Shown here one piece after another: positions 1 to 64,000 of a stretch of 64,000 nucleotides of DNA. Origin of the DNA: Bremia lactucae (taxonomy: Eukaryota > Oomycota > Peronosporomycetes > Peronosporales > Peronosporaceae); NCBI RefSeq assembly GCF_004359215.1, contig NC_090610.1, forward strand, positions 12,809,711 to 12,873,710, in the 5' to 3' direction. A program made the position numbers and the translations under genes. Position 1 is the stretch's first letter; each line of letters opens with the position of its first letter. The notes under the pieces were generated by a model. It searched no databases, was not told where the DNA came from, and saw only the letters and a program-made list of their open reading frames with translations.

Positions 1-290
1 GACATTCGGTCAGCGGTAATTTTTGCAGAGAACGAACGGGTTCTCAGCAGCTCATCGATGGACGAAAGTGTCCTCGATGTGAAGACTCGGATTGAAAGCT
101 ACAGTACTCAATCTTGGGAGTCACTCAAAGGAAATTCTCTATACGAGGATTTAATAGAATTCAGGGATGTATTCCCTGAAGCAGTTCCATGCGAGTTGCC
201 TAGGATAAAGGCACTCGACGAGATTTCGCAATCGGCTGTGCGTTAATGCAATACGATAAAGACGAGCTGAGGCAAGAGCAGGCTCGGAGC
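1..290 (+). pseudogene. Gypsy pol scraps: protease-RT linker joined to an RNase H piece
   Basis: Positions 58-220 encode the stretch between protease and reverse transcriptase of a B-type Gypsy polyprotein; the start MDESVLDVKTRI recurs on the minus strand near 11500. At about 222 the sequence switches to the RNase H segment that is intact at 10447-10500 (ISQSAVR/CALMQYD in two frames). Everything from the RT palm to the RNase H start is therefore missing, which points to an internal deletion or a junction between two copies. The piece ends near a poly-T run at 308-322, where a different element begins. Confidence 0.6.
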
Positions 291-389
291 GAGGCTCTCA
301 ACAGGACTTTTTTTTTTTTTTTGAGATGGTCTCCGCCCGGCCGCATCATCCGAGGCCCATTCGAATGGACCTCCCAAGTTCGATGGAAC

Positions 390-1180
390 TGCAGCGCTCA
401 CGATTGTTCACTGGCTGTTAGCCGTGGAGCAATGCGGTGTCGCGCAGCTTATCGAGCACGACAGCCGGATGGTGTCGTACGCCATGTCACACCTGCGCGG
501 TAAGGCCTCAGAGTGGGCTTCTCGGCGCTTATGGCGGACGTTATGGCGTTCCCTGCATGGGCGCTTTTTAAGACAAAGATTCGCGCCATGTACCAGACAC
601 CGAACAACGAAGTGTTGCTTCAGGCGCGCTCCAAAGAGGTGCGACAGACGATGCGATCTCTGCAAGAGTATGTGCAAGAGATGCGCTTGCTGTCGGCGTC
701 CATTACCGAAAGTCCGATTCCGGAGAACAATAAAGTGCCCACGTTTATAAACGGACTACAGCATGGCCAATCGCGACAGGCCCTTTTCAGAAAGGTGCCG
801 TCGACGATAAAAAAGGCAATCCAAATTGCCTTAGTTGAGACGCAATCCTACAACAGTGCCTCGGCGACAGCTTCGTATAAGCCGTCGGCCGAGAGGCCAG
901 ATGCCACTTCCGTGTTGGGCAATGCAGACGTTGTCTGCTATAAATGCGGCAAGCGCGGCCATATGATGGCTCGCTGCTATGCCAGGGTCCCTGCTGGGGC
1001 AAAGATGCCCAACAAAAGGACTCCCTTTCCAAAGGTAATGGCAAGAATCAGCGTGCGAGACGCATTAGTTTTGCATCGACTACTGAGGGGGTCGGGAAAT
1101 GCAGGAGCGCAGAAGGGGCGGGATGCCCTACTTACGCGGACTCTGAAGCTACCCCTAAGCTCAGAGTTGACGAGCAAATA
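390..1180 (+). pseudogene. Gag of A1, with CCHC zinc knuckle
   Basis: The reading starts near 390 in a different frame (VHWLLAVEQCGVAQLIEHD, then SHLRGKASEW) and continues from 513 after a frameshift. It matches the general Retrotrans_gag layout: a helical capsid region (residues such as FKTKIRAMYQTPNNE and FINGLQHGQ), a linker, then one zinc knuckle CYKCGKRGHMMARC at about 936-977 of type CX2CX4HX4C. The knuckle binds nucleic acid in the family; the capsid would form the virus-like particle. The frame is lost after about 1080. It is the sense-strand gag, distinct from the minus-strand aORF of the same element. Confidence 0.7.
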
Positions 1181-1184
1181 GGTA

Positions 1185-1400
1185 GCATAATCCGTGATGC
1201 CTCGAAATTTTGGACCTCAACCCTGCTGGTCTATAGCGCTCAAGTAAGAGGCTATGACCAGGTGATGACGCTCCTAGTGGATTCGGGTGCATCACAAAAT
1301 TTTGAAAAATTCACGGCTCTAGGAAAGAGACCGGCGATGTTTGAGTCGTTTTGCCAGGATGGCAAGCGAGAAGAGGCGACCGCCATTTAGCAAACGTCGC
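1185..1400 (+). pseudogene. Retropepsin-type aspartic protease of A1
   Basis: The segment carries LLVDSGASQNF, the catalytic D-S/T-G motif of retroviral-type aspartic proteases, at about 1270-1302. It lies directly downstream of gag in a different frame, as expected for a gag-pol junction. The frame closes at 1388. The second half of the protease fold cannot be read without frameshifts. The same region in A3 (near 37160, minus strand) has lost the catalytic motif by a short deletion. Confidence 0.65.
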
Positions 1401-1499
1401 GCTCATAAAGTTTGAAGGAGTTCAAGTTGAACTCGCCTTCAGCATTAGTAACTTCTCATATAAGATCAATTCACAGTGCTAGATACGGAGAGTCCGTAT

Positions 1500-3640
1500 G
1501 ACCTCATCCTAGGCCAAGGTTGGCAAAACACCAGCCATGGATAGAGTGGCGTACACGCACAGTTGCGAACTCGACGCAGGACACCAGAAAGGATGTGCTC
1601 CCGCGAGAGGCTTATGAAACTGCTGTCGTGCCGAACACAGTTGAGGGTGCGTTGGCGGGATGTCAAACGTCACCAGTTCCTACCCAGCTCGTGGAGACTG
1701 GGGTAGTGAAAAGGACGATGACAAGTAGTCATGTTTCTCATAGTCCTGGACAGAGTCGAGAGCCTGTGGCAGTAGAAGTCGAGCTGACAGGAAGTCAAGC
1801 GTCACATAAAACGGCACAGTGCCTAGAGCCTGGTGTGGTTGGAAGGGGTGCGTTTGCCAGCAGAGCAACGGCACCCGCTTCCCAGTCAAAGGTCGTGGTG
1901 ACTCGAAGAGCGAGAACCCGACAGATTAGGACGATTAAATGCACGTCTAAACGACTGACCTTTGGATCAGTTCCTATTAAAGAGGACGGGCCTTCGAACG
2001 AGGAGGCCGTCAAAGACGAAATAGCGGAGGCATTGTCTGTTGAAGTGCTCTAGAACGTCTTGAAATCTGCCGAGGAGATAGTAAGCTCCCGGAGATGCCG
2101 TGATATCTGTTCCTCTCCGAACTTAAATAAAAATGATCCACGAAGTAGTCACACCAGTTTAAGAAGAGAACTTCGTGGACTGTTGCTCGTCGTCCACAAT
2201 GGACGAGAGCGTTCTACAACGGACAAAAATAGAGATTTGCTGCTCAAAGCTGGGATGCCTTGAAATACAGCCCGTTTTGTGATATTCTGTGGTAATATCG
2301 TGATGTGTTCACCAAAAAAGTGCCGAGCCGCTTACCTGCCGATAGGGGCATCGAGCACGAAATTGATTAAGAACCTGCCTGGCACCAAGTATTGTGTGAC
2401 CAGGCAATGACTGTTGTTGAAAGAATAAGTCAATTATATCGATGAGATCTTCGACAACGAAGCCAAGGCGGGACATGTACGTGAGAACAAGTCGCCTCAC
2501 TGCAGTCCGATCTTCTGTGTGCGCTAAGCCACAGGTGGATGGTGCGTATTCACGGTTACAATAAGTTGAACACGGCCACCATTCTGGTACAAACGCCAAT
2601 CCCGCGGAAAGATGTCTTGTTGAACTCCATGGAAAAGTCAATTATCTTTTCCGCGTTGGATTTAAAGGATGGGTACTATCAGGTTCTCATGAGAGAGTCC
2701 GATGAAGCCAAAACGGCAGTGATCACCCCAAGCGGTATGCTTTGAGAGTGGTTGTGATGCGCCAAGGGTTAAAAACGCATCAGCGACATTCAATTGAGTG
2801 GTAGCTCACGTGATGCGTCAGCACCGTGCCTGCGCGCCTCATTATTTTGACGACGAATTCGTTCATAGTTGGGCCGAGGACGGGCTGAGCGAAATAGAGT
2901 CGCAAAAGCGTCATTTAGACGTTGTGTTGCAGACTCTGGAGGACGCCCAATTGTACGTCAACTTGCAGAAGGGCGTCATAGATGCATACCTGTGCTGGGC
3001 TGCATCGTAGGTACATATGATGAGCGAGCAGACCCAGACAAGGTAAATCGGCAAAGGAAGGAACAATTTAGAGGATCTGCGCCAATTCCTAGGGATCGCT
3101 AATTACTTGCCAAAACATAGCAAAAATTATGCTGAGCAAACTAAACCATTATCTGTCCTCCTTAAAAACGCAGAATGGGTTTGGTTTAAAGAACCAGATG
3201 ATGCGTTCACATCAGTGAAGCAATCTATTGTAGAGGCACCGGGTCTTCGCATTGCCAGACGCGGATAAGCCCTTTAGCGTCTTCTGCGATGCAAGTAATT
3301 TTGCAATCGGCAGCGCGCTCATGCAGAAGGATGACGACGGCGATAACCGTCTCATCTTATCAGTCCCGGCTTTTAAAAGCCGCGAGACCGAATTACCCTG
3401 TACATGAGAAAGAGCTACTTTCAATAATGTATGCTCTTCTCAAGTTTCGTGTGCACCTATTGGGCACCGAACCATTTGTGATTTTACGGATCACGCATCA
3501 CTGCGGACCGCAATAAACCACCGCACCTCTCGCCTAGAATGGCAAGATGGCTTACATTATTCTCTGAATTTAATTTCAAAGTTGAATACAAGCCGAAAAG
3601 TCGAATGTCTTGGCTGACGCTTTATCGCGCAGACCAAACT
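1500..3640 (+). pseudogene. Reverse transcriptase and RNase H of A1
   Basis: A Ser/Ala/Val-rich linker (1520-2053) is followed by RT segments. 2539-2745 carries IPRKDVLLNSM and FSALDLKDGYYQV, the palm region with the first catalytic Asp. 2798-3010 carries HYFDDEFVHSW, the YxDD-type catalytic box. RNase H follows at about 3270-3520 (PVHEKELLSIMYALLKFRVHLLG), ending near 3620 with the ADALSRRP-like motif. At least five frameshifts or stops interrupt it. The stretch 1690-3390 is repeated in inverted orientation at 15426-17146 with most of the same defects. Confidence 0.75.
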
Positions 3641-3689
3641 TCGAGGTAAGACACCAGGAAAGTGTGTCTAGTGCTGAAGCATAATTTCA

Positions 3690-4770
3690 GCCGTCAATGT
3701 TGACAGCCATGAAGGCATACCACGTGACGAGCTCATTAGCCTCTAGAATAATAGAGAGCTACAGTCAGGACGACCATCGTCACCTGCTGTTGGATCACTT
3801 TGGTGGACGAAAGGTTTCTCTTCAGTCGCACCTGAAAGCTAAGCTACATCGCTTTAGCGACAGTGATGGCCTGTTATGGCAACAGCTGTCACCTTTGGGA
3901 TCTCTTGGGAATCTATGTGCCTCATGACACAGATCTCAAGCTGATGATCCTTCACGAGCTCTATGATGCACCATTGAGTGGGTATCTGGGCCGTAAAAAT
4001 ACATTTTTAAAAGTGTCGAAATTTGTTGGGTGGCCACACCTGTGTCGATGGGCGGCCACCTTAAGTCGCTCGTGCGATCAGTGTCAGCGCATAAAGCCTG
4101 CACTGCCCAGAAGTCCACCACTAAAGCCGCTACCGATTCCAACGAATAGTTGGAAGTCAATGAGTCTGGACTTCATGTTTGGCATGCCGCTTAACCACAA
4201 GAGTCGGACGGGGCTCGTCGTTTTTGTAGACAAACTGAGTTAGATGGTTCATTAAGCACCATCTACGACAACGTTCATCGGCAAGGAGGCAGCTCTTTTG
4301 TTCCTGGATCATGTAAACCGACTACACGGGATACTCGAGTCCATCGTATCGGACCGGGATCCACGTTTTACGTCTGATTTTTGGCGTCATGTGCTTGAGC
4401 TGCTAGGTAGCAAGCTTTACATGAACAGCCGATCATCCTTAGACTGATGGCCAAACGGAATGTACCAATCGGGTCGTGGCGGATGTATTGCGCACGGCAG
4501 CAACTTCCAAAGAATGGAGCAAACAATTCCCCTTCGTGGAGTTCGCTTAAATTACAGTGTCCACGCCAGTATGGGTGAGACACCGTTTTAAATTAACGGA
4601 CTGCGCCATCCTCGAACTCTAGTCTCGTTTGTGCGCAGCCTGAGTCTTAGTGAGGGAGGCCCCTCACTATGCTCGGTGCAAAAGAGGGACACAGTTTCGT
4701 CAATATGACGATGACCCATGAGAGTATCATGTCAACAACGACAACTTGCCCTTGTGACTCGCGGCAGACT
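3690..4770 (+). pseudogene. Integrase of A1, zinc-binding and core regions
   Basis: 3863-4243 encodes the N-terminal zinc-binding region (HELYDAPLSGYLG, then CDQCQRIKPA) followed by the start of the catalytic core (WKSMSLDFMFGMP, containing the first Asp of the DDE triad). The second histidine expected in the HHCC motif appears changed to Tyr. The core continues in other frames to about 4560 (ESIVSDRDPRFTSDFW and the degenerate DGQTE region). The frame then runs to about 4765, where the segment that should follow is inverted. Confidence 0.7.
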
Positions 4771-5375
4771 ATCCTGCTTCCGTCTAGTCGCAGGCACAGA
4801 GCGCTGCTAACCGACGCTTGACTCACGGTCCGCGTCATGATCTACTTCTGAGACGGATGGGGGTATGTGATCTCTTCTGGGTTCACATACCGTTTCAGAC
4901 GACCCACGTAAAATAAGGGGTGCGTCTTCATATACGGGGAAAGGGTAAGCTATTAGTTAAGTCACCAACCTCTTCGACCACCGTAAACGGCCCGATGAAA
5001 AGCGGCAATATTTTCGTAGTACCTCCGTGTAGTACAGAGACTGCATTCTTGGGCAGGATAGCAATACTTAATAGTACTTTTTATCCTACTCTAAAGCATT
5101 CATTGTTTTTGCGCCCATTTTGGTCTGCATATTGTTTTTGTTTGTCCTGTGCACTTGCCATCGCGTCACGGATTTTTCGTGTGATGGCCAATCGCTCATA
5201 CACAAAGGGTTGAGCCTCACTCTTGCTTTTAGCATCAAACTCGCCTATGACACCGCCGAGAGGTCGGTCATAGGACTTAATTTTCAATGACGAAACATCG
5301 TAGTTGTTGAGGAGCACAGGCATTTCTTGCCGTGACTCCATGCTGACCACTGCTAAATTGTCATGATTATGTGGA
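4765..5375 (-). pseudogene. Inverted segment of A1: integrase C-terminal GPY/F region
   Basis: The minus strand 5350-4860 encodes ITRKIRDAMASAQDKQKQY and the GPF-type linker domain, matching A3 at 33600-33240 also read on minus. Here the flanking integrase is on plus, so this piece is flipped. At 4780-4830 the plus strand resembles the aORF end that in A3 lies at 32930-32975, so the flipped piece spans the pol/aORF meeting point. This is best explained by an internal inversion of about 0.6 kb. Confidence 0.6.
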
Positions 5376-5379
5376 CGAA

Positions 5380-5870
5380 ATCGCCGCTCCTATCGCGCGC
5401 TACCTGCACTGATGGATACTGATGAGAACAAAAGCTTCCTTTGAAAGTTGCTTGGCCACCGCTCCGTGAAGCATAGTATTTAAATCCTAGTCCAATGGAG
5501 AGGGATACCAGAAGAGTTTCGACTCTTGGGAACCGGTCGACGCCCTGCGCGGCGACGTACCGGGACTGGTGTTTGCCTGTGAAAACTGGCACCTATCGAA
5601 GCCGCTCCGCTAATTCCAAATCGACTTGCAAGAGTAGCGTGATGAGGAGAAGCGGGGGGGGGAGGGTACAGCACCGTCCATGGCTTCTCACACACGCAAG
5701 TGAGCGAAGCTGATTCGCTGCGACCGTTGTTGCCTCATCAGAATATGGCTGAAAGCGGCGCAGGAATTCTGCTTCGTATTGCTCGGTTAGTTCATTCGAA
5801 CTCAACACGGCCGGGATCAGGGAAACACGGCCAAGTGAGATGGTAGACGGCAATAGTAATCATTAGCGTA
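5380..5870 (-). pseudogene. aORF of A1 (opposite-strand ORF downstream of pol), partial
   Basis: The minus strand 5853-5593 encodes VSLIPAVLSSNELTEQY followed by EFLRRFQPYSD, which aligns with the A3 aORF (IPVVLHSNEPTDHYIAAIMR at 32480-32540) and loosely with the D aORF (IPIVLFPNETTEFKVSFE). A second block, 5592-5353, continues in another frame. The N-terminal half is missing beyond 5870. It is oriented against the pol of the same element, as in the other copies. Function unknown. Confidence 0.55.
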
Positions 5871-5875
5871 TGTAG

Positions 5876-6317
5876 TGGCGCGCTCTATGGAGAGCGACGC
5901 ACTAGTTCTATCCGAACAAGGCTATTCGTGTGATAGTGGCATAGGAAGTATATTACCAGTCACAAAGCCGCGTTCGATACGATTAAATTGTGACACCGAC
6001 TGGACACAACTACGTGCCGTCAATTTGACTTTATGCTAAGCTCCCCGTCGTGGATAATCTGATCAATAGATGTTTATCTCGGGATCTTGGCCTCTTGCCG
6101 CATATTTTCTATCTTTTCCTCACAGCCATTTCACACTATGGGTCCAATACCCCTTTTTTAAATAGGTGATATCATTAAAATTTCAATTAGAATGGGTGAG
6201 AAACCTGCTTGTCACGCTATTAGATGCAGTAAAGGCAGTGCGTAATGTTCCAGCTGTGTTGACAGAGCACGGCATGAACGAAGTTAAAAGCAAAAATGAC
6301 TGTTATCACGGTGATCA
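5876..6317. other. No gene recognised
   Basis: This stretch joins A1 to the LTR of B1. No domain, LTR end or repeat shared with the rest of the window was seen. An open frame at 6166-6450 runs into the LTR and has no signal peptide, RXLR motif or recognisable fold, so I do not call it a gene. Confidence 0.5.
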
Positions 6318-6744
6318 TGTAATGGGCACTGCCAACTTGTACTGCTTCAGTACAAGTCGCTTCAAAGCAAATGGTGCAAACATCACTTCATCTACACTAG
6401 TACATGCAGAGGAAGACTCTCTTTACAGCTCCTGCTTTAAAGATGGTTAAAAGTAAACTCTATTCAATATAATCAAGCTCTTCTGTTTCTATCTATTTAA
6501 TACTAACTTAATCATATACTAATACAAAACATGTAATAAAGTCTTATCTGTCTCCCTCTTTGCGCGCGTCCAGTGCTGACTGAGCCGCGGAGCAAGTAGA
6601 TATAATGGCCCATATCAATTAATGAATAAGTTTTCGAATGTTACTATGTAAAGTAATTTTCCCAGAATACTATCTTCCTTTTGAAAAATATATTTATTAA
6701 CAACCTTAAAGTGTTAATTTAATGTAACGATACACCCCGTTACC
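6318..6744 (-). repeat. 3' LTR of element B1
   Basis: About 427 bp, clearly related to the LTR at 59456-59926. Read on minus, it is preceded by a polypurine tract (plus-strand run of C then CTTAAACGACA at 6746-6768), which marks the start of a 3' LTR. It ends in ATTACA at 6318. The first bases are GG instead of the TG seen in the B2 copy. It shows that B1 runs on the minus strand, with aORF on plus between LTR and pol. Confidence 0.75.
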
Positions 6745-6826
6745 TCAACCCCCCCCCCCTTAAACGACAATCCGTCTGACTGTCATTAAATAGAGTGGTC
6801 ACTATAAGACCACTGAAGTGGAGACG

Positions 6827-8530
6827 ATGTTGATTGGTCAGAACCATCATTTTCAATTTTATCGCGTGGCTAACGGCTCCATGTGGTCAGCGTATAGTGC
6901 GAAACCTTCGGCTGCGGTACATGCAGCCGCGGGCGACAAATTATTGACTCTTGCGGCAGACAAGGCGTCTGCCATCTTCTCTTGCAAAAGTAACTGTTGC
7001 GGAAGCCCGTGGTGAGTCACCACGTGAATGCGATACCTCGTTGGCGGTCGACTATGAATGCGAGTCGGACGAGATGGCGACTCGGGAAGATTGTAATAGT
7101 CGCTTGAACGTCGTCAGGCGACTGATTATGAGTCTTCGAATGAGGGGGCTCAATCGAATAGTCATGCTTATAGTGTTCGCTGTAGCATGTTCGTTTTCGA
7201 CGATGAGGATGATTTCCCATCGCCAGCACCGTATCCCGTGCCGTCACCCGCACCCATCCCTATGCGTGGTGATGACGATCACGTAAGCCATCGTGATAAA
7301 GTCCTTGTGGTACCCCTGGTTCGGTGGGTACCGCCCAGGGAAGTGCAGACCATAAAATGTCTCGTCTTGCCCCTGAGAAGAAGCCGTGGCTTTTACTTGA
7401 TTAACTTGAACGGCTACTCAGTAGCTTGTCTGGAGAGACTACTCCTCACAATAAATATTCCTTATTCGTTGCGACAAAATCCACATGGCCTTGTCCCACC
7501 GCGATGAATTTCCGCGCTGAGGATAAATTTTATCTCGATGTTTTTCTTTAGCATCAATGGAATAATGGCAACAGCAAGCGAGATAAAAGCTCGTTGATGC
7601 AAGCCTGGACCACTTCATTCGCAATGTCAAAGACATTGGACGTTAAGTCTGGCTTCTCAAACTTAACGCTAACCGCGTTAAGTTTGAAAAACGAGCTTCA
7701 ACCGGCGCAAGATTTAAGAGGCATCGGTTGTCTCGTGAGGCAGGACGTCCATGCCTCACGTGGGGTGATCCCTGTCTGTGTTGTGTCGACAACACGAAAC
7801 GAGTGAAAGGGGGTGTTTATTCCCTATCTTCTCCCTAGGGAAGGGCTCATATATCTGTCGAGATCCACGATGCAATTGACGTTTCGCAATCGATTTACAA
7901 GCGATAGGGGCGCGTGTTTTTCGATAAATCTTCTGATCCATCGGATGGGTCTCGTCATACTGACGGACGAGGCCCTCAACGTCAGCAATCAGCTGGGATA
8001 GAGGCTTTCAGCTGTCATGCGAAGGTGGATAACCGCATCAGCGACCAAGATAACCCGTTCGCTTCCCCTTCACATCACGATGGTTTACGATGCGTTCAAC
8101 ATAGGAAAGGTTGACCACCGTGGGAATCCCCCAATGGGAGAGAAATTATTAGATCCGACTTATGTGTCGGATCTAGAGTCGAAGATCGACAAACACGACC
8201 ACTTCCTCCATAAATTGGAGAAGGATCTTGATCACGAGCGTGGTAAGCGTCACGCGTTGAACAGACGGTGCAAGCTTACTATATCAAACGGTTGGAAGAC
8301 CGTTCGAAAAGTGCGTGCTCAATGTTGGCGTACGAACGGAAGTATCGCGCTCTTCGTGACGAGCTGTCGTCAGCTCATCGCGATTTCGAGGAACTTCGGA
8401 TTCGGCATGATAATCTCCAAACTCAACATGAGAGTCTAGTTCGTGATCACAGGAATCTTTCGGGGATTCTTGAAAGGGAGGTAATCCGTCCGCGGAGAAA
8501 CTGCGTACTGATGGTACGGGAGGAGCCGAC
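6827..8530 (+). pseudogene. aORF of B1, acidic N-terminus and coiled-coil tail
   Basis: Broken plus-strand frame opposite to the B1 pol. The start (METMLIGQNHH region) lies about 80 bp from the LTR. An Ala/Ser-rich then acidic region (ECESDEMATRE, FDDEDDFPSPAPYPVPSP) is followed by a middle part and a heptad-rich tail at 8268-8470: YRALRDELSSAHRDFEELRI, then HDNLQTQHESLVRDH and LSGILERE. The tail overlaps the antisense of the integrase C-terminal region. The homologous frame in B2 (60006-61700) has different breaks, so the two copies together support a real ancestral protein. No known family recognised. Confidence 0.6.
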
Positions 8531-8770
8531 CAACGTAAAATATAGGATGCGTTCGCATCATCCGTGGCAATTCTATTGTGTACGCATTGCCTCTGCGATG
8601 CAGTACACGGAATGGCCCAATGAACTTGGGTAGTAGTTTACTACTACCAAAATTAGTGACTACATGCTTCGGTAAGTGTACCGTATACAGTAGTTCTCGA
8701 TTTATAATATTTAATGAAAGTCCATTTGCACTTCCATGTTTGTCTGTGTTTCGTTTCTGCCGGTCCACTG
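7750..8770 (-). pseudogene. Pol C-terminus of B1: GPY/F domain and chromodomain remnant
   Basis: The minus strand 8768-8436 encodes KFIGPFRVLHRRGNAYTIEL and MRTHPIFYVGRLLPYHQY, the GPY/F module that follows the integrase core in chromoviruses. Downstream (about 8240-7950) the chromodomain seen intact in B2 is present but interrupted. 7941-7756 matches the B2 polyprotein tail. It overlaps the plus-strand aORF over about 0.8 kb. The chromodomain is thought to steer integration toward marked chromatin. Confidence 0.65.
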
Positions 8771-9070
8771 CGTTAGCAATGGAATCCTGTACGAAACGGA
8801 CTACTGATTCTCGAGCCAGCAGAAATTCCTCTGCTGACTCATTTGTTTTGTCTTTTCAGTGCGCTTTGTGCGCACTGGCATGACATCTTTCCCTTCTTCA
8901 CCGAGGGATTTCTCGCTGGTACTATCTATTTCTTTGAGAAAAATATTGTCATCACTATTGCTGAATTTCTCTCTTTCGATGTCGATTGCTTCGACAACGA
9001 CATCATTCGCGTCGACGGTAATTTCGACACGTGATGAGCATGATCCAGAAATGGTTTTGTTCGTACGAAT

Positions 9071-9800
9071 TCACCCATCCCTTAAACTAGAGGATCCCTC
9101 TAATTGGGGGGTATGCGTGGGTGGCGTAAGCCGTTCACGAAGAACGGTGTAGGCGTTGTAGACGAATGCACCAAATTGTTGATGGCAAATTCGACAATCG
9201 GTAAAAACTTGTTTCAAATCGGATACGATTGAACGTAACCTCGAAGTATCTCTTCGAGGACGCGATTGACGCATTCCGTGTGACCATCTGTTTCCGGATA
9301 ATCAGAAGTTAACATAGTCAGCCGGGTTCCGAGAGATCGGAACACGGATTGTTGAAACTCCAAGGTGAACCGTGGATCTCTATTGAATCAGTTCACGGGG
9401 TAAACCATGGAGTCTGAATACCGTGTCGATGAAAACACGGGCATAGCACGGAGCCGTGATTGACTCTGGTACTGCAGCAAGATGTACCATCTTGCTGAAT
9501 CTGTCTACAAAAGCAAGGATTTCATTGTTTTTGTGACCGTCTTTGGAAATCCGAAGACAAAGTCCATAGATACGAATGCCAACATTCAGCCGGAGGTAAT
9601 AGAGGTTGTAGAAGTGCACGGGTTGAAGGGCTAGGCTTCACCCGTTGACACACCTCGCAAGCACGAATGTACTTGCGCACGAACTGATACTGGCGGGGCC
9701 AGTAAAAGTCGCGACTTATTGTGAGATAAGTTTTCTCGCGTATACGATGCCCACTTGTTGATGCATAGTGACACTTACACATGATGCGCAAGCGCAAATC
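9071..9800 (-). pseudogene. Integrase of B1
   Basis: The minus strand 9797-9522 carries the zinc-binding region (CEVCQRVKPSPS, WPRQYQFVRKYIRA). 9619-9380 carries the core (ILAFVDRFSKMVHLAAVPES, VFIDTVFRLHGLPREL). 9274-9071 carries the core end and linker. Frameshifts separate the three parts. B2 has the same three blocks at 62853-62241. Confidence 0.75.
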
Positions 9801-9962
9801 ATTGTGAGTTGTGACAACGACACGAGGAGTGTCCCCGTCAACGGCTGTTTAGTACAGTAAGCCGTTGCGTGTTGTGTATCGATCTGATGACGATCGATAT
9901 AAAGCCGGTAATCTTTAAAAGATTTATCGGATGGATTCATCCGATGATACATTAAACGAAGC

Positions 9963-10916
9963 GAGAATTCGCACCGAATTATTTTGACGATGTATTCGTC
10001 CATAGCCGAGCGATGGACGGAAAGACGGAAGTGGAAGTTCATAAAACTCACGTTCGTTAGGTTCTTACACTTATGCGAAAGCATAAGTTGTAGGCAAATC
10101 TCAAGAAGTGTATATTCGCTGCAAGCGAAATAACACTTCTTGGGTGCATCGTCGGTAAACACGGCGTGCGCCCTGATTCCGAAAAGATCAAAACAATCAC
10201 CGACTGGCCAATTCCAGTCGATGCCAAGGGACTCAGAAAGTTCCTGGTTTTAGCGGCGTACTTGCACAAGTACTTTCGCAATTATGCAGAGATGACAGTT
10301 CATCTCTCTCGTTTCTTAAAAAAAGACAAGAAATGGCTATGGAACGCTGATTGTCAGCGTTCCTTTGAAGATATCAAGTAATGCTTGATGCAATCGCCCA
10401 TCTTGGCGGTTGCAGATCAAGACAGACCATTTAATGTGGTCTGTGACGCCAGCGATTTCGCAATCGCCTGTGCGTTAATGCAATACGATACAGACGGCGC
10501 GGAGCGCGTCGTCTGTTACCAATCGCGTCAGCTGCAACCAGCTGAACGCAATTACCCAGTGCATGACAAGGAACTCCTTCCCATGAAATATGCATTGGCT
10601 AAATTTAGGGTCTATCTCCTCGGAGATATACCATTCATCGTCTATACGGACCATGCGTCATTACGCACGGTCGTAAATAGCCCACAGGTGGGCTATCCTT
10701 CTTCGCGAGTGTAATTTTTCAGTGGAATATAAACCAGGACGACTTAATGTTGTCGCTGATGCGTTATCACACCGACCCAATTTCGAGTCGGCAGTGCACT
10801 CCAATAGTGAAAATTATACCACTGTGTTGCAACACTCACAATGAGTGTTCCGTCATCAACTTTGCTTAATGACATTAAACAAGCCTACACAGAAGATAAA
10901 GACCTTCTGCGGTCCT
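9963..10916 (+). pseudogene. RT and RNase H segment of B1, inverted
   Basis: Plus-strand coding: a YFDDVFVHSR catalytic box near 9975, GLRKFLVLAAYLHKYFRN (10166-10381), then RNase H (10385-10714) with VVCDASDFAIACALMQYD, PVHDKELLPMKYALAKFR and VYTDHASLRTVV. The neighbours on both sides, integrase at 9071-9800 and the RT N-terminus at 10917-11643, are on minus. In B2 all of these are on minus. This copy therefore carries an internal inversion of about 0.95 kb. Confidence 0.75.
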
Positions 10917-11643
10917 AACAGATTCGTTTCGCATCTGTTAAATATTGCAGGGTCGTCTGTGGCATTACTAGCCATTCCCAGAGCATCCCGCTGGGAGCTC
11001 TCACTGCTGTGTACGGGATGTCCCTATTCGCATAAGAATCTGTTAAAATCTATCCTTCAGATCCATCGACAAAAAGATGATACTCTTAGACATACCATCT
11101 ATGATTACGTCTTTTCGAGGTATCGGCGTTTGAGCAGGTACCATTGCAGCATTCAATTTATTGAATGCGTGCACTATCTGCCACGCTCCTGTCGCCTTCC
11201 GCACACAGAAGATCGGTAAGCTATGTGTGGAGGTTGACTCCCTTACATATTCCGCTTTTAATCGATCGATAAATAATTTATCGATCGCAAGTACTTGTTC
11301 TCGGCCACTGCTTCATGACACAGTACTTCGAGCCCGGTTTGAGCTCGATCTCATGTCGAGTTCCTTTATCCTTGGGCAACTCGCATGGAACTACTTAAGA
11401 AAATACATCTTTAAATTCAATCAAATCTTTGTATTAAGGATTTGTCTTGAGTGACTCCCAGGATTGAGTAGTATATCTCTTAATCCGAGTCTTCACATCG
11501 AGGACACTTTCGTCCATCGACGAGCTGTTGAGAACCCGTTCGCTCTCTGCAAGCATTACCGCTGACCGAATGTCGGTTACGCAATCGTCCTCTGTGACGA
11601 GTACGCAGATCTGCTTGATTCTGCTACTATGCAGATCTCTCAA
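10917..11643 (-). pseudogene. RT N-terminal part and protease-RT linker of B1
   Basis: Minus-strand reading from 11643 gives the linker starting with DLHSSRIKQICVLVTEDD and MDESVLDVKTRIKRY. It then passes through RT fingers/palm text in broken frames (the plus-strand 11197-11215 is the antisense of the FCVRK-type motif) to the NAPATFNR-like end at 10955-10917, where the inverted block begins. It is too frameshifted for a continuous frame. Confidence 0.6.
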
Positions 11644-11644
11644 G

Positions 11645-12360
11645 AACCGTTAAGGTACTATGGTTGGTAATTGAGTTATCTCGGAAGCTAACTTCGGAGG
11701 CGCATACATATCAAGAGTATAAGCGCCTACTCTTGACCCGTCATTAACCAAGACATTCGATGTCTCGGTTTCTTTCCTGGGAGCCCTTTTCCACAGGCTG
11801 CCGAGGGACTAATCCCTCGGTATGCTAATGTCTAGTCACTTCAGCAATAACTTTTGGGGAGATTTTTCCACAAGTACGTTGGGAACTAATTCCCTCAACG
11901 GCTATCACAGTCTAGTCCTCTGTAGTCGACTCTCTACTCGACCTAGGATCATTGTGTTGTCCCTTTTGGACAGCCGATATATTCCTTGAATTTTGCTTGC
12001 TAGGCGTACATTCATGTCTCAATCCAGTCGACTTTTTCGAGCGGTGGACCTTCGCTGCCTGTGCATTCGCACAGCCGCCGGCAGCTGACTATACAGTGTG
12101 ATTAGTAATCACACTGTGATTTCGTGCAGTCGTAATAACGACCGTACCACAAGTGAGGCCATCGCACTCACTCGTAGTACATCTACACGCTTATGAACGC
12201 TCCAAGAGGCTCATCAGATGACAATCTAATGAAGAAGTGGCGGGCATCTTTACGGATCGATGCTGCCAGCTTATTCTTGGCTCATACTTTCTGAGCCAAA
12301 GTAAACCTAAGATGACATCAAATTCGTCATCCAAATCCAGTACGATGAAATCATCATCAT
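11645..12360 (-). other. Degenerate protease-RT linker of B1
   Basis: Lies between the protease (12640-12362) and the RT linker of B1 on minus. No open frame longer than about 60 codons and no motif is visible. It contains many short palindromic repeats of the type seen across B elements. Confidence 0.4.
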
Positions 12361-12361
12361 G

Positions 12362-12640
12362 CTATAAATCTTTTAACGTGTACTGAAATCCCACTACGCG
12401 TTTCATCGCTGTTATCGATGCGCCTGTCGCTAGACGCACCGTCATCCTCGTTGAAAAGATGTCGTGCTCAACATATTTGAGCCTACAACACTTAAGCGAC
12501 TGGCGATAAATAAAGTTATTCGACGCACCATAGTCAACTAGGGCTCTAAGTGACCAAGCATTTGTCATTTTAACTTTAAAATGATGAGGGATACCTGCAG
12601 AGACCCATAATGATTGTGTGTCTAAAGCAACTTTCGTCAA
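12362..12640 (-). pseudogene. Retropepsin-type protease of B1
   Basis: Minus-strand frame with ALVDYGASNNFIYRQSL; the usual catalytic D-S/T-G reads D-Y-G here, a change expected to hurt catalysis. VRLATGASITAMKRVV follows, as in Gypsy proteases. It sits between gag (13262-12813) and the RT linker, in the normal gene order for a minus-strand element. Confidence 0.65.
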
Positions 12641-12812
12641 GAGATTTGCAAATTCTCTTGAGGTTGCTGGATCAGTTGGGCGTTTCGCCCCTACTGACCC
12701 CGACCGCTTTTTGGCGGTCCGCTTCGCTGTTGCGATTTCGCAACAACGTCGGACCCGCGACCGTTGCCCTTTTTGGCATACGGTCTAAAATTACGTTCGG
12801 TACCCCTCGGTA

Positions 12813-13262
12813 CTAGGCGTGGGCACTACATTCATAAGCGTAGTGACCTAACTTTTGACAGCGATTGCATCTCTGCAATCGCTTATTGCTCGAAAAGCGA
12901 GGTTTCTCGCTTTCGACATAAGAGAGGTCCATAGGTTCTGGACCTCCAAGCTCTTGTCGTCTCGGAGGACGATATGATGACGAACTAGCTTGAGCCTGCC
13001 TCAAGCTTAAGTCCTCCTGTTCCGCATCGGATATTGCATCTTCAAGCGTATTCAGTTCCAAGCGGAACAGGTGGTTCTTTACAGAACCATCCGTAAGACC
13101 TTGCATAAACACCGTAATCAACCTGTGTTCATAATCTGGGTTGTTCGTGATACAACTCGCTAAGAGTTGTATATGCTGGGCATAAGCTTGAGTTTCAGAA
13201 GCTCTGGTCGAGCTCTGAACTCAGCCCTAGGCGGTTCAAACGTCTGTTTGAGCCGGGCTTTA
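12813..13262 (-). pseudogene. Gag C-terminal half of B1, with CCHC zinc knuckle
   Basis: From 13262 on minus: KARLKQTFEPPRAEFRAR-like text, then (13121-12813) VFMQGLTDGSVKNHLFRLEL, an ISDAEQEDLSLRQAQ helix and a zinc knuckle CNRCQKLGHYAYEC. The N-terminal half is missing: at 13263 the sequence switches to a purine tract and an LTR. A different plus-strand gag N-terminus lies at 14088-14485, and together they would cover a full gag. Confidence 0.7.
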
Positions 13263-13275
13263 AAAAGGGGGGGAT

Positions 13276-13813
13276 GGTGTAGTGGGCGAAAGTTGCCCTA
13301 ATGTTACACAGTCCCCGTTAAGTACACTTTGTGAACTCAAGGGGTGGTCGATTACTTAAGTAAAGTAATTAGACCCACCACTTGGGTGTGGCTCAAATTG
13401 TAACCCCTGTGTATGTGATGCATATAGGTGCATTCACATTAGGAGGGATGACGCCTAGCGTTATCAGCTTCGCGAGGTATCTAAAACGATACGCTCGCAA
13501 TACAAATTAGTGTTATCTACAGAATTGACATTTTATGATTGGTATAAAAAGTATTTATATTTTTCATAAGATTAAATATAAATCAGTCTGAAATACTGCT
13601 TCCTACTTGGTAAGTGCGCACGAGGAGCCGGATTGCCGCTCCCGTGACGACACTTTATTCGAGTTCTTAGTGCGTTGAGTGAGGTCGCTTAGGTGCCCGC
13701 CTTAACTACCTTACTGCACGCAAGAGAAGACGGTCTAACCGCTTTCTCGCTGTGCTAGGGTGTGTGCATAAGTATAGTGGGCGCACACGACGTGCCCGCC
13801 AACATCCCGTTAC
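13276..13813 (+). repeat. LTR (family A-like), plus orientation
   Basis: A purine tract AAAAAGGGGGGGA at about 13263-13275 is followed by TGGTGTAGTGGGCG. The first 250 bp match the minus-strand LTR at 31606-31262 (shared GTTGCCCTA, TTACACA, CCCCGTTAAGT). The end is taken at CCCGTTACA (13813). Upstream lies a minus-strand gag fragment of another element, so this is a recombinant or a solo-like LTR. The end is uncertain because a palindrome covers it. Confidence 0.5.
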
Positions 13814-13972
13814 ATTTAATAGCACTTTGTAGTCCGTCCAAGGACCACAGTTCTATCATCTAACATAGACAGCTTTCGCGTGTATGTTAGATGATAGAAC
13901 TGTGGTCCTTGGACGGACTACAAAGTGCTATTAAATGTAACGGGATGTTGGCGGGCACGTCGTGTGCGCCCA
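13778..13972. repeat. Perfect 90-bp inverted repeat with a 15-nt loop
   Basis: Arms 13778-13867 and 13883-13972 are exact reverse complements by base-by-base reading. The loop 13868-13882 (GACAGCTTTCGCGTG) is repeated exactly at 13975-13989, just outside the right arm. The left arm contains the LTR 3' end and about 54 nt beyond it. The structure could form a long hairpin or cruciform. A perfect arm match implies a recent origin, for instance by a snap-back copying error. Confidence 0.9.
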
Positions 13973-14087
13973 CAGACAGCTTTCGCGTGACAGCTACTCC
14001 TTCCTAAGTGACATAGAAAGGAACGTGGTCGAACGAAGGAGTTCGACCGCAGGGAAATCTTGGCCATACTTTCCAGTTTGACAGAGA

Positions 14088-14485
14088 TGCCCTCCATTCA
14101 GCCATCGCTAAGTTCAAACAAAATGAACTTGACGAGGCGAAGGAGAAAGAAGCCTTGCCGATAAAGCAAGGCTTTCAACAGGCAGAACTGTTGAGGTTGC
14201 AACAGGCAAATTTGTTGTGGTTGCAACAGTTTCAGACCCCTGTACCTGGAATGACGCACACGCGTCGTCCTGAAACCTGAAAGATAAAATCTCTAAGTAT
14301 AAGGGAGTCGAAGAGGACAACCTCTTAAGGTAGTTTGTCAAGTTGGACGATGCCATAAGGGCTCGTCGTATTTGCTCAGTCAAATTTGGCAGGTCGTGCC
14401 AAAACTTGGGCACTAGGCCTTAAGTTGCGCGACCCATATGTCTTTGGGTCGCTAGAGGCTTTAAGAAAGAATCTCACGGAGTATA
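14088..14485 (+). pseudogene. Gag N-terminal half following the LTR
   Basis: Plus-strand reading ALHSAIAKFKQNELDEAKEK, then a Gln/Leu-rich helix made of two similar units (AELLRLQQ, ANLLWLQQ), FQTPVPGMTHTRR, and in later frames ISKYKGVEEDNLLRW and AGRAKTWALGLKLRDPYVF. This is the typical start of an oomycete Gypsy capsid. It stops at about 14485, where an aORF start codon from a different element begins. The 13973-14087 stretch before it is leader without coding signs. Confidence 0.6.
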
Positions 14486-14487
14486 AT

Positions 14488-15425
14488 ATGCCACCTAAAA
14501 GGGGCAACGTTTGTGGGTCGTCCGCGAAGACACTCACTCAACCACGAGCTAAGCGCACGCGCCGCGTTAACAAGCCGGCAGCATCTAATGCCTTATTCGA
14601 AACGCCGACAGCTACTGCTGCTGTCGCGTTAACGAGGCTTAAGGATCCATCCAACCGTGAGGAAGCCGATCCGTCGCTCATTGTCGACTACAATGAGTCG
14701 ACACCGTTGCCCTCACCTTATAGTAGTGATGCGGACAACGATCTCCTGATGATGGATGATGGCGCATTATTGCCCATCCAAACTTCTCTCATGGCTCACA
14801 ACATGGAGACAGCAACATTTACTAATGCTGTCTCGTCGTCTGCGCTGGATAGCGCAGCGACCATTAATGAGAGCGCTGTCCATAAAGGCGCAGCCGCTTC
14901 TATGTTGGGTATAACCACAACGCCTTATGTTCAAACCATTATTTATAATGGTTCTGACATAGAGGATTCTGCGCCTAAAGCTCCGCCGACGACACGTGAA
15001 TATGCTCAGTCCGTGTCTTAAGCCAGTCGTTTAGAACGTGGCTATGTGACGGGTGGCATATCACTGATGCCTCCTCCAACTAAATGGCCTCGTTTAAACG
15101 GGCCATGAGCTTCGCTGTTAGAGCGCGCTCTTCAAGATGCACATAATTAATATTGCGGCTCTAAGTCATGGATGGCTCAGGGATAATCGCTTGGGCGTAT
15201 TTTCCCGTTCCCGGTCGTGTTGCATTCAAATGAAACGCTCGACCAATACGAGACGGGATTCACGCGCCGAATTCATCGGCATTCCAATGCGATGAAACAG
15301 CGGTCGCAGCAAATTAATTTCACCCGCTTGCGAGTGAAAGAAATTATGGGCAGTACTGTAACCCCTGTTTCTTCTCACAAACCTGCTTCGGCTAGTCCAT
15401 TTGAGACTAGCGAAGATGCCTCAGC
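14488..15425 (+). pseudogene. aORF of A2
   Basis: Starts ATG at 14488 (MPPKRGNVCGSSAKTL), the same start as the A3 aORF (MPPKRGK at 31742). A basic patch (RAKRTRRVNK) is followed by a Ser/Pro-rich acidic region (LIVDYNESTPLPSPYSSD) and then, after frameshifts, VLHSNETLDQYETGFTRR at 15217-15429. It stays open to 15021. The coiled-coil tail is cut off at about 15425, where minus-strand RNase H begins. It lies on the strand opposite to the adjacent A2 pol, as in other copies. Confidence 0.6.
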
Positions 15426-17146
15426 TTGAGGCTTTCAAAAGCCGGGACTGATAAGATGACACGGTTATCGCCGTCGTCATCCTTCTGCATGAGCGCGCTG
15501 CCGATTGCAAAATTACTTGCATCGCAGACGACGCTAAAGGGCTTATCCACGTCTGGCAATACCAAGACCCGATGCCTCTACAATAGATTGCTTCACTGGT
15601 GTGAACGCATCATCTGGTTTTTTAAACCAAACTCATTCCATAATAACGCGTACTTCCAGGCATTCTGCGTTTTTAAGGAGGACAGATAATGGTTTAGTTT
15701 GCTCAGCATAATTCTTGCTATGTTTGGGCAAGTAATTAGCGATCCCTAGGAATTGGCGCAAATCCTCTAAATTGTTCATTCCTTTGCCGATTTACCTTGT
15801 CTGGGTCTGCTCGTTCATCATGTGTACCTACGATGCAGCTTAGCACAGGTATGCATCTACGACGCCCTTCTGCAAGTTGACGTACAATTGGGCGTCCTCC
15901 AGAGTCTGCAACACAACGTCTAAATGACGCTTTTGCGACTCTATTTCGCTCAGCCCGTCCTCGGCCCAACTATGAACGAATTCGTCGTCAACATAATGAG
16001 GCGCGCAGGCACGGTGCTGACGCATCACGTGAGCCACCACTCAATTGAATGTCGCTGGTGCGTTTTCAACCCTTGGGGCATCACGCCCACTCTCAAAGCA
16101 TACCGCTTGGGGTGATCACTGCCGTTTTGACTTCATCGGACTATCTCATGAGAACCTGATAGTACCCATCCTTTAAATCCAACGCGGAAAAGATAATTGA
16201 CTTTCCATGGAGTTCAACAAGACATCTTTCCGCGGGATTGGCGTTTGTACCCGAATGGTGGCCGTGTTCAACTTATTGTAACCGTAAATACGCTCCATCC
16301 ACCTGTGGCTTAGCGCACACAGAAGATCGGACTGCAGTGAGGCGACTTGTTCTCACGTACATGTCCCGCCTTGGCTTCGTTGTCGAAGATCTCATCGATA
16401 TAATTGACTTATTCTTTCAACAACAGTCATTGCCTGGTCACACAATACTTGGTGCCAGGCAGGTTCTTAATCAATTTCGTGCTCGATGCCCCTATCGGCA
16501 GGTAAGCGGCTCGGCACTTCTTCTGTGAACACATCACGATATTACCACAGAATATCACAAAACGGGCTGTATTTCAAGGCATCCCAGCTTTGAGCAGCAA
16601 ATCTTTATTTTTGTCCGTTGTAGAACGCTCTCGTCCATTGTGGACGACGAGCAACAGTCCACGAAGTTCTCTTCTTAAACTGGTGTGACTACTTCGTGGA
16701 TCATTTTTATTTAAGTTCGGAGAGGAACAGATATCACGGCATCTCCGGGAGCTTACTATCTCCTCGGCAGATTTCAAGACGTTCTAGAGCACTTCAACAG
16801 ACAATGCCTCCGCTATTTCGTCTTTGACGGCCTCGAACACCTCGTTCGAAGGCCCACCCTCTTTAATAGGAACTGATCCAAAGGTCAGTCGTTTAGACGT
16901 GCATTTAATCGTCCTAATCTGTCGGGTACTCGCTCTTCGAGTCACCACGACCTTTGACTGGGAAGCGGGTGCCGTTGCTCTGCTGGCAAACGCACCCCTT
17001 CCAACCACACCAGGCTCTAGGCACTGTGCCGGTTTATGTGACGCTTGACTTCCTGTCAGCTCGACTTCTACTGCCACAGGCTCTCGACTCTGTCCAGGAC
17101 TATGAGAAACATGACTACTTGTCATCGTCCTTTTCACTACCCCAGT
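15426..17146 (-). pseudogene. Pol of A2: RNase H, RT and linker, inverted duplicate of A1
   Basis: Minus strand: linker 17146-16784 (TMTSSHVSHSPGQSREPV), spacer block 16777-16574, RT (palm at 16528-16150; HYVDDEFVHSW near 15990), then RNase H to 15426. It reads almost letter for letter like A1 1690-3390 on plus, including stops that cut the same frames. The block KSAEEIVSSRRCRDICSSPN occurs in both with one residue changed over 67. The protease and the integrase are absent; integrase text of family D follows on the opposite strand. Confidence 0.75.
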
Positions 17147-18230
17147 TGCCAGTGGCAATTGTCTCTGATCGGGATCACCGTTTCACGGGTAAATTCTGGA
17201 AATTAATTTTCCGAGTGCTTGGCACCAGATTGGATATGTCCACTGCGGACCATCCGCAGACCGATGGTCAAACTGAACGTGTCAATCGCGTCATTGAAGA
17301 CGTTTTACGCAGCCTGTGTGCTCAGAAACCAAAGCGCTGGAGCTCAATGCTCCCAGTAGTGGAGTTCGCGTCAAATAACGCTGTTCATGCCTCTACAGGC
17401 TATACTCTGTTCTATATTACCGTCCGGAAACAAGTAAGCGAGTTTCTCGCGACGCGATTTAGTGTCTTAAGACGTAAGGGATACGATGGCTGATAGCCAA
17501 GACAAACAAAAAGAACAAGCAGATGCCAAAGGCAGAAGCTGTATTAATTCTTATATGGTCGGAGACCGAGTTTTACTAAACGCTAAAATCTACCTACCAA
17601 CTTGGTTTCCGCGGTCTTCAAGACCAAATTGCGCCTGCGCTTTATTGGACCATTTACGGTCGTGGCCAAGAAGGACCTAGCTTATACGCTAAACCTTCCC
17701 AGCAAGCTGCGTACACACCCAGTGTTTTACGTTGGCTTGATTAAGCCATATCGGGACCCTTCCCACGTGGACTTGAAGGCGCTTGCGCCGAGACAGGCGG
17801 TCGTGCCGCAGATTGCTGCATCCTCACCAGGATGTCCAGCTGGCCCTTTTAACGACACTGCTGATGCTCCAGCGTCGAAAGACGGTCCCGAACCGCCTCA
17901 AAAGAGCTCTCAACCCGAGCAAGGACCTCACGAAGAAGTTGCACCTCGTGCCGTAGAGCATCAAATGCTTCCGCCGAAATTTCGGCCCCCTCCCACGCTG
18001 CTTGATGCGCGGGGGTACCTTCAGTTTCATGTGGAGAATTTTTAAAGCGAAGTCGTCGTGAGGGTCAATCCATTATCTGGTGAATTGGCTAGGGTATCCC
18101 TCTTCTGAAAACTCTTGGGAGTTCGAGGTACCTCTTCGGCAAAATTGCGCGTACGCCGTTGACGTTTTTGAGCGCCAAGCTCAGGGTCGACCCGCGTCAA
18201 ACGAAGCTTCCCACCACTAAACGTGGGATT
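17147..18230 (+). pseudogene. Integrase core, GPY/F domain and chromodomain of D1
   Basis: Plus strand 17147-17470 carries AIVSDRDHRFTGKFWKLIFR and DMSTADHPQTDGQTERVNR (the second Asp and the Glu of the DDE triad). A deletion of about 100 bp relative to D2/D3 follows HASTGYT. 17602-18045 carries RFIGPFTVVAKKDLAYTLNL and HPVFYVGLIKPYRDP (GPY/F), then a Pro/Gln-rich linker. 18020-18200 carries a chromodomain (LQFHVENF, then SSENSWEFEVPL). RT and the first part of the integrase are missing. It overlaps the minus-strand aORF from 17741 on. Confidence 0.75.
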
Positions 18231-19063
18231 AGGTGGATCCAAAGCCTCGGTGCGGCTTCAATCCTTGGTTGTACGGTCAACCAAAGTACTGAAATATCGG
18301 CTAAGCCTTTTTTTCGTTTTGTGGCATAAATGCCGAACGTAACTGGCCTTTGGCCTTAAGCTTAGCGAAGTTGAAGCGAAGCTTCCGTTCCAAACGAACA
18401 CCACCTCTATCCGCAGATATTCCAGATATTACGGAGTTTGCGGGCCCGGTGAACCCAGTTCTCAAATGAGACTTCGTTTCACTCCTTCTTTCGTTTGGAA
18501 ACAAAACCATCGGAATTCCCCTCATGGAGGTCACCGAAGCCCCACGGGCTTGATCACGTAAACGCGTCAGATGCTGGCTTCGCGTCATTACCTTCGGCGT
18601 AAGGTATTGCTCATGAAGACCGTCGCGGGCAGCGATCTCCTCCGGCGTCCTCGCCGGGTCACCAGAGATCCAGATGGCCAAGCTATGACCCGCTATCTCT
18701 TTGAGACGCTCGTCCTCACTAAGCGGAGTGAATCTATATTCACTATGAGCCTTAGCTTTCGCTATCTCGGCAGCTCGAAGACGAGCTCTTTCCTCTATGA
18801 GATTATCTGCTCTTGCTCTTCATCGAGCGGATTCGTAATGATGTTGGACTCAGGGTCCCGTGTCCTGCTCAATGCAGTTAAGACATCAGCGGCACCACGT
18901 TCTGGGAACGGATTCGGGGCTCGCCGACGTTCATCCGGAGGAGAAGGCGTGAGCGAACGCCGCCCTTTTCCTCCTCCTCTGATTGACAGCGACTTTCAAA
19001 GTCCACCATTCCCTTATCGTCGAGGAAGGTGCTCAGAGTCTGTGACTGACGCTTGATTGTCAT
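17741..19063 (-). pseudogene. aORF of D1, about 1.32 kb, near-complete
   Basis: Minus-strand frame from ATG 19063 (MTIKRQSQTLSTFLDDKGMV) to TAA 17741-17743. An acidic start (SEEEEK) is followed by a basic middle (TPKVMTRSQHLTRLRDQARG at 18600-18550) and GGKLRLTRVDPELGAQKRQR. The tail, opposite the Pro/Gln-rich pol linker, reads AAWEGAEISAEAFDALRHEV and on as heptads. A few frameshifts occur (near 18800 and 18490). The start is 112 bp from the LTR. The D2 copy has the same start, end and spacing. Confidence 0.65.
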
Positions 19064-19175
19064 TAGACAAAGGAATGGAAAGCACAACCAAACGGTTAGC
19101 TTGTTTAGGTTCCAACCTCAAAGAGGAAAAGAAGCGAATGTTGTCACTCGGTGTCAACAGGCTGATGGGGGAGGG

Positions 19176-19663
19176 TGTAATGGGGTACACATCGGTTGGA
19201 GAATCGTTGTTGTGGTACATTGACTTTATGGGTAAAGTACCCTTTTATCCAATTTTAAAATATTTAGTTACTTAATTCCCATTTATTATGGGTAACAATA
19301 GTGGTCGCCGCCAGATATAAATCTGGCGGCCAAAATCTATTTTAATTAGCTTATTTAGGCTAAGGTTTTTAGATTTAAATAATCATATAAAGTGCAGTTC
19401 CCCTTTTGATCTAAAAGCGTTAAGTGCCTTCTTAAGGCTTTCGCATTGATCTGTAAGAGAAAGAAGCCTTTCTAAGGTATCCTCTTGGGCACTAGTTGCC
19501 ACTTGGTTCTACGAACCCCTGAATCCCTTGAACTAGGATTCCTTAAGCTTTAATAGCTTGTACGACTCCCTGAGTTGTTAAACCCATTAGTTCAATAGAA
19601 CTAAGTGACTCTCTGAGTCTGAAAGTCTTCCTCTGACTTTAAGAGCGAGGTAGCTCCGCTACA
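19176..19663 (+). repeat. 3' LTR of D1
   Basis: 488 bp, TGTAATGGGG to GCTACA, preceded by the purine tract GATGGGGGAGGG at about 19164-19175. It matches the LTRs at 41287-41769 and 52985-53465 read on minus. It holds a hairpin with a 10-bp stem GCCGCCAGAT at about 19311-19340, present in all three LTRs. 19664-20036 downstream shows no gene. Confidence 0.85.
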
Positions 19664-20036
19664 CTAAGAAATTCTTGTTAATTTTTCTGTGCCAAGAAAA
19701 GGCAAAACACATTCTTTCAATAAGCTAATAAGCATCAAAGGTATTATTATCTCAAATCAAAATATCTCAAACTTAGATGGGTGGTATTAGCAAAAACTTG
19801 GTATGTACGAGCTTTGTGTTCGTATTTATCAACAATCCCTTTTCTAATTACTCGTGTTATTTTGTCTCGGTCCTTCTTATGACTGATGGAGGCATAAGGT
19901 AGAGGCAACTGATTGCATAATTAAGAAAATATGAAACAATTCGTGCACTAACCTGACAGTGCTTGGTCCAACGTCGATGTATCGGTCTGACGTTGCAACT
20001 GGTCAAGTATTTTTCAGTATATACAGATAGATACAC

Positions 20037-20965
20037 GCCGGCGACCGTTGCCGCGCTTCTACCTCCTTATATGCTGCTTTCAAATCTTCCTTCTCCGCAG
20101 CCGGGTTAATTTGTGCATCTCCATACTTGCCTACGTGTGCGCTTCTGCTCTTTCGTTTCACCTTTCTGTCTCTGACCAGTTTCGGGTTGCTGGTGTTAAA
20201 TCACTTTGCTCTTGGCTTGCGCTTCCAATACGTCAAAAAATCCTTAATTACTTGACAGCGTCACTTTTTGCTTAATGCCTTCAATTTCGGCAATGCGAAC
20301 TGTCCTGACTATTTTTTTTTTTTTTTGCCAAGTGACGGCGCCTCTCTCGCAACACTGAGGGGTGGTTGTTTATCGTAGAGTACGTGCTTACGATGGTCTC
20401 ACAGTCCATTTCTCACGCTCTTCGCGCTGCAGATACTGGTTGCGTTCAAATAGTTCCTAAAGCTCCTTTCCTCGGGCTCGGCGCGAAAAACTGGCTCCTC
20501 AGGCTCAACTTCATCGCCGCGTGCTGCCTCCATAATTTTTGCGATGTGAACTTCATAGCCGAAGTCATCAACGTTTCTTTGTCCGCGTTTTCCTCAGCCG
20601 CTTGAATTTTACGCAATTATCATCCAACTCTTCAAAAACCCTCGTCGTTCACAAGTGCTTCCCTCAAGTCCTCATCCAAGACATTTGAGTACAGCGAAAT
20701 GGCATCGAGCATTCGACCTTGCTCATCGATACTGGGTAGTGCGCCTTCTGACAAATCAACTTTCCTCGACAGCGTACGGGCCTCCTCGCCAGCAACGAAG
20801 CGGCTCGTAGCCTAGTATAATTTTCCCTGTCCCATCTCCTTCATGTAGTGTGAGTAGTTGTAGCCATCCTTCGGCAGACCATTTTTATCTATAAGGTCTT
20901 CAGCTTCCACACCACCAAGAAAACTTCTTAGTCGGACTTGCTCTGCTTAATCTTTAGACCCATCT
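20037..20965 (-). pseudogene. LTV1: LTV1 pseudogene (40S ribosome-biogenesis factor)
   Basis: Minus-strand reading across several frames follows the order of LTV1: GLPKDGYNYSHYMKEMGQGK near 20900, RFVAGEEARTL and VDLSEGALPSIDEQGRMLDA near 20770, a DDFGYEVHI region, MDCETIVSTYSTINNHPSVL at about 20408-20350 (the conserved WDCE-STYS block of the family), VRTVRIAEIEGIKQKVTL near 20290, then a basic C-terminus near 20100. At least six frameshifts or stops break it. LTV1 normally helps export and mature the small ribosomal subunit. An intact copy must lie elsewhere if the organism relies on it. Identification rests on motif memory, not on a search. Confidence 0.7.
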
Positions 20966-21375
20966 AAGTTTGAGGTATTTTGATTGGCCAAAAAATATAT
21001 ACCATTTGTTGCTGGGTTTAGCCAAAAATTGGTTCTGGCTAGAATTCCCACTTATTTTTATTGAAGTTTTTAGAGAATGTAAATTAGCTTGAATAAGAGA
21101 ATAGACGAAAATGTATCAAAGAAAAAATTATGTGGTTCGAGTTGAGCCGGTACAATTCCATTATTTGACAATAGAAGCAATAGCTTCTCACACTAGCCTT
21201 GAAAGGTGAAGGCGGAGCAGAGTTATTGTGCCTATTCTTAGCGCTTCGCAATGCGATTATTTTGGCACTTGTTTATGCTTAAACATGTTTGGGCTTACGA
21301 GTTACGATGCAAACGGATAAATCATTCCATTCATTTTATAATAACTTTTCATGTGCAAAAATACTCGAAATGTTT
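20966..21375. other. No gene recognised
   Basis: AT-rich spacer between the LTV1 relic and the RING gene. No domain or repeat recognised. The part nearest 21375 is probably the 3' UTR of the RING gene. Confidence 0.5.
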
Positions 21376-23019
21376 TTAGACACGATAAAGGCGAACGACC
21401 TCCCGCACGTTTTGGCGACACACCGGACACAATCGAGACGTGTCAGCAAGCTCTTGAGCACAGTTCATACAGACAGCATTGTGGCCACACGGAACACATA
21501 CTGCCTCTTGAGGTCCGTCAAAACAAACCACACATTCGTCCAGCCGTTGAGTATTAGACATCCGCACGGCTGATGAGCGAAACAAATCAGCACACGAAGA
21601 AAAATTGGCTACGTCATCGTCTCGAAGTAGCTGCACAATCTCCACTCCATCTGACCCAATCAACGTTTCTGAGTAGCCCAGTGTTTCAAGCATTGTGTCG
21701 GACGGAGGGGGGGCCGAAGGCATCGAAGGCTGGCGACGGGCTTCGTCAATCGACAATCGAAGCGCTTCATCTAAATCACGTTGCTCCTGACGCATTGCAG
21801 CCTCAGTAATTGAAATGCTTTCGGCAGAACTTGAGTCACGCGGGGCTAGCTGAGGTGACTGAATGCGTTCGTTTTGAGCTCGTGCAAACGCAATTGCGAT
21901 CAAATTTTCCGGAGGATTAACCTGAAAAATTAACCAAATCAGAATCAATTAAAAGGCCAAGAGTCAAAGTTATTAACAAGTGGACGTACTCGCAACGTTG
22001 TTAAAAAAGTCTTCCAAGCCACAAGGTCTGCATGATTCGCAGTGGCAAACTCCATTGGCAAAGCTGAAGCACGACTGGGTCCCCGCTTATTTGACATCTT
22101 TATTGAAAGGCGATACTCCTTCCGTTTGAGCCACGTGCATTCTTCACTCTGCTGAATGCCATGGCTTGTTTTATACAAAAGCTCCGAGCTGCACATAAAA
22201 TTTAGGAAGAAGCTGGCTCTTCAAAATAATACTCCAGGCAATGTACCTCGGAATTGGCGGACGCCGCTCGCCAGGTTTCATTGGGAATAGGTCGATCTCT
22301 ACAACATCGGGCGCAGCAGTCCGTAGTACCATTGCGTGCCTACAAAACGAACTAATGAGGATGAATACTCACAAATTATGCTTTTTCGAGGCAATAATGA
22401 CCTTTTCTTCCATGATTCAAGACCAGAAATACCAGATGCAATTGATAAGAAATTGTCCGACCTTTCGTACAACCAACTCGAAAAGAGACAGAGTTTCTGT
22501 TAATGTAGAGCATTCCATAATAATGAGTTCTTGGGACCAGCAACTTTCACGAATTGCAAAAACCTTTTCAATCAATTCGATACACTTGATATACGTAGCT
22601 GCTCGTCCTTCTGCTTCTTTGTACGCCTGGCGAGCAATGTCCAGTGCCGTCTCTGCTTTGCTGGATGTCTTTGCGAAATAGTCTACCGCTGAAGTCTCGA
22701 GCAAGAGCCGCACCACTTCACTTTTCCCGCAACTTGCAGCAATATGAAGTGGCGTGCTGCCTTTCAAGTCTCGTGCATTGCAATCCACACCGTACGCAAG
22801 AAGAGCCTGCACACAGGGCAAGTGGCCTTGCGAGCACGCTATTGCGAGGGGCGTATAGCCGTAAGTGGGATCTCGCCACTCGCTGTAATAGCGAGTCTCA
22901 GGCGTCAGCCGCACTAATCCTTCTCGAAGCGTGGCCAAGTCGCTGCTCTTGGCCGCAACCCACAGCGCCTGCTCCAGAGGGTACAGAGATTGCGCTATCC
23001 AACCTGTTGCATTCCCCAT
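21376..23019 (-). CDS. Ankyrin-repeat, UIM and RING-finger protein, probable E3 ubiquitin ligase
   Basis: Four exons on minus: 23019-22433, 22339-22247, 22188-21990, 21921-21376. The introns (93, 58, 68 nt) are all GT-AG and keep phase, giving 474 residues. The N-terminus MGNATG fits an N-myristoylation signal. Ankyrin repeats span about residues 50-112 (YGYTPLAIACSQGHL, GSTPLHIAASCGK). Residues 180-293 (CIWHAMVLRTAAPDVVEIDL) resemble a PH-like module. A ubiquitin-interacting motif lies at 341-355 (DLDEALRLSIDEARR). A C3HC4 RING closes the protein: C423, C426, C438, H440, C444, C447, C458, C461. The expected role is substrate ubiquitination, perhaps at membranes. The PH-like call is the weakest part. 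Confidence 0.85.
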
Positions 23020-23155
23020 AAGTTGATGCTTGAAAATTCAAGTTTTTTTCGCGAGTACTGAAGCACAGAAAGGCAAAAAAAGGTTCAACCAATAAAAAAA
23101 GTTTATGTTTTGATTCAAAAATTGGATTAATATCTGACACAATTACTGCCTCGAT

Positions 23156-24094
23156 TTAAAAATCACGGGCCTTAAGTGTCGTACCATGCAATTTCGCCGA
23201 GTGCAATTTCGAAAGATTAATGCTAATAGTATCTCGCTGTAGTCGGCAACATCCTTGAAGATTAAGTCGTCGCAGTGATGGAGAAGAAATAGACAAATTC
23301 GTGAGGTTTTTCAAGAACGACAAGTCCAGATTTTCCATGCTTTCTACATTCAGCACCACGCATTGTAAGCTGTCATTACACGAGAGGTTAAGATTTTTCA
23401 GCAGTTTGGACGTCACGTGCACACGGCTGAGCATTGGGCAACCACTACAATCGAGTCGACGAAGCGCAGGAATTTCTTCCGCCTCGATTGTCACCTCTTC
23501 AAGTCGTGAACATCCAGCAAAACTAAGATCCATTAGCGCAGGAGACCTTAGATGCATTTCTTCCACAAGAATTCGAGAATGCAACGCCGTGAAATTTCGC
23601 GAAGACAGCAACAGCTTCTTTAGCTGCGGTAAATGCGTATCTGGATGGAACCTTGTCATTGGGCAATGCTCAATGACCAAAGTTTCAATCTTTGGCGCCA
23701 CTAGCGCGGGCTCTTGCATCTGGTAGCATTGGCGAATGACCACTTTTGTAAGCTGTTTAGCGGAAAGATGCAAGTGGAAACCGCTGACGCAGTAAATTCT
23801 GGCTAATTCCAACTCTCGAAGCTCCTGACTTCTGTCCAGCCATGGTATAAGCGATTGTATTGCCATCAAGTCTTTATAAAAAGAATCGAGCACCCGCAAG
23901 CACCACACATGCGGAAATAATACGGACAGTTGACTCATTACCTTTGAGCTACTGGTATTACTGACCGTGAGCTCCCATGTATACCTTGAAATAGTAGTGG
24001 AAAAGCTGCTATTCAGTGCACGCAAAGCGCAGAGCTCAACACTTGTAAGCCACGTGCTCAAATGACTAATTACGGTGGGCAGTTCGAGCGACAT
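23156..24094 (-). CDS. Leucine-rich-repeat protein, F-box/LRR-like
   Basis: Single exon, 312 residues. The start (SLELPTVISHLSTWLTSVEL) looks like a degenerate F-box-like helix pair. From about residue 90 there are repeated units of the L..L.L..C..L type: LRELELARIYC, IETLVIEHCPMT, MDLSFAGCSRLEEVTIEAEE, RRLDCSGCPMLSRVHV, LNLSCNDSLQCVVL, RRLNLQGCCRLQ. Cysteine-containing repeats fit the F-box/LRR (AMN1-like) subclass. F-box proteins bring substrates to SCF ubiquitin ligases, but the F-box itself is weak, so the role stays open. It lies tail-to-head upstream of the RING gene, 136 bp apart. Confidence 0.75.
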   Translation of the reverse strand: MSLELPTVISHLSTWLTSVELCALRALNSSFSTTISRYTWELTVSNTSSSKVMSQLSVLFPHVWCLRVLDSFYKDLMAIQSLIPWLDRSQELRELELARIYCVSGFHLHLSAKQLTKVVIRQCYQMQEPALVAPKIETLVIEHCPMTRFHPDTHLPQLKKLLLSSRNFTALHSRILVEEMHLRSPALMDLSFAGCSRLEEVTIEAEEIPALRRLDCSGCPMLSRVHVTSKLLKNLNLSCNDSLQCVVLNVESMENLDLSFLKNLTNLSISSPSLRRLNLQGCCRLQRDTISINLSKLHSAKLHGTTLKARDF

Positions 24095-25013
24095 AAAATC
24101 TCGTCAACTGTTAGGATTCTCGAAGTTTTTGCTGGAAATATGCGCTCTCCGGTCTAAAGGGCAGCAAAAATTATAAAAAAATATATAGTATACGCAACTT
24201 ACGTAAATTTACGTTATGCCGTGTTGTCTTAAATTCTATTTGTATTAAGTATACAAGCCCGAATTTTCAAATTAATGGCACTCTCACTGTAAAAATAGCA
24301 GCCATTTGTTTCGCGTATGCAAAGCAAAAAAAGCAGAAATTTGCCAAACTTGATTTTTCCCTAAGTAGAGCTCTAGGCCAAATTCATTTCTAAGAGAAAT
24401 ATTGAGGCGCACCAGGCAACTTTATTTGACTGATATCAGATTTTCTTTGATACAAAAACCTCATAGCATGCAGTCGACATGACAGAGGCCAACAAGCATT
24501 TTCTAAGATTGGTCCCTTTAAGACATTGACTCGCTGGGTTGTGCATGTGATTCAACAGCAGAGTCTAAACGATCTCATGACTTGATATTATGATAGGCTA
24601 AACGCTTTTTAGCGCGTGTTGGCTTTAGAACCGTTATCGATGTCATCCAAACGTCGCCGATGACAACAATTTGTTAAAGAGGCCAGGGATAAAATACCTC
24701 GCTTTGAAAATAGCAACGAGATCACTAAGAAAAAAATCCAAACTTTTTTGCATTCAAGCAACACTGTGCTAATGCTAAGCACCGATAGTTAGTTCTAATT
24801 GAGCACTAAGTGTCGTGCTGAGAGGTGTCGTACAAGCCAAGAGCATATTTATCCGGGAATTTTATCGGACAGAACAGTTGCTCCTTTCGCGGTACAGTAT
24901 TTAAAGTAAATTGGTTGGAATACTATAAATAAAGGTTGCGTTACAGAATTGCGCATTAATTAAGTTTTGAGTTAAAACATTGTGAATACATTTTTTCGTT
25001 GTTTCGCTAGGAC
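24095..25013. other. Intergenic, no gene recognised
   Basis: About 0.9 kb of AT-rich sequence between the LRR gene and guanylate kinase. No open frame with a recognisable domain and no repeat shared with the rest of the window. It should contain the LRR promoter and the guanylate kinase 3' UTR. Confidence 0.5.
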
Positions 25014-25829
25014 CTACTTGAGCTCCACAGTTGGGTACCACTGCTTCAGCATGTCAACTAGCTCCCGAAAACTGTCGTTCACCGAGTTGTTCACAAGGAC
25101 AGCATCAAAAAATCCTGGCTGTTGACCATAGGCTAGCTCGCCCTCTGCATTCTTTATGCGAAGTTGAATTTTGTCCTCCGTCTCGGTTCCACGCCCACGC
25201 AGACGGTGCTCAAGTGCTTCTAGAGAAGGTGGGGCGATGAAAAGGTACTTTGCGCTAATGCCAGACTTCTTGACTTGCTGAGCACCCTGAACGTCGATAT
25301 CGAGGATACAAATTCTTCCCTTTCTTTGAACGTCTTGTACAGCTCGCTTGCTCGTGCCATACAAATTCCCGTGGACCTCAGCGTGCTCAAGGAAAAGTCC
25401 GCTTTCGATCTCCTTAAGCATCTTGTCTCTAGCTGTAAAATGGTAAGCTTCACCGTCCACTTCGCCCTTACGCGCGTCTCGGGTTGTGTTGCTTACTGAG
25501 AAGCCAAAAGTGTTCGGATATTTTTCCAGTAGAAGATTAATTAGCGTCCCCTTGCCCACACCAGACGGACCAGCGATCACAATTGGCTGAAGAGCAGTAG
25601 GAGGAGACTTGAAGGCCGAGAAGTGCTCGGCTGCATATGCTACGACGTCTTGCGGCTTGTCGAGCAACAGCGCTGACATAAAGTCACTCAGCAGTGTCTT
25701 GATCTCTGGATGTGCTTCCACGTACGCAGCATTTTCCTTTTTTAATGCCTCTTTCCGTTCGTTTAAATGTGAAGACTCTTGTACAGCAAGTGACACCAAG
25801 GTCTTGGACGCCTCCAGCGCCACACGCAT
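25014..25829 (-). CDS. GUK1: Guanylate kinase with N-terminal extension
   Basis: Single exon, 271 residues. It phosphorylates GMP to GDP with ATP. The kinase domain covers about residues 81-270: P-loop GPSGVGKGT at 87-95, then SNTTRDARKGEVDGEAYHF (GMP-binding region), EHAEVHGNLYGTSK, and the DIDVQGAQQVKK segment, closing with LRGRGTETEDKIQLRI (lid) and DAVLVNN. Guanylate kinases are usually about 190-200 residues, so about 80 extra residues precede the domain. Residues 45-75 (LLSDFMSALLLDKPQDVVAY) resemble a RIIa/DPY-30-type dimerisation helix pair. All catalytic motifs look intact. Confidence 0.92.
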   Translation of the reverse strand: MRVALEASKTLVSLAVQESSHLNERKEALKKENAAYVEAHPEIKTLLSDFMSALLLDKPQDVVAYAAEHFSAFKSPPTALQPIVIAGPSGVGKGTLINLLLEKYPNTFGFSVSNTTRDARKGEVDGEAYHFTARDKMLKEIESGLFLEHAEVHGNLYGTSKRAVQDVQRKGRICILDIDVQGAQQVKKSGISAKYLFIAPPSLEALEHRLRGRGTETEDKIQLRIKNAEGELAYGQQPGFFDAVLVNNSVNDSFRELVDMLKQWYPTVELK

Positions 25830-26033
25830 AGACTAGCCGTGTTAAAAAGTAAAAATTTAACCAATTGCGTTAATCAAAGTTTATATTGCACTTTGTTTTT
25901 TTTACTTTATCTTGTGCTTACTTCAGCACACATATCATGGTCAAACTACTCGTGCACACGTTTAATGGTCAAACTAGCACGCTTGGCTTGCGGCGGTCGA
26001 TAAATTCACTCCTTCGCCCTGTATGTGCGCGTT

Positions 26034-27338
26034 CTACTGGGATGCAGAATTCTGCGCCACAAACTGAGGCGTGGCTGGTGCGCCGGTAACAGGATGTCCA
26101 TGGGCTACGGAAGTACTTCCTGAAGTAGCACTAGTGTCAGCAAGCTTGGGGTTAAAAATCTTGAATTGAGGTGGCCCGATAGCTGCATTGCTTGCAGCAG
26201 ACGCGTACCCAAAATTTGCTTCAAATTTTCCTGACTGTGTCTGATGTGCGTAAGCAGAAGCATACGGATTTACGCCAGGAATAGCAGCAGATGCAGCAGT
26301 CTCTGCGGCTTCAGTGTCATTTATAGTTGACGTTGATAATACGGTCATATTCGGTGGAGGAGCTGTTACTTTAATCTCTCGCGTATTGCCAAATTTGGCA
26401 GTCAACTCTTCATTTCCGACACTTGAGCCAAAACCATCAGCCTGAATGGGGCGGTAGTCCTTCGGACGCGCGAATCGCGTTAGTCCACCTCGTGGAATCG
26501 CACTATGCGTAGCAGCTGCGTACAGATTAGTTTGTAATGTCTGCTGCTGTGGCATTCCCATGGGAGGGGATTGCATGACCGAGCAGTCTCCACTGAGAGG
26601 AGGCGGCGCGATGACCGGTCGAGGGGCCGTTGGATCCACGGAAGGGGTAATTCCTGGCGGCAACATCGTCGCAGCTTCGCGTGGATCTTCATGTCGAAAT
26701 TGCAATGGAAGTAAAAATTGCCGAATATTGTCTCCACTTGCCACGTCATAAGGCGTGCGGCCGCTACGGTTGCGTAACGCAGGATTCGCGCCATGGCTAA
26801 CTAAAAATTTTACTGCGTCATCACGACTCTGCGCCGCCGCAAAATGTAGCGGGGAGTTTTCACGCGGACACATAACATTTACATCGACATTCCGCGCCAG
26901 CAAGATCTCAAGGAAGTCAACGCGGCCAAAGTACGCCGCCGTATGGATGGGCAGATTGCCCGCGGTATTTTTGGCATTAGGGTCGATCTTCTGATCATCC
27001 AGCATAAACATAAACTTGTCGCGCAAACCATGCTCAATGGAGGCGTGAAATTCCTGCTCAGGCGTCAGTGTAGGTGCAATAAGCTCGCCCAAATTCTTCA
27101 CATTTAGCTTCTCCGCAAGATAGCCGAACATGCTTAATACAGATAGTAACGGCGTCCGATCGGTCAATGCGGCAAGTTGCTGTGTGGTACACGCATTACA
27201 ACAAATGCCGGTATATGTGAGTCGGTATTTACCGTTGATTACGCATAGAAATCCGTTTGAAAAAGTATAAGAATCCAGCAATGTGTCATTTTTAAATAAA
27301 ACCAAAGGAAGGGAATCATGATTCCAGTTCCAATGCAA
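26034..27338 (-). CDS. Ankyrin-repeat protein, start uncertain
   Basis: Open frame of 434 residues. Ankyrin repeats at about 96-205: EFHASIEHGLRDKFMFMLDD, GNLPIHTAAYFGRVDFLEIL, NSPLHFAAAQSRDDAVKFLV, GRTPYDVASGDNIRQFL. The C-terminal half is Pro/Ala/Ser-rich low complexity, with KFEANFGYASAASN near residue 370. The conserved-looking part starts near residue 54 (QLAALTDRTPLLSVL). The first 50 codons overlap the start of the divergent RING-H2 gene and look non-conserved. An acceptor-like CACACAG at about 27183 suggests a missed first exon. It probably mediates protein binding; substrate unknown. Confidence 0.8.
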   Translation of the reverse strand: MHWNWNHDSLPLVLFKNDTLLDSYTFSNGFLCVINGKYRLTYTGICCNACTTQQLAALTDRTPLLSVLSMFGYLAEKLNVKNLGELIAPTLTPEQEFHASIEHGLRDKFMFMLDDQKIDPNAKNTAGNLPIHTAAYFGRVDFLEILLARNVDVNVMCPRENSPLHFAAAQSRDDAVKFLVSHGANPALRNRSGRTPYDVASGDNIRQFLLPLQFRHEDPREAATMLPPGITPSVDPTAPRPVIAPPPLSGDCSVMQSPPMGMPQQQTLQTNLYAAATHSAIPRGGLTRFARPKDYRPIQADGFGSSVGNEELTAKFGNTREIKVTAPPPNMTVLSTSTINDTEAAETAASAAIPGVNPYASAYAHQTQSGKFEANFGYASAASNAAIGPPQFKIFNPKLADTSATSGSTSVAHGHPVTGAPATPQFVAQNSASQ

Positions 27339-27857
27339 TCATCGCAGCCTCTACCGCAAACGGCGATCGATATTCCACAGCAGTCGTATGTGCCGCTTAA
27401 GAACCCGATGACGGGGATAGAGACGCATAAAGCTGAATGTGCACGCTGCCGAAAGGGCCTTTATGAGAAGGACATCGTGAAGCAGCTACAGTGCGGCCAC
27501 CTTTTCCATGGACACTGCATTGACAATCACTTGCGAGTGGATATATATTGCCCCGTGTGCCGCGTGCAGGTACTCTTCCCGACAGCTGTGCCAGCCACAA
27601 TTGTTCACGAAGGTCGAGCTGCGAGATCCGTATACCCATCGGCTAAATTGCCCCCGCGCACCGAGTATGTTGCTACTGCCTTTGTTCCTTCGGATGGCAC
27701 AAATCGAAGCAATTACGCTCCATGTCGGGAATGTGGGCAAATGTTCTACCGCGATCTGACCAAGGTCCGCCCAGAGACTAACGCTTGGTACCGCTGCGAG
27801 CAGTGCGCACCGACTGATATTATTGATTTTATTCGGGGCAGTTGCGCTGTGCAGTAA
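27318..27857 (+). CDS. RING-H2 finger protein
   Basis: Single exon, 179 residues, start ATG at 27318. The RING-H2 (C3H2C3) is at residues 41-81: C41, C44, C59, H61, H64, C67, C78, C81 (CARCRKGLYEKD, CGHLFHGHC, YCPVC). A second metal-binding-like pair of CX2C motifs sits near the C-terminus (PCRECGQMFYRDL, YRCEQCA), resembling a zinc ribbon. Such proteins usually act as E3 ubiquitin ligases. It is head-to-head with the ankyrin gene, and the annotated 5' ends overlap by 21 bp. A possible poly(A) signal AATAAA lies near 28005. Confidence 0.85.
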   Translation: MIPVPMQSSQPLPQTAIDIPQQSYVPLKNPMTGIETHKAECARCRKGLYEKDIVKQLQCGHLFHGHCIDNHLRVDIYCPVCRVQVLFPTAVPATIVHEGRAARSVYPSAKLPPRTEYVATAFVPSDGTNRSNYAPCRECGQMFYRDLTKVRPETNAWYRCEQCAPTDIIDFIRGSCAVQ

Positions 27858-28113
27858 GTACTGAAGCATTGCTTATCGCCGCTGCCCCGACGGAGAGTTT
27901 AAGGAAAGGCTTATTTGTTTGCTGCCTACGCTTTATCTTTGCCGTATTTCATATATTTACCTGCTTGTTTAGTTTATTTGAATTTTTACGTGCCTATGGC
28001 TGTTAATAAAACAAATGTATTGTGAATCAGAAACTACTAAAGCAGTAATTTAAAGGTTGTGGGCGATTTATTTTATTTTCTTTAGAATATCAAATTTGAG
28101 AGGCAAGTCATAT

Positions 28114-30739
28114 ATGCCGAGAATCCGCAACAATGTGGCGGTCGAGCTGAGGTCCCGTCTAACAAAGGGTGACTGGATTGGTGCGATGAAAACTACCACT
28201 CTTCAAGTACGTCTTATTGATGGTGTGACCTCTTTCGCACAGACGTGCTTGATTGCGACGGTGTTTGGAACGTGGCTCGAGTGCTGAGCGTACCATCATC
28301 AGAGGAGGTACGTAACTTTATTTTCATTTTTGGAGGCAATTTTTGCGGTGTTAAAGCGAACATTTTGGTGCTGCAGGTCGAAATTACATATGATGGCTGG
28401 ACGAAGGAGTATGATGAGATCGTAAAAGTGGAAAGCGACCGTGTAGCTCCTTATCACACGTTCACGTGGACTGTCAAGTGCTGGGTCAAGTATCTTAATT
28501 GGCCATTGTGGCCTTCATTGGTGCTTCCATGCAAACTGGCTTGAACCCTTTAAAGAAATTAGTCTTATTTGTCATTTGCTGCAGGTTACAATTCGGACGC
28601 CGGGAACACCAGCTGGTATTCGAAATCTCGCGGCTGAGCATCGGCTTCAAGTGGATTTTTTTGACAGCCCCAATTTTGCCAAACGTGACAGGTTTTGTTG
28701 CACAATTGAACGAGAACTTATATGTTGTTCTTATTCAATTTATATTTTGTGGTAGGTGCTGGCAAAAGAAGCTACAAATACAAAGATTTAATGGTAGTTT
28801 TAGTAAAAAGCGGATGGGATCAACTGGTGCGCAATTTGAACAAGCACTGGCAAGAGCTTTGCAATCGAATGCTTCGACAGAGATGCCAAAGTTTGCTGAT
28901 GGTACGCTTCCAATAGAATATAAAATCAGCCCGGCAACATCTGTTAAAGCAGCTCGAAAAAGAATGGGTGACGAGTGCTGGCTCCAGAGCTTTTCAAATA
29001 ACCAAACGCTTCACAAGAAAAATCACGTTTATGAAGTGCTTGGAGACAAAGATCACTCAGACGACTCGGATGAAAGCTCAGAGGAAGAGGTGACAGTAAA
29101 CGACCAGTGCTTAAATCTGTCAACGTCAACAGGAGAGCCGAAAAAGATCAGTAATGGCAAGAAACAGCCTTCTTCTACCTCATCGAAGCTTAAATCGTCG
29201 CGCTCTAAGATAAAAGATCCTAAGGAGCTTGAGATGGTTGCCAAGTCTAACCTTGAGACTAATTGCAATGGCAACTCAACAAAAAAGCGATTGCGGACTA
29301 ATCGCCCAACTAGTGACATGATGACGTCAAGAGCTATGGAGCCGACGCAAAACCAGCATTTCGAATCAACTCAGCAACAAATTAATTTGAGGGTGGCTGG
29401 TCGGCACGTTAAGGAAAAAAGAAGTGGTAGGCTTTTGTTGTTAAAGGCGGAAATTTGTGCAGCTGAAGTTTTGATGAGGCAATGGTGTTTTGTTTGCTGT
29501 TGGTGCCTAGGACAACGTCAACTTATGAACCGGAATGGTAAGCCACGCTTTCGAAAATTTTAAAGTAGTAGATTGTAATTTTTCTGGCCTTCTTTCTTAA
29601 AAATGAAGAAAAAGCGACGCTTAACGACAAAAACACGCTAGAAGCCCCAGTACAAAATTTAAAAGCTCGTCGTAAAATGATTGACAATGAGCCAAGTGAT
29701 CGCAGCTTTGACTCCACGTCATCGAATGATATATTAAAACGAGCCAATAAAAGGCCGCGCTCAGATTCTCCGAGCCAACATCGCGGATTAGCAAAGGAAA
29801 AGAATTTTGCTACAACAAGGAGAAAGGCCCTAAAACACCGCCCGAGCCTATTGTTATTAAATAGTAAGTTGTAATAATCTTCTATGTGCTCGACTCTATG
29901 TCTGATTATTTTGCTTTGAATGCTTGTGTTTAAACAGCGAACGAGACTTCGCTTTCGAGTTCGCGTCGTATGGACAAGAATAACGCTTGTCAACCGCGTG
30001 ACATGGCGAAGCCGATCGTCTCTTGTAAACCTTCATATCTTACCACGGTCGCTGAAAATAAAATGGACTGAAATAGGTTGCTTGTTTAATGTATAGATGC
30101 CAACAAGGATAAAAAGACAAGCAATCGAAAGCACTTGACGACATTAAACTCGACACTATCTGCAGAAACAATTTTAAGTTCTGACCAGAGCGGTCCAGAC
30201 GACGAGAACAAGATCGGTCGTGGTCAAAGAATTATTGAGGAAGATACAAGCATGCAAAAAAAATCTAATCACCATGCTGTGATAGAAAGTGTTGCTCACC
30301 AAATGAGTCCTGCTTCACAGAACAACAGTTTTTATCGCTACGATGATGCGGACGCATCTCAGCGACACCAGCAGTTTTGTTTGATGAAAGCCGACAAAGC
30401 AGGTAAAACCTTTCTGACTTGGCTTTTTGATGCAATTTTTTCTAATTATTACCTACTTGTGTAGGGGCAGATGATCTCGACAAAGTGAGGCTTTCTAAGA
30501 GAACAGCCATTAGCGTGCCAAAACAATTTGACTCCACTTCAACACTACATATGCGCACTTGTCACACGAACACTTCAATGATTCGACTTCGTCCGCAACC
30601 TCGGATTTTCATGCATGAATCACGACCTCGAACTCATTCTGCTTTGCCTTCTAGATCTACACCAATCTTTAGCTCCAGCAAAGGATTTTCAGTCGAATCT
30701 TGGTTTAAGCGCAACTCAATGGCGAATTCTAAGAATTGA
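28114..30739 (+). CDS. Tudor/chromo-barrel-like and PWWP-like domain protein, ten exons
   Basis: Phase-consistent exons: 28114-28180, 28243-28307, 28377-28520, 28585-28691, 28756-29426, 29511-29537, 29609-29863, 29938-30024, 30097-30402, 30465-30739, giving 667 residues; introns are 62-84 nt, all GT-AG. Residues 17-72 (KGDWIDVLDCDGVWNVARVL, then YDGWTKEYDEIVKVESDRVA) look like a Tudor or chromo-barrel fold. Residues 76-130 carry CWVKYLNWPLWPSLVTI, a PWWP-type motif. A conserved-looking stretch to about residue 240 is followed by Ser/Lys/Glu-rich low complexity with basic nuclear-signal-like runs (KKRLRTNR, KRPRSD). A chromatin reader is the likely role. The 29427-29510 intron has no stop and could be retained. 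Confidence 0.8.
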
Positions 30740-31261
30740 AAATATTCGAATGCGTCTTAGAAGATATTAGTTATGGTAATGTGGTGACACGATTATTTAG
30801 AAAGCACAATTTTTGCATGTAATGCAGCTCGATGGCTTACCAACTTTACAGTATATGTTTTAAAAGCTATGTATTGCTCTCAAGATCTAAAAAATTGATA
30901 TACTTTTTTTATCTTTTACCTGAACGATATCCCGTCATCTTCCCCGACTTCATGTAGAATGGTTGGCCCTTTTAAATTTAACTTATTGTACTATGCAACC
31001 CAGCCTCCGGGCGGAAGACAAATATGTTTTTTTTAAAACCAATATCTGCTCGCAGTGGTTTTATACGAAGTATATCCTCGAACGAAATCCGATAAATGCC
31101 AAAATACTGAGCGAAGAATATGCTTAATAGTAAATATTAATATTTTAACCCGAAGTCTCTTCGAAACTCGATGAGTCGATAGCCGAAAAGAGGTAAACTT
31201 AATTAAAAAAAAGGAGGTTAACTTAGTTTCAAAGAAATATAATTACAAATCGGTTGCTTTC
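30740..31261. other. Intergenic, no gene recognised
   Basis: AT-rich spacer between the Tudor/PWWP gene and the truncated LTR of A3. It contains short poly-A/T runs. No domain or repeat recognised. Confidence 0.5.
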
Positions 31262-31606
31262 AAACCCACGTGCGCACTTGTGAACAAGGAAGTAGTTTTC
31301 AGACTGATTTATATTTGATCGTATTAAATTTAAATCCTTTAACCAATCATGAATGCCATCTCTGTAGATATGCACTGATATGTATTGCGAGCGTATTGCT
31401 CTAATTTGTCTCGCATCTTGGATGACACTAGCCATCAAACCCGTTAATGTGAATGACCTCAGGTGCATCACATACACAAAGGTGGGTCACAATGTGAACC
31501 ACACCCAAGTGGTGGGTCTAATTACTTCACTTAAATAATTGACCATCTCTTTAGTACACAAAAAGCACTTAACGGGGATTGTGTAACATAGGGCAACTTT
31601 AGACCG
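31262..31606 (-). repeat. Truncated 3' LTR of A3
   Basis: Read on minus from 31606 it begins TGGCATAACGG after a purine tract (AAAGGGGGA) and shares the order of short blocks with the LTR at 13276 (GTTGCCCTA, TTACACAATCCCCG, CCACCACTTGGGTGTGG). Similarity fades after AAGTGCGCACG near 31262, so the last 200 bp or so are missing. It fixes A3 as a minus-strand element. Confidence 0.65.
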
Positions 31607-31741
31607 TTATGCCATCCCCCTTTGAGAACGAATTTACATTTTACCAATTCGTCAATAAGGAACGAGGGACAGCGAGCTGCTTTACGCGCCGCTTTAGTCC
31701 TCTCACTTTCTAGGACTTGTGTGCACTCACACGGTGCCAAC

Positions 31742-33110
31742 TATGCCACCTAAGAGGGGCAAAAATGCTGGGTCATCTGCAAAGACACCCTCACAATCAC
31801 GCACGAAGCGTACGCGCCGCGTTATCACGCCACCGTCGCTCAGAGCCACATTTACAACGCCGAAATCTAATGCTCTGTGGCACTGTTAATTAGACTGAAT
31901 GATCCATCCCACTTTTACAGTGAGGATGTAAATTCGTCGCTCATTTCTGACTACAAATCGTCCACACCGCTGCCGTCACCTTATAGTAGTGATGACTGCA
32001 GCGAGCTAATGCGAAAGGATGATGGTGCTCTATGGCCCGTCAAACTTCACTCATTGCTCCTAACATGGAGACGCCCAACGTTGCGAAGGCCAACTTGCCT
32101 TACGTCAACAAAGCAACTGTCTCGACGTCTGCGCTAGCTAGCGCTGCCCATAATGGCGCAGCTGCTTCCCAGTTGGGTAGTTCCACAAAACCTGTCGTTC
32201 AGATCATCATTCCAATGGGTCTGACGCAGAAGATCCTGAGCGTAAAGCTCCACCGACAACACGTGAGCGTGTCCAGTCGATGTCTCAAGCCAGTCGCATT
32301 GTACGTGGCTATTTGACTGTTGGCATACCGCCGATGCCACCTCCATCCGAATGGCCTTATTTGGCTGGAACGAGTGCGTCGCTCTTAGAGCGCGCTGCTC
32401 TAGATGCACATAAAAATCATGGCATCTATAATTTTTGGAAGGCTCATGTCAAATCACTTCGTCGAGTTTCCCCGATCCCGGTTGTGTTGCATTCGAATGA
32501 ACCAACCGACCATTACATAGCGGCAATTATGCGCCGCTTTCAGCCACATTTCGATATGGCGAAACAACGGTCGCAGCAAATTAACTTTGCTCGCTTGCTT
32601 GTATAAAGAATCATGGGCGGTACTGCACCCGTGTTTCTACTCATCACGCCGCTCCTGCTAGTCCATAAGGAACCAGCGGAGCGACAAGTCCTTCTCATAG
32701 GCAGACACGAGGCCCGTTACGTCGACGCACAGCGCGTCAACCGGTTCCCAAGCGTCAAAGCCCTTTGGGTATCCTCTCTACTAGACAAGGATTTGATGTT
32801 TCTGCTGCATGGAGCGGTGGGCAACCAACCTTCCAACAAGGAAGTGTTGATTCCCAGCATTTCCATCAGTGCAGGTGGTGCCCGAAAGGAGCGGCGATTT
32901 GGCCCGCCTACTCGCGGCAGCCTATCCCGCATCCGTTCAGTCGCAGGCGCTGAACGCTGCTGAACGACGGATCGAGGATCTCGAAAGTCAAGTCTCACGA
33001 CAGACTTCGGATCTTCACGATGTCTGCGCGAAGGATCGTCAGGGTTACGAACGCCTTCAACTTCGGCTGGACCTTTTAAAAAAGTTGCTGCTGAAGGTCC
33101 GCGTCACGCG
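31742..33110 (+). pseudogene. aORF of A3
   Basis: Plus-strand frame opposite to the A3 pol. Starts ATG 31742 (MPPKRGKNAGSSAKT), a basic run (RTKRTRR), a Ser/Pro-rich acidic region (STPLPSPYSSDD), then 32280-32606: PPMPPPSEWPYLAGTSASLL, SPIPVVLHSNEPTDHYIAAI and RRFQPHFDMAKQRSQQINFA. The tail near 32950-33070 reads LNAAERRIEDLESQVSRQTS and YERLQLRLDLLK, a coiled coil. It runs head-on into the minus-strand GPY/F region at 33057. Several frameshifts interrupt it. Confidence 0.65.
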
Positions 33111-36100
33111 CGTGATATCACTCGCTATACAAGTCCGTATCGTGGTCAGAGGATTCGGCTGGAAGTTTTTCACCTTCTCCGTCTCTCTCACCAGATCGAC
33201 GCTCGACTCATAGTAGGCGTCACCAACGGTCTCCTTAGACGGATGGGGGTATGTGATCTGTTCTGGATTAACACAACGTTTCAGACGACCCACGTAAAAT
33301 ACGGAATGCATCTTCATATACGGGAGAAGGATGAGCCTATAATTTAGGTCTCCAATCTCTTCTACCACCGGAAAGGGCCCCGTGAAACGCGGCAACAACT
33401 TCGTAGTACCTCCTGGAAGTACAGAAATTGCATTTTTAGGTACGGTAGCAGTACATAATAGTACTTTTCACCCACCCTAACGCGTTCATTATTTTTGCGA
33501 CCATTTCAGTCCGCATATTCTTTTTGCTTGTCCTGTGCGCTTGCCATCGCGTCACGGACTTTTCGTGTGATGGCTAATCGCTCACCCACAAAGAGTTGTC
33601 TCGCTCACGCAGGTTAGCATCAAAATCGCCCGCGACAGCGCCCACCGCCGAGAGGTCGGTCACAGAAGGTAGTTTTAAGACCACTGCGAAACTGGCAGGG
33701 TCACTGGGGCAAGTTTCTGTTGTTGAGATGATACCCTCGCGGGTCATCGTCATAGTCGAAACTATGTCCATCTTTAGCACCGAGCATAGTGAGAGGCCCT
33801 CCCCCACTAAGACTCGGGCTGCGCACAACGAGACTGGCGTTCGAGGATGGCGCAGTCCGTTTATATCAAACGTTGTGTCACCCTTAGTGGCGTGGACACT
33901 GTAATTTTTTCAGCGAACTCCACGAAGGGCAATTGTTTGCTCCATTCTTTGGGGGTCGCGACCGTGCGCAATATATCCGCAACGACCCGATTGGCACGTA
34001 CTGTTTGGCCATCGGTCTAGGGATAATCTGCGGTCGACATGTGAAGCTTGCTACCTAGCAGCTCAAGCACATAACGACAAAAATTAGACGTAAAATGCGG
34101 ATCCCGGTCGATACGATGGACTTGGGTATTCCGTGTTGTCGGTATACATGATACAGGAACAAGAGCACTGCCTCCTTGTCTGTTGTTCGATGTTTTACAT
34201 GTTGCTAAACGCACCATTTAGCTCAGTCTGTCTAAAAAGACGACGAGCCTGTCCGACCCTTGAGGTCAGGCGGCATGCGAAGCATGAAGTCCAGACTGAT
34301 CGACTTCCAACAATCCGTTGGGATCGGCACCGGCTTCAATGACGCACTGCTGGGCGGTGCAGGCTTAATGCGCTGATACTGTTCGCACGAGCGACTATAG
34401 TTGGCCACCCATCGATATAGGTGTGGCCACCAAAATTCCTTTGACACTCGTAAGAATGTTTTTTCACGGCCCAGATGCCCACTCGATGGTTCATCGGAGC
34501 TCGTGAAGTATTTTCAGCTTGAGATCTGTGTCATGATATACATAGATTCTAAAGGGATCCCAAGGTGACAGCTGATGCCATAAAAGGCCATCGCTGTAGC
34601 TAAAAAGACTTAGCTTAGCCTTCAGACCTTTCGTCCAAAGTGATCCAACAGCAGGCGACATTGTTCGTCCTGACTGTAGCTCTCCTTTATTTTGGAGGCG
34701 AGTGAGTTCGTCACGTGGTATGCCTTCATGGCTGCCAAAGTTTACGACTCAACTTGTAACTTAGCATGAGACACACTTTCCTGGTGTCTTGCCACGCAGT
34801 CTGGTCTGCGCGATAACGGGTCAGCCAATACATTCTACTTACCCGGCTTGTATTTAACTTTAAAATTAACTTCAGAGATGAATGTAAGCCATCTTTACAG
34901 TTTAGGCAAGAGGTGCGGTGAGTTTATTGCGGTCCGCAGTGATGCGTGATTCGTATAAACCACAAATGGTTCGGTGCCTAACAGGTGCACTCCAAATTTT
35001 ACACGAGCATACTTTATTACAAGTAGCTCCTTGTCATGCACAGAATAATTCAGTTCCGCGGCTTATAAAAGCCGGGACTAATAAGAAATGACACGGTCGA
35101 CGCCGTCGTCATCTTTTTGCATGAGCTCGCTGCCAATTGCAAAATTACTTGTATCGCAGACGACGCTAGAGGGCTTGTCCGCGTCTAGCAATGCCAAGTC
35201 CGGTGCTTCTATAAGATACTGCTTCACTGATTTTAAAGTATCTTCTTGTTCTTTTAACCAAACCCATTCTGCGTCCGTTTTAAGGAGGTCAGACAATAGC
35301 TTAGTTCGCTCAGCATAATTCTTGCTATACTTATGCAAGTAATTAGCGAGCCCTAGGAATTGCGCAAATTGTTGGGATTGGTCATTCCTTTCCTGTTTTT
35401 AACTTGTCTGGGTCCGCTTATACACCATGCGTACCTAAAATGCAGCCCAGCACAGGTATCTCAGGGACCCCTATGACGCACTTTTGCAAGTTGACGTACA
35501 ATTGGGCGTCCTTTAAAGTCTGCAACACAGTGTCTAAATGACGCTAGTGCGACTCTACTGCGCTCAGCCCGTCCTCGGCCCTACTGTGCACGAATACATC
35601 GTCAAAGTAATGGAGCGCGTAGGCACGGTGCTGACGCATCACGTGAGCCACCACCCCGTTGAATGTCGCCGGTGCGTTTTTCAACCCTTGGGGCTCACAA
35701 GCCACTCACAAAGCATACCGCTTGGGGTGCTTACAGCTGTTTTGGCTACATCGGACTCTCTCATGAGTACCTGATAGTAACAATTTTTTAAATCGAACGC
35801 GGAAAGGATAGTTGACGTTCCCATGGAATTCAACAGAACATCTTTCCGCGGGACTGGTGTTTGCGCTGGTATGGTCGCCGTGGTCAGCTTATTGCAAGCG
35901 TGAACCAAGCACCATCCACATGTGGCTTTACGCACACAAAAGGTCGGGCTGCAGTGGGGCGACTTGCTCTCACGTACATATCCCGCCTTGGCTCGCTTGT
36001 CGAAGAACTCATCAACAAAATTGACTTGTACTTTCGGCAACGGCCATTGCCTGGTCACACAATACTTGGTGCCAGGCTCTAAATCAATTTCGTTCCCGAT

Positions 36101-37290
36101 GCCCCTATCGGCTGGTAGGCGGCTCGTCACTTCTTCCGGAACACATCGCGATGTTTCCACAGAACCACAAAGACCGGACTGTCTCTCAAGTATCCCAGCC
36201 TTGAGCAGCAAACCATTTCTTTTTGTCCGTTTCTAGGACGCTCTCGTCCATTGTGGACGACGAGCAACAGACCACCAAGTCTCTTCTGGAGCTGGTGTGA
36301 CTATTTCGTGAATCTATCCTTCCTTTAATTCGGCAAGGAACAAATCCCACGACATCTCCGGGAGATTTACTATCTCCTCGGCAGATGTAAAGACGTGCTG
36401 GCTGGAGCACCTCATCAGAGGACGCCTCCGCTATTTCGCCTTCGACGGCCTTGAACATCTCGTTCGAAGGCCCGTTCTCTTTTCGACAGGTCGATCCAAA
36501 GGTCACTCAATTTGACGTGCCTTTGACCGTCCTTATCTGTCGAACACTCGTTTTCCAAGTCACCACGACCTTTGACTGGGAAGCGGGTGCCGTTGCTTTC
36601 CTGACTAACGCATCCGTTCTGCAGCAGGCTCTAGGCACTGTGCCGATATATGCGACGCTTGACTTCCTGTCAGCTCGCCGTCTACTGCCACAGGCTTTCA
36701 GCTCTGTGCAGGACATTCAAAAGCTACTTGCCATCGTCTTTTTCACTACCCCAGTCTCTACGAGCTGGGTAGTACTTGAGGACGTTTGACATTCCGTCAA
36801 CGCACCCTCAACTGTGTTTGACACGATACCAGCTCTATACGCCTCTCGTAGAAGCACATCATTTCCGGTGCCCTGCGTAGAGTTTGCAACCGTGCGTGTA
36901 CGCCATTCTATCCATGGTCGATGTCTTGCCAGCCATGGCATTCCTTGGATGAGGTTAAATGGACTCTCCATACCTGCACTGTAAACTTCTCTTTAAAATG
37001 AGAAGTCAGTAACGCTAAAGGCGACTTCAACTTGAACTCTCTCAGACTTAATGAGCGCGTATTCGCTAAAGAACGATTTCCTCTTGTCGCTTGCCATCCT
37101 GGGAAAGCGACTCAAACACCGCCGGTCTCTTTCTTAGAGCCGCGAGTTTAACAAAATTCTGTAGCCTCATACTCGAGCGCTATAGACCAGCAGGGTTGAG
37201 GTCCGAAATTTCGATACCTCAGGGACTATGCTTCCCATTTGTTCGAAAATTCTGAACTTAGGGGCCAAACGTCTTACGTAATCTTAGGAC
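33057..37290 (-). pseudogene. Pol of A3: protease remnant to GPY/F domain
   Basis: Minus strand in normal order: protease remnant 37290-37050, linker 36971-36190, RT 36211-35400 (DVLLNSMGTSTILSAFDLKN), RNase H 35340-35040 (VVCDTSNFAIGSELMQKDDD), integrase 34450-34020 (FWWPHLYRWVANYSRSCEQY; a zinc Cys reads Tyr), then GPY/F 33398-33057 (RFTGPFPVVEEIGDLNYRL, HSVFYVGRLKR). No chromodomain could be read. The protease lacks its D-S-G box because of a deletion of about 40 nt near 37162 relative to A1. Gag is absent; element E begins at about 37310. Confidence 0.75.
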
Positions 37291-37309
37291 CTGATTAAGA
37301 ACAAATCGT

Positions 37310-39440
37310 TTCTATAAGGATTTGATCGAATTTAAGGATGCGTTCCCTGGTTCGGTACCGTGTGAGTTGCCTAAGGATAAATGCACTCGACTCAAAATCT
37401 ACTTAATATCAGGCTCGAAATACTGTGTCATGAAGCAGTGGCCACTGCCATGTGGACAAGTATTAGTGATCGACAATTTCTTCGACGATCGCTTAACAGC
37501 GGGCCACGTGAGGAGTCAACCTTCTCACATAGCTCTTCGACCTTCTGTGTGCGTAAAGCACCAGGAGGGTGGCGAATTGCACATGCGAAAATAAAATTGA
37601 GCGCTGCAACTGTCCCGGCTCAAACACCGATACCGAGAAGGACATCATAATTGATGGTATGTAAAAAAGTACCATATTTTTGTCCATGGAACTGACAGAC
37701 GGAGCCTATCAATCCTCATGAGAGGACAAAATATTTCGTTCACAGCAATTAGTACCTCAAGAGGCATGCGTTGAGAATGGTTGGTTATACCACAGGGGCT
37801 TAGTAATGCCCCTGCAACAGTCAATTGAAGTGCATCCCCAATCTGTTAAGATCGGTGCGAGATTTCGCACCAAGTTATTTCTTCGTTCAAAGCAGATTAT
37901 GTGCGGAAAGTCGGACGTTGAAGTACATCGTTTTCACGTTCAAAAGGCTCTTACACTTATGAGTAAGCATAAGTTGTATGCAAATTTAAAGAAGTGTATA
38001 TCGCGTGCATCGTGGGTGAGCACGGTGTACGCCCTGATCCGGAAAAGATCAAGGCGATTGAAGACTAGCCTGTGCCAGTCGATGTAAACGGACTTCGAAT
38101 GCTCCACGGCTTATCTGCAATCGAAATACTATTTTGGGTGCATCGTGGGTGAGCACGGTGTACGCCCTGATCCGGAAAAGATCAAGGCGATTGAAGACTA
38201 GCCTGTGCCAGTCGATGTAAACGGACTTCGAATGCTCCTCGGCTTATCAGCGTTCTTACATGAGTACTCTCACAATTATGCCGAAATAACGAACATCTTT
38301 CTTATTTGTTGAAATATAAAGTCAAGTGGTCATGGCACGCTAATTCTCAGCGTTCCTTTGAGAGTTTCAAGCAAAGCTTGATGCAATCGACAATTGGCGA
38401 TTGCGGACCAAGACAGACCATTTCATGAGGTCTATGAGGCCAGCGATTTTGCAATCGGCTGTGGTTTAACGCAAAGACTCAGACTGCGTAGAGTGCGCCG
38501 CCTGCTATCATTAGCGTCAGCTTCAACCAGCTGAGCGCAATCATCCAGTGCATTACAAGGAAGTCCTTGCATATGCACTGGCTACGTTTTTGGGTTTGTC
38601 TCTTCAAAGATAGACCGTTCCGCTGGCTAAAGAAGAATTGGTCCACTTCGTGCAGGAGTCTATCGCTGACGCAGTGGGCCGACAGAACCGGGACTCTGAT
38701 AAAAATGGAACAGCAAACCTTTTTTGAAGTTAACAATCTAGTCCTGCTGTATACGGTAAATCTACTCAATCGGTACTGATGATTGTAAGCAGTTGCACAA
38801 ATTACTGCCCAAGTGAATCGGCCTGTTTCGTGTACAGCACAGCCAAGACAATGCGTACACGATCGAGCTTCCTCGTAGAATGCGAGCACATCCTACGCTT
38901 TACGTCGGACGTCTCCGCCCGTACTACCAGTACGAGGCTTCTTCCGGTCCAATTCACACCGGTACGGTCCCAGGCATCCACCAAAGACGGATGGTCTCGG
39001 GTTAGAGACTCAAAAATTTTAGCCAGACTTATCAATTTCTTTTTTAACGAGGAAGCTCGTGACAAACTGTCGCCAGCTCGTCGCGAGGGTTTGATGCACC
39101 CATTCTTTCGAAAATTGGTCGACCGCAACTTGCGCTCAAGATTCAATTCTTCGTGACAAACATTGTCGACCGTTGAAGCAAAATCATGACGACGGGAACT
39201 TTCATGATCATTTTCCTGCCGCAAGTACCGGAGGATGGATTTGACCATAATGTTAAGAAGTTGAGCCCGCGAAAAGTCGAATTCGATTTATCCTTCTCCG
39301 CATCAATTCATGTCTAGAGTGGCGGAAAGTGTTCTTGAACCGAGGGTCGAATAGGATCCGACGAGTTCTCTCGATCCCACCTAACGACAGATATTCCGGG
39401 TCTCGTCCAACAGTATGACGAGACCGATTCTTTGGCTTAC
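37310..39440 (+). pseudogene. Pol of element E (B-like): RT, RNase H, GPY/F and chromodomain pieces
   Basis: Plus strand: RT start 37322-37594 (IEFKDAFPGSVPCELPKDKC), broken RT to 38100, RNase H pieces 38380-38600, then GPY/F text near 38860-38950 (HPTLYVGRLRPYYQYEA in one frame) and a chromodomain ghost at 39310-39435 ending LVQQYDET. The integrase core is missing, so there is a large internal deletion. The text resembles B1/B2 more than A or D. Confidence 0.65.
38005..38270 (+). repeat. 133-bp tandem duplication inside the RT of E
   Basis: The block beginning GTGCATCGTGGGTGAGCACG at 38005 recurs at 38138. The two copies read the same for at least 100 bp and carry the same in-frame TAG (GAAGACTAG), so the duplication followed that mutation. 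Confidence 0.8.
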
Positions 39441-40430
39441 AGGGTTCATTGTTAAACGAGCGTTTTCCTCGCGCGCTCGTTAAAGGATTGTAAGTTTTAA
39501 ATCCCTTCACGCATCTCAGAAGAGATGTACGTCCCCCAACGAGAGTCATTAACGGAGTACGCCTCCCTAGGGACATGGAATGCACCCATAAAGCAGCAGG
39601 GACATGGATTTCCCAATGAGGGCAAGGTAAGCCTGCTCTCTAAAAAGCACCGACTACAGTCCACTTTTCAAACCGGTCACGAAAAGTAACCATTTTTTCA
39701 AGCCAAGCCTCGCGGCCTGATCGTTGCACATTCTTATTGAATGTTTCCCAAGCGTTAAAGAAGGAATTACATCCTTTGGACGCTTGCAAGTGTACCGCCG
39801 ATTTTAATTGAAGGCATCGATGAAAAATTCCGTTTCGTCCTTACCAGGATTGTGAAGCCTGGATGATTTGAATAATGGATTTTTGTAGCGCTCGTTGGTC
39901 ATACCAGACCCAAGAATTATGTTACCCGTAGAGGGCAACCAGGGTTTCTTTTCGGTAGCGAACCTCAACGTATAACGCTCTCTCTCCCGTTGGCTAATGT
40001 TAGCACTGGGGCGAACAAGTTTACCCGAAGGAATCTTTACGATCGCTTCGTTCCTGGTGATGAATTTGAGCATCACAAGTACCGTTCTTTTTATCGGAGT
40101 CATCCTACACATTTCCGCATCAAGAAAGTCCGGGAATTCGAACATCCTCGAGACCATTACTTGATCTATCTCGTCAGAACCCATGGTTGGCGCAATCGGC
40201 CCGGGGTGAGGCGGAGCCCGCTATGGTTGTTATTGAGTCAGACGATGACGCCGACTCATAAAGTACACCTCCAACCGAAGTTAAAGGCGAGTAATTTCTC
40301 GCAGTAGACGCCTAAGCATCTACTGACGTGTGTTTTATCACTAGCTGTTATCCTTAGTCGTGTAGCTGCCAGGTTTGCGGCCTTACAGGCAAGTGCACGG
40401 GCTTTGATACCATGCGCAAACAAATATTTG
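38800..40430 (-). pseudogene. aORF of element E
   Basis: The minus strand opposite to the E pol. 40184-39804 carries FATEKKPWLPSTGNIILGSG and FIDAFN, matching the B2 aORF (PEKKPWLLPERLVSSLSGEA ... FYLDAFIKH). 39248-38802 carries the degenerate tail (KIFESLTRDHPSLV), comparable with ESLVRDHRNLSGIL of B1. The middle (39585-39253) is low complexity. It lies between pol and a plus-strand 3' LTR, so the arrangement is the same as in the B copies but mirrored. Confidence 0.55.
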
Positions 40431-40528
40431 GAATTGAAATAAAAACCAACAAGTGATGCCATACAGAGGAGTTCTCTCTGTCAATATACATCAGTCACGT
40501 ATTTGGCTGTTGGTTATGGTGAGGGTGA

Positions 40529-41286
40529 TGTAACGGAGTGTCTCGTTAAAATATATATCTTATGCGAGGAATATTATAAATTATTACCTATAAATGAAAA
40601 ATAACAAAGATAAAGTACTTTCATATATAGTATTATTTTTTACTTTTGATAATACCATATTTGTTAATATTGAAGCAACAAGACAACAGTTTCTTTGAAC
40701 GGTTAATTTGAGTTTAAATCATTTCCGCCAATCGTTACTAGACAAGATTGAGCGGTGCGCAAAGAGGCGCTAAACATAGTTTGATATTATTATATTAAAG
40801 TCGGTAGATAAGAAATTCGTTATGATGGAGCTTAACATACAAGATATGTTTCACTTATTCTCTATACTAAGCCTTAAGTGTTGACGTCGAGTAGCTAAGA
40901 CTCCTAGATACTTAAAGTCTTCTCCTGCACGTCAGTCTAGGTTAAGTATTCGGAAGTACCTCACCTTCCCTCTAATCAGTGCAGGTTGGCTAGTACTGAA
41001 GCAGTACTAGCGAACGGTGCCGTGATACACAAGAAGGTAGCAATATGCAGGAGCTAATCATATTAGAACAGCTCTACTTTTTCTCATACTAGGTCTACCT
41101 TAGTACTGACCTTTAGTTGCTAACAATTCTTCCCAAATTTATCCCTTTTATCTGCTCGTCGTGGACGCTACATATTTGGAGGCACCTTTACATTCACTGT
41201 TATCAGTGTAGGTTGGCTAGTACTGAGGCAATTCTTGCAAAAGGTCATCGTAACATGCTATCTTGATACATTACTTTTTTGGTAAG
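40529..41286 (+). repeat. 3' LTR region of element E
   Basis: TGTAACGGAGTG at 40529 follows a purine-rich GGTGAGGGTGA, as expected for a 3' LTR of a plus-strand element; B2's LTR starts similarly (TGTAACGGTG). The right end is unclear: the sequence runs to the D LTR at 41287 without an obvious terminal CA. The motif GGTTGGCTAGTACTGA occurs at about 40983 and 41213, so a local duplication is likely. Confidence 0.5.
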
Positions 41287-41769
41287 TGTAGCGGAGCTAC
41301 CTTGCTCCTAAAGTCAGATGAAGACTTTCAGACTCAGAGAGCCACTTAGTTCTATTGAACTAATGAGTTTAACAACTCAGGGAGTCGTACAAGCTATCAA
41401 AGCTTAAGGAATCCTAGTTCAAGGGATTCAGGGTTCGTAGAACCAAGTGGCAACTAGTGCTCAAGAGGATATACCTTAGAAAGGCTTCTATCTCTTACAG
41501 ATCAATGCGCAAGTCTTAGGAACGCACTTAACGCTTTAAGATCAAAAGGGGAACTGAACTTTATTTAATTATTTAAATATAAAATCTTACCCTAGCTAAT
41601 TAAAATAGATTTTGGCCGCCAGATTTATATCTGGCGGCGTCCACATTTATTACCCACAATAAATGGGATTTAAGTAACTAACTATTTTAAAATTAGATAA
41701 AAGGGTATTTTACCCATAAAGTAAATGTACCACAACAACGGTTCTCCAACCGATGTGTGCCCCATTACA
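41287..41769 (-). repeat. 3' LTR of the 12.2-kb D element
   Basis: 483 bp. On minus it runs TGTAATGGGG to GCTACA and is preceded by a purine tract (GAGAGGGTG type, plus 41770-41785). It carries the GCCGCCAGAT hairpin near 41612-41638. Confidence 0.9.
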
Positions 41770-41881
41770 CCCTCTCCCATCAGACTGTTGAAACCGAGTG
41801 ACAACATTCGCTTCTTTTCCTCTTTGAGGTTGGAACCTAAACAAGCTAACCGTTTGGTTGTGCTTTCCATTCCTTTGTCTA

Positions 41882-43201
41882 ATGACAATCAAGCGTGAGT
41901 CACAGACTCTGAGCACCTTCCTCGACGATGAGGGAATGGTGGACTTTGAAAGTCACCCTCAATCAGAGGAGGAGGAAAAAGAGCGGCGTTTGCTCACGCC
42001 TTCTCCTCCGGACGAACGTCGGCGAGCCCCGAATCCGTTCCCAGAACGTGGTGCCGCTGATGTCTTAACTGCATTGAGCAGGACACGGGACCCTGAGTCC
42101 AACATTATTACGAATCCACTCGATGAAGAATAATCCTCATAGAGGAAAGAGCTCGTCGTCGAGCTGCCGAAATAGCGAAAGCTAAGGCTCATAGTGAATA
42201 TAGATTCACTCCGCTTGGTGCGGACGAGCGTCTCAAAGAGATAGCGGGTCATAGCTTGGCCATCTGGATCTCTGGTGAACCGGCGAGGACGCCGGAGGAG
42301 ATCGCTACCCGCGACGCTCTTCATGAGCAATACCTTACGCCGAAGGTAATGACGCGAAGCCAGTATCTGACGCGTTTACGTGATCAAGCCCGTGGGGCTT
42401 CGGTGACCTCCATGAGGGAAATTCCGATCGTTTTGTTTCCAAACGAAACAACTGAATTCAAAGTCTCATTTGAGAAATGGGTTCACCGGGCCCGCAAACT
42501 CCGTAATATCTGGAATATCAGAGAGTCTGCGGATAGAGGTGATGTTCGTTTGGAACGGAAGCTTCGCTTCGACTTTGCTAAGCTTATGGCTAAAGGCCAG
42601 TTACGTTCGGCATTTATGCCACAAAACGAAGAAAGGCCTAGCCGATATTTCAGTGCTTCGTTTGACCGTACAACCAAGGATCGAAGGCGCACTGAGGCTT
42701 TAAATCCACCTAATCCCACGTTCAGTGGTGGGAAGCTTCGTTTGACGCGAGTTGACCCTGAGCTTGGCGCTCAAAAACGTCAACGGCGTACGGGCAATCT
42801 TGCCGAAGAGGTACCTCGAACTCCCAAGAGTTTTCAGAAGAGAGGTACCCTAGCCACTTCACCAGATACTGGTATTGACCCTCACGATGACTTCGCTTTA
42901 AAAGTTTCTCCACATGAAACTGAAGGTTCACCCGCGCACAAGCAGCGTGGGAGGGGGCCGAAATTTCGGCGGAAGCATTTGATGCATTACGGCACGAGGT
43001 GCAACTTCTTCGTGAGGTCCTTGCTCGGGTTGAGAGCTCTTTTGAGGCGGTTCGGGACCGTATTTCGACGCTGGAGCATTAGCAGCGTCGTTTAAAGGGC
43101 CAGCTGAACATCCTGGTGAGGATGCAGCAATTTGCGGCACGACCGCCTGTCTCGGCGCAAGCGCCTTCAAGTCCACGTGGGAAGGGTCCCGATATGGCTT
43201 A
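41882..43201 (+). pseudogene. aORF of D2, about 1.32 kb, best-preserved copy
   Basis: Plus strand, ATG 41882 (MTIKRESQTLSTFLDDEGMV) to TAA 43199-43201. Acidic N-terminus (SEEEEKERR), then LDEE; one frameshift near 42133 leads to ERARRRAAEIAKAKAHSEYR, EIAGHSLAIWISGEPARTPE, IPIVLFPNETTEFKVSFEKW and GGKLRLTRVDPELGAQKRQR. A single base missing near 42944 (present in D1 and D3) shifts to the tail AAWEGAEISAEAFDALRHEV ... RVESSFEAVRDRISTLEH, a coiled coil with one in-frame TAG. Start is 112 bp from the LTR, exactly as in D1. It overlaps antisense pol by about 0.48 kb. Confidence 0.7.
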
Positions 43202-46058
43202 AGCAAGCCAACGTAAAGCACTGGGTGTGTACGCAACTTGCTGGGAAGGTTTAGCGTAAGCTAGGCCCTTCTTGGCCACGATCGTAAATGGTCCAATAAA
43301 GCGCGGGCGCAACTTGGTCTTGAAGACCGCGGAAACCAAGTTGGTAGGTAGGTTTTTAGCGTTTAGTAAAACTCGGTCTCCGACCATATAAGAATAAATA
43401 CAGCTTCTGCCTTTGGCATCTGCTTGTTCGTTTTGTTTGTCTTCGCTATCAGCCATCGTATCCCTTACATGTCGTAAGACACTAAATCGCGTCGCGAGAA
43501 ACTCGCTTACTTGTTTTCGAACGGTAACAGGGCTGATATCAGCAAGCCTATCGGCCAATTATCCCTCGCCAAGCCCTGAACCACGCAGTGGTATCGTTTG
43601 TGGAACGGCGGGTGGGTAAGACCGTTTATGTAAAACGGAGTATAGCCTGTAGAGGCATGAACAGCGTTATTTAACGCAAATTCCACTACTGGGAGCATTG
43701 AGCTCCTGCGCTTTGGTGTCTGAGCACACACGCTGCGTAAAACGTCTTTAGTGACGCGATTGACACGTTCGGTTTGACCATCGGTCTGCGGATGGTCCGC
43801 AGTGGACATATCCAATCTGGTGCCAACCACTCGGAAAATTGATTTTCAGAATTTACCCGTGAAACGGGGATCCCGATCAGAGACAATTGTCACTGGCAAA
43901 CCATGTTGTCGAAACACGCGATCGATAAACAGCTTAGCTGTACCCTCTCACTATACCGGAGTCCTGGCTGTATCTTTCAGCAGCCCCAAAATAAAATCCA
44001 TACTAATGAACTCCCAGCATCCTATGGGGACGGGAAGACTCGTTAGTGGCGCAGCAGCATGTGCCGAGGGTTTAACCCGTTGGCACGTTTTGCATGTGCG
44101 AACATATGTGCTGACCCATTTAAAAAGTTAGGGCCACCATTAACTCTGGCTTATAGAGCCGTAGGTCTTTTCTCTACCGAGATGACCACCAAGGACAGTA
44201 TCGTGTCCCTCATTGAGGATCTGGTACTTCAAATCCTCATCATGAGGAACAACGACACGCGGAGGGTCCGCGATGTCTGTGCAATAAGAAAAAGCAACAG
44301 GTTGTTATCGATAGAAAATCGATGTAACCTTGCACGCAAACGTGCCGGCAATTTAATACCCTAATCCGAGTTCTTTAAAGCTCGTAGCAGAGCTACACAC
44401 TGTTCATTCTTGGCGTAAGCCGAACGGATTAATTCATGAATAGGTGACGAGATAGTCGTCAAATGAGAAACCTCATAATCCGGCCTGCGTGATAATGCAT
44501 CGGCCAAAGCATTTTGCTTGCCGGGTTTATACTTCACCTCGAAGTTGTATTCCACAAAAAAAGGATAGCCATCGGGCCATTCTCTGTGAGAGATGGGGCG
44601 GCTTGGTCGCCGTGCGTAACGACGCGTGATCTGTATAAATCACAAACGGCTTAGAGCCGAGCAGATGAACTCTGAATTTGACGAGACCATACTTCATAGC
44701 AAATAACTCTTTGTCATGAACTGGGTAGCTCTTTTAAGCACCTTTAAGCTGTCTAGACTCGAACGCAGTAACACGTTCATGCCCATCAACATCTGTTTGT
44801 AACAGAGCACTGCCAATGGCAAAAAAAAAATCTGATGCGTCACAGACGACACTGAAAGGCCAATTTGGGTTTGGCAGTGCCAGAATCGGGGCATGGATAA
44901 GACTATCCTTAACTGCTCGAAAAGCATTATTTTCGGTGCTAGTCCAGCACCATTCCGCATCCTTTTTAAGGTTATTAGATAATGGCGTAGCCATATCAGC
45001 GTAATTTTTGTTATATTTGTGTAAATAATTGGCGAGACCCAACCACTTACGCAAATACTGGTTTTTATCTAAATACTGGTTTTTAGGAACGGCCAATCTA
45101 CTATGGCTTTTACCTTAGCGGGATCCGCTCTAAGGCCTCGCTTTCCAATGAAGCATCCTAAAAAAGGACTTTCGTCTGCGCCAAAAATGCATTTAGATGC
45201 ATTGGCATACAATTTGTTTGTGCGCATGCACTCGAGCACTGCTCGCAAATGGTCTAAATGGTTTTCCATATCCGACCGACCCTGCTCCGCACGACTATGG
45301 ACAAAAATGTCATCGAAATAAGTCTGTGCATAACCTCGATGAGGGCGAAACAGTTGCGTCACTAGACGATTAAATGTTGCCGGGGCGTTGGAAAGCCCTT
45401 GTGGCATAACCAGCCACTCCCATAACATGCCGCTTGGGGTGCTAACCGCTGTAAGCGGAAATCACTAGGTCGCATGAGCAATTTGACTAAGCCAAGTGCA
45501 TTATTCATCGTACATCCCACCCAATTGCTCTAGACAATTTCCTTGCTAGGAATGGGGTTTTGTGCTCGATTAGGCTTTTTGACACAAAATGTCGGTGTCG
45601 AATGGAGAGATTTTCTCTCGCCAGCCTCGTGCTTAGCACGGAAGAATTGTCAATGTCGTCACATTGTTTATTTATAAGGGCCACTGTCGTGTAACACAGT
45701 ATTTAGTTCCACGAGCCAAGTCATTTTTTGATAAACACCTTTATCTGGAAGTAAGACAGATGGGGCTTTCGTAGACACCACATCTTGGAATTCCTTAACT
45801 AAGGATTAGATTGAGTACGTCGGATCTTTCAGGATCGATGATCCACTCCGCGCATTTAGTGTCCTCCAGGACGAATCCGTTTAGGAGCGATGATGAGTTT
45901 AACTCAATATTCGGTCGAATCACCACCACTTCAGACAATTCACCAGCCTTTAAGGCTCGGCAACAGACATTTCGTCTTGCTCTAAAAGACTGCTCTTGGT
46001 TGTCATCTCGGTAGAGAAAAGACCTACGGCTCCGTGAGCCAGATTTATTGGTGGCCAA
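42722..46058 (-). pseudogene. Pol of D2: RT, RNase H, integrase, GPY/F, chromodomain
   Basis: Minus strand: linker 46058-45795, RT 45428-45069 (LSNAPATFNRLVTQLF; TYFDDIFVHSRAEQG, intact YxDD-type box; KLYANASKCIFGADESPFLG), RNase H 45096-44361 (VVCDASDFFFAIGSALLQ; KQNALADALSRRP), integrase 44350-43507 (DMSTADHPQTDGQTERVNRV), GPY/F 43400-43200 (RFIGPFTIVAKKG; HPVLYVGLLKPYRDP), chromodomain 42931-42722 (QYQYLVKWLGYLSSENSWEF). The chromodomain and much of RNase H are readable; other parts are frameshifted. Confidence 0.8.
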
Positions 46059-46059
46059 G

Positions 46060-46880
46060 CTCTACAAATAGGTAAGCTCATACGTTCGCAGATGCGAAAC
46101 TTGCCAACTAGTTAAACCTTCGGCTCATGCCGCGGCATCACTGGCCAGCCAGCCCGTACCCAAAAGGTGTTGGGAGTCCATTAGTATGGTTTTGTGTTTG
46201 GCCATCCGGAAGAATCGGCCGGTAACACAGGTATCGTTGTCTTTGTTAGCCGGTTGAGAAAACGGCTCATTTAGCGGCTGTGCGAGATTGGTCTAGGTAC
46301 ACCAAGGATGTTCATTGATCGCATGTTTCGCCAACACGGTTTGCCTTTGGCAATTATCTCTGATCGAGACCCGCGTTTCACGGGTTAATTCTGGAAATCG
46401 ATTTTCGAGTGCTTGGCACCAGATTAGACATGTCCACAGCGGACTATCCGCAGGCCGATGGTCAAACTGAACGTGTCAGCCGTGTCATTGAAGACGTTCT
46501 GCGCAGTGGGTACCAAAGCGCTGAAGCGCAATGCTCCCGGTAGTGGCGTTTGCGTTAAATAACGCTGACCATGCCTCTACAGGCTATACTTCGCTCTACG
46601 TAAATGATCTTCCATACACACACGTTCCATAAAAGGTACCACTACATGGTTCAGGGCTTGGAAGTTAGGGAAGAATTAGCCAAAAGGCTTGCTGATATCA
46701 GTTCTGTTACCGTTCATAGAAATGTAAGCAAATTTCTTGAAACACGAGTTCGCGTCTTGTGCGTGACACAGTGGCTAATAGCCAAGACTAACAGAAAGAA
46801 CAAGCGATGGGCACAAGTTGATATGATTCTTTTGCGGTCGGAGACCGAGTTTTTCTAAAGCTTTTTGCGGTCTTAAGACC
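46060..46880 (+). pseudogene. Inverted integrase fragment at the duplication junction
   Basis: Plus strand, frameshifted integrase from the zinc region (CETCQLVKPSAHAAA near 46095) through MSTADYPQADGQTERVSRV (about 46430-46485) and HASTGYTSLYVNDLPY to the GDRVFLK start of the GPY/F region at 46850. The flanking pol copies are on minus, so this piece is flipped. It ends about 20 bp before the D3 aORF. Confidence 0.7.
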
Positions 46881-46902
46881 AAATTGCACCGGTGCCTGAT
46901 TA

Positions 46903-47891
46903 AACCATGGACGAGCGTCTCAAAGAGATCGCGGGTCACAGCTTGGCCAGCTGGACCTCCGGTGAAACGGCGAGAGCGCCAGAGGAGATCGCTACTCGCG
47001 ACGCTCTTCATGAGCAATACATTACGCCAAAGTTAATGAGCGAAGTCAGTATCTGACGCGATTTCGTGATCAAGCCCGTGGGGCTTCGGTGACCTCAATG
47101 AGGAAGATTCCGATCGTTTTGTTTCCAAACGAAACAAGGAGTGAAAACATAGTCTCATTTGAGAACTGAGTTCATCGAGCCCGCCACCTCCGTAATAGTT
47201 ACAATATCAGAGATTTTGCGGATGCGGCTGATGTTCGGTTGGAACGAAAGCTTCGCTTTGATTTCGCCAAGCTTAAGGCCAAAGTCCAGTTACGTTCGGC
47301 ATTTATGCCACAAAACGAAGAAAGGCCTAGCCGATATTTCAGTGCTTCGGTTGATCGTACAACCATGGATTCGAAGACGCACTGGGGCTATAGGTCCACC
47401 TAATCCTACGTCTAGTGGTGGAAAGCGTCGTTTGACGCGAGTTGACCCTAAGCCTGGAGCTCAAAAGTCAACGGCGCACGGGCAATCTTGCCAAAGAGGT
47501 ACCTGAAACTCCCAAGAGTTTTCAGAAGAGGAGTACCCTAGCCACTTCACCAGATGCTGGTGTTGGCCCTTAGACGACGACGTAGCTTTAAAGGCTTCTT
47601 CACGTAAAATCGAAGGTTCCCCCGCGCATCAAGCAGCGCGGGAGGGAACGAAATCTCGATGGAAGCATTTATGCTCTAAGGCACGAGAAGCAACTTCTTC
47701 GTGAGGTCCTTGCTCGGGTTGAGAGCTCTTTTGAGGTGGTTTGGGGCCGTCGTTTATCGCTGGAGCGTCAGCAGCCTCGTTTAAAGGACCAGCTGGACAT
47801 CCTGGTGAGGATACAGCAACCTGGAGCACGACCGCCTGTCACGGCGCAATCGCCTTCAAGTCCACGTGGGAAGGGTACCGATACGGTTTAA
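46903..47891 (+). pseudogene. aORF of D3, N-terminally truncated
   Basis: Plus strand, begins inside the protein at DERLKEIAGHSLASWTSGET and follows D2 to the stop TAA at 47889-47891. Markers: IRRRTGAIGPPNPTSSGGKR in shifted frames, then the coiled-coil tail near 47640-47790 with CATCAAGCAGCG as in D1. It is visibly more diverged from D2 (many substitutions) than the neighbouring integrase/RT copies are from each other. Confidence 0.6.
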
Positions 47892-50580
47892 GCAAGCAAA
47901 CGTAGAACACTGGGTGTGTGTGCAGCTTGCTAGGAAGGTTAAGCGTATAAGCTAGGTCCTTCTTGGCCACGACCGTAAATGGTCCAATAAAGCACAGGCG
48001 CAATTTGGTCTTAAAGACCGTGGAAACGAAGTTGGTAGGTAGATTTTAAGCGTTTAATAAAGCTCGGTCTCCGACCATATAAAGAATTAATACAGCTTCT
48101 GCCTTTGGTATCTGCTTGTTCTTTTTGTTTGCCTTGGCTATCAGTCATCGTATCCCTTACATGTTCTAAGACACTTATCGCGTCGCGAGAAACTCGCTTA
48201 CTTGTTTCCGAAGGTAATAGGGCTGATATTAGCAAGCCTATCGGCTAATTCTCCCCCACCAAGCCCTGAACCACGCAGTGGTACCGTTAATGGAACGCGT
48301 GGGTGAGTGAGACCGTTGACATAGAACGGAGTATAGCCTGTAGAGGCATGTAAAGCGTTATTGAACGCAAACTCCACCACTGGGAGCATGAAGCTCCAGC
48401 GCTTTGGTGTCTGAGCACACACGCTGCGTAAAACGTCTTTAGTGACGCGATTGACACGTTCGGTTTGACCATCGGTCTGCGGATGGTCCGCAGTGGACAT
48501 ATCCAATCTGGTGCCAACCACTCGGAAAATTGATTTTCAGAATTTACCCGTGAAACGGGGATCCCGATCAGAGACAATTGTCACTGGCAAACCATGTTGT
48601 CGAAACACGCGATCGATAAACAGCTTAGCTGTACCCTCTCACTATACCGGAGTCCTGGCTGTATCTTTCAGCAGCCCCAAAATAAAATCCATACTAATGA
48701 ACTCCCAGCATCCTATGGGGACGGGAAGACTCGTTAGTGGCGCAGCAGCATGTGCCGAGGGTTTAACCCGTTGGCACGTTTCGCATGTGCGAACATATGT
48801 GCTGACCCATTTAAAAAGTTAGGGCCACCATTAACTCTGGCTTATAGAGCCGTAGGTCTTTTCTCTACCGAGATGACCACCAAGGACAGTATCGTGTCCC
48901 TCATTGAGGATCTGGTACTTCAAATCCTCATCATGAGGAACAACGACACGCGGAGGGTCCGCGATGTCTGTGCAATAAAAAAAAGCAACAGGTTGTTATC
49001 GATAGAAAATCGATGTAACCTTGCACGCAAACGTGCCGGCAATTTAATACCCTAATCCGAGTTCTTTAAAGCTCGTAGCAGAGCTACACACTGTTCATTC
49101 TTGGCGTAAGCCGAACGGATTAATTCATGAATAGGTGACGAGATAGTCGTCAAATGAGAAACCTCATAATCCGGCCTGCGTGATAATGCATCGGCCAAAG
49201 CATTTTGCTTGCCGGGTTTATACTTCACCTCGAAGTTGTATTCCACAAAAAAAGGATAGCCATCGGGCCATTCTCTGTGAGAGATGGGGCGGCTTGGTCG
49301 CCGTGCGTAACGACGCGTGATCTGTATAAATCACAAACGGCTTAGAGCCGAGCAGATGAACTCTGAATTTGACGAGACCATACTTCATAGCAAATAACTC
49401 TTTGTCATGAACTGGGTAGCTCTTTTAAGCACCTTTAAGCTGTCTAGACTCGAACGCAGTAACACGTTCATGCCCATCAACATCTGTTTGTAACAGAGCA
49501 CTGCCAATGGCAAAAAAAAATCTGATGCGTCACAGACGACACTGAAAGGCCAATTTGGGTTTGGCAGTGCCAGAATCGGGGCATGGATAAGACTATCCTT
49601 AACTGCTCGAAAAGCATTATTTTCGGTGCTAGTCCAGCACCATTCCGCATCCTTTTTAAGGTTATTAGATAATGGCGTAGCCATATCAGCGTAATTTTTG
49701 TTATATTTGTGTAAATAATTGGCGAGACCCAACCACTTACGCAAATACTGGTTTTTATCTAAATACTGGTTTTTAGGAACGGCCAATCTACTATGGCTTT
49801 TACCTTAGCGGGATCCGCTCTAAGGCCTCGCTTTCCAATGAAGCATCCTAAAAAAGGACTTTCGTCTGCGCCAAAAATGCATTTAGATGCATTGGCATAC
49901 AATTTGTTTGTGCGCATGCACTCGAGCACTGCTCGCAAATGGTCTAAAGGGTTTTCCACATCCGACCGACCCTGCTCCGCACGACTATGGACAAAAATGT
50001 TATCGAAATAAGTCCGTGCATAACCTCGATGAGGGCGAAACAGTTGCGTCACTAGACGATTAAGTGTTGCCGGGGCGTTGGAAAGCCCTTGTGGCATAAC
50101 CAGCCACTACCATAACAAGCCGCTTGGGGTGCTAACCGCTGTAAGCGGGATATCACTAGCTCGCATGAGCAATTGGTACTAAACATCGACTAAGTCAAGT
50201 GCACTGTACATTGTACATCCCGCCATATTGCTCTAAAGAACATCCTTTCTAGGAATGGAGATTTGTGCTGGTATAGTAGCAGCATTAAGCTTATTAGAAG
50301 TATGTACAATGCGCCATTTACCATTTGGCTTTTTGACACAAAATGTCGGTGTCGAATGAGGAGATTTGCTCTCTCGTACCATTCCAGCCTCGTGCTTAGC
50401 AAGGAAGAAATCGTCAATGACGTCACACTGCTCCCTTGGTGAAGGCCATTGTGTTGAGACACACAGTATTTGGTTCCCGAAAACCAAGTCAATTTCATGA
50501 CGAACACCTCTATCCGGAGGTAAAACATATGGTGGATTGGTACACACCACATATTGGAATTCCTTAATCAAGAAATAAAA
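47629..50580 (-). pseudogene. Pol of D3: RT, RNase H, integrase, GPY/F
   Basis: Minus strand. RT N-terminus 50571-50190 (EIDLVFGNQILCVSTQ; ESKSPHSTPTFCVKKPNGKW), RT palm 50097-49759 where the catalytic box reads TYFDNIFVHSR: the second Asp is Asn, unlike D2. RNase H 49786-49052, integrase 48900-48200, GPY/F and linker 48235-47629. The part 48490-50170 is nearly identical to 43800-45480. Confidence 0.8.
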
Positions 50581-50599
50581 TGGATCCGTAGATCTTTAA

Positions 50600-51830
50600 A
50601 GGTCGATGACCCACTCCACGCACTTAGTGCAGCTTTTGTGTCATTCAGGACAGCTTCGTCCATAGGTGACGATGGATTTAACTTAGTCGTCGTCGAATGA
50701 CCGCCATTTCAGATAAGTCACCAGCTTTTAAGGCTCGACCGCACACTCATCAATAGACATTTCGTCTTGCTCTAAAAGAGCATGTAACGAGGGGATTGCC
50801 GCAAGGCTAACTTTCCCCTCAATCTTACTGGTTACGCCATTTACAAGCGTATGTACTTGCTCACTCGTATCACTTTGTGAGGGTATACACGCTTCGTGTC
50901 CACCCAGTCTTGGAGTGGAAAAAATACGCTTTTTAGAGGCCGGGACATTCACGTCCCCGAGTTTTCCAGTCTGTATTGGTTCTATACAAGACATGGTGTC
51001 TAATTTGTCATCCGACAAGGAGTTAGGCAATACAACTTCCTTTTTGAGCGAACGTTTACGTGTCGCTTCACGTGCATTAGGAGGGTTTGACCTAAATGCC
51101 CTGGCAAACTGCCAATAGTGTCACTATTGACACTCAGTATGGTGCCACCTCTGCCGACCAGACTCGGTGGACTTCGACGTGCCACTCCACGTATCTCAGG
51201 GATATTGCACCCTTGATGATTCGGCCTTAGGCCAACAATGCTTTCAGCATTTAGTGAATCGTTATTATAACGAGTGTCACTCGACGGAGTACGTGCCGTT
51301 TCACTTATTTCTGCTGAGTCGGGCTCAGAATTAATGTTTTTAACATTAGAGTTTATTAACTCAGACATGCCAATGTCTAAAACATTGACAAACGCATTCA
51401 ATGATCCGCGCCAATAGCGCTTTGTTGCCTAGCAAAGGTGGTTCATGACTACAAAACTTTGCAAAGAACAATGCGCGTGACGCCTAAGGGTCTTAGACCT
51501 CCAATCGATCCATGGCTCATGGTGTTCTAACCAGGCCATACCAAGGATGAGATCTCGAATCCAAAATAAGGACGAGACAGCGTTCCATACTGTCAAAGTC
51601 CAGAAACTTTATACCTAAGTTCAATGGAACTTTGGGGACAGTGCCCCGAGTCCCAGTCGCTAAGCGAACAGTGATTGTATCACCTTCATGCGCTCTAAGC
51701 GCCTCAACGTATTGTTGACATCCTTCAAGAAAAAGGCCTCGAGCATAATTGCAAGACGCTCCTGAGTCAATTTAAATTGACCACGGCTTATCAAAGCCCT
51801 TTACAGTCGCTTGAGCGACTAGCAAGCCAG
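50600..51830 (-). pseudogene. Protease and protease-RT linker of the D element
   Basis: Near 51775 on minus a DSGASCNYARGLFLEG motif gives the retropepsin active site, followed by VRLATGTRGTVPKVPLNLGI. The linker 51401-50728 reads MSELINSNVKNINSEPDSAE and RIFSTPRLGGHEACIPSQ: acidic, Ser-rich and without a known fold. Frames are broken in at least three places. Confidence 0.65.
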
Positions 51831-51899
51831 GCCTGTACTCTCGCCCCGTGCCATTGAGCACCGAGCTAATTGGGGCTAGGTTCTGTTTATTCTCGCCTC

Positions 51900-52930
51900 C
51901 TTGAGGTTCAACAGAGCCTAGGTCTTCCCCAGTAGGGCACCCCGCACCTACTGGGTATCGACGTTTTCCCGCACCGTACCAGATCTCTGGTATAGGTCGG
52001 AGTTGGAGCTCTTTCGAGCTCTACGCGAATTTCGAAGAGGGCAGGCAGGGCGTAAATGTTTCGTGCTTCCGCACATATAACATCTACGGATGGGCTTATG
52101 TTATTCCACAGCTTGAAGAGCCTCTTCTCATTCCTCAACGAGGCTAAAAATTTTAGGTTCCGCTCTATTAGACGGTACCCATGTGCTCGAAGAGCTTATT
52201 CGGTAAACAGGCGTGCTAACGCGAGCAGACTTAAAGTCAAACTCGGCGCGTAGCGCTAGGCAACTGCCTCTTCGAACGTAGCCAGATGAAATCGGAATAA
52301 TTCCGTCCGGGTAACGCCCTCATTTAGTCCCCCAAAGATTGTTACAACAATTGCTTCTTGCACCGGGTCTTGATGCATAGATGCAATGAGAGTTCTCAAC
52401 TCCTGGACAAAGTCCCCTAGGGTTCTTTTACCCTGTCGAGTCGCTAGGAGCCGTGCTCGCATGCTGATCAGGCGGTGCAAACATGCTCGTCATTTGCTGT
52501 TTAGCGATCCCATGAGGGAAACGTCGTTTATGGACGTGCTGCACGATAGTGCCCATTCCATGGCTCTACCTCCAAGTTTGGAAATGGCTATAGCCACTTT
52601 TGTCGTTCTGTTAAGAACAAGGCGGAATCAATGGACATTTCCATCTGCTTAATCCAGAAAGGGAGATTTTCTCCCTCTTTTCCCTCAAATGTCTTCACTT
52701 ACAGTTAGAAGGCGAGCCCTCGGCTCTGAGTCAGGTACAGAGATGTACCGGGTTGGCATAGATGCCGCTAAATGGTCCTGTACCTGACCGATCAGGGAGG
52801 CTTCGTACCGAAGGACCTCTGGTCCTTGGGAAATAATAAATTCCACGTGCTCAAGCCCGAATAAGATTTTGAACTTGTCATAAGCGGCGCGTTGCGCTTC
52901 TGGCAATTCTGGAACCTCTTCCATTTTCTT
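51900..52930 (-). pseudogene. Gag of the D element
   Basis: Minus strand, start near 52924 (MEEVPELPEAQRAAYDKFKI). The capsid core at 52480-52256 has RLLATRQGKRTLGDFVQELR and VVTIFGGLNEGVTRTELFRF, the Retrotrans_gag pattern. The region 52138-51908 should hold the zinc knuckle, but I could not read a clean CCHC. About 55 bp of leader separate it from the 5' LTR. Confidence 0.65.
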
Positions 52931-52965
52931 GAGAAATTAGTCTTGTAAAGACTCATGCGTAGATT

Positions 52966-52983
52966 GACTACGAGTGCTACCAG
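52966..52983 (-). other. Primer-binding site of the D element
   Basis: On minus, two bases after the LTR end (GCTACA, then CC), the sequence TGGTAGCACTCGTAG begins. TGGTAGCA is complementary to a tRNA 3' end of the form TGCTACCA, as in many initiator-methionine tRNAs. Only the first eight bases are a convincing match. Confidence 0.5.
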
Positions 52984-52984
52984 G

Positions 52985-53465
52985 TGTAGCGGAGCTACCT
53001 CGCTCCTAAAGTCAGAGGAAGACTTTCAGACTCAGAGAGTCACTTAGTTCTATTGAACTAATGGGTTTAGCAACTCAGGGAGTCGTACAAGCTATCAAAG
53101 CTTAAGGAATCCTAGTTCAAGGGATTCAGGGTTCGTAGAACCAAGTGGCAACTAGTGCTCAAGAGGATATACCTTAGAAAGGCTTCTATCTCTTACAGAT
53201 CAATGCGCAAGCCTTAGGAAGGCACTTAAAGCTTTAAGATCAGAAGGGACTGAACTTTATTTAATTATTTAAATCTAAAATCTTACCCTAGCTAATTAAA
53301 ATAGATTTTGGCCGCCAGATTTATATCTGGCGGCGACCACATTTATTAACCATAATAAATGGGATTTAAGTAACTAACTATTTTAAAATTAGAAAAAAGC
53401 GTATTTTACCCATAAAGTAAATGAACCACAACAACGGTTCTCCAACCGATGTGTGCCCCATTACA
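52985..53465 (-). repeat. 5' LTR of the 12.2-kb D element
   Basis: 481 bp, TGTAATGGGG to GCTACA on minus, followed by a primer-binding site and gag. Contains the same GCCGCCAGAT hairpin near 53312-53338 as the other two D LTRs. Confidence 0.9.
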
Positions 53466-54520
53466 AGCACTATGCATAGAATAAGCCAATTTTAAACTGA
53501 GGGGACTTTACCAAAAACGGAGGGAAGATTAACGATTCCCAATATTTAATTAGAGGGAATATAAAAGGTATACCAAAATAATTAACACGTAAAAAATATA
53601 CCAAATAATAAAAAAAAATACCAAAAGAATTACTTAGTAAAATAAATGTTTTACGTATGTATAATATACGTACGAGTACGCACAAGCTTGGGATCATGAA
53701 GATATGATTGAAGGCGTTGTTATTTAGCTATACTAAAGAGCGAAGGAAACTACAAACTTGTTTTAAATCAACCTCCTTAACTTTAGGGAAATGTTCTTTT
53801 CACCCCATGCAAAAACAAATTACGTCTCTGTCAACTTGATTTTTAGTAGTCAATCAGAAGCATTACGTATCGCGCTTTTTGCAGTTCCGGCGTTTCTATT
53901 CGTCGAGCAATGGCTTCCAATTTTGCCGTGGTCTCGGCTTTGCGGGGGTGCGATGGCGTATGATTGAAGCTTACCGATTAAGTCTATTACGATAGATCGC
54001 TTGTTCGTGCGACTACCTCTTGCGTCCCGTTACTAAATCACGGTCGTGAAAGAATTGGTTAGCGCCAAATCAGAAAGTGCGAAATTTGCCTTCAATGTGG
54101 TCATAATCGTAGGACCTGCCCGAGCAAGGACGCATGATTGTATGCTTCGTTATCTCTAGTACGTAGTGCATGACAATTAGAGGTTTTAAATCCAAAACTG
54201 GGTTTTTCCTCGCCATAAAAACAGAATATATGTATTAAATTAATGCGAATGATTGAATACAAGTTTGTAGTTTCCTTCGTTCTATAGTAAAGCTAAACAG
54301 CAACGCCTTCAATCATATCTCTTCATGATCCCAAGCTTGTGAATACTCGTACGTATATTAAACATGCGTGGTATATTTCTTTTATTTATTAATAATTTTG
54401 GTATATTTTAATACTTTTTTTTATTACCTTGATTAAAACCATTTACAAACTGTACAATTTTGTAGGTACTGGAAAAGCTGTCCTTTCTTTATTATATTGG
54501 TATAGTTGAATATTTTAAGG
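53466..54520 (+). mobile_element. Mutator-like (MULE) relic with long inverted repeats
   Basis: Arms at about 53652-53760 and 54260-54369 are imperfect reverse complements (shared CACAAGCTTGGGATCATGAA and TATGATTGAAGGCGTTG). AT-rich arm extensions reach about 53565 and 54440. In the core, plus 54063-54137 encodes a short frame RQIRKCEICLQCGHNRRTCP ending in TGA: a CX2CX4HX4C knuckle like that at the C-terminus of MULE transposases. The rest of the transposase is not readable. Outer boundaries are uncertain. Confidence 0.6.
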
Positions 54521-54521
54521 G

Positions 54522-54604
54522 ACCCAAGTTGCTATTTCCACCCAGCCACGTGGAATCTGATCAATCAGATTACTTGCTATTTGCCCCACCCAAGTTTGCT
54601 ATTT
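54522..54604 (+). repeat. Left arm of an inverted repeat flanking the next gene
   Basis: About 80 bp reading ACCCAAGTTGCTATTTCCAC and on to AAGTTTGCTATTTCCA; its reverse complement lies at 57200-57292 with roughly six differences. The arm itself holds two direct copies of CCCAAG(T)TTGCTATTTCCA. A further partial copy (AGAATCTGACCAATCAAATT) follows at 54611. Confidence 0.85.
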
Positions 54605-54733
54605 CCAGGTAGAATCTGACCAATCAAATTATGACGTCATTTCTATTGAAACAAAGTTAATTATAAAACAATCATTTTGTCGATGCAATTTTAAATATAA
54701 TAGTAATAAATCGAATATTCTTAAGGACCACAA

Positions 54734-57198
54734 ATGACGTCAATCCGGCACGTCTCGCGATGGCAGCTATGCTATCCACCCCAGGCTTCTCCAGATATTC
54801 AAACAAATAAAACTTTATCAAAGCCTCCTGTGTCGTTGCGCTATCTCAACGAGTTTATTGGAAAATTGAACTGTGCGCCTGAACTGCTGCAACATGGCTT
54901 GTATCCAGACGCTAAAGAGATTACAGAGGTACACACCGTACTATCATAATCTCGTCATGCATCCGATTGAATTTGACAATTCCTTAGAGCATGGCGCTAT
55001 TCAATGCCGTTCGACGCTATATTGAGCCCAAGAGCTCGAACAACAATAGTTCTGAATCCTCAAGTGACAAGGACGACGGAATCGTTGTTGTTGGAGACGG
55101 CAATACTCGTAAGGGTTAAATGACATTCCTCCTATCGGCAAAAAAAATGCTTTTTCTTACGCGTGCATATGTGTCTACAGCACGCACGGCTGCATTGTTC
55201 GCATTTCGAATGCGAGGATGGAAATGTTTCAGTGTCGACCCAGCCATGGATAAAGGACCAAACGAGGTAAAATAAATTAATAAAATACACAATTTGTTGC
55301 AATAATTACAATCACGACAAAACCTTTATGCTGTAGCGTACAATTGGCTGGGCTAATATATCGAATCTCGTCACGATATGCAATAAAATCGAAAATGTTC
55401 GGATCATTTTACGACGAGTCATTGTCGTACTAGTGCATGCCCACGTCGCACTCGACCAGGCGCTAGGTGCGGTGCAGGCAGACCGAGTATGTGGTGTAGT
55501 CACCTTGCCATGTTGCAATTGGTACGGCATGCAAGAGAGGCTCTTTGGCCGCTATCCAGATCTTGTGTATGACGACTTTAGCGTACTCTCAGATCACCGT
55601 GAAGTACGTAAACTAGTACACGATTGATGGAAATTGTAGCTTATCGGCTTTCTTTATAATAATGAGAGCAGATTCGCTTGTGGGTGGGTGATAGCTCGAC
55701 ACACGATAAAAGTCGTGTGGATACAATTCCTGCGGATCTTTCATTGAGGTCAAATGGAATGAAAGGCTGTGTCCGAAAAAAACTGGTGCATTTGTCTAAA
55801 TCTGCTTCCGAAGTAATAACAGAAATAACTGCAGTACAGCAGGAGCAACGACGTGACAAAGTTCTCGACTTTCTCAACGAGGTTTATACATACCCTCATG
55901 CCTCCGACAACTGCGCAGGAAACGGAGTTGAAGAAGATGTGATCAGCAGATCCATGTACACTATTGCGGCTCACATTGAAAAAAATACTTCCCTGCTTGT
56001 ACTTGATTGGCATCCTCGACACTTGGCAGTGGATGCGTTGTTACGGGAAGGCTTCACGAATGTGCATATCTTGACGGTGTTTCATAAAAAATGTCACCAA
56101 CGCACCACGACTCTACAATTAAAGCTTAACAAGTGTGTTGTGGGCACAGCATCTGGACCGATAGGCACGTCTTGGAAACTCGAAACATGTGGCCACTTTA
56201 TTCTTCAGTCCGCATGCGAGGTACCAAGCATTTTCAATCACGACCAGGAAACGATCACCGTGACGTTTAAGAATGAAGGTCTTTCTGCTTCTATTGCTTG
56301 CATTCTCGACATGAATTTCATTTCTCGTGGATTTCGTCGTCGTACCAAGACAACGTCGTCTTTTTTCCGCCAATTATATCGCACGATAGACCAGCTCGCA
56401 TCTGCGTGTAATAAGTTCAACTTTTCACCGATTCGTAACCTCAGCCAAGCGATGCTGGTGTGTATTACACCACGAAAACACTGGCGAAAAAAAGAATACC
56501 TTGCTCACGCAAGCCTTAAGTACACTTTGCATTCTTTTTATGTCAGGACAAAATTGTCCAGTACCCCAGTGTACATTTATTGCTGCTACAAGCGCTCGCC
56601 GTCTATAATTGCCAATGCTGTAACTGACGCTAAAGACGATAAAATTACTGCTCACGATGGTGCTCTCGAGACCTCCGTGAAGCTCGAAGAAAAGCTTAAA
56701 GCTCGCCAAGCTGAGCTCGTAATTGCTGGTAGCCTTGTTGTTGTGGACAGCGCAGCTGCTCGATCCCAAGTTGAACAGAATTTTGAGCAAGCGAATGCTG
56801 AAGCACGCAAACACTACACTGAACCCGAAAAAGTGTACGTACAAGTGACGGGTGTACTCACGCGACTTCGTCGCTTTAGTAATGGGAAAGCCTTTCTGTC
56901 GCTGCAGTTAGCTCTCAATGAGGACGATCGACCGATGCAGGTGTTATTACGCAGTGAAACGTTGAGGTTATCGATTACAGCGTTTACAAGTTTTGTCAGA
57001 CTGTTTCGGAAAGGAAGCAATATAGTCACGGTCGGATACATGGCTTTAAATGCTCGTGGACACTCCATGCTTCAAGTAGAAGCGATTTCTTTGGCGCGTC
57101 CAGAAATTTTGGAAGCGTACAATGCAGTGGTACAAAATAAAGATGTCAAATATGAGTGCGGGAATTTTTTTAAAAGAACCAATATAACTACTACCTGA
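54734..57198 (+). CDS. Unrecognised 731-residue protein with a possible nucleotide/SAM-binding loop, five exons
   Basis: Exons 54734-54928, 54988-55108, 55181-55266, 55337-55603, 55672-57198; GT-AG introns of 59, 72, 70 and 68 nt, all phase-consistent. Residues 97-127 (IVVVGDGNTPRTAALFAFRM, then CFSVDPAM) resemble the first strand, Gly-rich loop and second strand of a Rossmann-like methyltransferase fold. 160-215 carries VCGVVTLPCCNWYGMQERLF. Middle: LVLDWHPRHLAVDALLREGF. C-terminal third: VYVQVTGVLTRLRRFSNGKA, which resembles an OB-fold strand pair. I do not recognise the family. The stop codon touches the right inverted-repeat arm. Confidence 0.8.
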
Positions 57199-57199
57199 C

Positions 57200-57292
57200 T
57201 GGGTGGAAATAGCAAACTTGGGTGGGTGCAAATAGCAAGTAATTTGATTGGTCAGATTCCACTTGGCTGGATGGAAATAGCAACTTGGGCGG
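57200..57292 (-). repeat. Right arm of the inverted repeat
   Basis: Reverse complement of 54522-54604 with few differences and one small indel. It begins 2 bp after the stop codon of the upstream gene, so it lies in the 3' UTR. An extra GGTGGAAATAGCAAA unit follows at 57291-57306. Confidence 0.85.
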
Positions 57293-57434
57293 GTGGAAAT
57301 AGCAAATTCCTATTTTAACAGCACTTTTAAAGGGGGGTGACACCGAAAAGGGTGTGTGGTCCCCTTCAATACAAGCTTCTAATAAAGTCCAACAGCCAAT
57401 GATAATCTTGCCTCGACTTCCAATTTTAATTTCC

Positions 57435-58235
57435 ATGAACATCACTAGCGACAGCCATGACGAGCAATTAACACTATCTGGTGCGACGCTGGCAGCCTTA
57501 CACGAATTTGCCATCGAGCAAGGTATTTCGATCGAAGATTGTTCTTCGGACGTGCGTCTGGACATCCAGAGAGCGCTGGACATTGAGCCCAAAGAAGACT
57601 CTTTTGAATTTAAATTTTGCAAGAACGGAGACAAGGCTGATGCCGAGATAATTATTCGTCTCAATGGCCTGCGCCGGGATATTGGCCAAACGCTGCAGTC
57701 CACGGGGCTTACACTCTGGCGCGCAGGCGATTTTATGAGTGAATTTATGTACCAGGATCGTAGCCGGTTTACCGGCAAGTCCATCATCGAGCTTGGCAGT
57801 GGCCTCGGCCTAATCAGCATCTTGGCCTCACACCTTACGAATAAGCAAGTTGTGGCTACGGACGGTGATGATGATACCATTGAGCTCCTACGTGCCAATT
57901 GTAAGCTTAATGGCGTGGAGGGCCGCGTACAGTGCCGCAAGCTCCTTTGGGGCGTGAATTTGGACGAGTTCGACGACAAGTTTGACATTGTCTTGGGTGC
58001 CGATGTTATTTATGAACAGGAGCACGTAGTTTCACTCTTTAAGACAGCCAAGCATTTAATGAAGCCAAGCTATCAAAGTAGACTTAGCGTTAGCAAGATT
58101 GCATCAGAGTTTTTGCTGGCTTACACGAAGCGAAACGTTTCCATCGACTACGTTTTGGACACTGCCAAAAATTTTGGCTTCGAGTGGAAATCACCTATAA
58201 ACGACGAAGGCATTTATACCTTTTACTTAGTTTAA
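57435..58235 (+). CDS. METTL-type (Methyltransf_16) protein methyltransferase
   Basis: Single exon; ATG 57435 gives 266 residues (an upstream in-frame ATG at 57354 would add 27 non-conserved-looking residues). SAM-binding motif I reads SIIELGSGLGLISILASHL; ATDGDDDTIELLRANCKLNG is motif II; FDIVLGADVIYEQEHVVSLF is the post-II motif typical of METTL21/METTL22/EEF2KMT-type lysine methyltransferases. LTLWRAGDFMSEFM before motif I is the family's substrate-side helix. The substrate cannot be told from sequence. It starts about 140 bp after the inverted-repeat arm. Confidence 0.85.
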   Translation: MNITSDSHDEQLTLSGATLAALHEFAIEQGISIEDCSSDVRLDIQRALDIEPKEDSFEFKFCKNGDKADAEIIIRLNGLRRDIGQTLQSTGLTLWRAGDFMSEFMYQDRSRFTGKSIIELGSGLGLISILASHLTNKQVVATDGDDDTIELLRANCKLNGVEGRVQCRKLLWGVNLDEFDDKFDIVLGADVIYEQEHVVSLFKTAKHLMKPSYQSRLSVSKIASEFLLAYTKRNVSIDYVLDTAKNFGFEWKSPINDEGIYTFYLV

Positions 58236-58316
58236 TTTTTTTTTCGCAATATACTGTAAACGTCTCCTCCTAATTCTTTCTTGCACCCTATGTAGTTGCG
58301 CGGAAGTTTAAATAGG

Positions 58317-59072
58317 TCAAGCTTTCCCGCCAAAAGTGTGCAGACGATGATTTCCTTCAAATTCACACAAGACACGACGTTGCTTTGAATGCAGTCTTAC
58401 GTGCGGTCGCTTGCTCTTTACAAATTGATAAGCTTCCTCGACGCTTAAACTGCGATATTGAACCAGAAAGGCTACTACTACGATGGTGCTCCGACCACGT
58501 CCAGCTTTGCAGTGCACATAAGTAATTTTTTGCTGTATAACATTTTCGTAAACGAAATTTACACATCTTGCGCACAAAAAAATCGTAAGGGCTACTTTCT
58601 TAGGCATAATCGAAATATTGTACGAACCTTTCAAGTGTCTCCAGCGATGGTGAAGAAAAGTCGTCTGTCGGGCCGAAACACTGAGCAATCCGAGCCTTCT
58701 TCCATTCCTCTGACAAAATCTAGTCAATAAGTTAATCTCAGCAGCAAATTTGCCCAAATTTATATTATCAAACCCGGTGAGACTGGCGTTGATATCAAAT
58801 TTGGCAACAATTCAAAGGGCTGGTTCATGGTCACAACAGCTTTCACTCCTTCGCCTTTCACCAGCTGCACGTCCATTAGTCGTTACAGAAAATATGGCAT
58901 TAGTTTCAGCTCAACAACAAAATGTAACTTAGCCTCAACTCACCTGCTCCATGTGACTTTTGTTTTGCAGCGGTAGCGCACCTAGCATTAATTTTGGTTC
59001 AATGTGGCTCCACCATGGACGCCGTCGCTCGTGTCTTAGCAGCAAATTGTATAACAGCGTTACGTGAAATAC
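58317..59072 (-). CDS. PTPMT1: PTPMT1-type dual-specificity phosphatase, N-terminal exon unresolved
   Basis: Phase-consistent exons on minus: 59072-58944, 58864-58784, 58719-58628, 58566-58317 (introns 79, 64, 61 nt), 183 residues plus stop. Order of motifs: WWSHIEPKLMLGALPL, LVKGEGVKAVVTMNQPFEL, SEEWKKARIAQCFGPTDDF, SPSLETLER/CVNFVYENV, then the active site HCKAGRGRSTIVVV with the HCX5R signature, and AYQFVKSKRPHVRLHSKQ. PTPMT1 dephosphorylates phosphatidylglycerophosphate in mitochondria for cardiolipin synthesis. The start codon should lie upstream of 59072, across one more intron (acceptor TTTCAG at 59073-59078); an ATG at about 59160 is a candidate, but no phase-correct donor was found. 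Confidence 0.85.
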
Positions 59073-59364
59073 CTGAAACAATTATAATTTGTGACAAAAG
59101 ACACGCATTAAAGGATGAGAGCGACTTGCCAGACTGCTTGAAGCCGACATTATCTTCATGTCTAGCTGAAAGAAGTAGAACAGTCGATTAATTTGTAAAC
59201 ATTTTTTTCATCATGTAAAAGAAAAGGAAGGACACTTGGTGTGACATTTTATAACAGCCGCATCAAGCGAATTCGCAATTCTAAGAAGTGGTGCAATATT
59301 GGGCAAGCAGTAAATTTAAATATATGCAAAATACTGCAGATCTAGCAGCCGTACCATGTCTGAA
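59073..59364. other. Probable first exon and promoter of the PTPMT1-type gene; nothing else seen
   Basis: Spacer between the phosphatase gene and the retroelement block. Apart from candidate start codons on minus near 59160 I see no feature. Confidence 0.4.
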
Positions 59365-59455
59365 ACGGGCTGAAGTTGCCCTATGTCACACAATCCCCCC
59401 GTTAAGTATGCTTTGTGTACCTAAAGGGATGGTCAACTACTTAAGTAAGTAATTG
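59365..59455 (+). repeat. Fragment of a family A LTR start
   Basis: The sequence GGCTGAAGTTGCCCTATGTC and the following 70 bp match the first 100 bp of the LTRs at 13276 (plus) and 31606 (minus). It is cut at 59456 by the LTR of B2, so B2 probably inserted into an older family A LTR. Confidence 0.6.
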
Positions 59456-59926
59456 TGTAAAGGAGCACTGCCGACTTGTACTGCTTCAGTACAAGCCCAC
59501 TTCGCACTAGATATAATGGTCTATATCTATTAATTAATGGATAGTTTAGTGCGATTGGTGCCTCACGTCACTTCACGTACACTAGTACGTGCAGAGGAAG
59601 ACTCTCTTTAAAACAATTGCTTTAAAGAGGGTTAAAAGTAAACTGTATTAATATCATCCAGTTCTTCAGTTTCTATCTATTTTCTACTAACGTAATTATA
59701 TATTGTAACAAAACATGTAATAAAGTTTTATCTGTCCTTCTCTTTGCGCGCGTCCAGCGCTGGCTGGACCGCGGAGCAAGTATATATAATAGCCTATATC
59801 TACCAATGGATAAGCTTTCCGAATATTACTACGTCAGTAATATTCTTCAAATTTCATCTACCTTTTAGATATTATATTAATTAACAACCTTTAAGTATTA
59901 ATTTCATGTAACGATACACCGTTACA
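59456..59926 (-). repeat. 3' LTR of element B2
   Basis: 471 bp. On minus it begins TGTAACGGTGTATCG directly after the purine tract TAAGGGAGGGGTGA (plus 59927-59940) and ends near 59456. It is clearly related to 6318-6744. It places B2 on the minus strand. Confidence 0.85.
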
Positions 59927-60005
59927 TCACCCCTCCCTTAAACGACAATCACTCTGACTGTCATTGAAAAGAGTGGTCACTATTACACCACTTAAATTGA
60001 TAACG

Positions 60006-61700
60006 ATGTTGATCGGTCAGAATCATCATTTTTAATTCTATCGCATAGTTAACAAGTCCAAGCGATGTGCGAATAGTGCGGCATCTTCAGCTGCGGTACA
60101 TGCAGCCGCGGGCGACGCATTATTGTCTCTTGCGGCAGACGTTTCGTCTGCCGTAGTACCATCTTCTCCTGCAACGCTAGGTGTTGCGGGTACACGTGGT
60201 GAGACACCACGTGAATGCGACCCCTCTTTGGAGGTCGACTTTGAATGCGAGTCGGACGAAATGGCCGACTCGGGGATAGCAGAACAGTCGCCTGATCATC
60301 GTCAGGCGGCTGACTATGAGACTTCGAATGACGGGGCTCGATCGGCTTGACGTGCTAATAGCATTTGCTAAAGCATGCTTGGTTACGACGACGAGGATGA
60401 TTCCTCATCGCCAGCGCCGTCTCCGGTGCCGTTATTCACACATAGTTCTGTGCGTGGTGAAACGATGGCTAAGCCATCGTAATAAAAGTTCTTGCAAAAC
60501 CCTTGCTTCAGTGGGTACCACTCAGGGGAGCGTAGACAGCAAAATGTCTTGTCTTGCCCCTGAGAAAAAGCCGTGGCTTTTGCCCGAACGCCTAGTCAGT
60601 AGCTTGTCTGGAGAGGCTACTCCTCACAATAAATATCCTTTATTTATTGCGACAAAGTTACATGGCCTTGATCCCAGCGCGAAGAACTTTCGCGCTGAGA
60701 AATTTTATCTCGATGCTTTTATTAAGCATCGATGGTCTTAGTGGCAACAACAAGCGACATTAAAGCTCGTTGATGCAAGCCTGGAACGCGTTTATTCGCA
60801 ATGTCAACGACATTGGACGCGAAGCCTGGCCTTAAAGACTTAACACGATTCGCGTTAAATTTGAACAACAAACTCCAACCAGTGCAAGATTTAAACTGCA
60901 TCGGTTGTCTCGTGAGGCAGGACTTCAAGCCTCACTAGGGGTGATCCCTGTCCGTGTTGTGTCGACAACACGAAACGGGTGAAAGGGGATTTTATTCCAT
61001 TTCTTCGCCCTGGGGAAGGGCTCGCATCGAGATGCGTGACGCGATTGACGTTTTTCAATCGATTTACAGGCGCCAGGGGCGCGTGTTCTTAGATGGACCT
61101 TCTGATCCATCGGATGGGTCTCGTCATACTGACGGACGAGGCCCTCAACGTCAGCAATCAGCTGGAAACGAGGCTCCCAGCTGTCATGTGAAGGTGGATA
61201 ACCACGCCAGCGAACAAGATAACTCGTTCGCTGCCCCTTCACATCATGGTGGTTTACGATACGTTCAACAAGAAAATGTTGACCACCGTGGGAATCCACC
61301 AATGGTTGTGGTGGGGGAGGGAAAATTAGATCCGACCTATGTGTCGGACTTAGAGTTGAAGATCGACAAACTCGACCACTACCTCCATGTATTGGAGGAG
61401 GGTCTTGATCACGAGCGTGGTAAGCGTCACTCGTTGGAACAGACGGTGCAGGCTCACCGTATGGAACGGTTGATAGACCGTTCGAAGCGTGCGTACTCAA
61501 TGTTGGAGTACGAAGGAAGTATCACGCTATCGTTATGAGCTGTCGTCAGCTTATCGCGGTTTCGAGGATCTTTGGACCCGACATGAGAATCTCCAGATCA
61601 GCATGAAAATCTAGTTCGTGACCACAAGAATCTTTTAGGGGTTCTTGAAAAGGGTGGTCAGATCCGTCCTTGGAAGAAACCACGTACTGATGGTACGGGC
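60006..61700 (+). pseudogene. aORF of B2
   Basis: Plus strand, opposite to the B2 pol; first ATG 60006, 79 bp from the LTR. 60123-60350: LAADVSSAVVPSSPATLGVA and ECESDEMADSG (acidic). Frameshift to 60560-60741: PEKKPWLLPERLVSSLSGEA, then FRAEKFYLDAFIKHRWS. 60954-61538: DGPSDPSDGSRHTDGRGPQR, then the coiled coil SDLELKIDKLDHYLHVLEEG and LEQTVQAHRMERLIDRSKRA, continuing in other frames to about 61700 (RHENL, LLGVLEKGG). B1 has the same blocks with different lesions. 60925-61700 is antisense to the chromodomain and GPY/F coding region. Confidence 0.65.
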
Positions 61701-64000
61701 GGAGCCAACCAACGTAAAACATAGGATGCGTTCGCATCCTACGTGGCAATTCTATTGTGTACGCATTGCCTCTGCGATGCAGCACACAGAATAGCCCAAT
61801 GAACTTGGGTGTAGTTTACTGCTACCCACATTAGTGACTACACGCTTAGCTTATTTTACCGTAGAGAGTAGTACTAGGTCATTAATTTTTAAAGAAAGAT
61901 CATTTGCTCTTCCATGTTTGTCTGCGCCCCGTTTCTCACGGTCCACTGCGTCAACAATGGAATCTCTTACGAAACATATTGCTGAATCTCGAGCCAGCAG
62001 AAAATCCTCTGCCGACTCGTTTGTTTTGTCTTTTCCAGTGCGCACAAAGCGCACTGGAAAATAGATCTTTCTCATTTTCGATGTCGATTGCATCGATTCG
62101 TGATGAGCATGAGCCAAAATTGGTTTTGCTCGTGCGAATGCCCCCCCCCCTTAAACAAGAGGATTCCTCTAATTGAGTGAGTATGCGTGAATGGCGTAAC
62201 CATTCACGAAGAACGTTGTATGCGTTGTAGACGCATGCACCTAATTATTGTAGCGAATTCGACCATCGGTAAAAACTCGATCAATTCGGATACGATTGGA
62301 CGTAATCTCGAAGTAACTCTTTGAGGACGCGTTTGACGCACCATCTGTCTCCGGATGATCAGAAGTTGAATTAGTCAGCTGTTTTCCGAGAGAAGGAAAC
62401 ACGGACTGCCAAAACTGCGCCGTGAACCGTGGATCTCTATCGGAGACCAGTTCACGGGGTAAAGCGTGGAGTCTGAATACCGTGTCGATAAAGACACGGG
62501 CACAGCCCGGACCCTTGATCGACTCTGGTGCTGCAGCAAGATGTACCATTTGCTGAATCTATCTACAAAAACACGGATTCCATTGTTTTCGTGATCGTCT
62601 TCGGGAAGTCCGAAAACGAAGTCCATAGAGACTGCCAACATTCTACCAAAAGTTATAGAGATTGGAGAGGTGCACGGGATGAAGGGCTAGGCTTCACCCG
62701 TTGACATACCTCGGAAGCACGAATGTACTTGCACACGAACTGATACTGGCGGGGCCAGTAAGAGTCGCGACTTACTGTGAGATAAGTTTTGCCACGTCTA
62801 CGATGCGCACTTGTTGGTGCATCATGACACTCATACATGATGTGCAAGCGCAAATCATTGTGACTTGGGACGACGATACGTGATTGTATCGATCTAATGA
62901 CGATCGATACAAGGCCGCTAAATCATACGAAAAAAATATTTAATGGATTCGTCACTTAATCCACTAAGCGCAGAAGGTCTTTATCTTTGTGTAGGCTTTC
63001 TTTATGTCATCAAACAAAGCTGATGACGGAACACTTGTATGAGTGTTGCACAAGGGATTTTTTTTTACTGTTGGAGTGCCCAGCCGGCTCAAAGTCGGGT
63101 CGGCGTGATATCGCATCAGCGACGACTTTAAGCCGTCCTGGTTTATACTCCAGGAAGAAATTATACCCGCGAAGAAGGATAGCCACCTCGGCTTTCTTCG
63201 CGAGAGGTGTGGGCTGTTTGCGGCCGTGCGAAATGACGCATGATCCGTATATACGATGAACGGTCTATCTCCGAGGAGGTAGACCCTAAATTAGCCAGTG
63301 CGTATTTCATGGCAAGGCGTTCCTTCCCATGCACTAGGTATTTGCGTCCAGCTGTTTGCAGCTGACGTGACTGGTAACAGAAGACGCGCTCCACGCTGTC
63401 TGTATCGTATTGCGTTTGCGCACAGCCGATAGCGGTATCGCTGGCGTCAGAGACCACATGGAATGGTCTATCTTGATCTGCAATCGCCAAGATGGGCGAT
63501 TGCATCAAGCTTTGCTTGATACCTTTCAATGGGACGCTGACAATTAGCGTTCCATAACCAATTCCCTTTTTTTAAAGAGACGAGAGAGATGAACTGTCAT
63601 CTCGGCATAGTTGCGAGAGTACTTGTGCAAGTACGCCGATAAACCAAGGGACGTTATAAGTCCTTGACATCGACTGGATCTGGCCAGTCGGTGATTGCCT
63701 TGATCTTTTCGGGATCAGGGCGCACGCCGTGTTTACCGACGATGCACCCAAGAAGTGGTATTTCGCTTGCAGCGAATATACACTTCTTGAGATTTGCATA
63801 CAACTTATGCTTTCGCATAAGTGTAAGAAGCTGAAGTACGTGAGTTTTATGAGCTTCCACGTCCATCTTTCCGTCCCTAAACCGGCTGTGGACGATTACA
63901 TCGTCAAAATAACTCGGTGCGAATTTTTCGCACCGGTCTCAATAGATTCGTTACGCATCTGTTGAATGTTGCAGGGGCGTTACAAAGCCCCTGAGGCACC
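60925..64000 (-). pseudogene. Pol of B2: RT, RNase H, integrase, GPY/F, chromodomain (runs off the window)
   Basis: Minus strand: RT at 63970-63654 (KHKLYANLKKCIFAASEIPL; IVGKHGVRPDPEKIKAITDW), RNase H 63529-63161 (VVSDASDTAIGCAQTQYD), integrase zinc region 62853-62653 (ASEVCQRVKPSPSSRAPL), core 62641-62241, GPY/F 61785-61546 (MRTHPMFYVGWLRPYHQY), then one open frame 61500-60925 with the chromodomain FLVERIVNHHDVKGQRTSYL, VRWRGYPPSHDSWEP. The chromodomain frame is intact here. The rest is frameshifted. Gag and the 5' LTR lie beyond 64000. Confidence 0.8.

Follow-up and report, generated by a model that had tools for sequence, protein, structure and literature searches.

Is a long open frame lying opposite the end of pol in an oomycete retroelement a gene in its own right, or does it merely accompany pol? 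The question arises from a 64,000-nucleotide stretch of Bremia lactucae DNA (the window), in which the original prediction, made from sequence alone, described such an antisense frame (aORF) in nine retroelement copies of families A, B, D and E. It set these frames beside the antisense extra ORFs known in some plant Gypsy lineages, a precedent borne out by the literature: in maize Grande (gene23), rice RIRE2 and Silene Retand, aORFs with the TRP28 domain (PF04195) lie antisense in the interval between pol and the 3' LTR and are kept in most copies (PMC7264820, PMC11963269). The Grande protein is nuclear and its gene has a promoter of its own (PMC7264820, PMC11963269); the function of the plant antisense gene is called unknown (PMC7264820). 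HBZ of HTLV-1 is an antisense gene transcribed from the 3' LTR, with an N-terminal activation domain and a C-terminal bZIP (PMC10186651). Among oomycetes, the Ty3/Gypsy element Chronos of Peronosporales and Pythiales has a chromodomain behind the integrase and, next to the Gypsy RNase H, an added one of archaeal/plant type (aRNH); the word "antisense" is absent from the main text of that paper (PMC5348765). As the original prediction supposed for oomycete chromoviruses, we found no such gene described in oomycetes among the matches listed from the open full-text literature, outside which most subscription papers lie.

Layout of the focal copy and its relatives

The focal stretch covers the 3' portion of D3, a decayed Ty3/Gypsy copy on the minus strand (Table 1). 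Its aORF starts, exactly where predicted, with an ATG on the inner side of the LTR boundary (41769), from which 112 nt separate it; the predicted end at 43201 lies nearer 43251, and the aORF is split into four pieces rather than being one frame because the D3 copy is broken. In a DNA comparison of the LTR pair, positions 41286-41769 and 52984-53465 are 96.3% identical. D3 and its neighbour D2 are arranged head to tail (93% identical, 42222-45566 vs 46909-50269), spanning 41286-53465, and an inverted D-like segment within this span (46296-46862) is 79% identical to 43358-43944.

Table 1. Features of the window (positions counted from its first nucleotide; percentages are identities)
Feature	Position	Strand	Basis or remark
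D3 (focal) aORF	41882..43251	+	antisense to pol; tblastn with the L027 aORF
D3 aORF pieces	41882-42130, 42127-42933 (open to 43092), 42954-43190, 43165-43251	+	different frames; 95, 89, 75 and 97% to the L027 aORF, respectively (tblastn)
D3 integrase C-terminus and linker	42901..43354	-	antisense to aORF tail; D_INc 84.9% and 90.9%
D3 integrase core fragment	43510..43845	-	open frame, recognised by eye
D3 reverse transcriptase fragment	45072..45461	-	Pfam RVT_1 6.2e-17
D3 3' LTR	41287..41769	-	sense TGTAAT...GCTACA; ends read from sequence
Matching D LTR (5' LTR of neighbouring D2 copy)	52985..53465	-	
Probable polypurine tract adjoining D3 3' LTR	41770..41780	-	assigned by recognition
A1 aORF remains	5332..6032	-	pol on +; tblastn, DNA similarity
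A2 aORF	14488..15426	+	77% to L049
A3 aORF	31743..33051	+	tblastn
B1 aORF	7235..8630	+	59-66% to L071
B2 aORF	60436..61809	+	51-70% to L071; overlaps pol chromodomain and linker
B2 pol chromodomain frame	60928..61521	-	Pfam Chromo 3.9e-14; antisense to B2 aORF
D1 aORF	17692..19063	-	pol on +; tblastn
D2 aORF	46910..47940	+	start missing; tblastn
E aORF remains	38808..40220	-	related to B

When longer relatives were placed onto the window by tblastn, the aORF was recovered in all nine named copies (9/9), with the same layout whether it lies on the plus strand (A2, A3, B1, B2, D2, D3) or the minus strand (A1, D1, E). Single-frame relatives occur in the same genome: the D-family locus L027 encodes 456 aa from the same ATG, the A-family locus L049 encodes 493 aa in one frame, and the B-family locus L071 holds a 472-aa frame. 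Genome-wide, at least 127 matches to a D aORF piece were found, and at least 150 each for two A pieces, one B piece and one E piece. The E core (39807-40016), of about 70 residues, recurs at 46-71% identity in 149 other places among the matches listed, most of which show little similarity outside it; this core could act as a profile to find the gene elsewhere. Just upstream of the A2 aORF start, that same open frame gives a sub-threshold match to Retrotrans_gag (14371-14541, E 0.18), perhaps a remnant of another element's gag. Between the elements (22420-30032 and 55666-58811) lie likely host genes, judged by eye: ankyrin-repeat proteins, RING proteins, a guanylate kinase, a methyltransferase and a phosphatase-like frame.

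The aORF faces pol, as predicted: it is antisense to gag-pol and lies between pol and the 3' LTR (the LTR being read for D). In the window, pol occupies the other strand in eight of the nine copies (A2 through DNA similarity only), the exception being A1, where the integrase C-terminal segment (4791-5080, 4812-5245) has the reverse orientation to the remainder of pol. Among genomic loci, pol C-terminal pieces stand opposite the aORF at 30/30 D, 28/40 A and 10/10 B loci; 10 of the 12 A loci without such a piece hold at least 745 N, two (L034 and L061) contain no N, and locus L018 has an extra small pol piece on the same strand. Five loci were chosen by their reverse transcriptase (98% identical RT) instead of by the aORF. 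Four of them carry the D aORF and the LTR at the expected place, all four with frame breaks, and the fifth (L081) has only a diverged LTR piece and no aORF. These five therefore show neither an intact young element devoid of the frame, which the original prediction had named as evidence against it, nor an element intact throughout. Fourteen D-like RT copies share an identical bit score (282.9, 98% at the amino acid level), and the 3' parts of the four examined among them (L082-L085) differ by ~7-11% in DNA; gene conversion or uneven constraint may account for this disparity.

Like Chronos, the Bremia elements are Ty3/Gypsy elements with a chromodomain behind the integrase: in B, Pfam places the chromodomain C-terminal to the integrase (Chromo 3.9e-14 and 4.4e-14), and A and D loci match the B chromodomain frame. 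Unlike Chronos, in D the end of RNase H (recognised by eye) is followed within ~100 residues by the integrase H2C2 motif, leaving no room for an added RNase H; in A and B, where frames are broken, this feature was judged by eye only.

Selection on the antisense reading frame

The aORF proves to be a genuine protein gene: its frame is under selection in families A and D, with weaker evidence in B and E. Copies were gathered by protein similarity, and variable sites were divided into changes shared by several copies and changes private to few; rows that were ≥98.5% identical or too short were left out (5/30 D rows for the synonymous counts; 3/30 D rows and 1/40 A rows for the phase counts). Over codons 1-310 of D, all variable sites together give 160/610 synonymous, as expected under neutrality (0.26 at kappa 2). 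Among shared changes, those whose minor allele occurs in ≥4 of 25 copies are synonymous at 24/43 sites, against 136/567 for the rest (Fisher p 2e-5), and those in ≥5 of 25 copies at 20/31. The bulk of the differences are confined to few copies and presumably date from after insertion. The original prediction regarded a dN/dS near 1 across many copies as decisive against the frame; the all-site D count does look neutral, but the shared changes reveal selection, and such a pooled test would misfire here. Codons 311-457 of D gave no clear sign of selection (4/16 synonymous at ≥4 copies, 45/120 at ≥2).

Family A behaves similarly along much of its length. Codons 1-120 are synonymous at 91/341 variable sites overall, with 25/49 for changes shared by ≥5 of 39 copies vs 66/292 for the rest (p 9e-5), and codons 121-250 at 82/277 overall, with 19/38 vs 63/239 at the same cut (p 0.007). 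The synonymous excess is absent from codons 251-360 (7/29 at ≥5 copies), while the coil and tail (codons 361-494) show 118/400 synonymous variable sites and 10/17 at ≥8 copies. Codon phase agrees: in the pol-free part, variants found in ≥5 copies fall on aORF positions 1/2/3 as 16/20/46 in A and 5/7/23 in D (27 copies), and noncoding flanks are phase-free (109/109/103 in A, 152/161/167 in D). As a positive control, 16/22 variants upstream of the D integrase core and 16/20 inside it fall on pol's own third position; unsplit, this control looked mixed (19/21/5) because the pol of the reference copy changes frame, and a third segment left after the split was too small (0/1/1).

No codon place of the aORF frame in the pol-free part has a stop in at least half of the copies; for each of the five remaining frames, the number of such places is 7-30 among 25 D copies and 11-22 among 39 A copies. 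One reservation from the six-frame control is a sense-strand frame that has its wobble position in common with the aORF and is synonymous at 21/43 and 40/87 sites, compared with 24/43 and 44/87 for the aORF. Selection on that sense-strand frame was ruled out by stops in at least half of the copies at 9 (D) and 13 (A) places, the aORF having none. The aORF-only part of B shows a modest phase signal (4/8/15, p 0.03), and the stretch ahead of its main frame is flat (45/38/35). For the 70-codon E core, pN is below pS in 10/10 pairs with the window copy and in 50/55 of all pairs (mean pN/pS 0.52), values in which pN is biased downward because the copies were found by protein similarity.

Dual coding with pol

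The first part of the aORF occupies the interval separating pol from the 3' LTR, and the second part continues across the DNA that encodes, on the pol strand, the chromodomain and the integrase-chromodomain linker. In B, the aORF shares ~700 bp with the open integrase end, the linker and the chromodomain, and both strands are open simultaneously over 633-795 nt at five loci. These B loci were chosen for long frames (10 of at least 150 fetched, five used for randomisation). When synonymous codons of pol were permuted, either none or one of 5000 trials per locus left the aORF frame free of stops, and the average number of stops was 7.4-9.8; when synonymous codons were drawn uniformly, the frame stayed open in 1-4 of 5000 per locus across the five loci.

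Variation in the overlap identifies the protein that prevails in each segment. In the linker, it tracks the antisense coiled coil and not pol, clearly in B, where variants shared by ≥4 of 12 copies fall on aORF positions 1/2/3 as 4/3/14 (p 0.005, one-sided 0.0018), and weakly in A (11/9/20, p 0.076, one-sided 0.021). The favoured aORF third position sits opposite the pol second position in this coil/linker overlap. Within the chromodomain, pol dominates in A (4/10/1), and in B, at a looser cut (≥2 copies), position 1 of both frames is spared (5/16/17); the overlapping part of D gave flat, uninformative counts. The register, hand-derived from coordinates, is identical in A (L049), B (L072) and D (L027), with pol codon position 3 opposite aORF position 2. 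Three families would agree in register by chance in 1 of 9 cases, and this agreement was recognised only after the fact. HBZ is not known to overlap pol. The Bremia aORF does so over much of its length, and the word "overlap" is absent from the main text of the paper on plant aORFs (PMC11963269).

Predicted product and relation to known antisense genes

A shared protein plan, with an acidic or Ser/Pro-rich start, a basic middle and a coiled-coil tail, had been proposed for the aORF products. By quarters of each aORF, D has an acidic start and a basic third quarter and B a basic second quarter, in line with the proposal, but Ser and Pro are abundant along the whole of A, and B has its acidic stretch in another frame, upstream of the main one (L071). 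Heptad-repeat tails, judged by a home-made score against 200 shuffles, are present in four of the five sequences tested: the score was reached by 3/200 shuffles for A (L049) and by 0/200 for B (L071, L072) and D (L027). The test fails for a second D sequence (L030, 74/200 shuffles as good), whose frame stops early in the coil; most D copies among those listed, the window copies included, read another frame there. AlphaFold2 models the B2 tail as one helix (residues 130-196) with pLDDT >90 in mid-helix (model mean 59), and its model of the focal copy was uninformative (pLDDT 43.5).

Pfam returned no aORF match above the cut-off, only weak coiled-coil ones for B, and the best PDB match had an E-value of 0.85; a DNA-binding domain is therefore not established. 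NLS-like patterns were not above shuffles, Rfam yielded nothing informative, and neither did IMG/VR searched with the A and D aORF alignments. The motif said to link A and D is genuine, although the similarity is weak (hhalign E 0.0035, probability 9%, 60 columns, 33% identity). The B and E aORFs align over much of their length, and no alignment was obtained for A-B or D-B. A single demonstrable family for A, B, D and E was rejected in favour of two groups, B with E (clear) and A with D (weak), which corrects the original prediction. Its central claim, that several retroelement families share a conserved gene on the strand facing pol, withstood the separation of shared from private changes, the six-frame stop count, the randomisation of pol codons and the survey of copies.

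Like the aORFs of Grande and Retand, the Bremia aORF is antisense and lies between pol and the 3' LTR; unlike Retand, which belongs to a non-chromovirus lineage, the Bremia elements bear chromodomains, and TRP28 (PF04195) was not found in their aORFs with Pfam at E up to 1 or up to 5. The plan of the protein resembles that of HTLV-1 HBZ, which is grouped with APH-2/3/4; host and element type differ from those of this group, no sequence relation was found, and bZIP was not detected by Pfam or PDB comparisons despite the heptads. By placement and plan, the aORF would work in the manner of both systems; by the tests made, it belongs to neither the TRP28 nor the bZIP family. We propose, with a probability of about 55%, that chromodomain-bearing Ty3/Gypsy elements of this genome carry a further gene antisense to gag-pol, which would encode an accessory nuclear regulator built like HBZ and placed like the Grande and Retand aORFs. 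Its transcript would begin in or beside the 3' LTR and be translated into a coiled-coil protein, predicted to dimerise through its coil; this protein may then enter the nucleus and tune the element, in the way that HBZ regulates HTLV-1 and that has been proposed for Grande and Retand.

Among the alternatives, it is exceedingly improbable that the antisense frame is a by-product of pol composition or codon use, without a selected product. Codon bias can keep antisense frames open, the codon-complementary frame of the B overlap contains only 1-7 stops, and all variable sites pooled look neutral; against this, the pol-free first part alone lacks fixed stops and has a third-position excess, pol codon permutation introduces several stops on average into the aORF frame, and the aORF lies outside the codon-complementary register. 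Codon randomisation, codon phase and the fixed-stop count together led us to reject a chance frame. We also consider it very unlikely that an independent gene or element, such as a recently captured host gene, is nested next to pol and faces the other way. No relatives were found in Pfam, PDB or IMG/VR, as would suit such a capture, yet the aORF occupies one position in all four families, a single register applies where it overlaps pol (A, B and D), and in D it lies inside the LTR boundary.

Two further readings accept a functional product. This could be an antisense RNA pairing with the element's genomic RNA, for self-limitation or small-RNA silencing: convergent overlap would yield double-stranded RNA, a possibility raised for plant elements (PMC7264820), and Hbz RNA also has noncoding roles (PMC10186651). 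Selection acts, however, on codon positions of the protein frame; RNA may be an added role and not the reason for the frame, and we regard this account as unlikely. Slightly less doubtful, though still improbable, is an accessory protein with a structural or particle-associated role, resembling a capsid, chaperone or envelope protein, in place of a nuclear regulator. Coiled coils serve assembly too, and the lack of a DNA-binding domain match in Pfam and PDB and of NLS enrichment would fit such a role, whereas the comparable antisense proteins Grande GENE23 and HBZ are nuclear.

Returning to the accessory regulator, a tentative extension, to which we give rather less than even odds, is that the antisense gene was fixed before several chromodomain Gypsy families of oomycetes diverged from their common ancestor. 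It would since have been double-coded with pol in one register, leaving the linker shaped mainly by the antisense coil, and its HBZ-like product would add another independent case to those known from plants and retroviruses. The long overlap with pol is itself informative, a correction to the original prediction, and makes pol and aORF a natural test case for dual coding, in which variation tells which protein prevails per segment, with pol ahead in the chromodomain of A and the antisense coil in the linker of B. Annotating pol alone, or pooling dN/dS across copies, overlooks such genes. Antisense accessory genes are already known from plant Gypsy elements and from HTLV, in the latter with a known function; finding the gene in the same position in another lineage, to all appearances unrelated, would suggest that retroelements have repeatedly used the antisense slot beside the 3' LTR.
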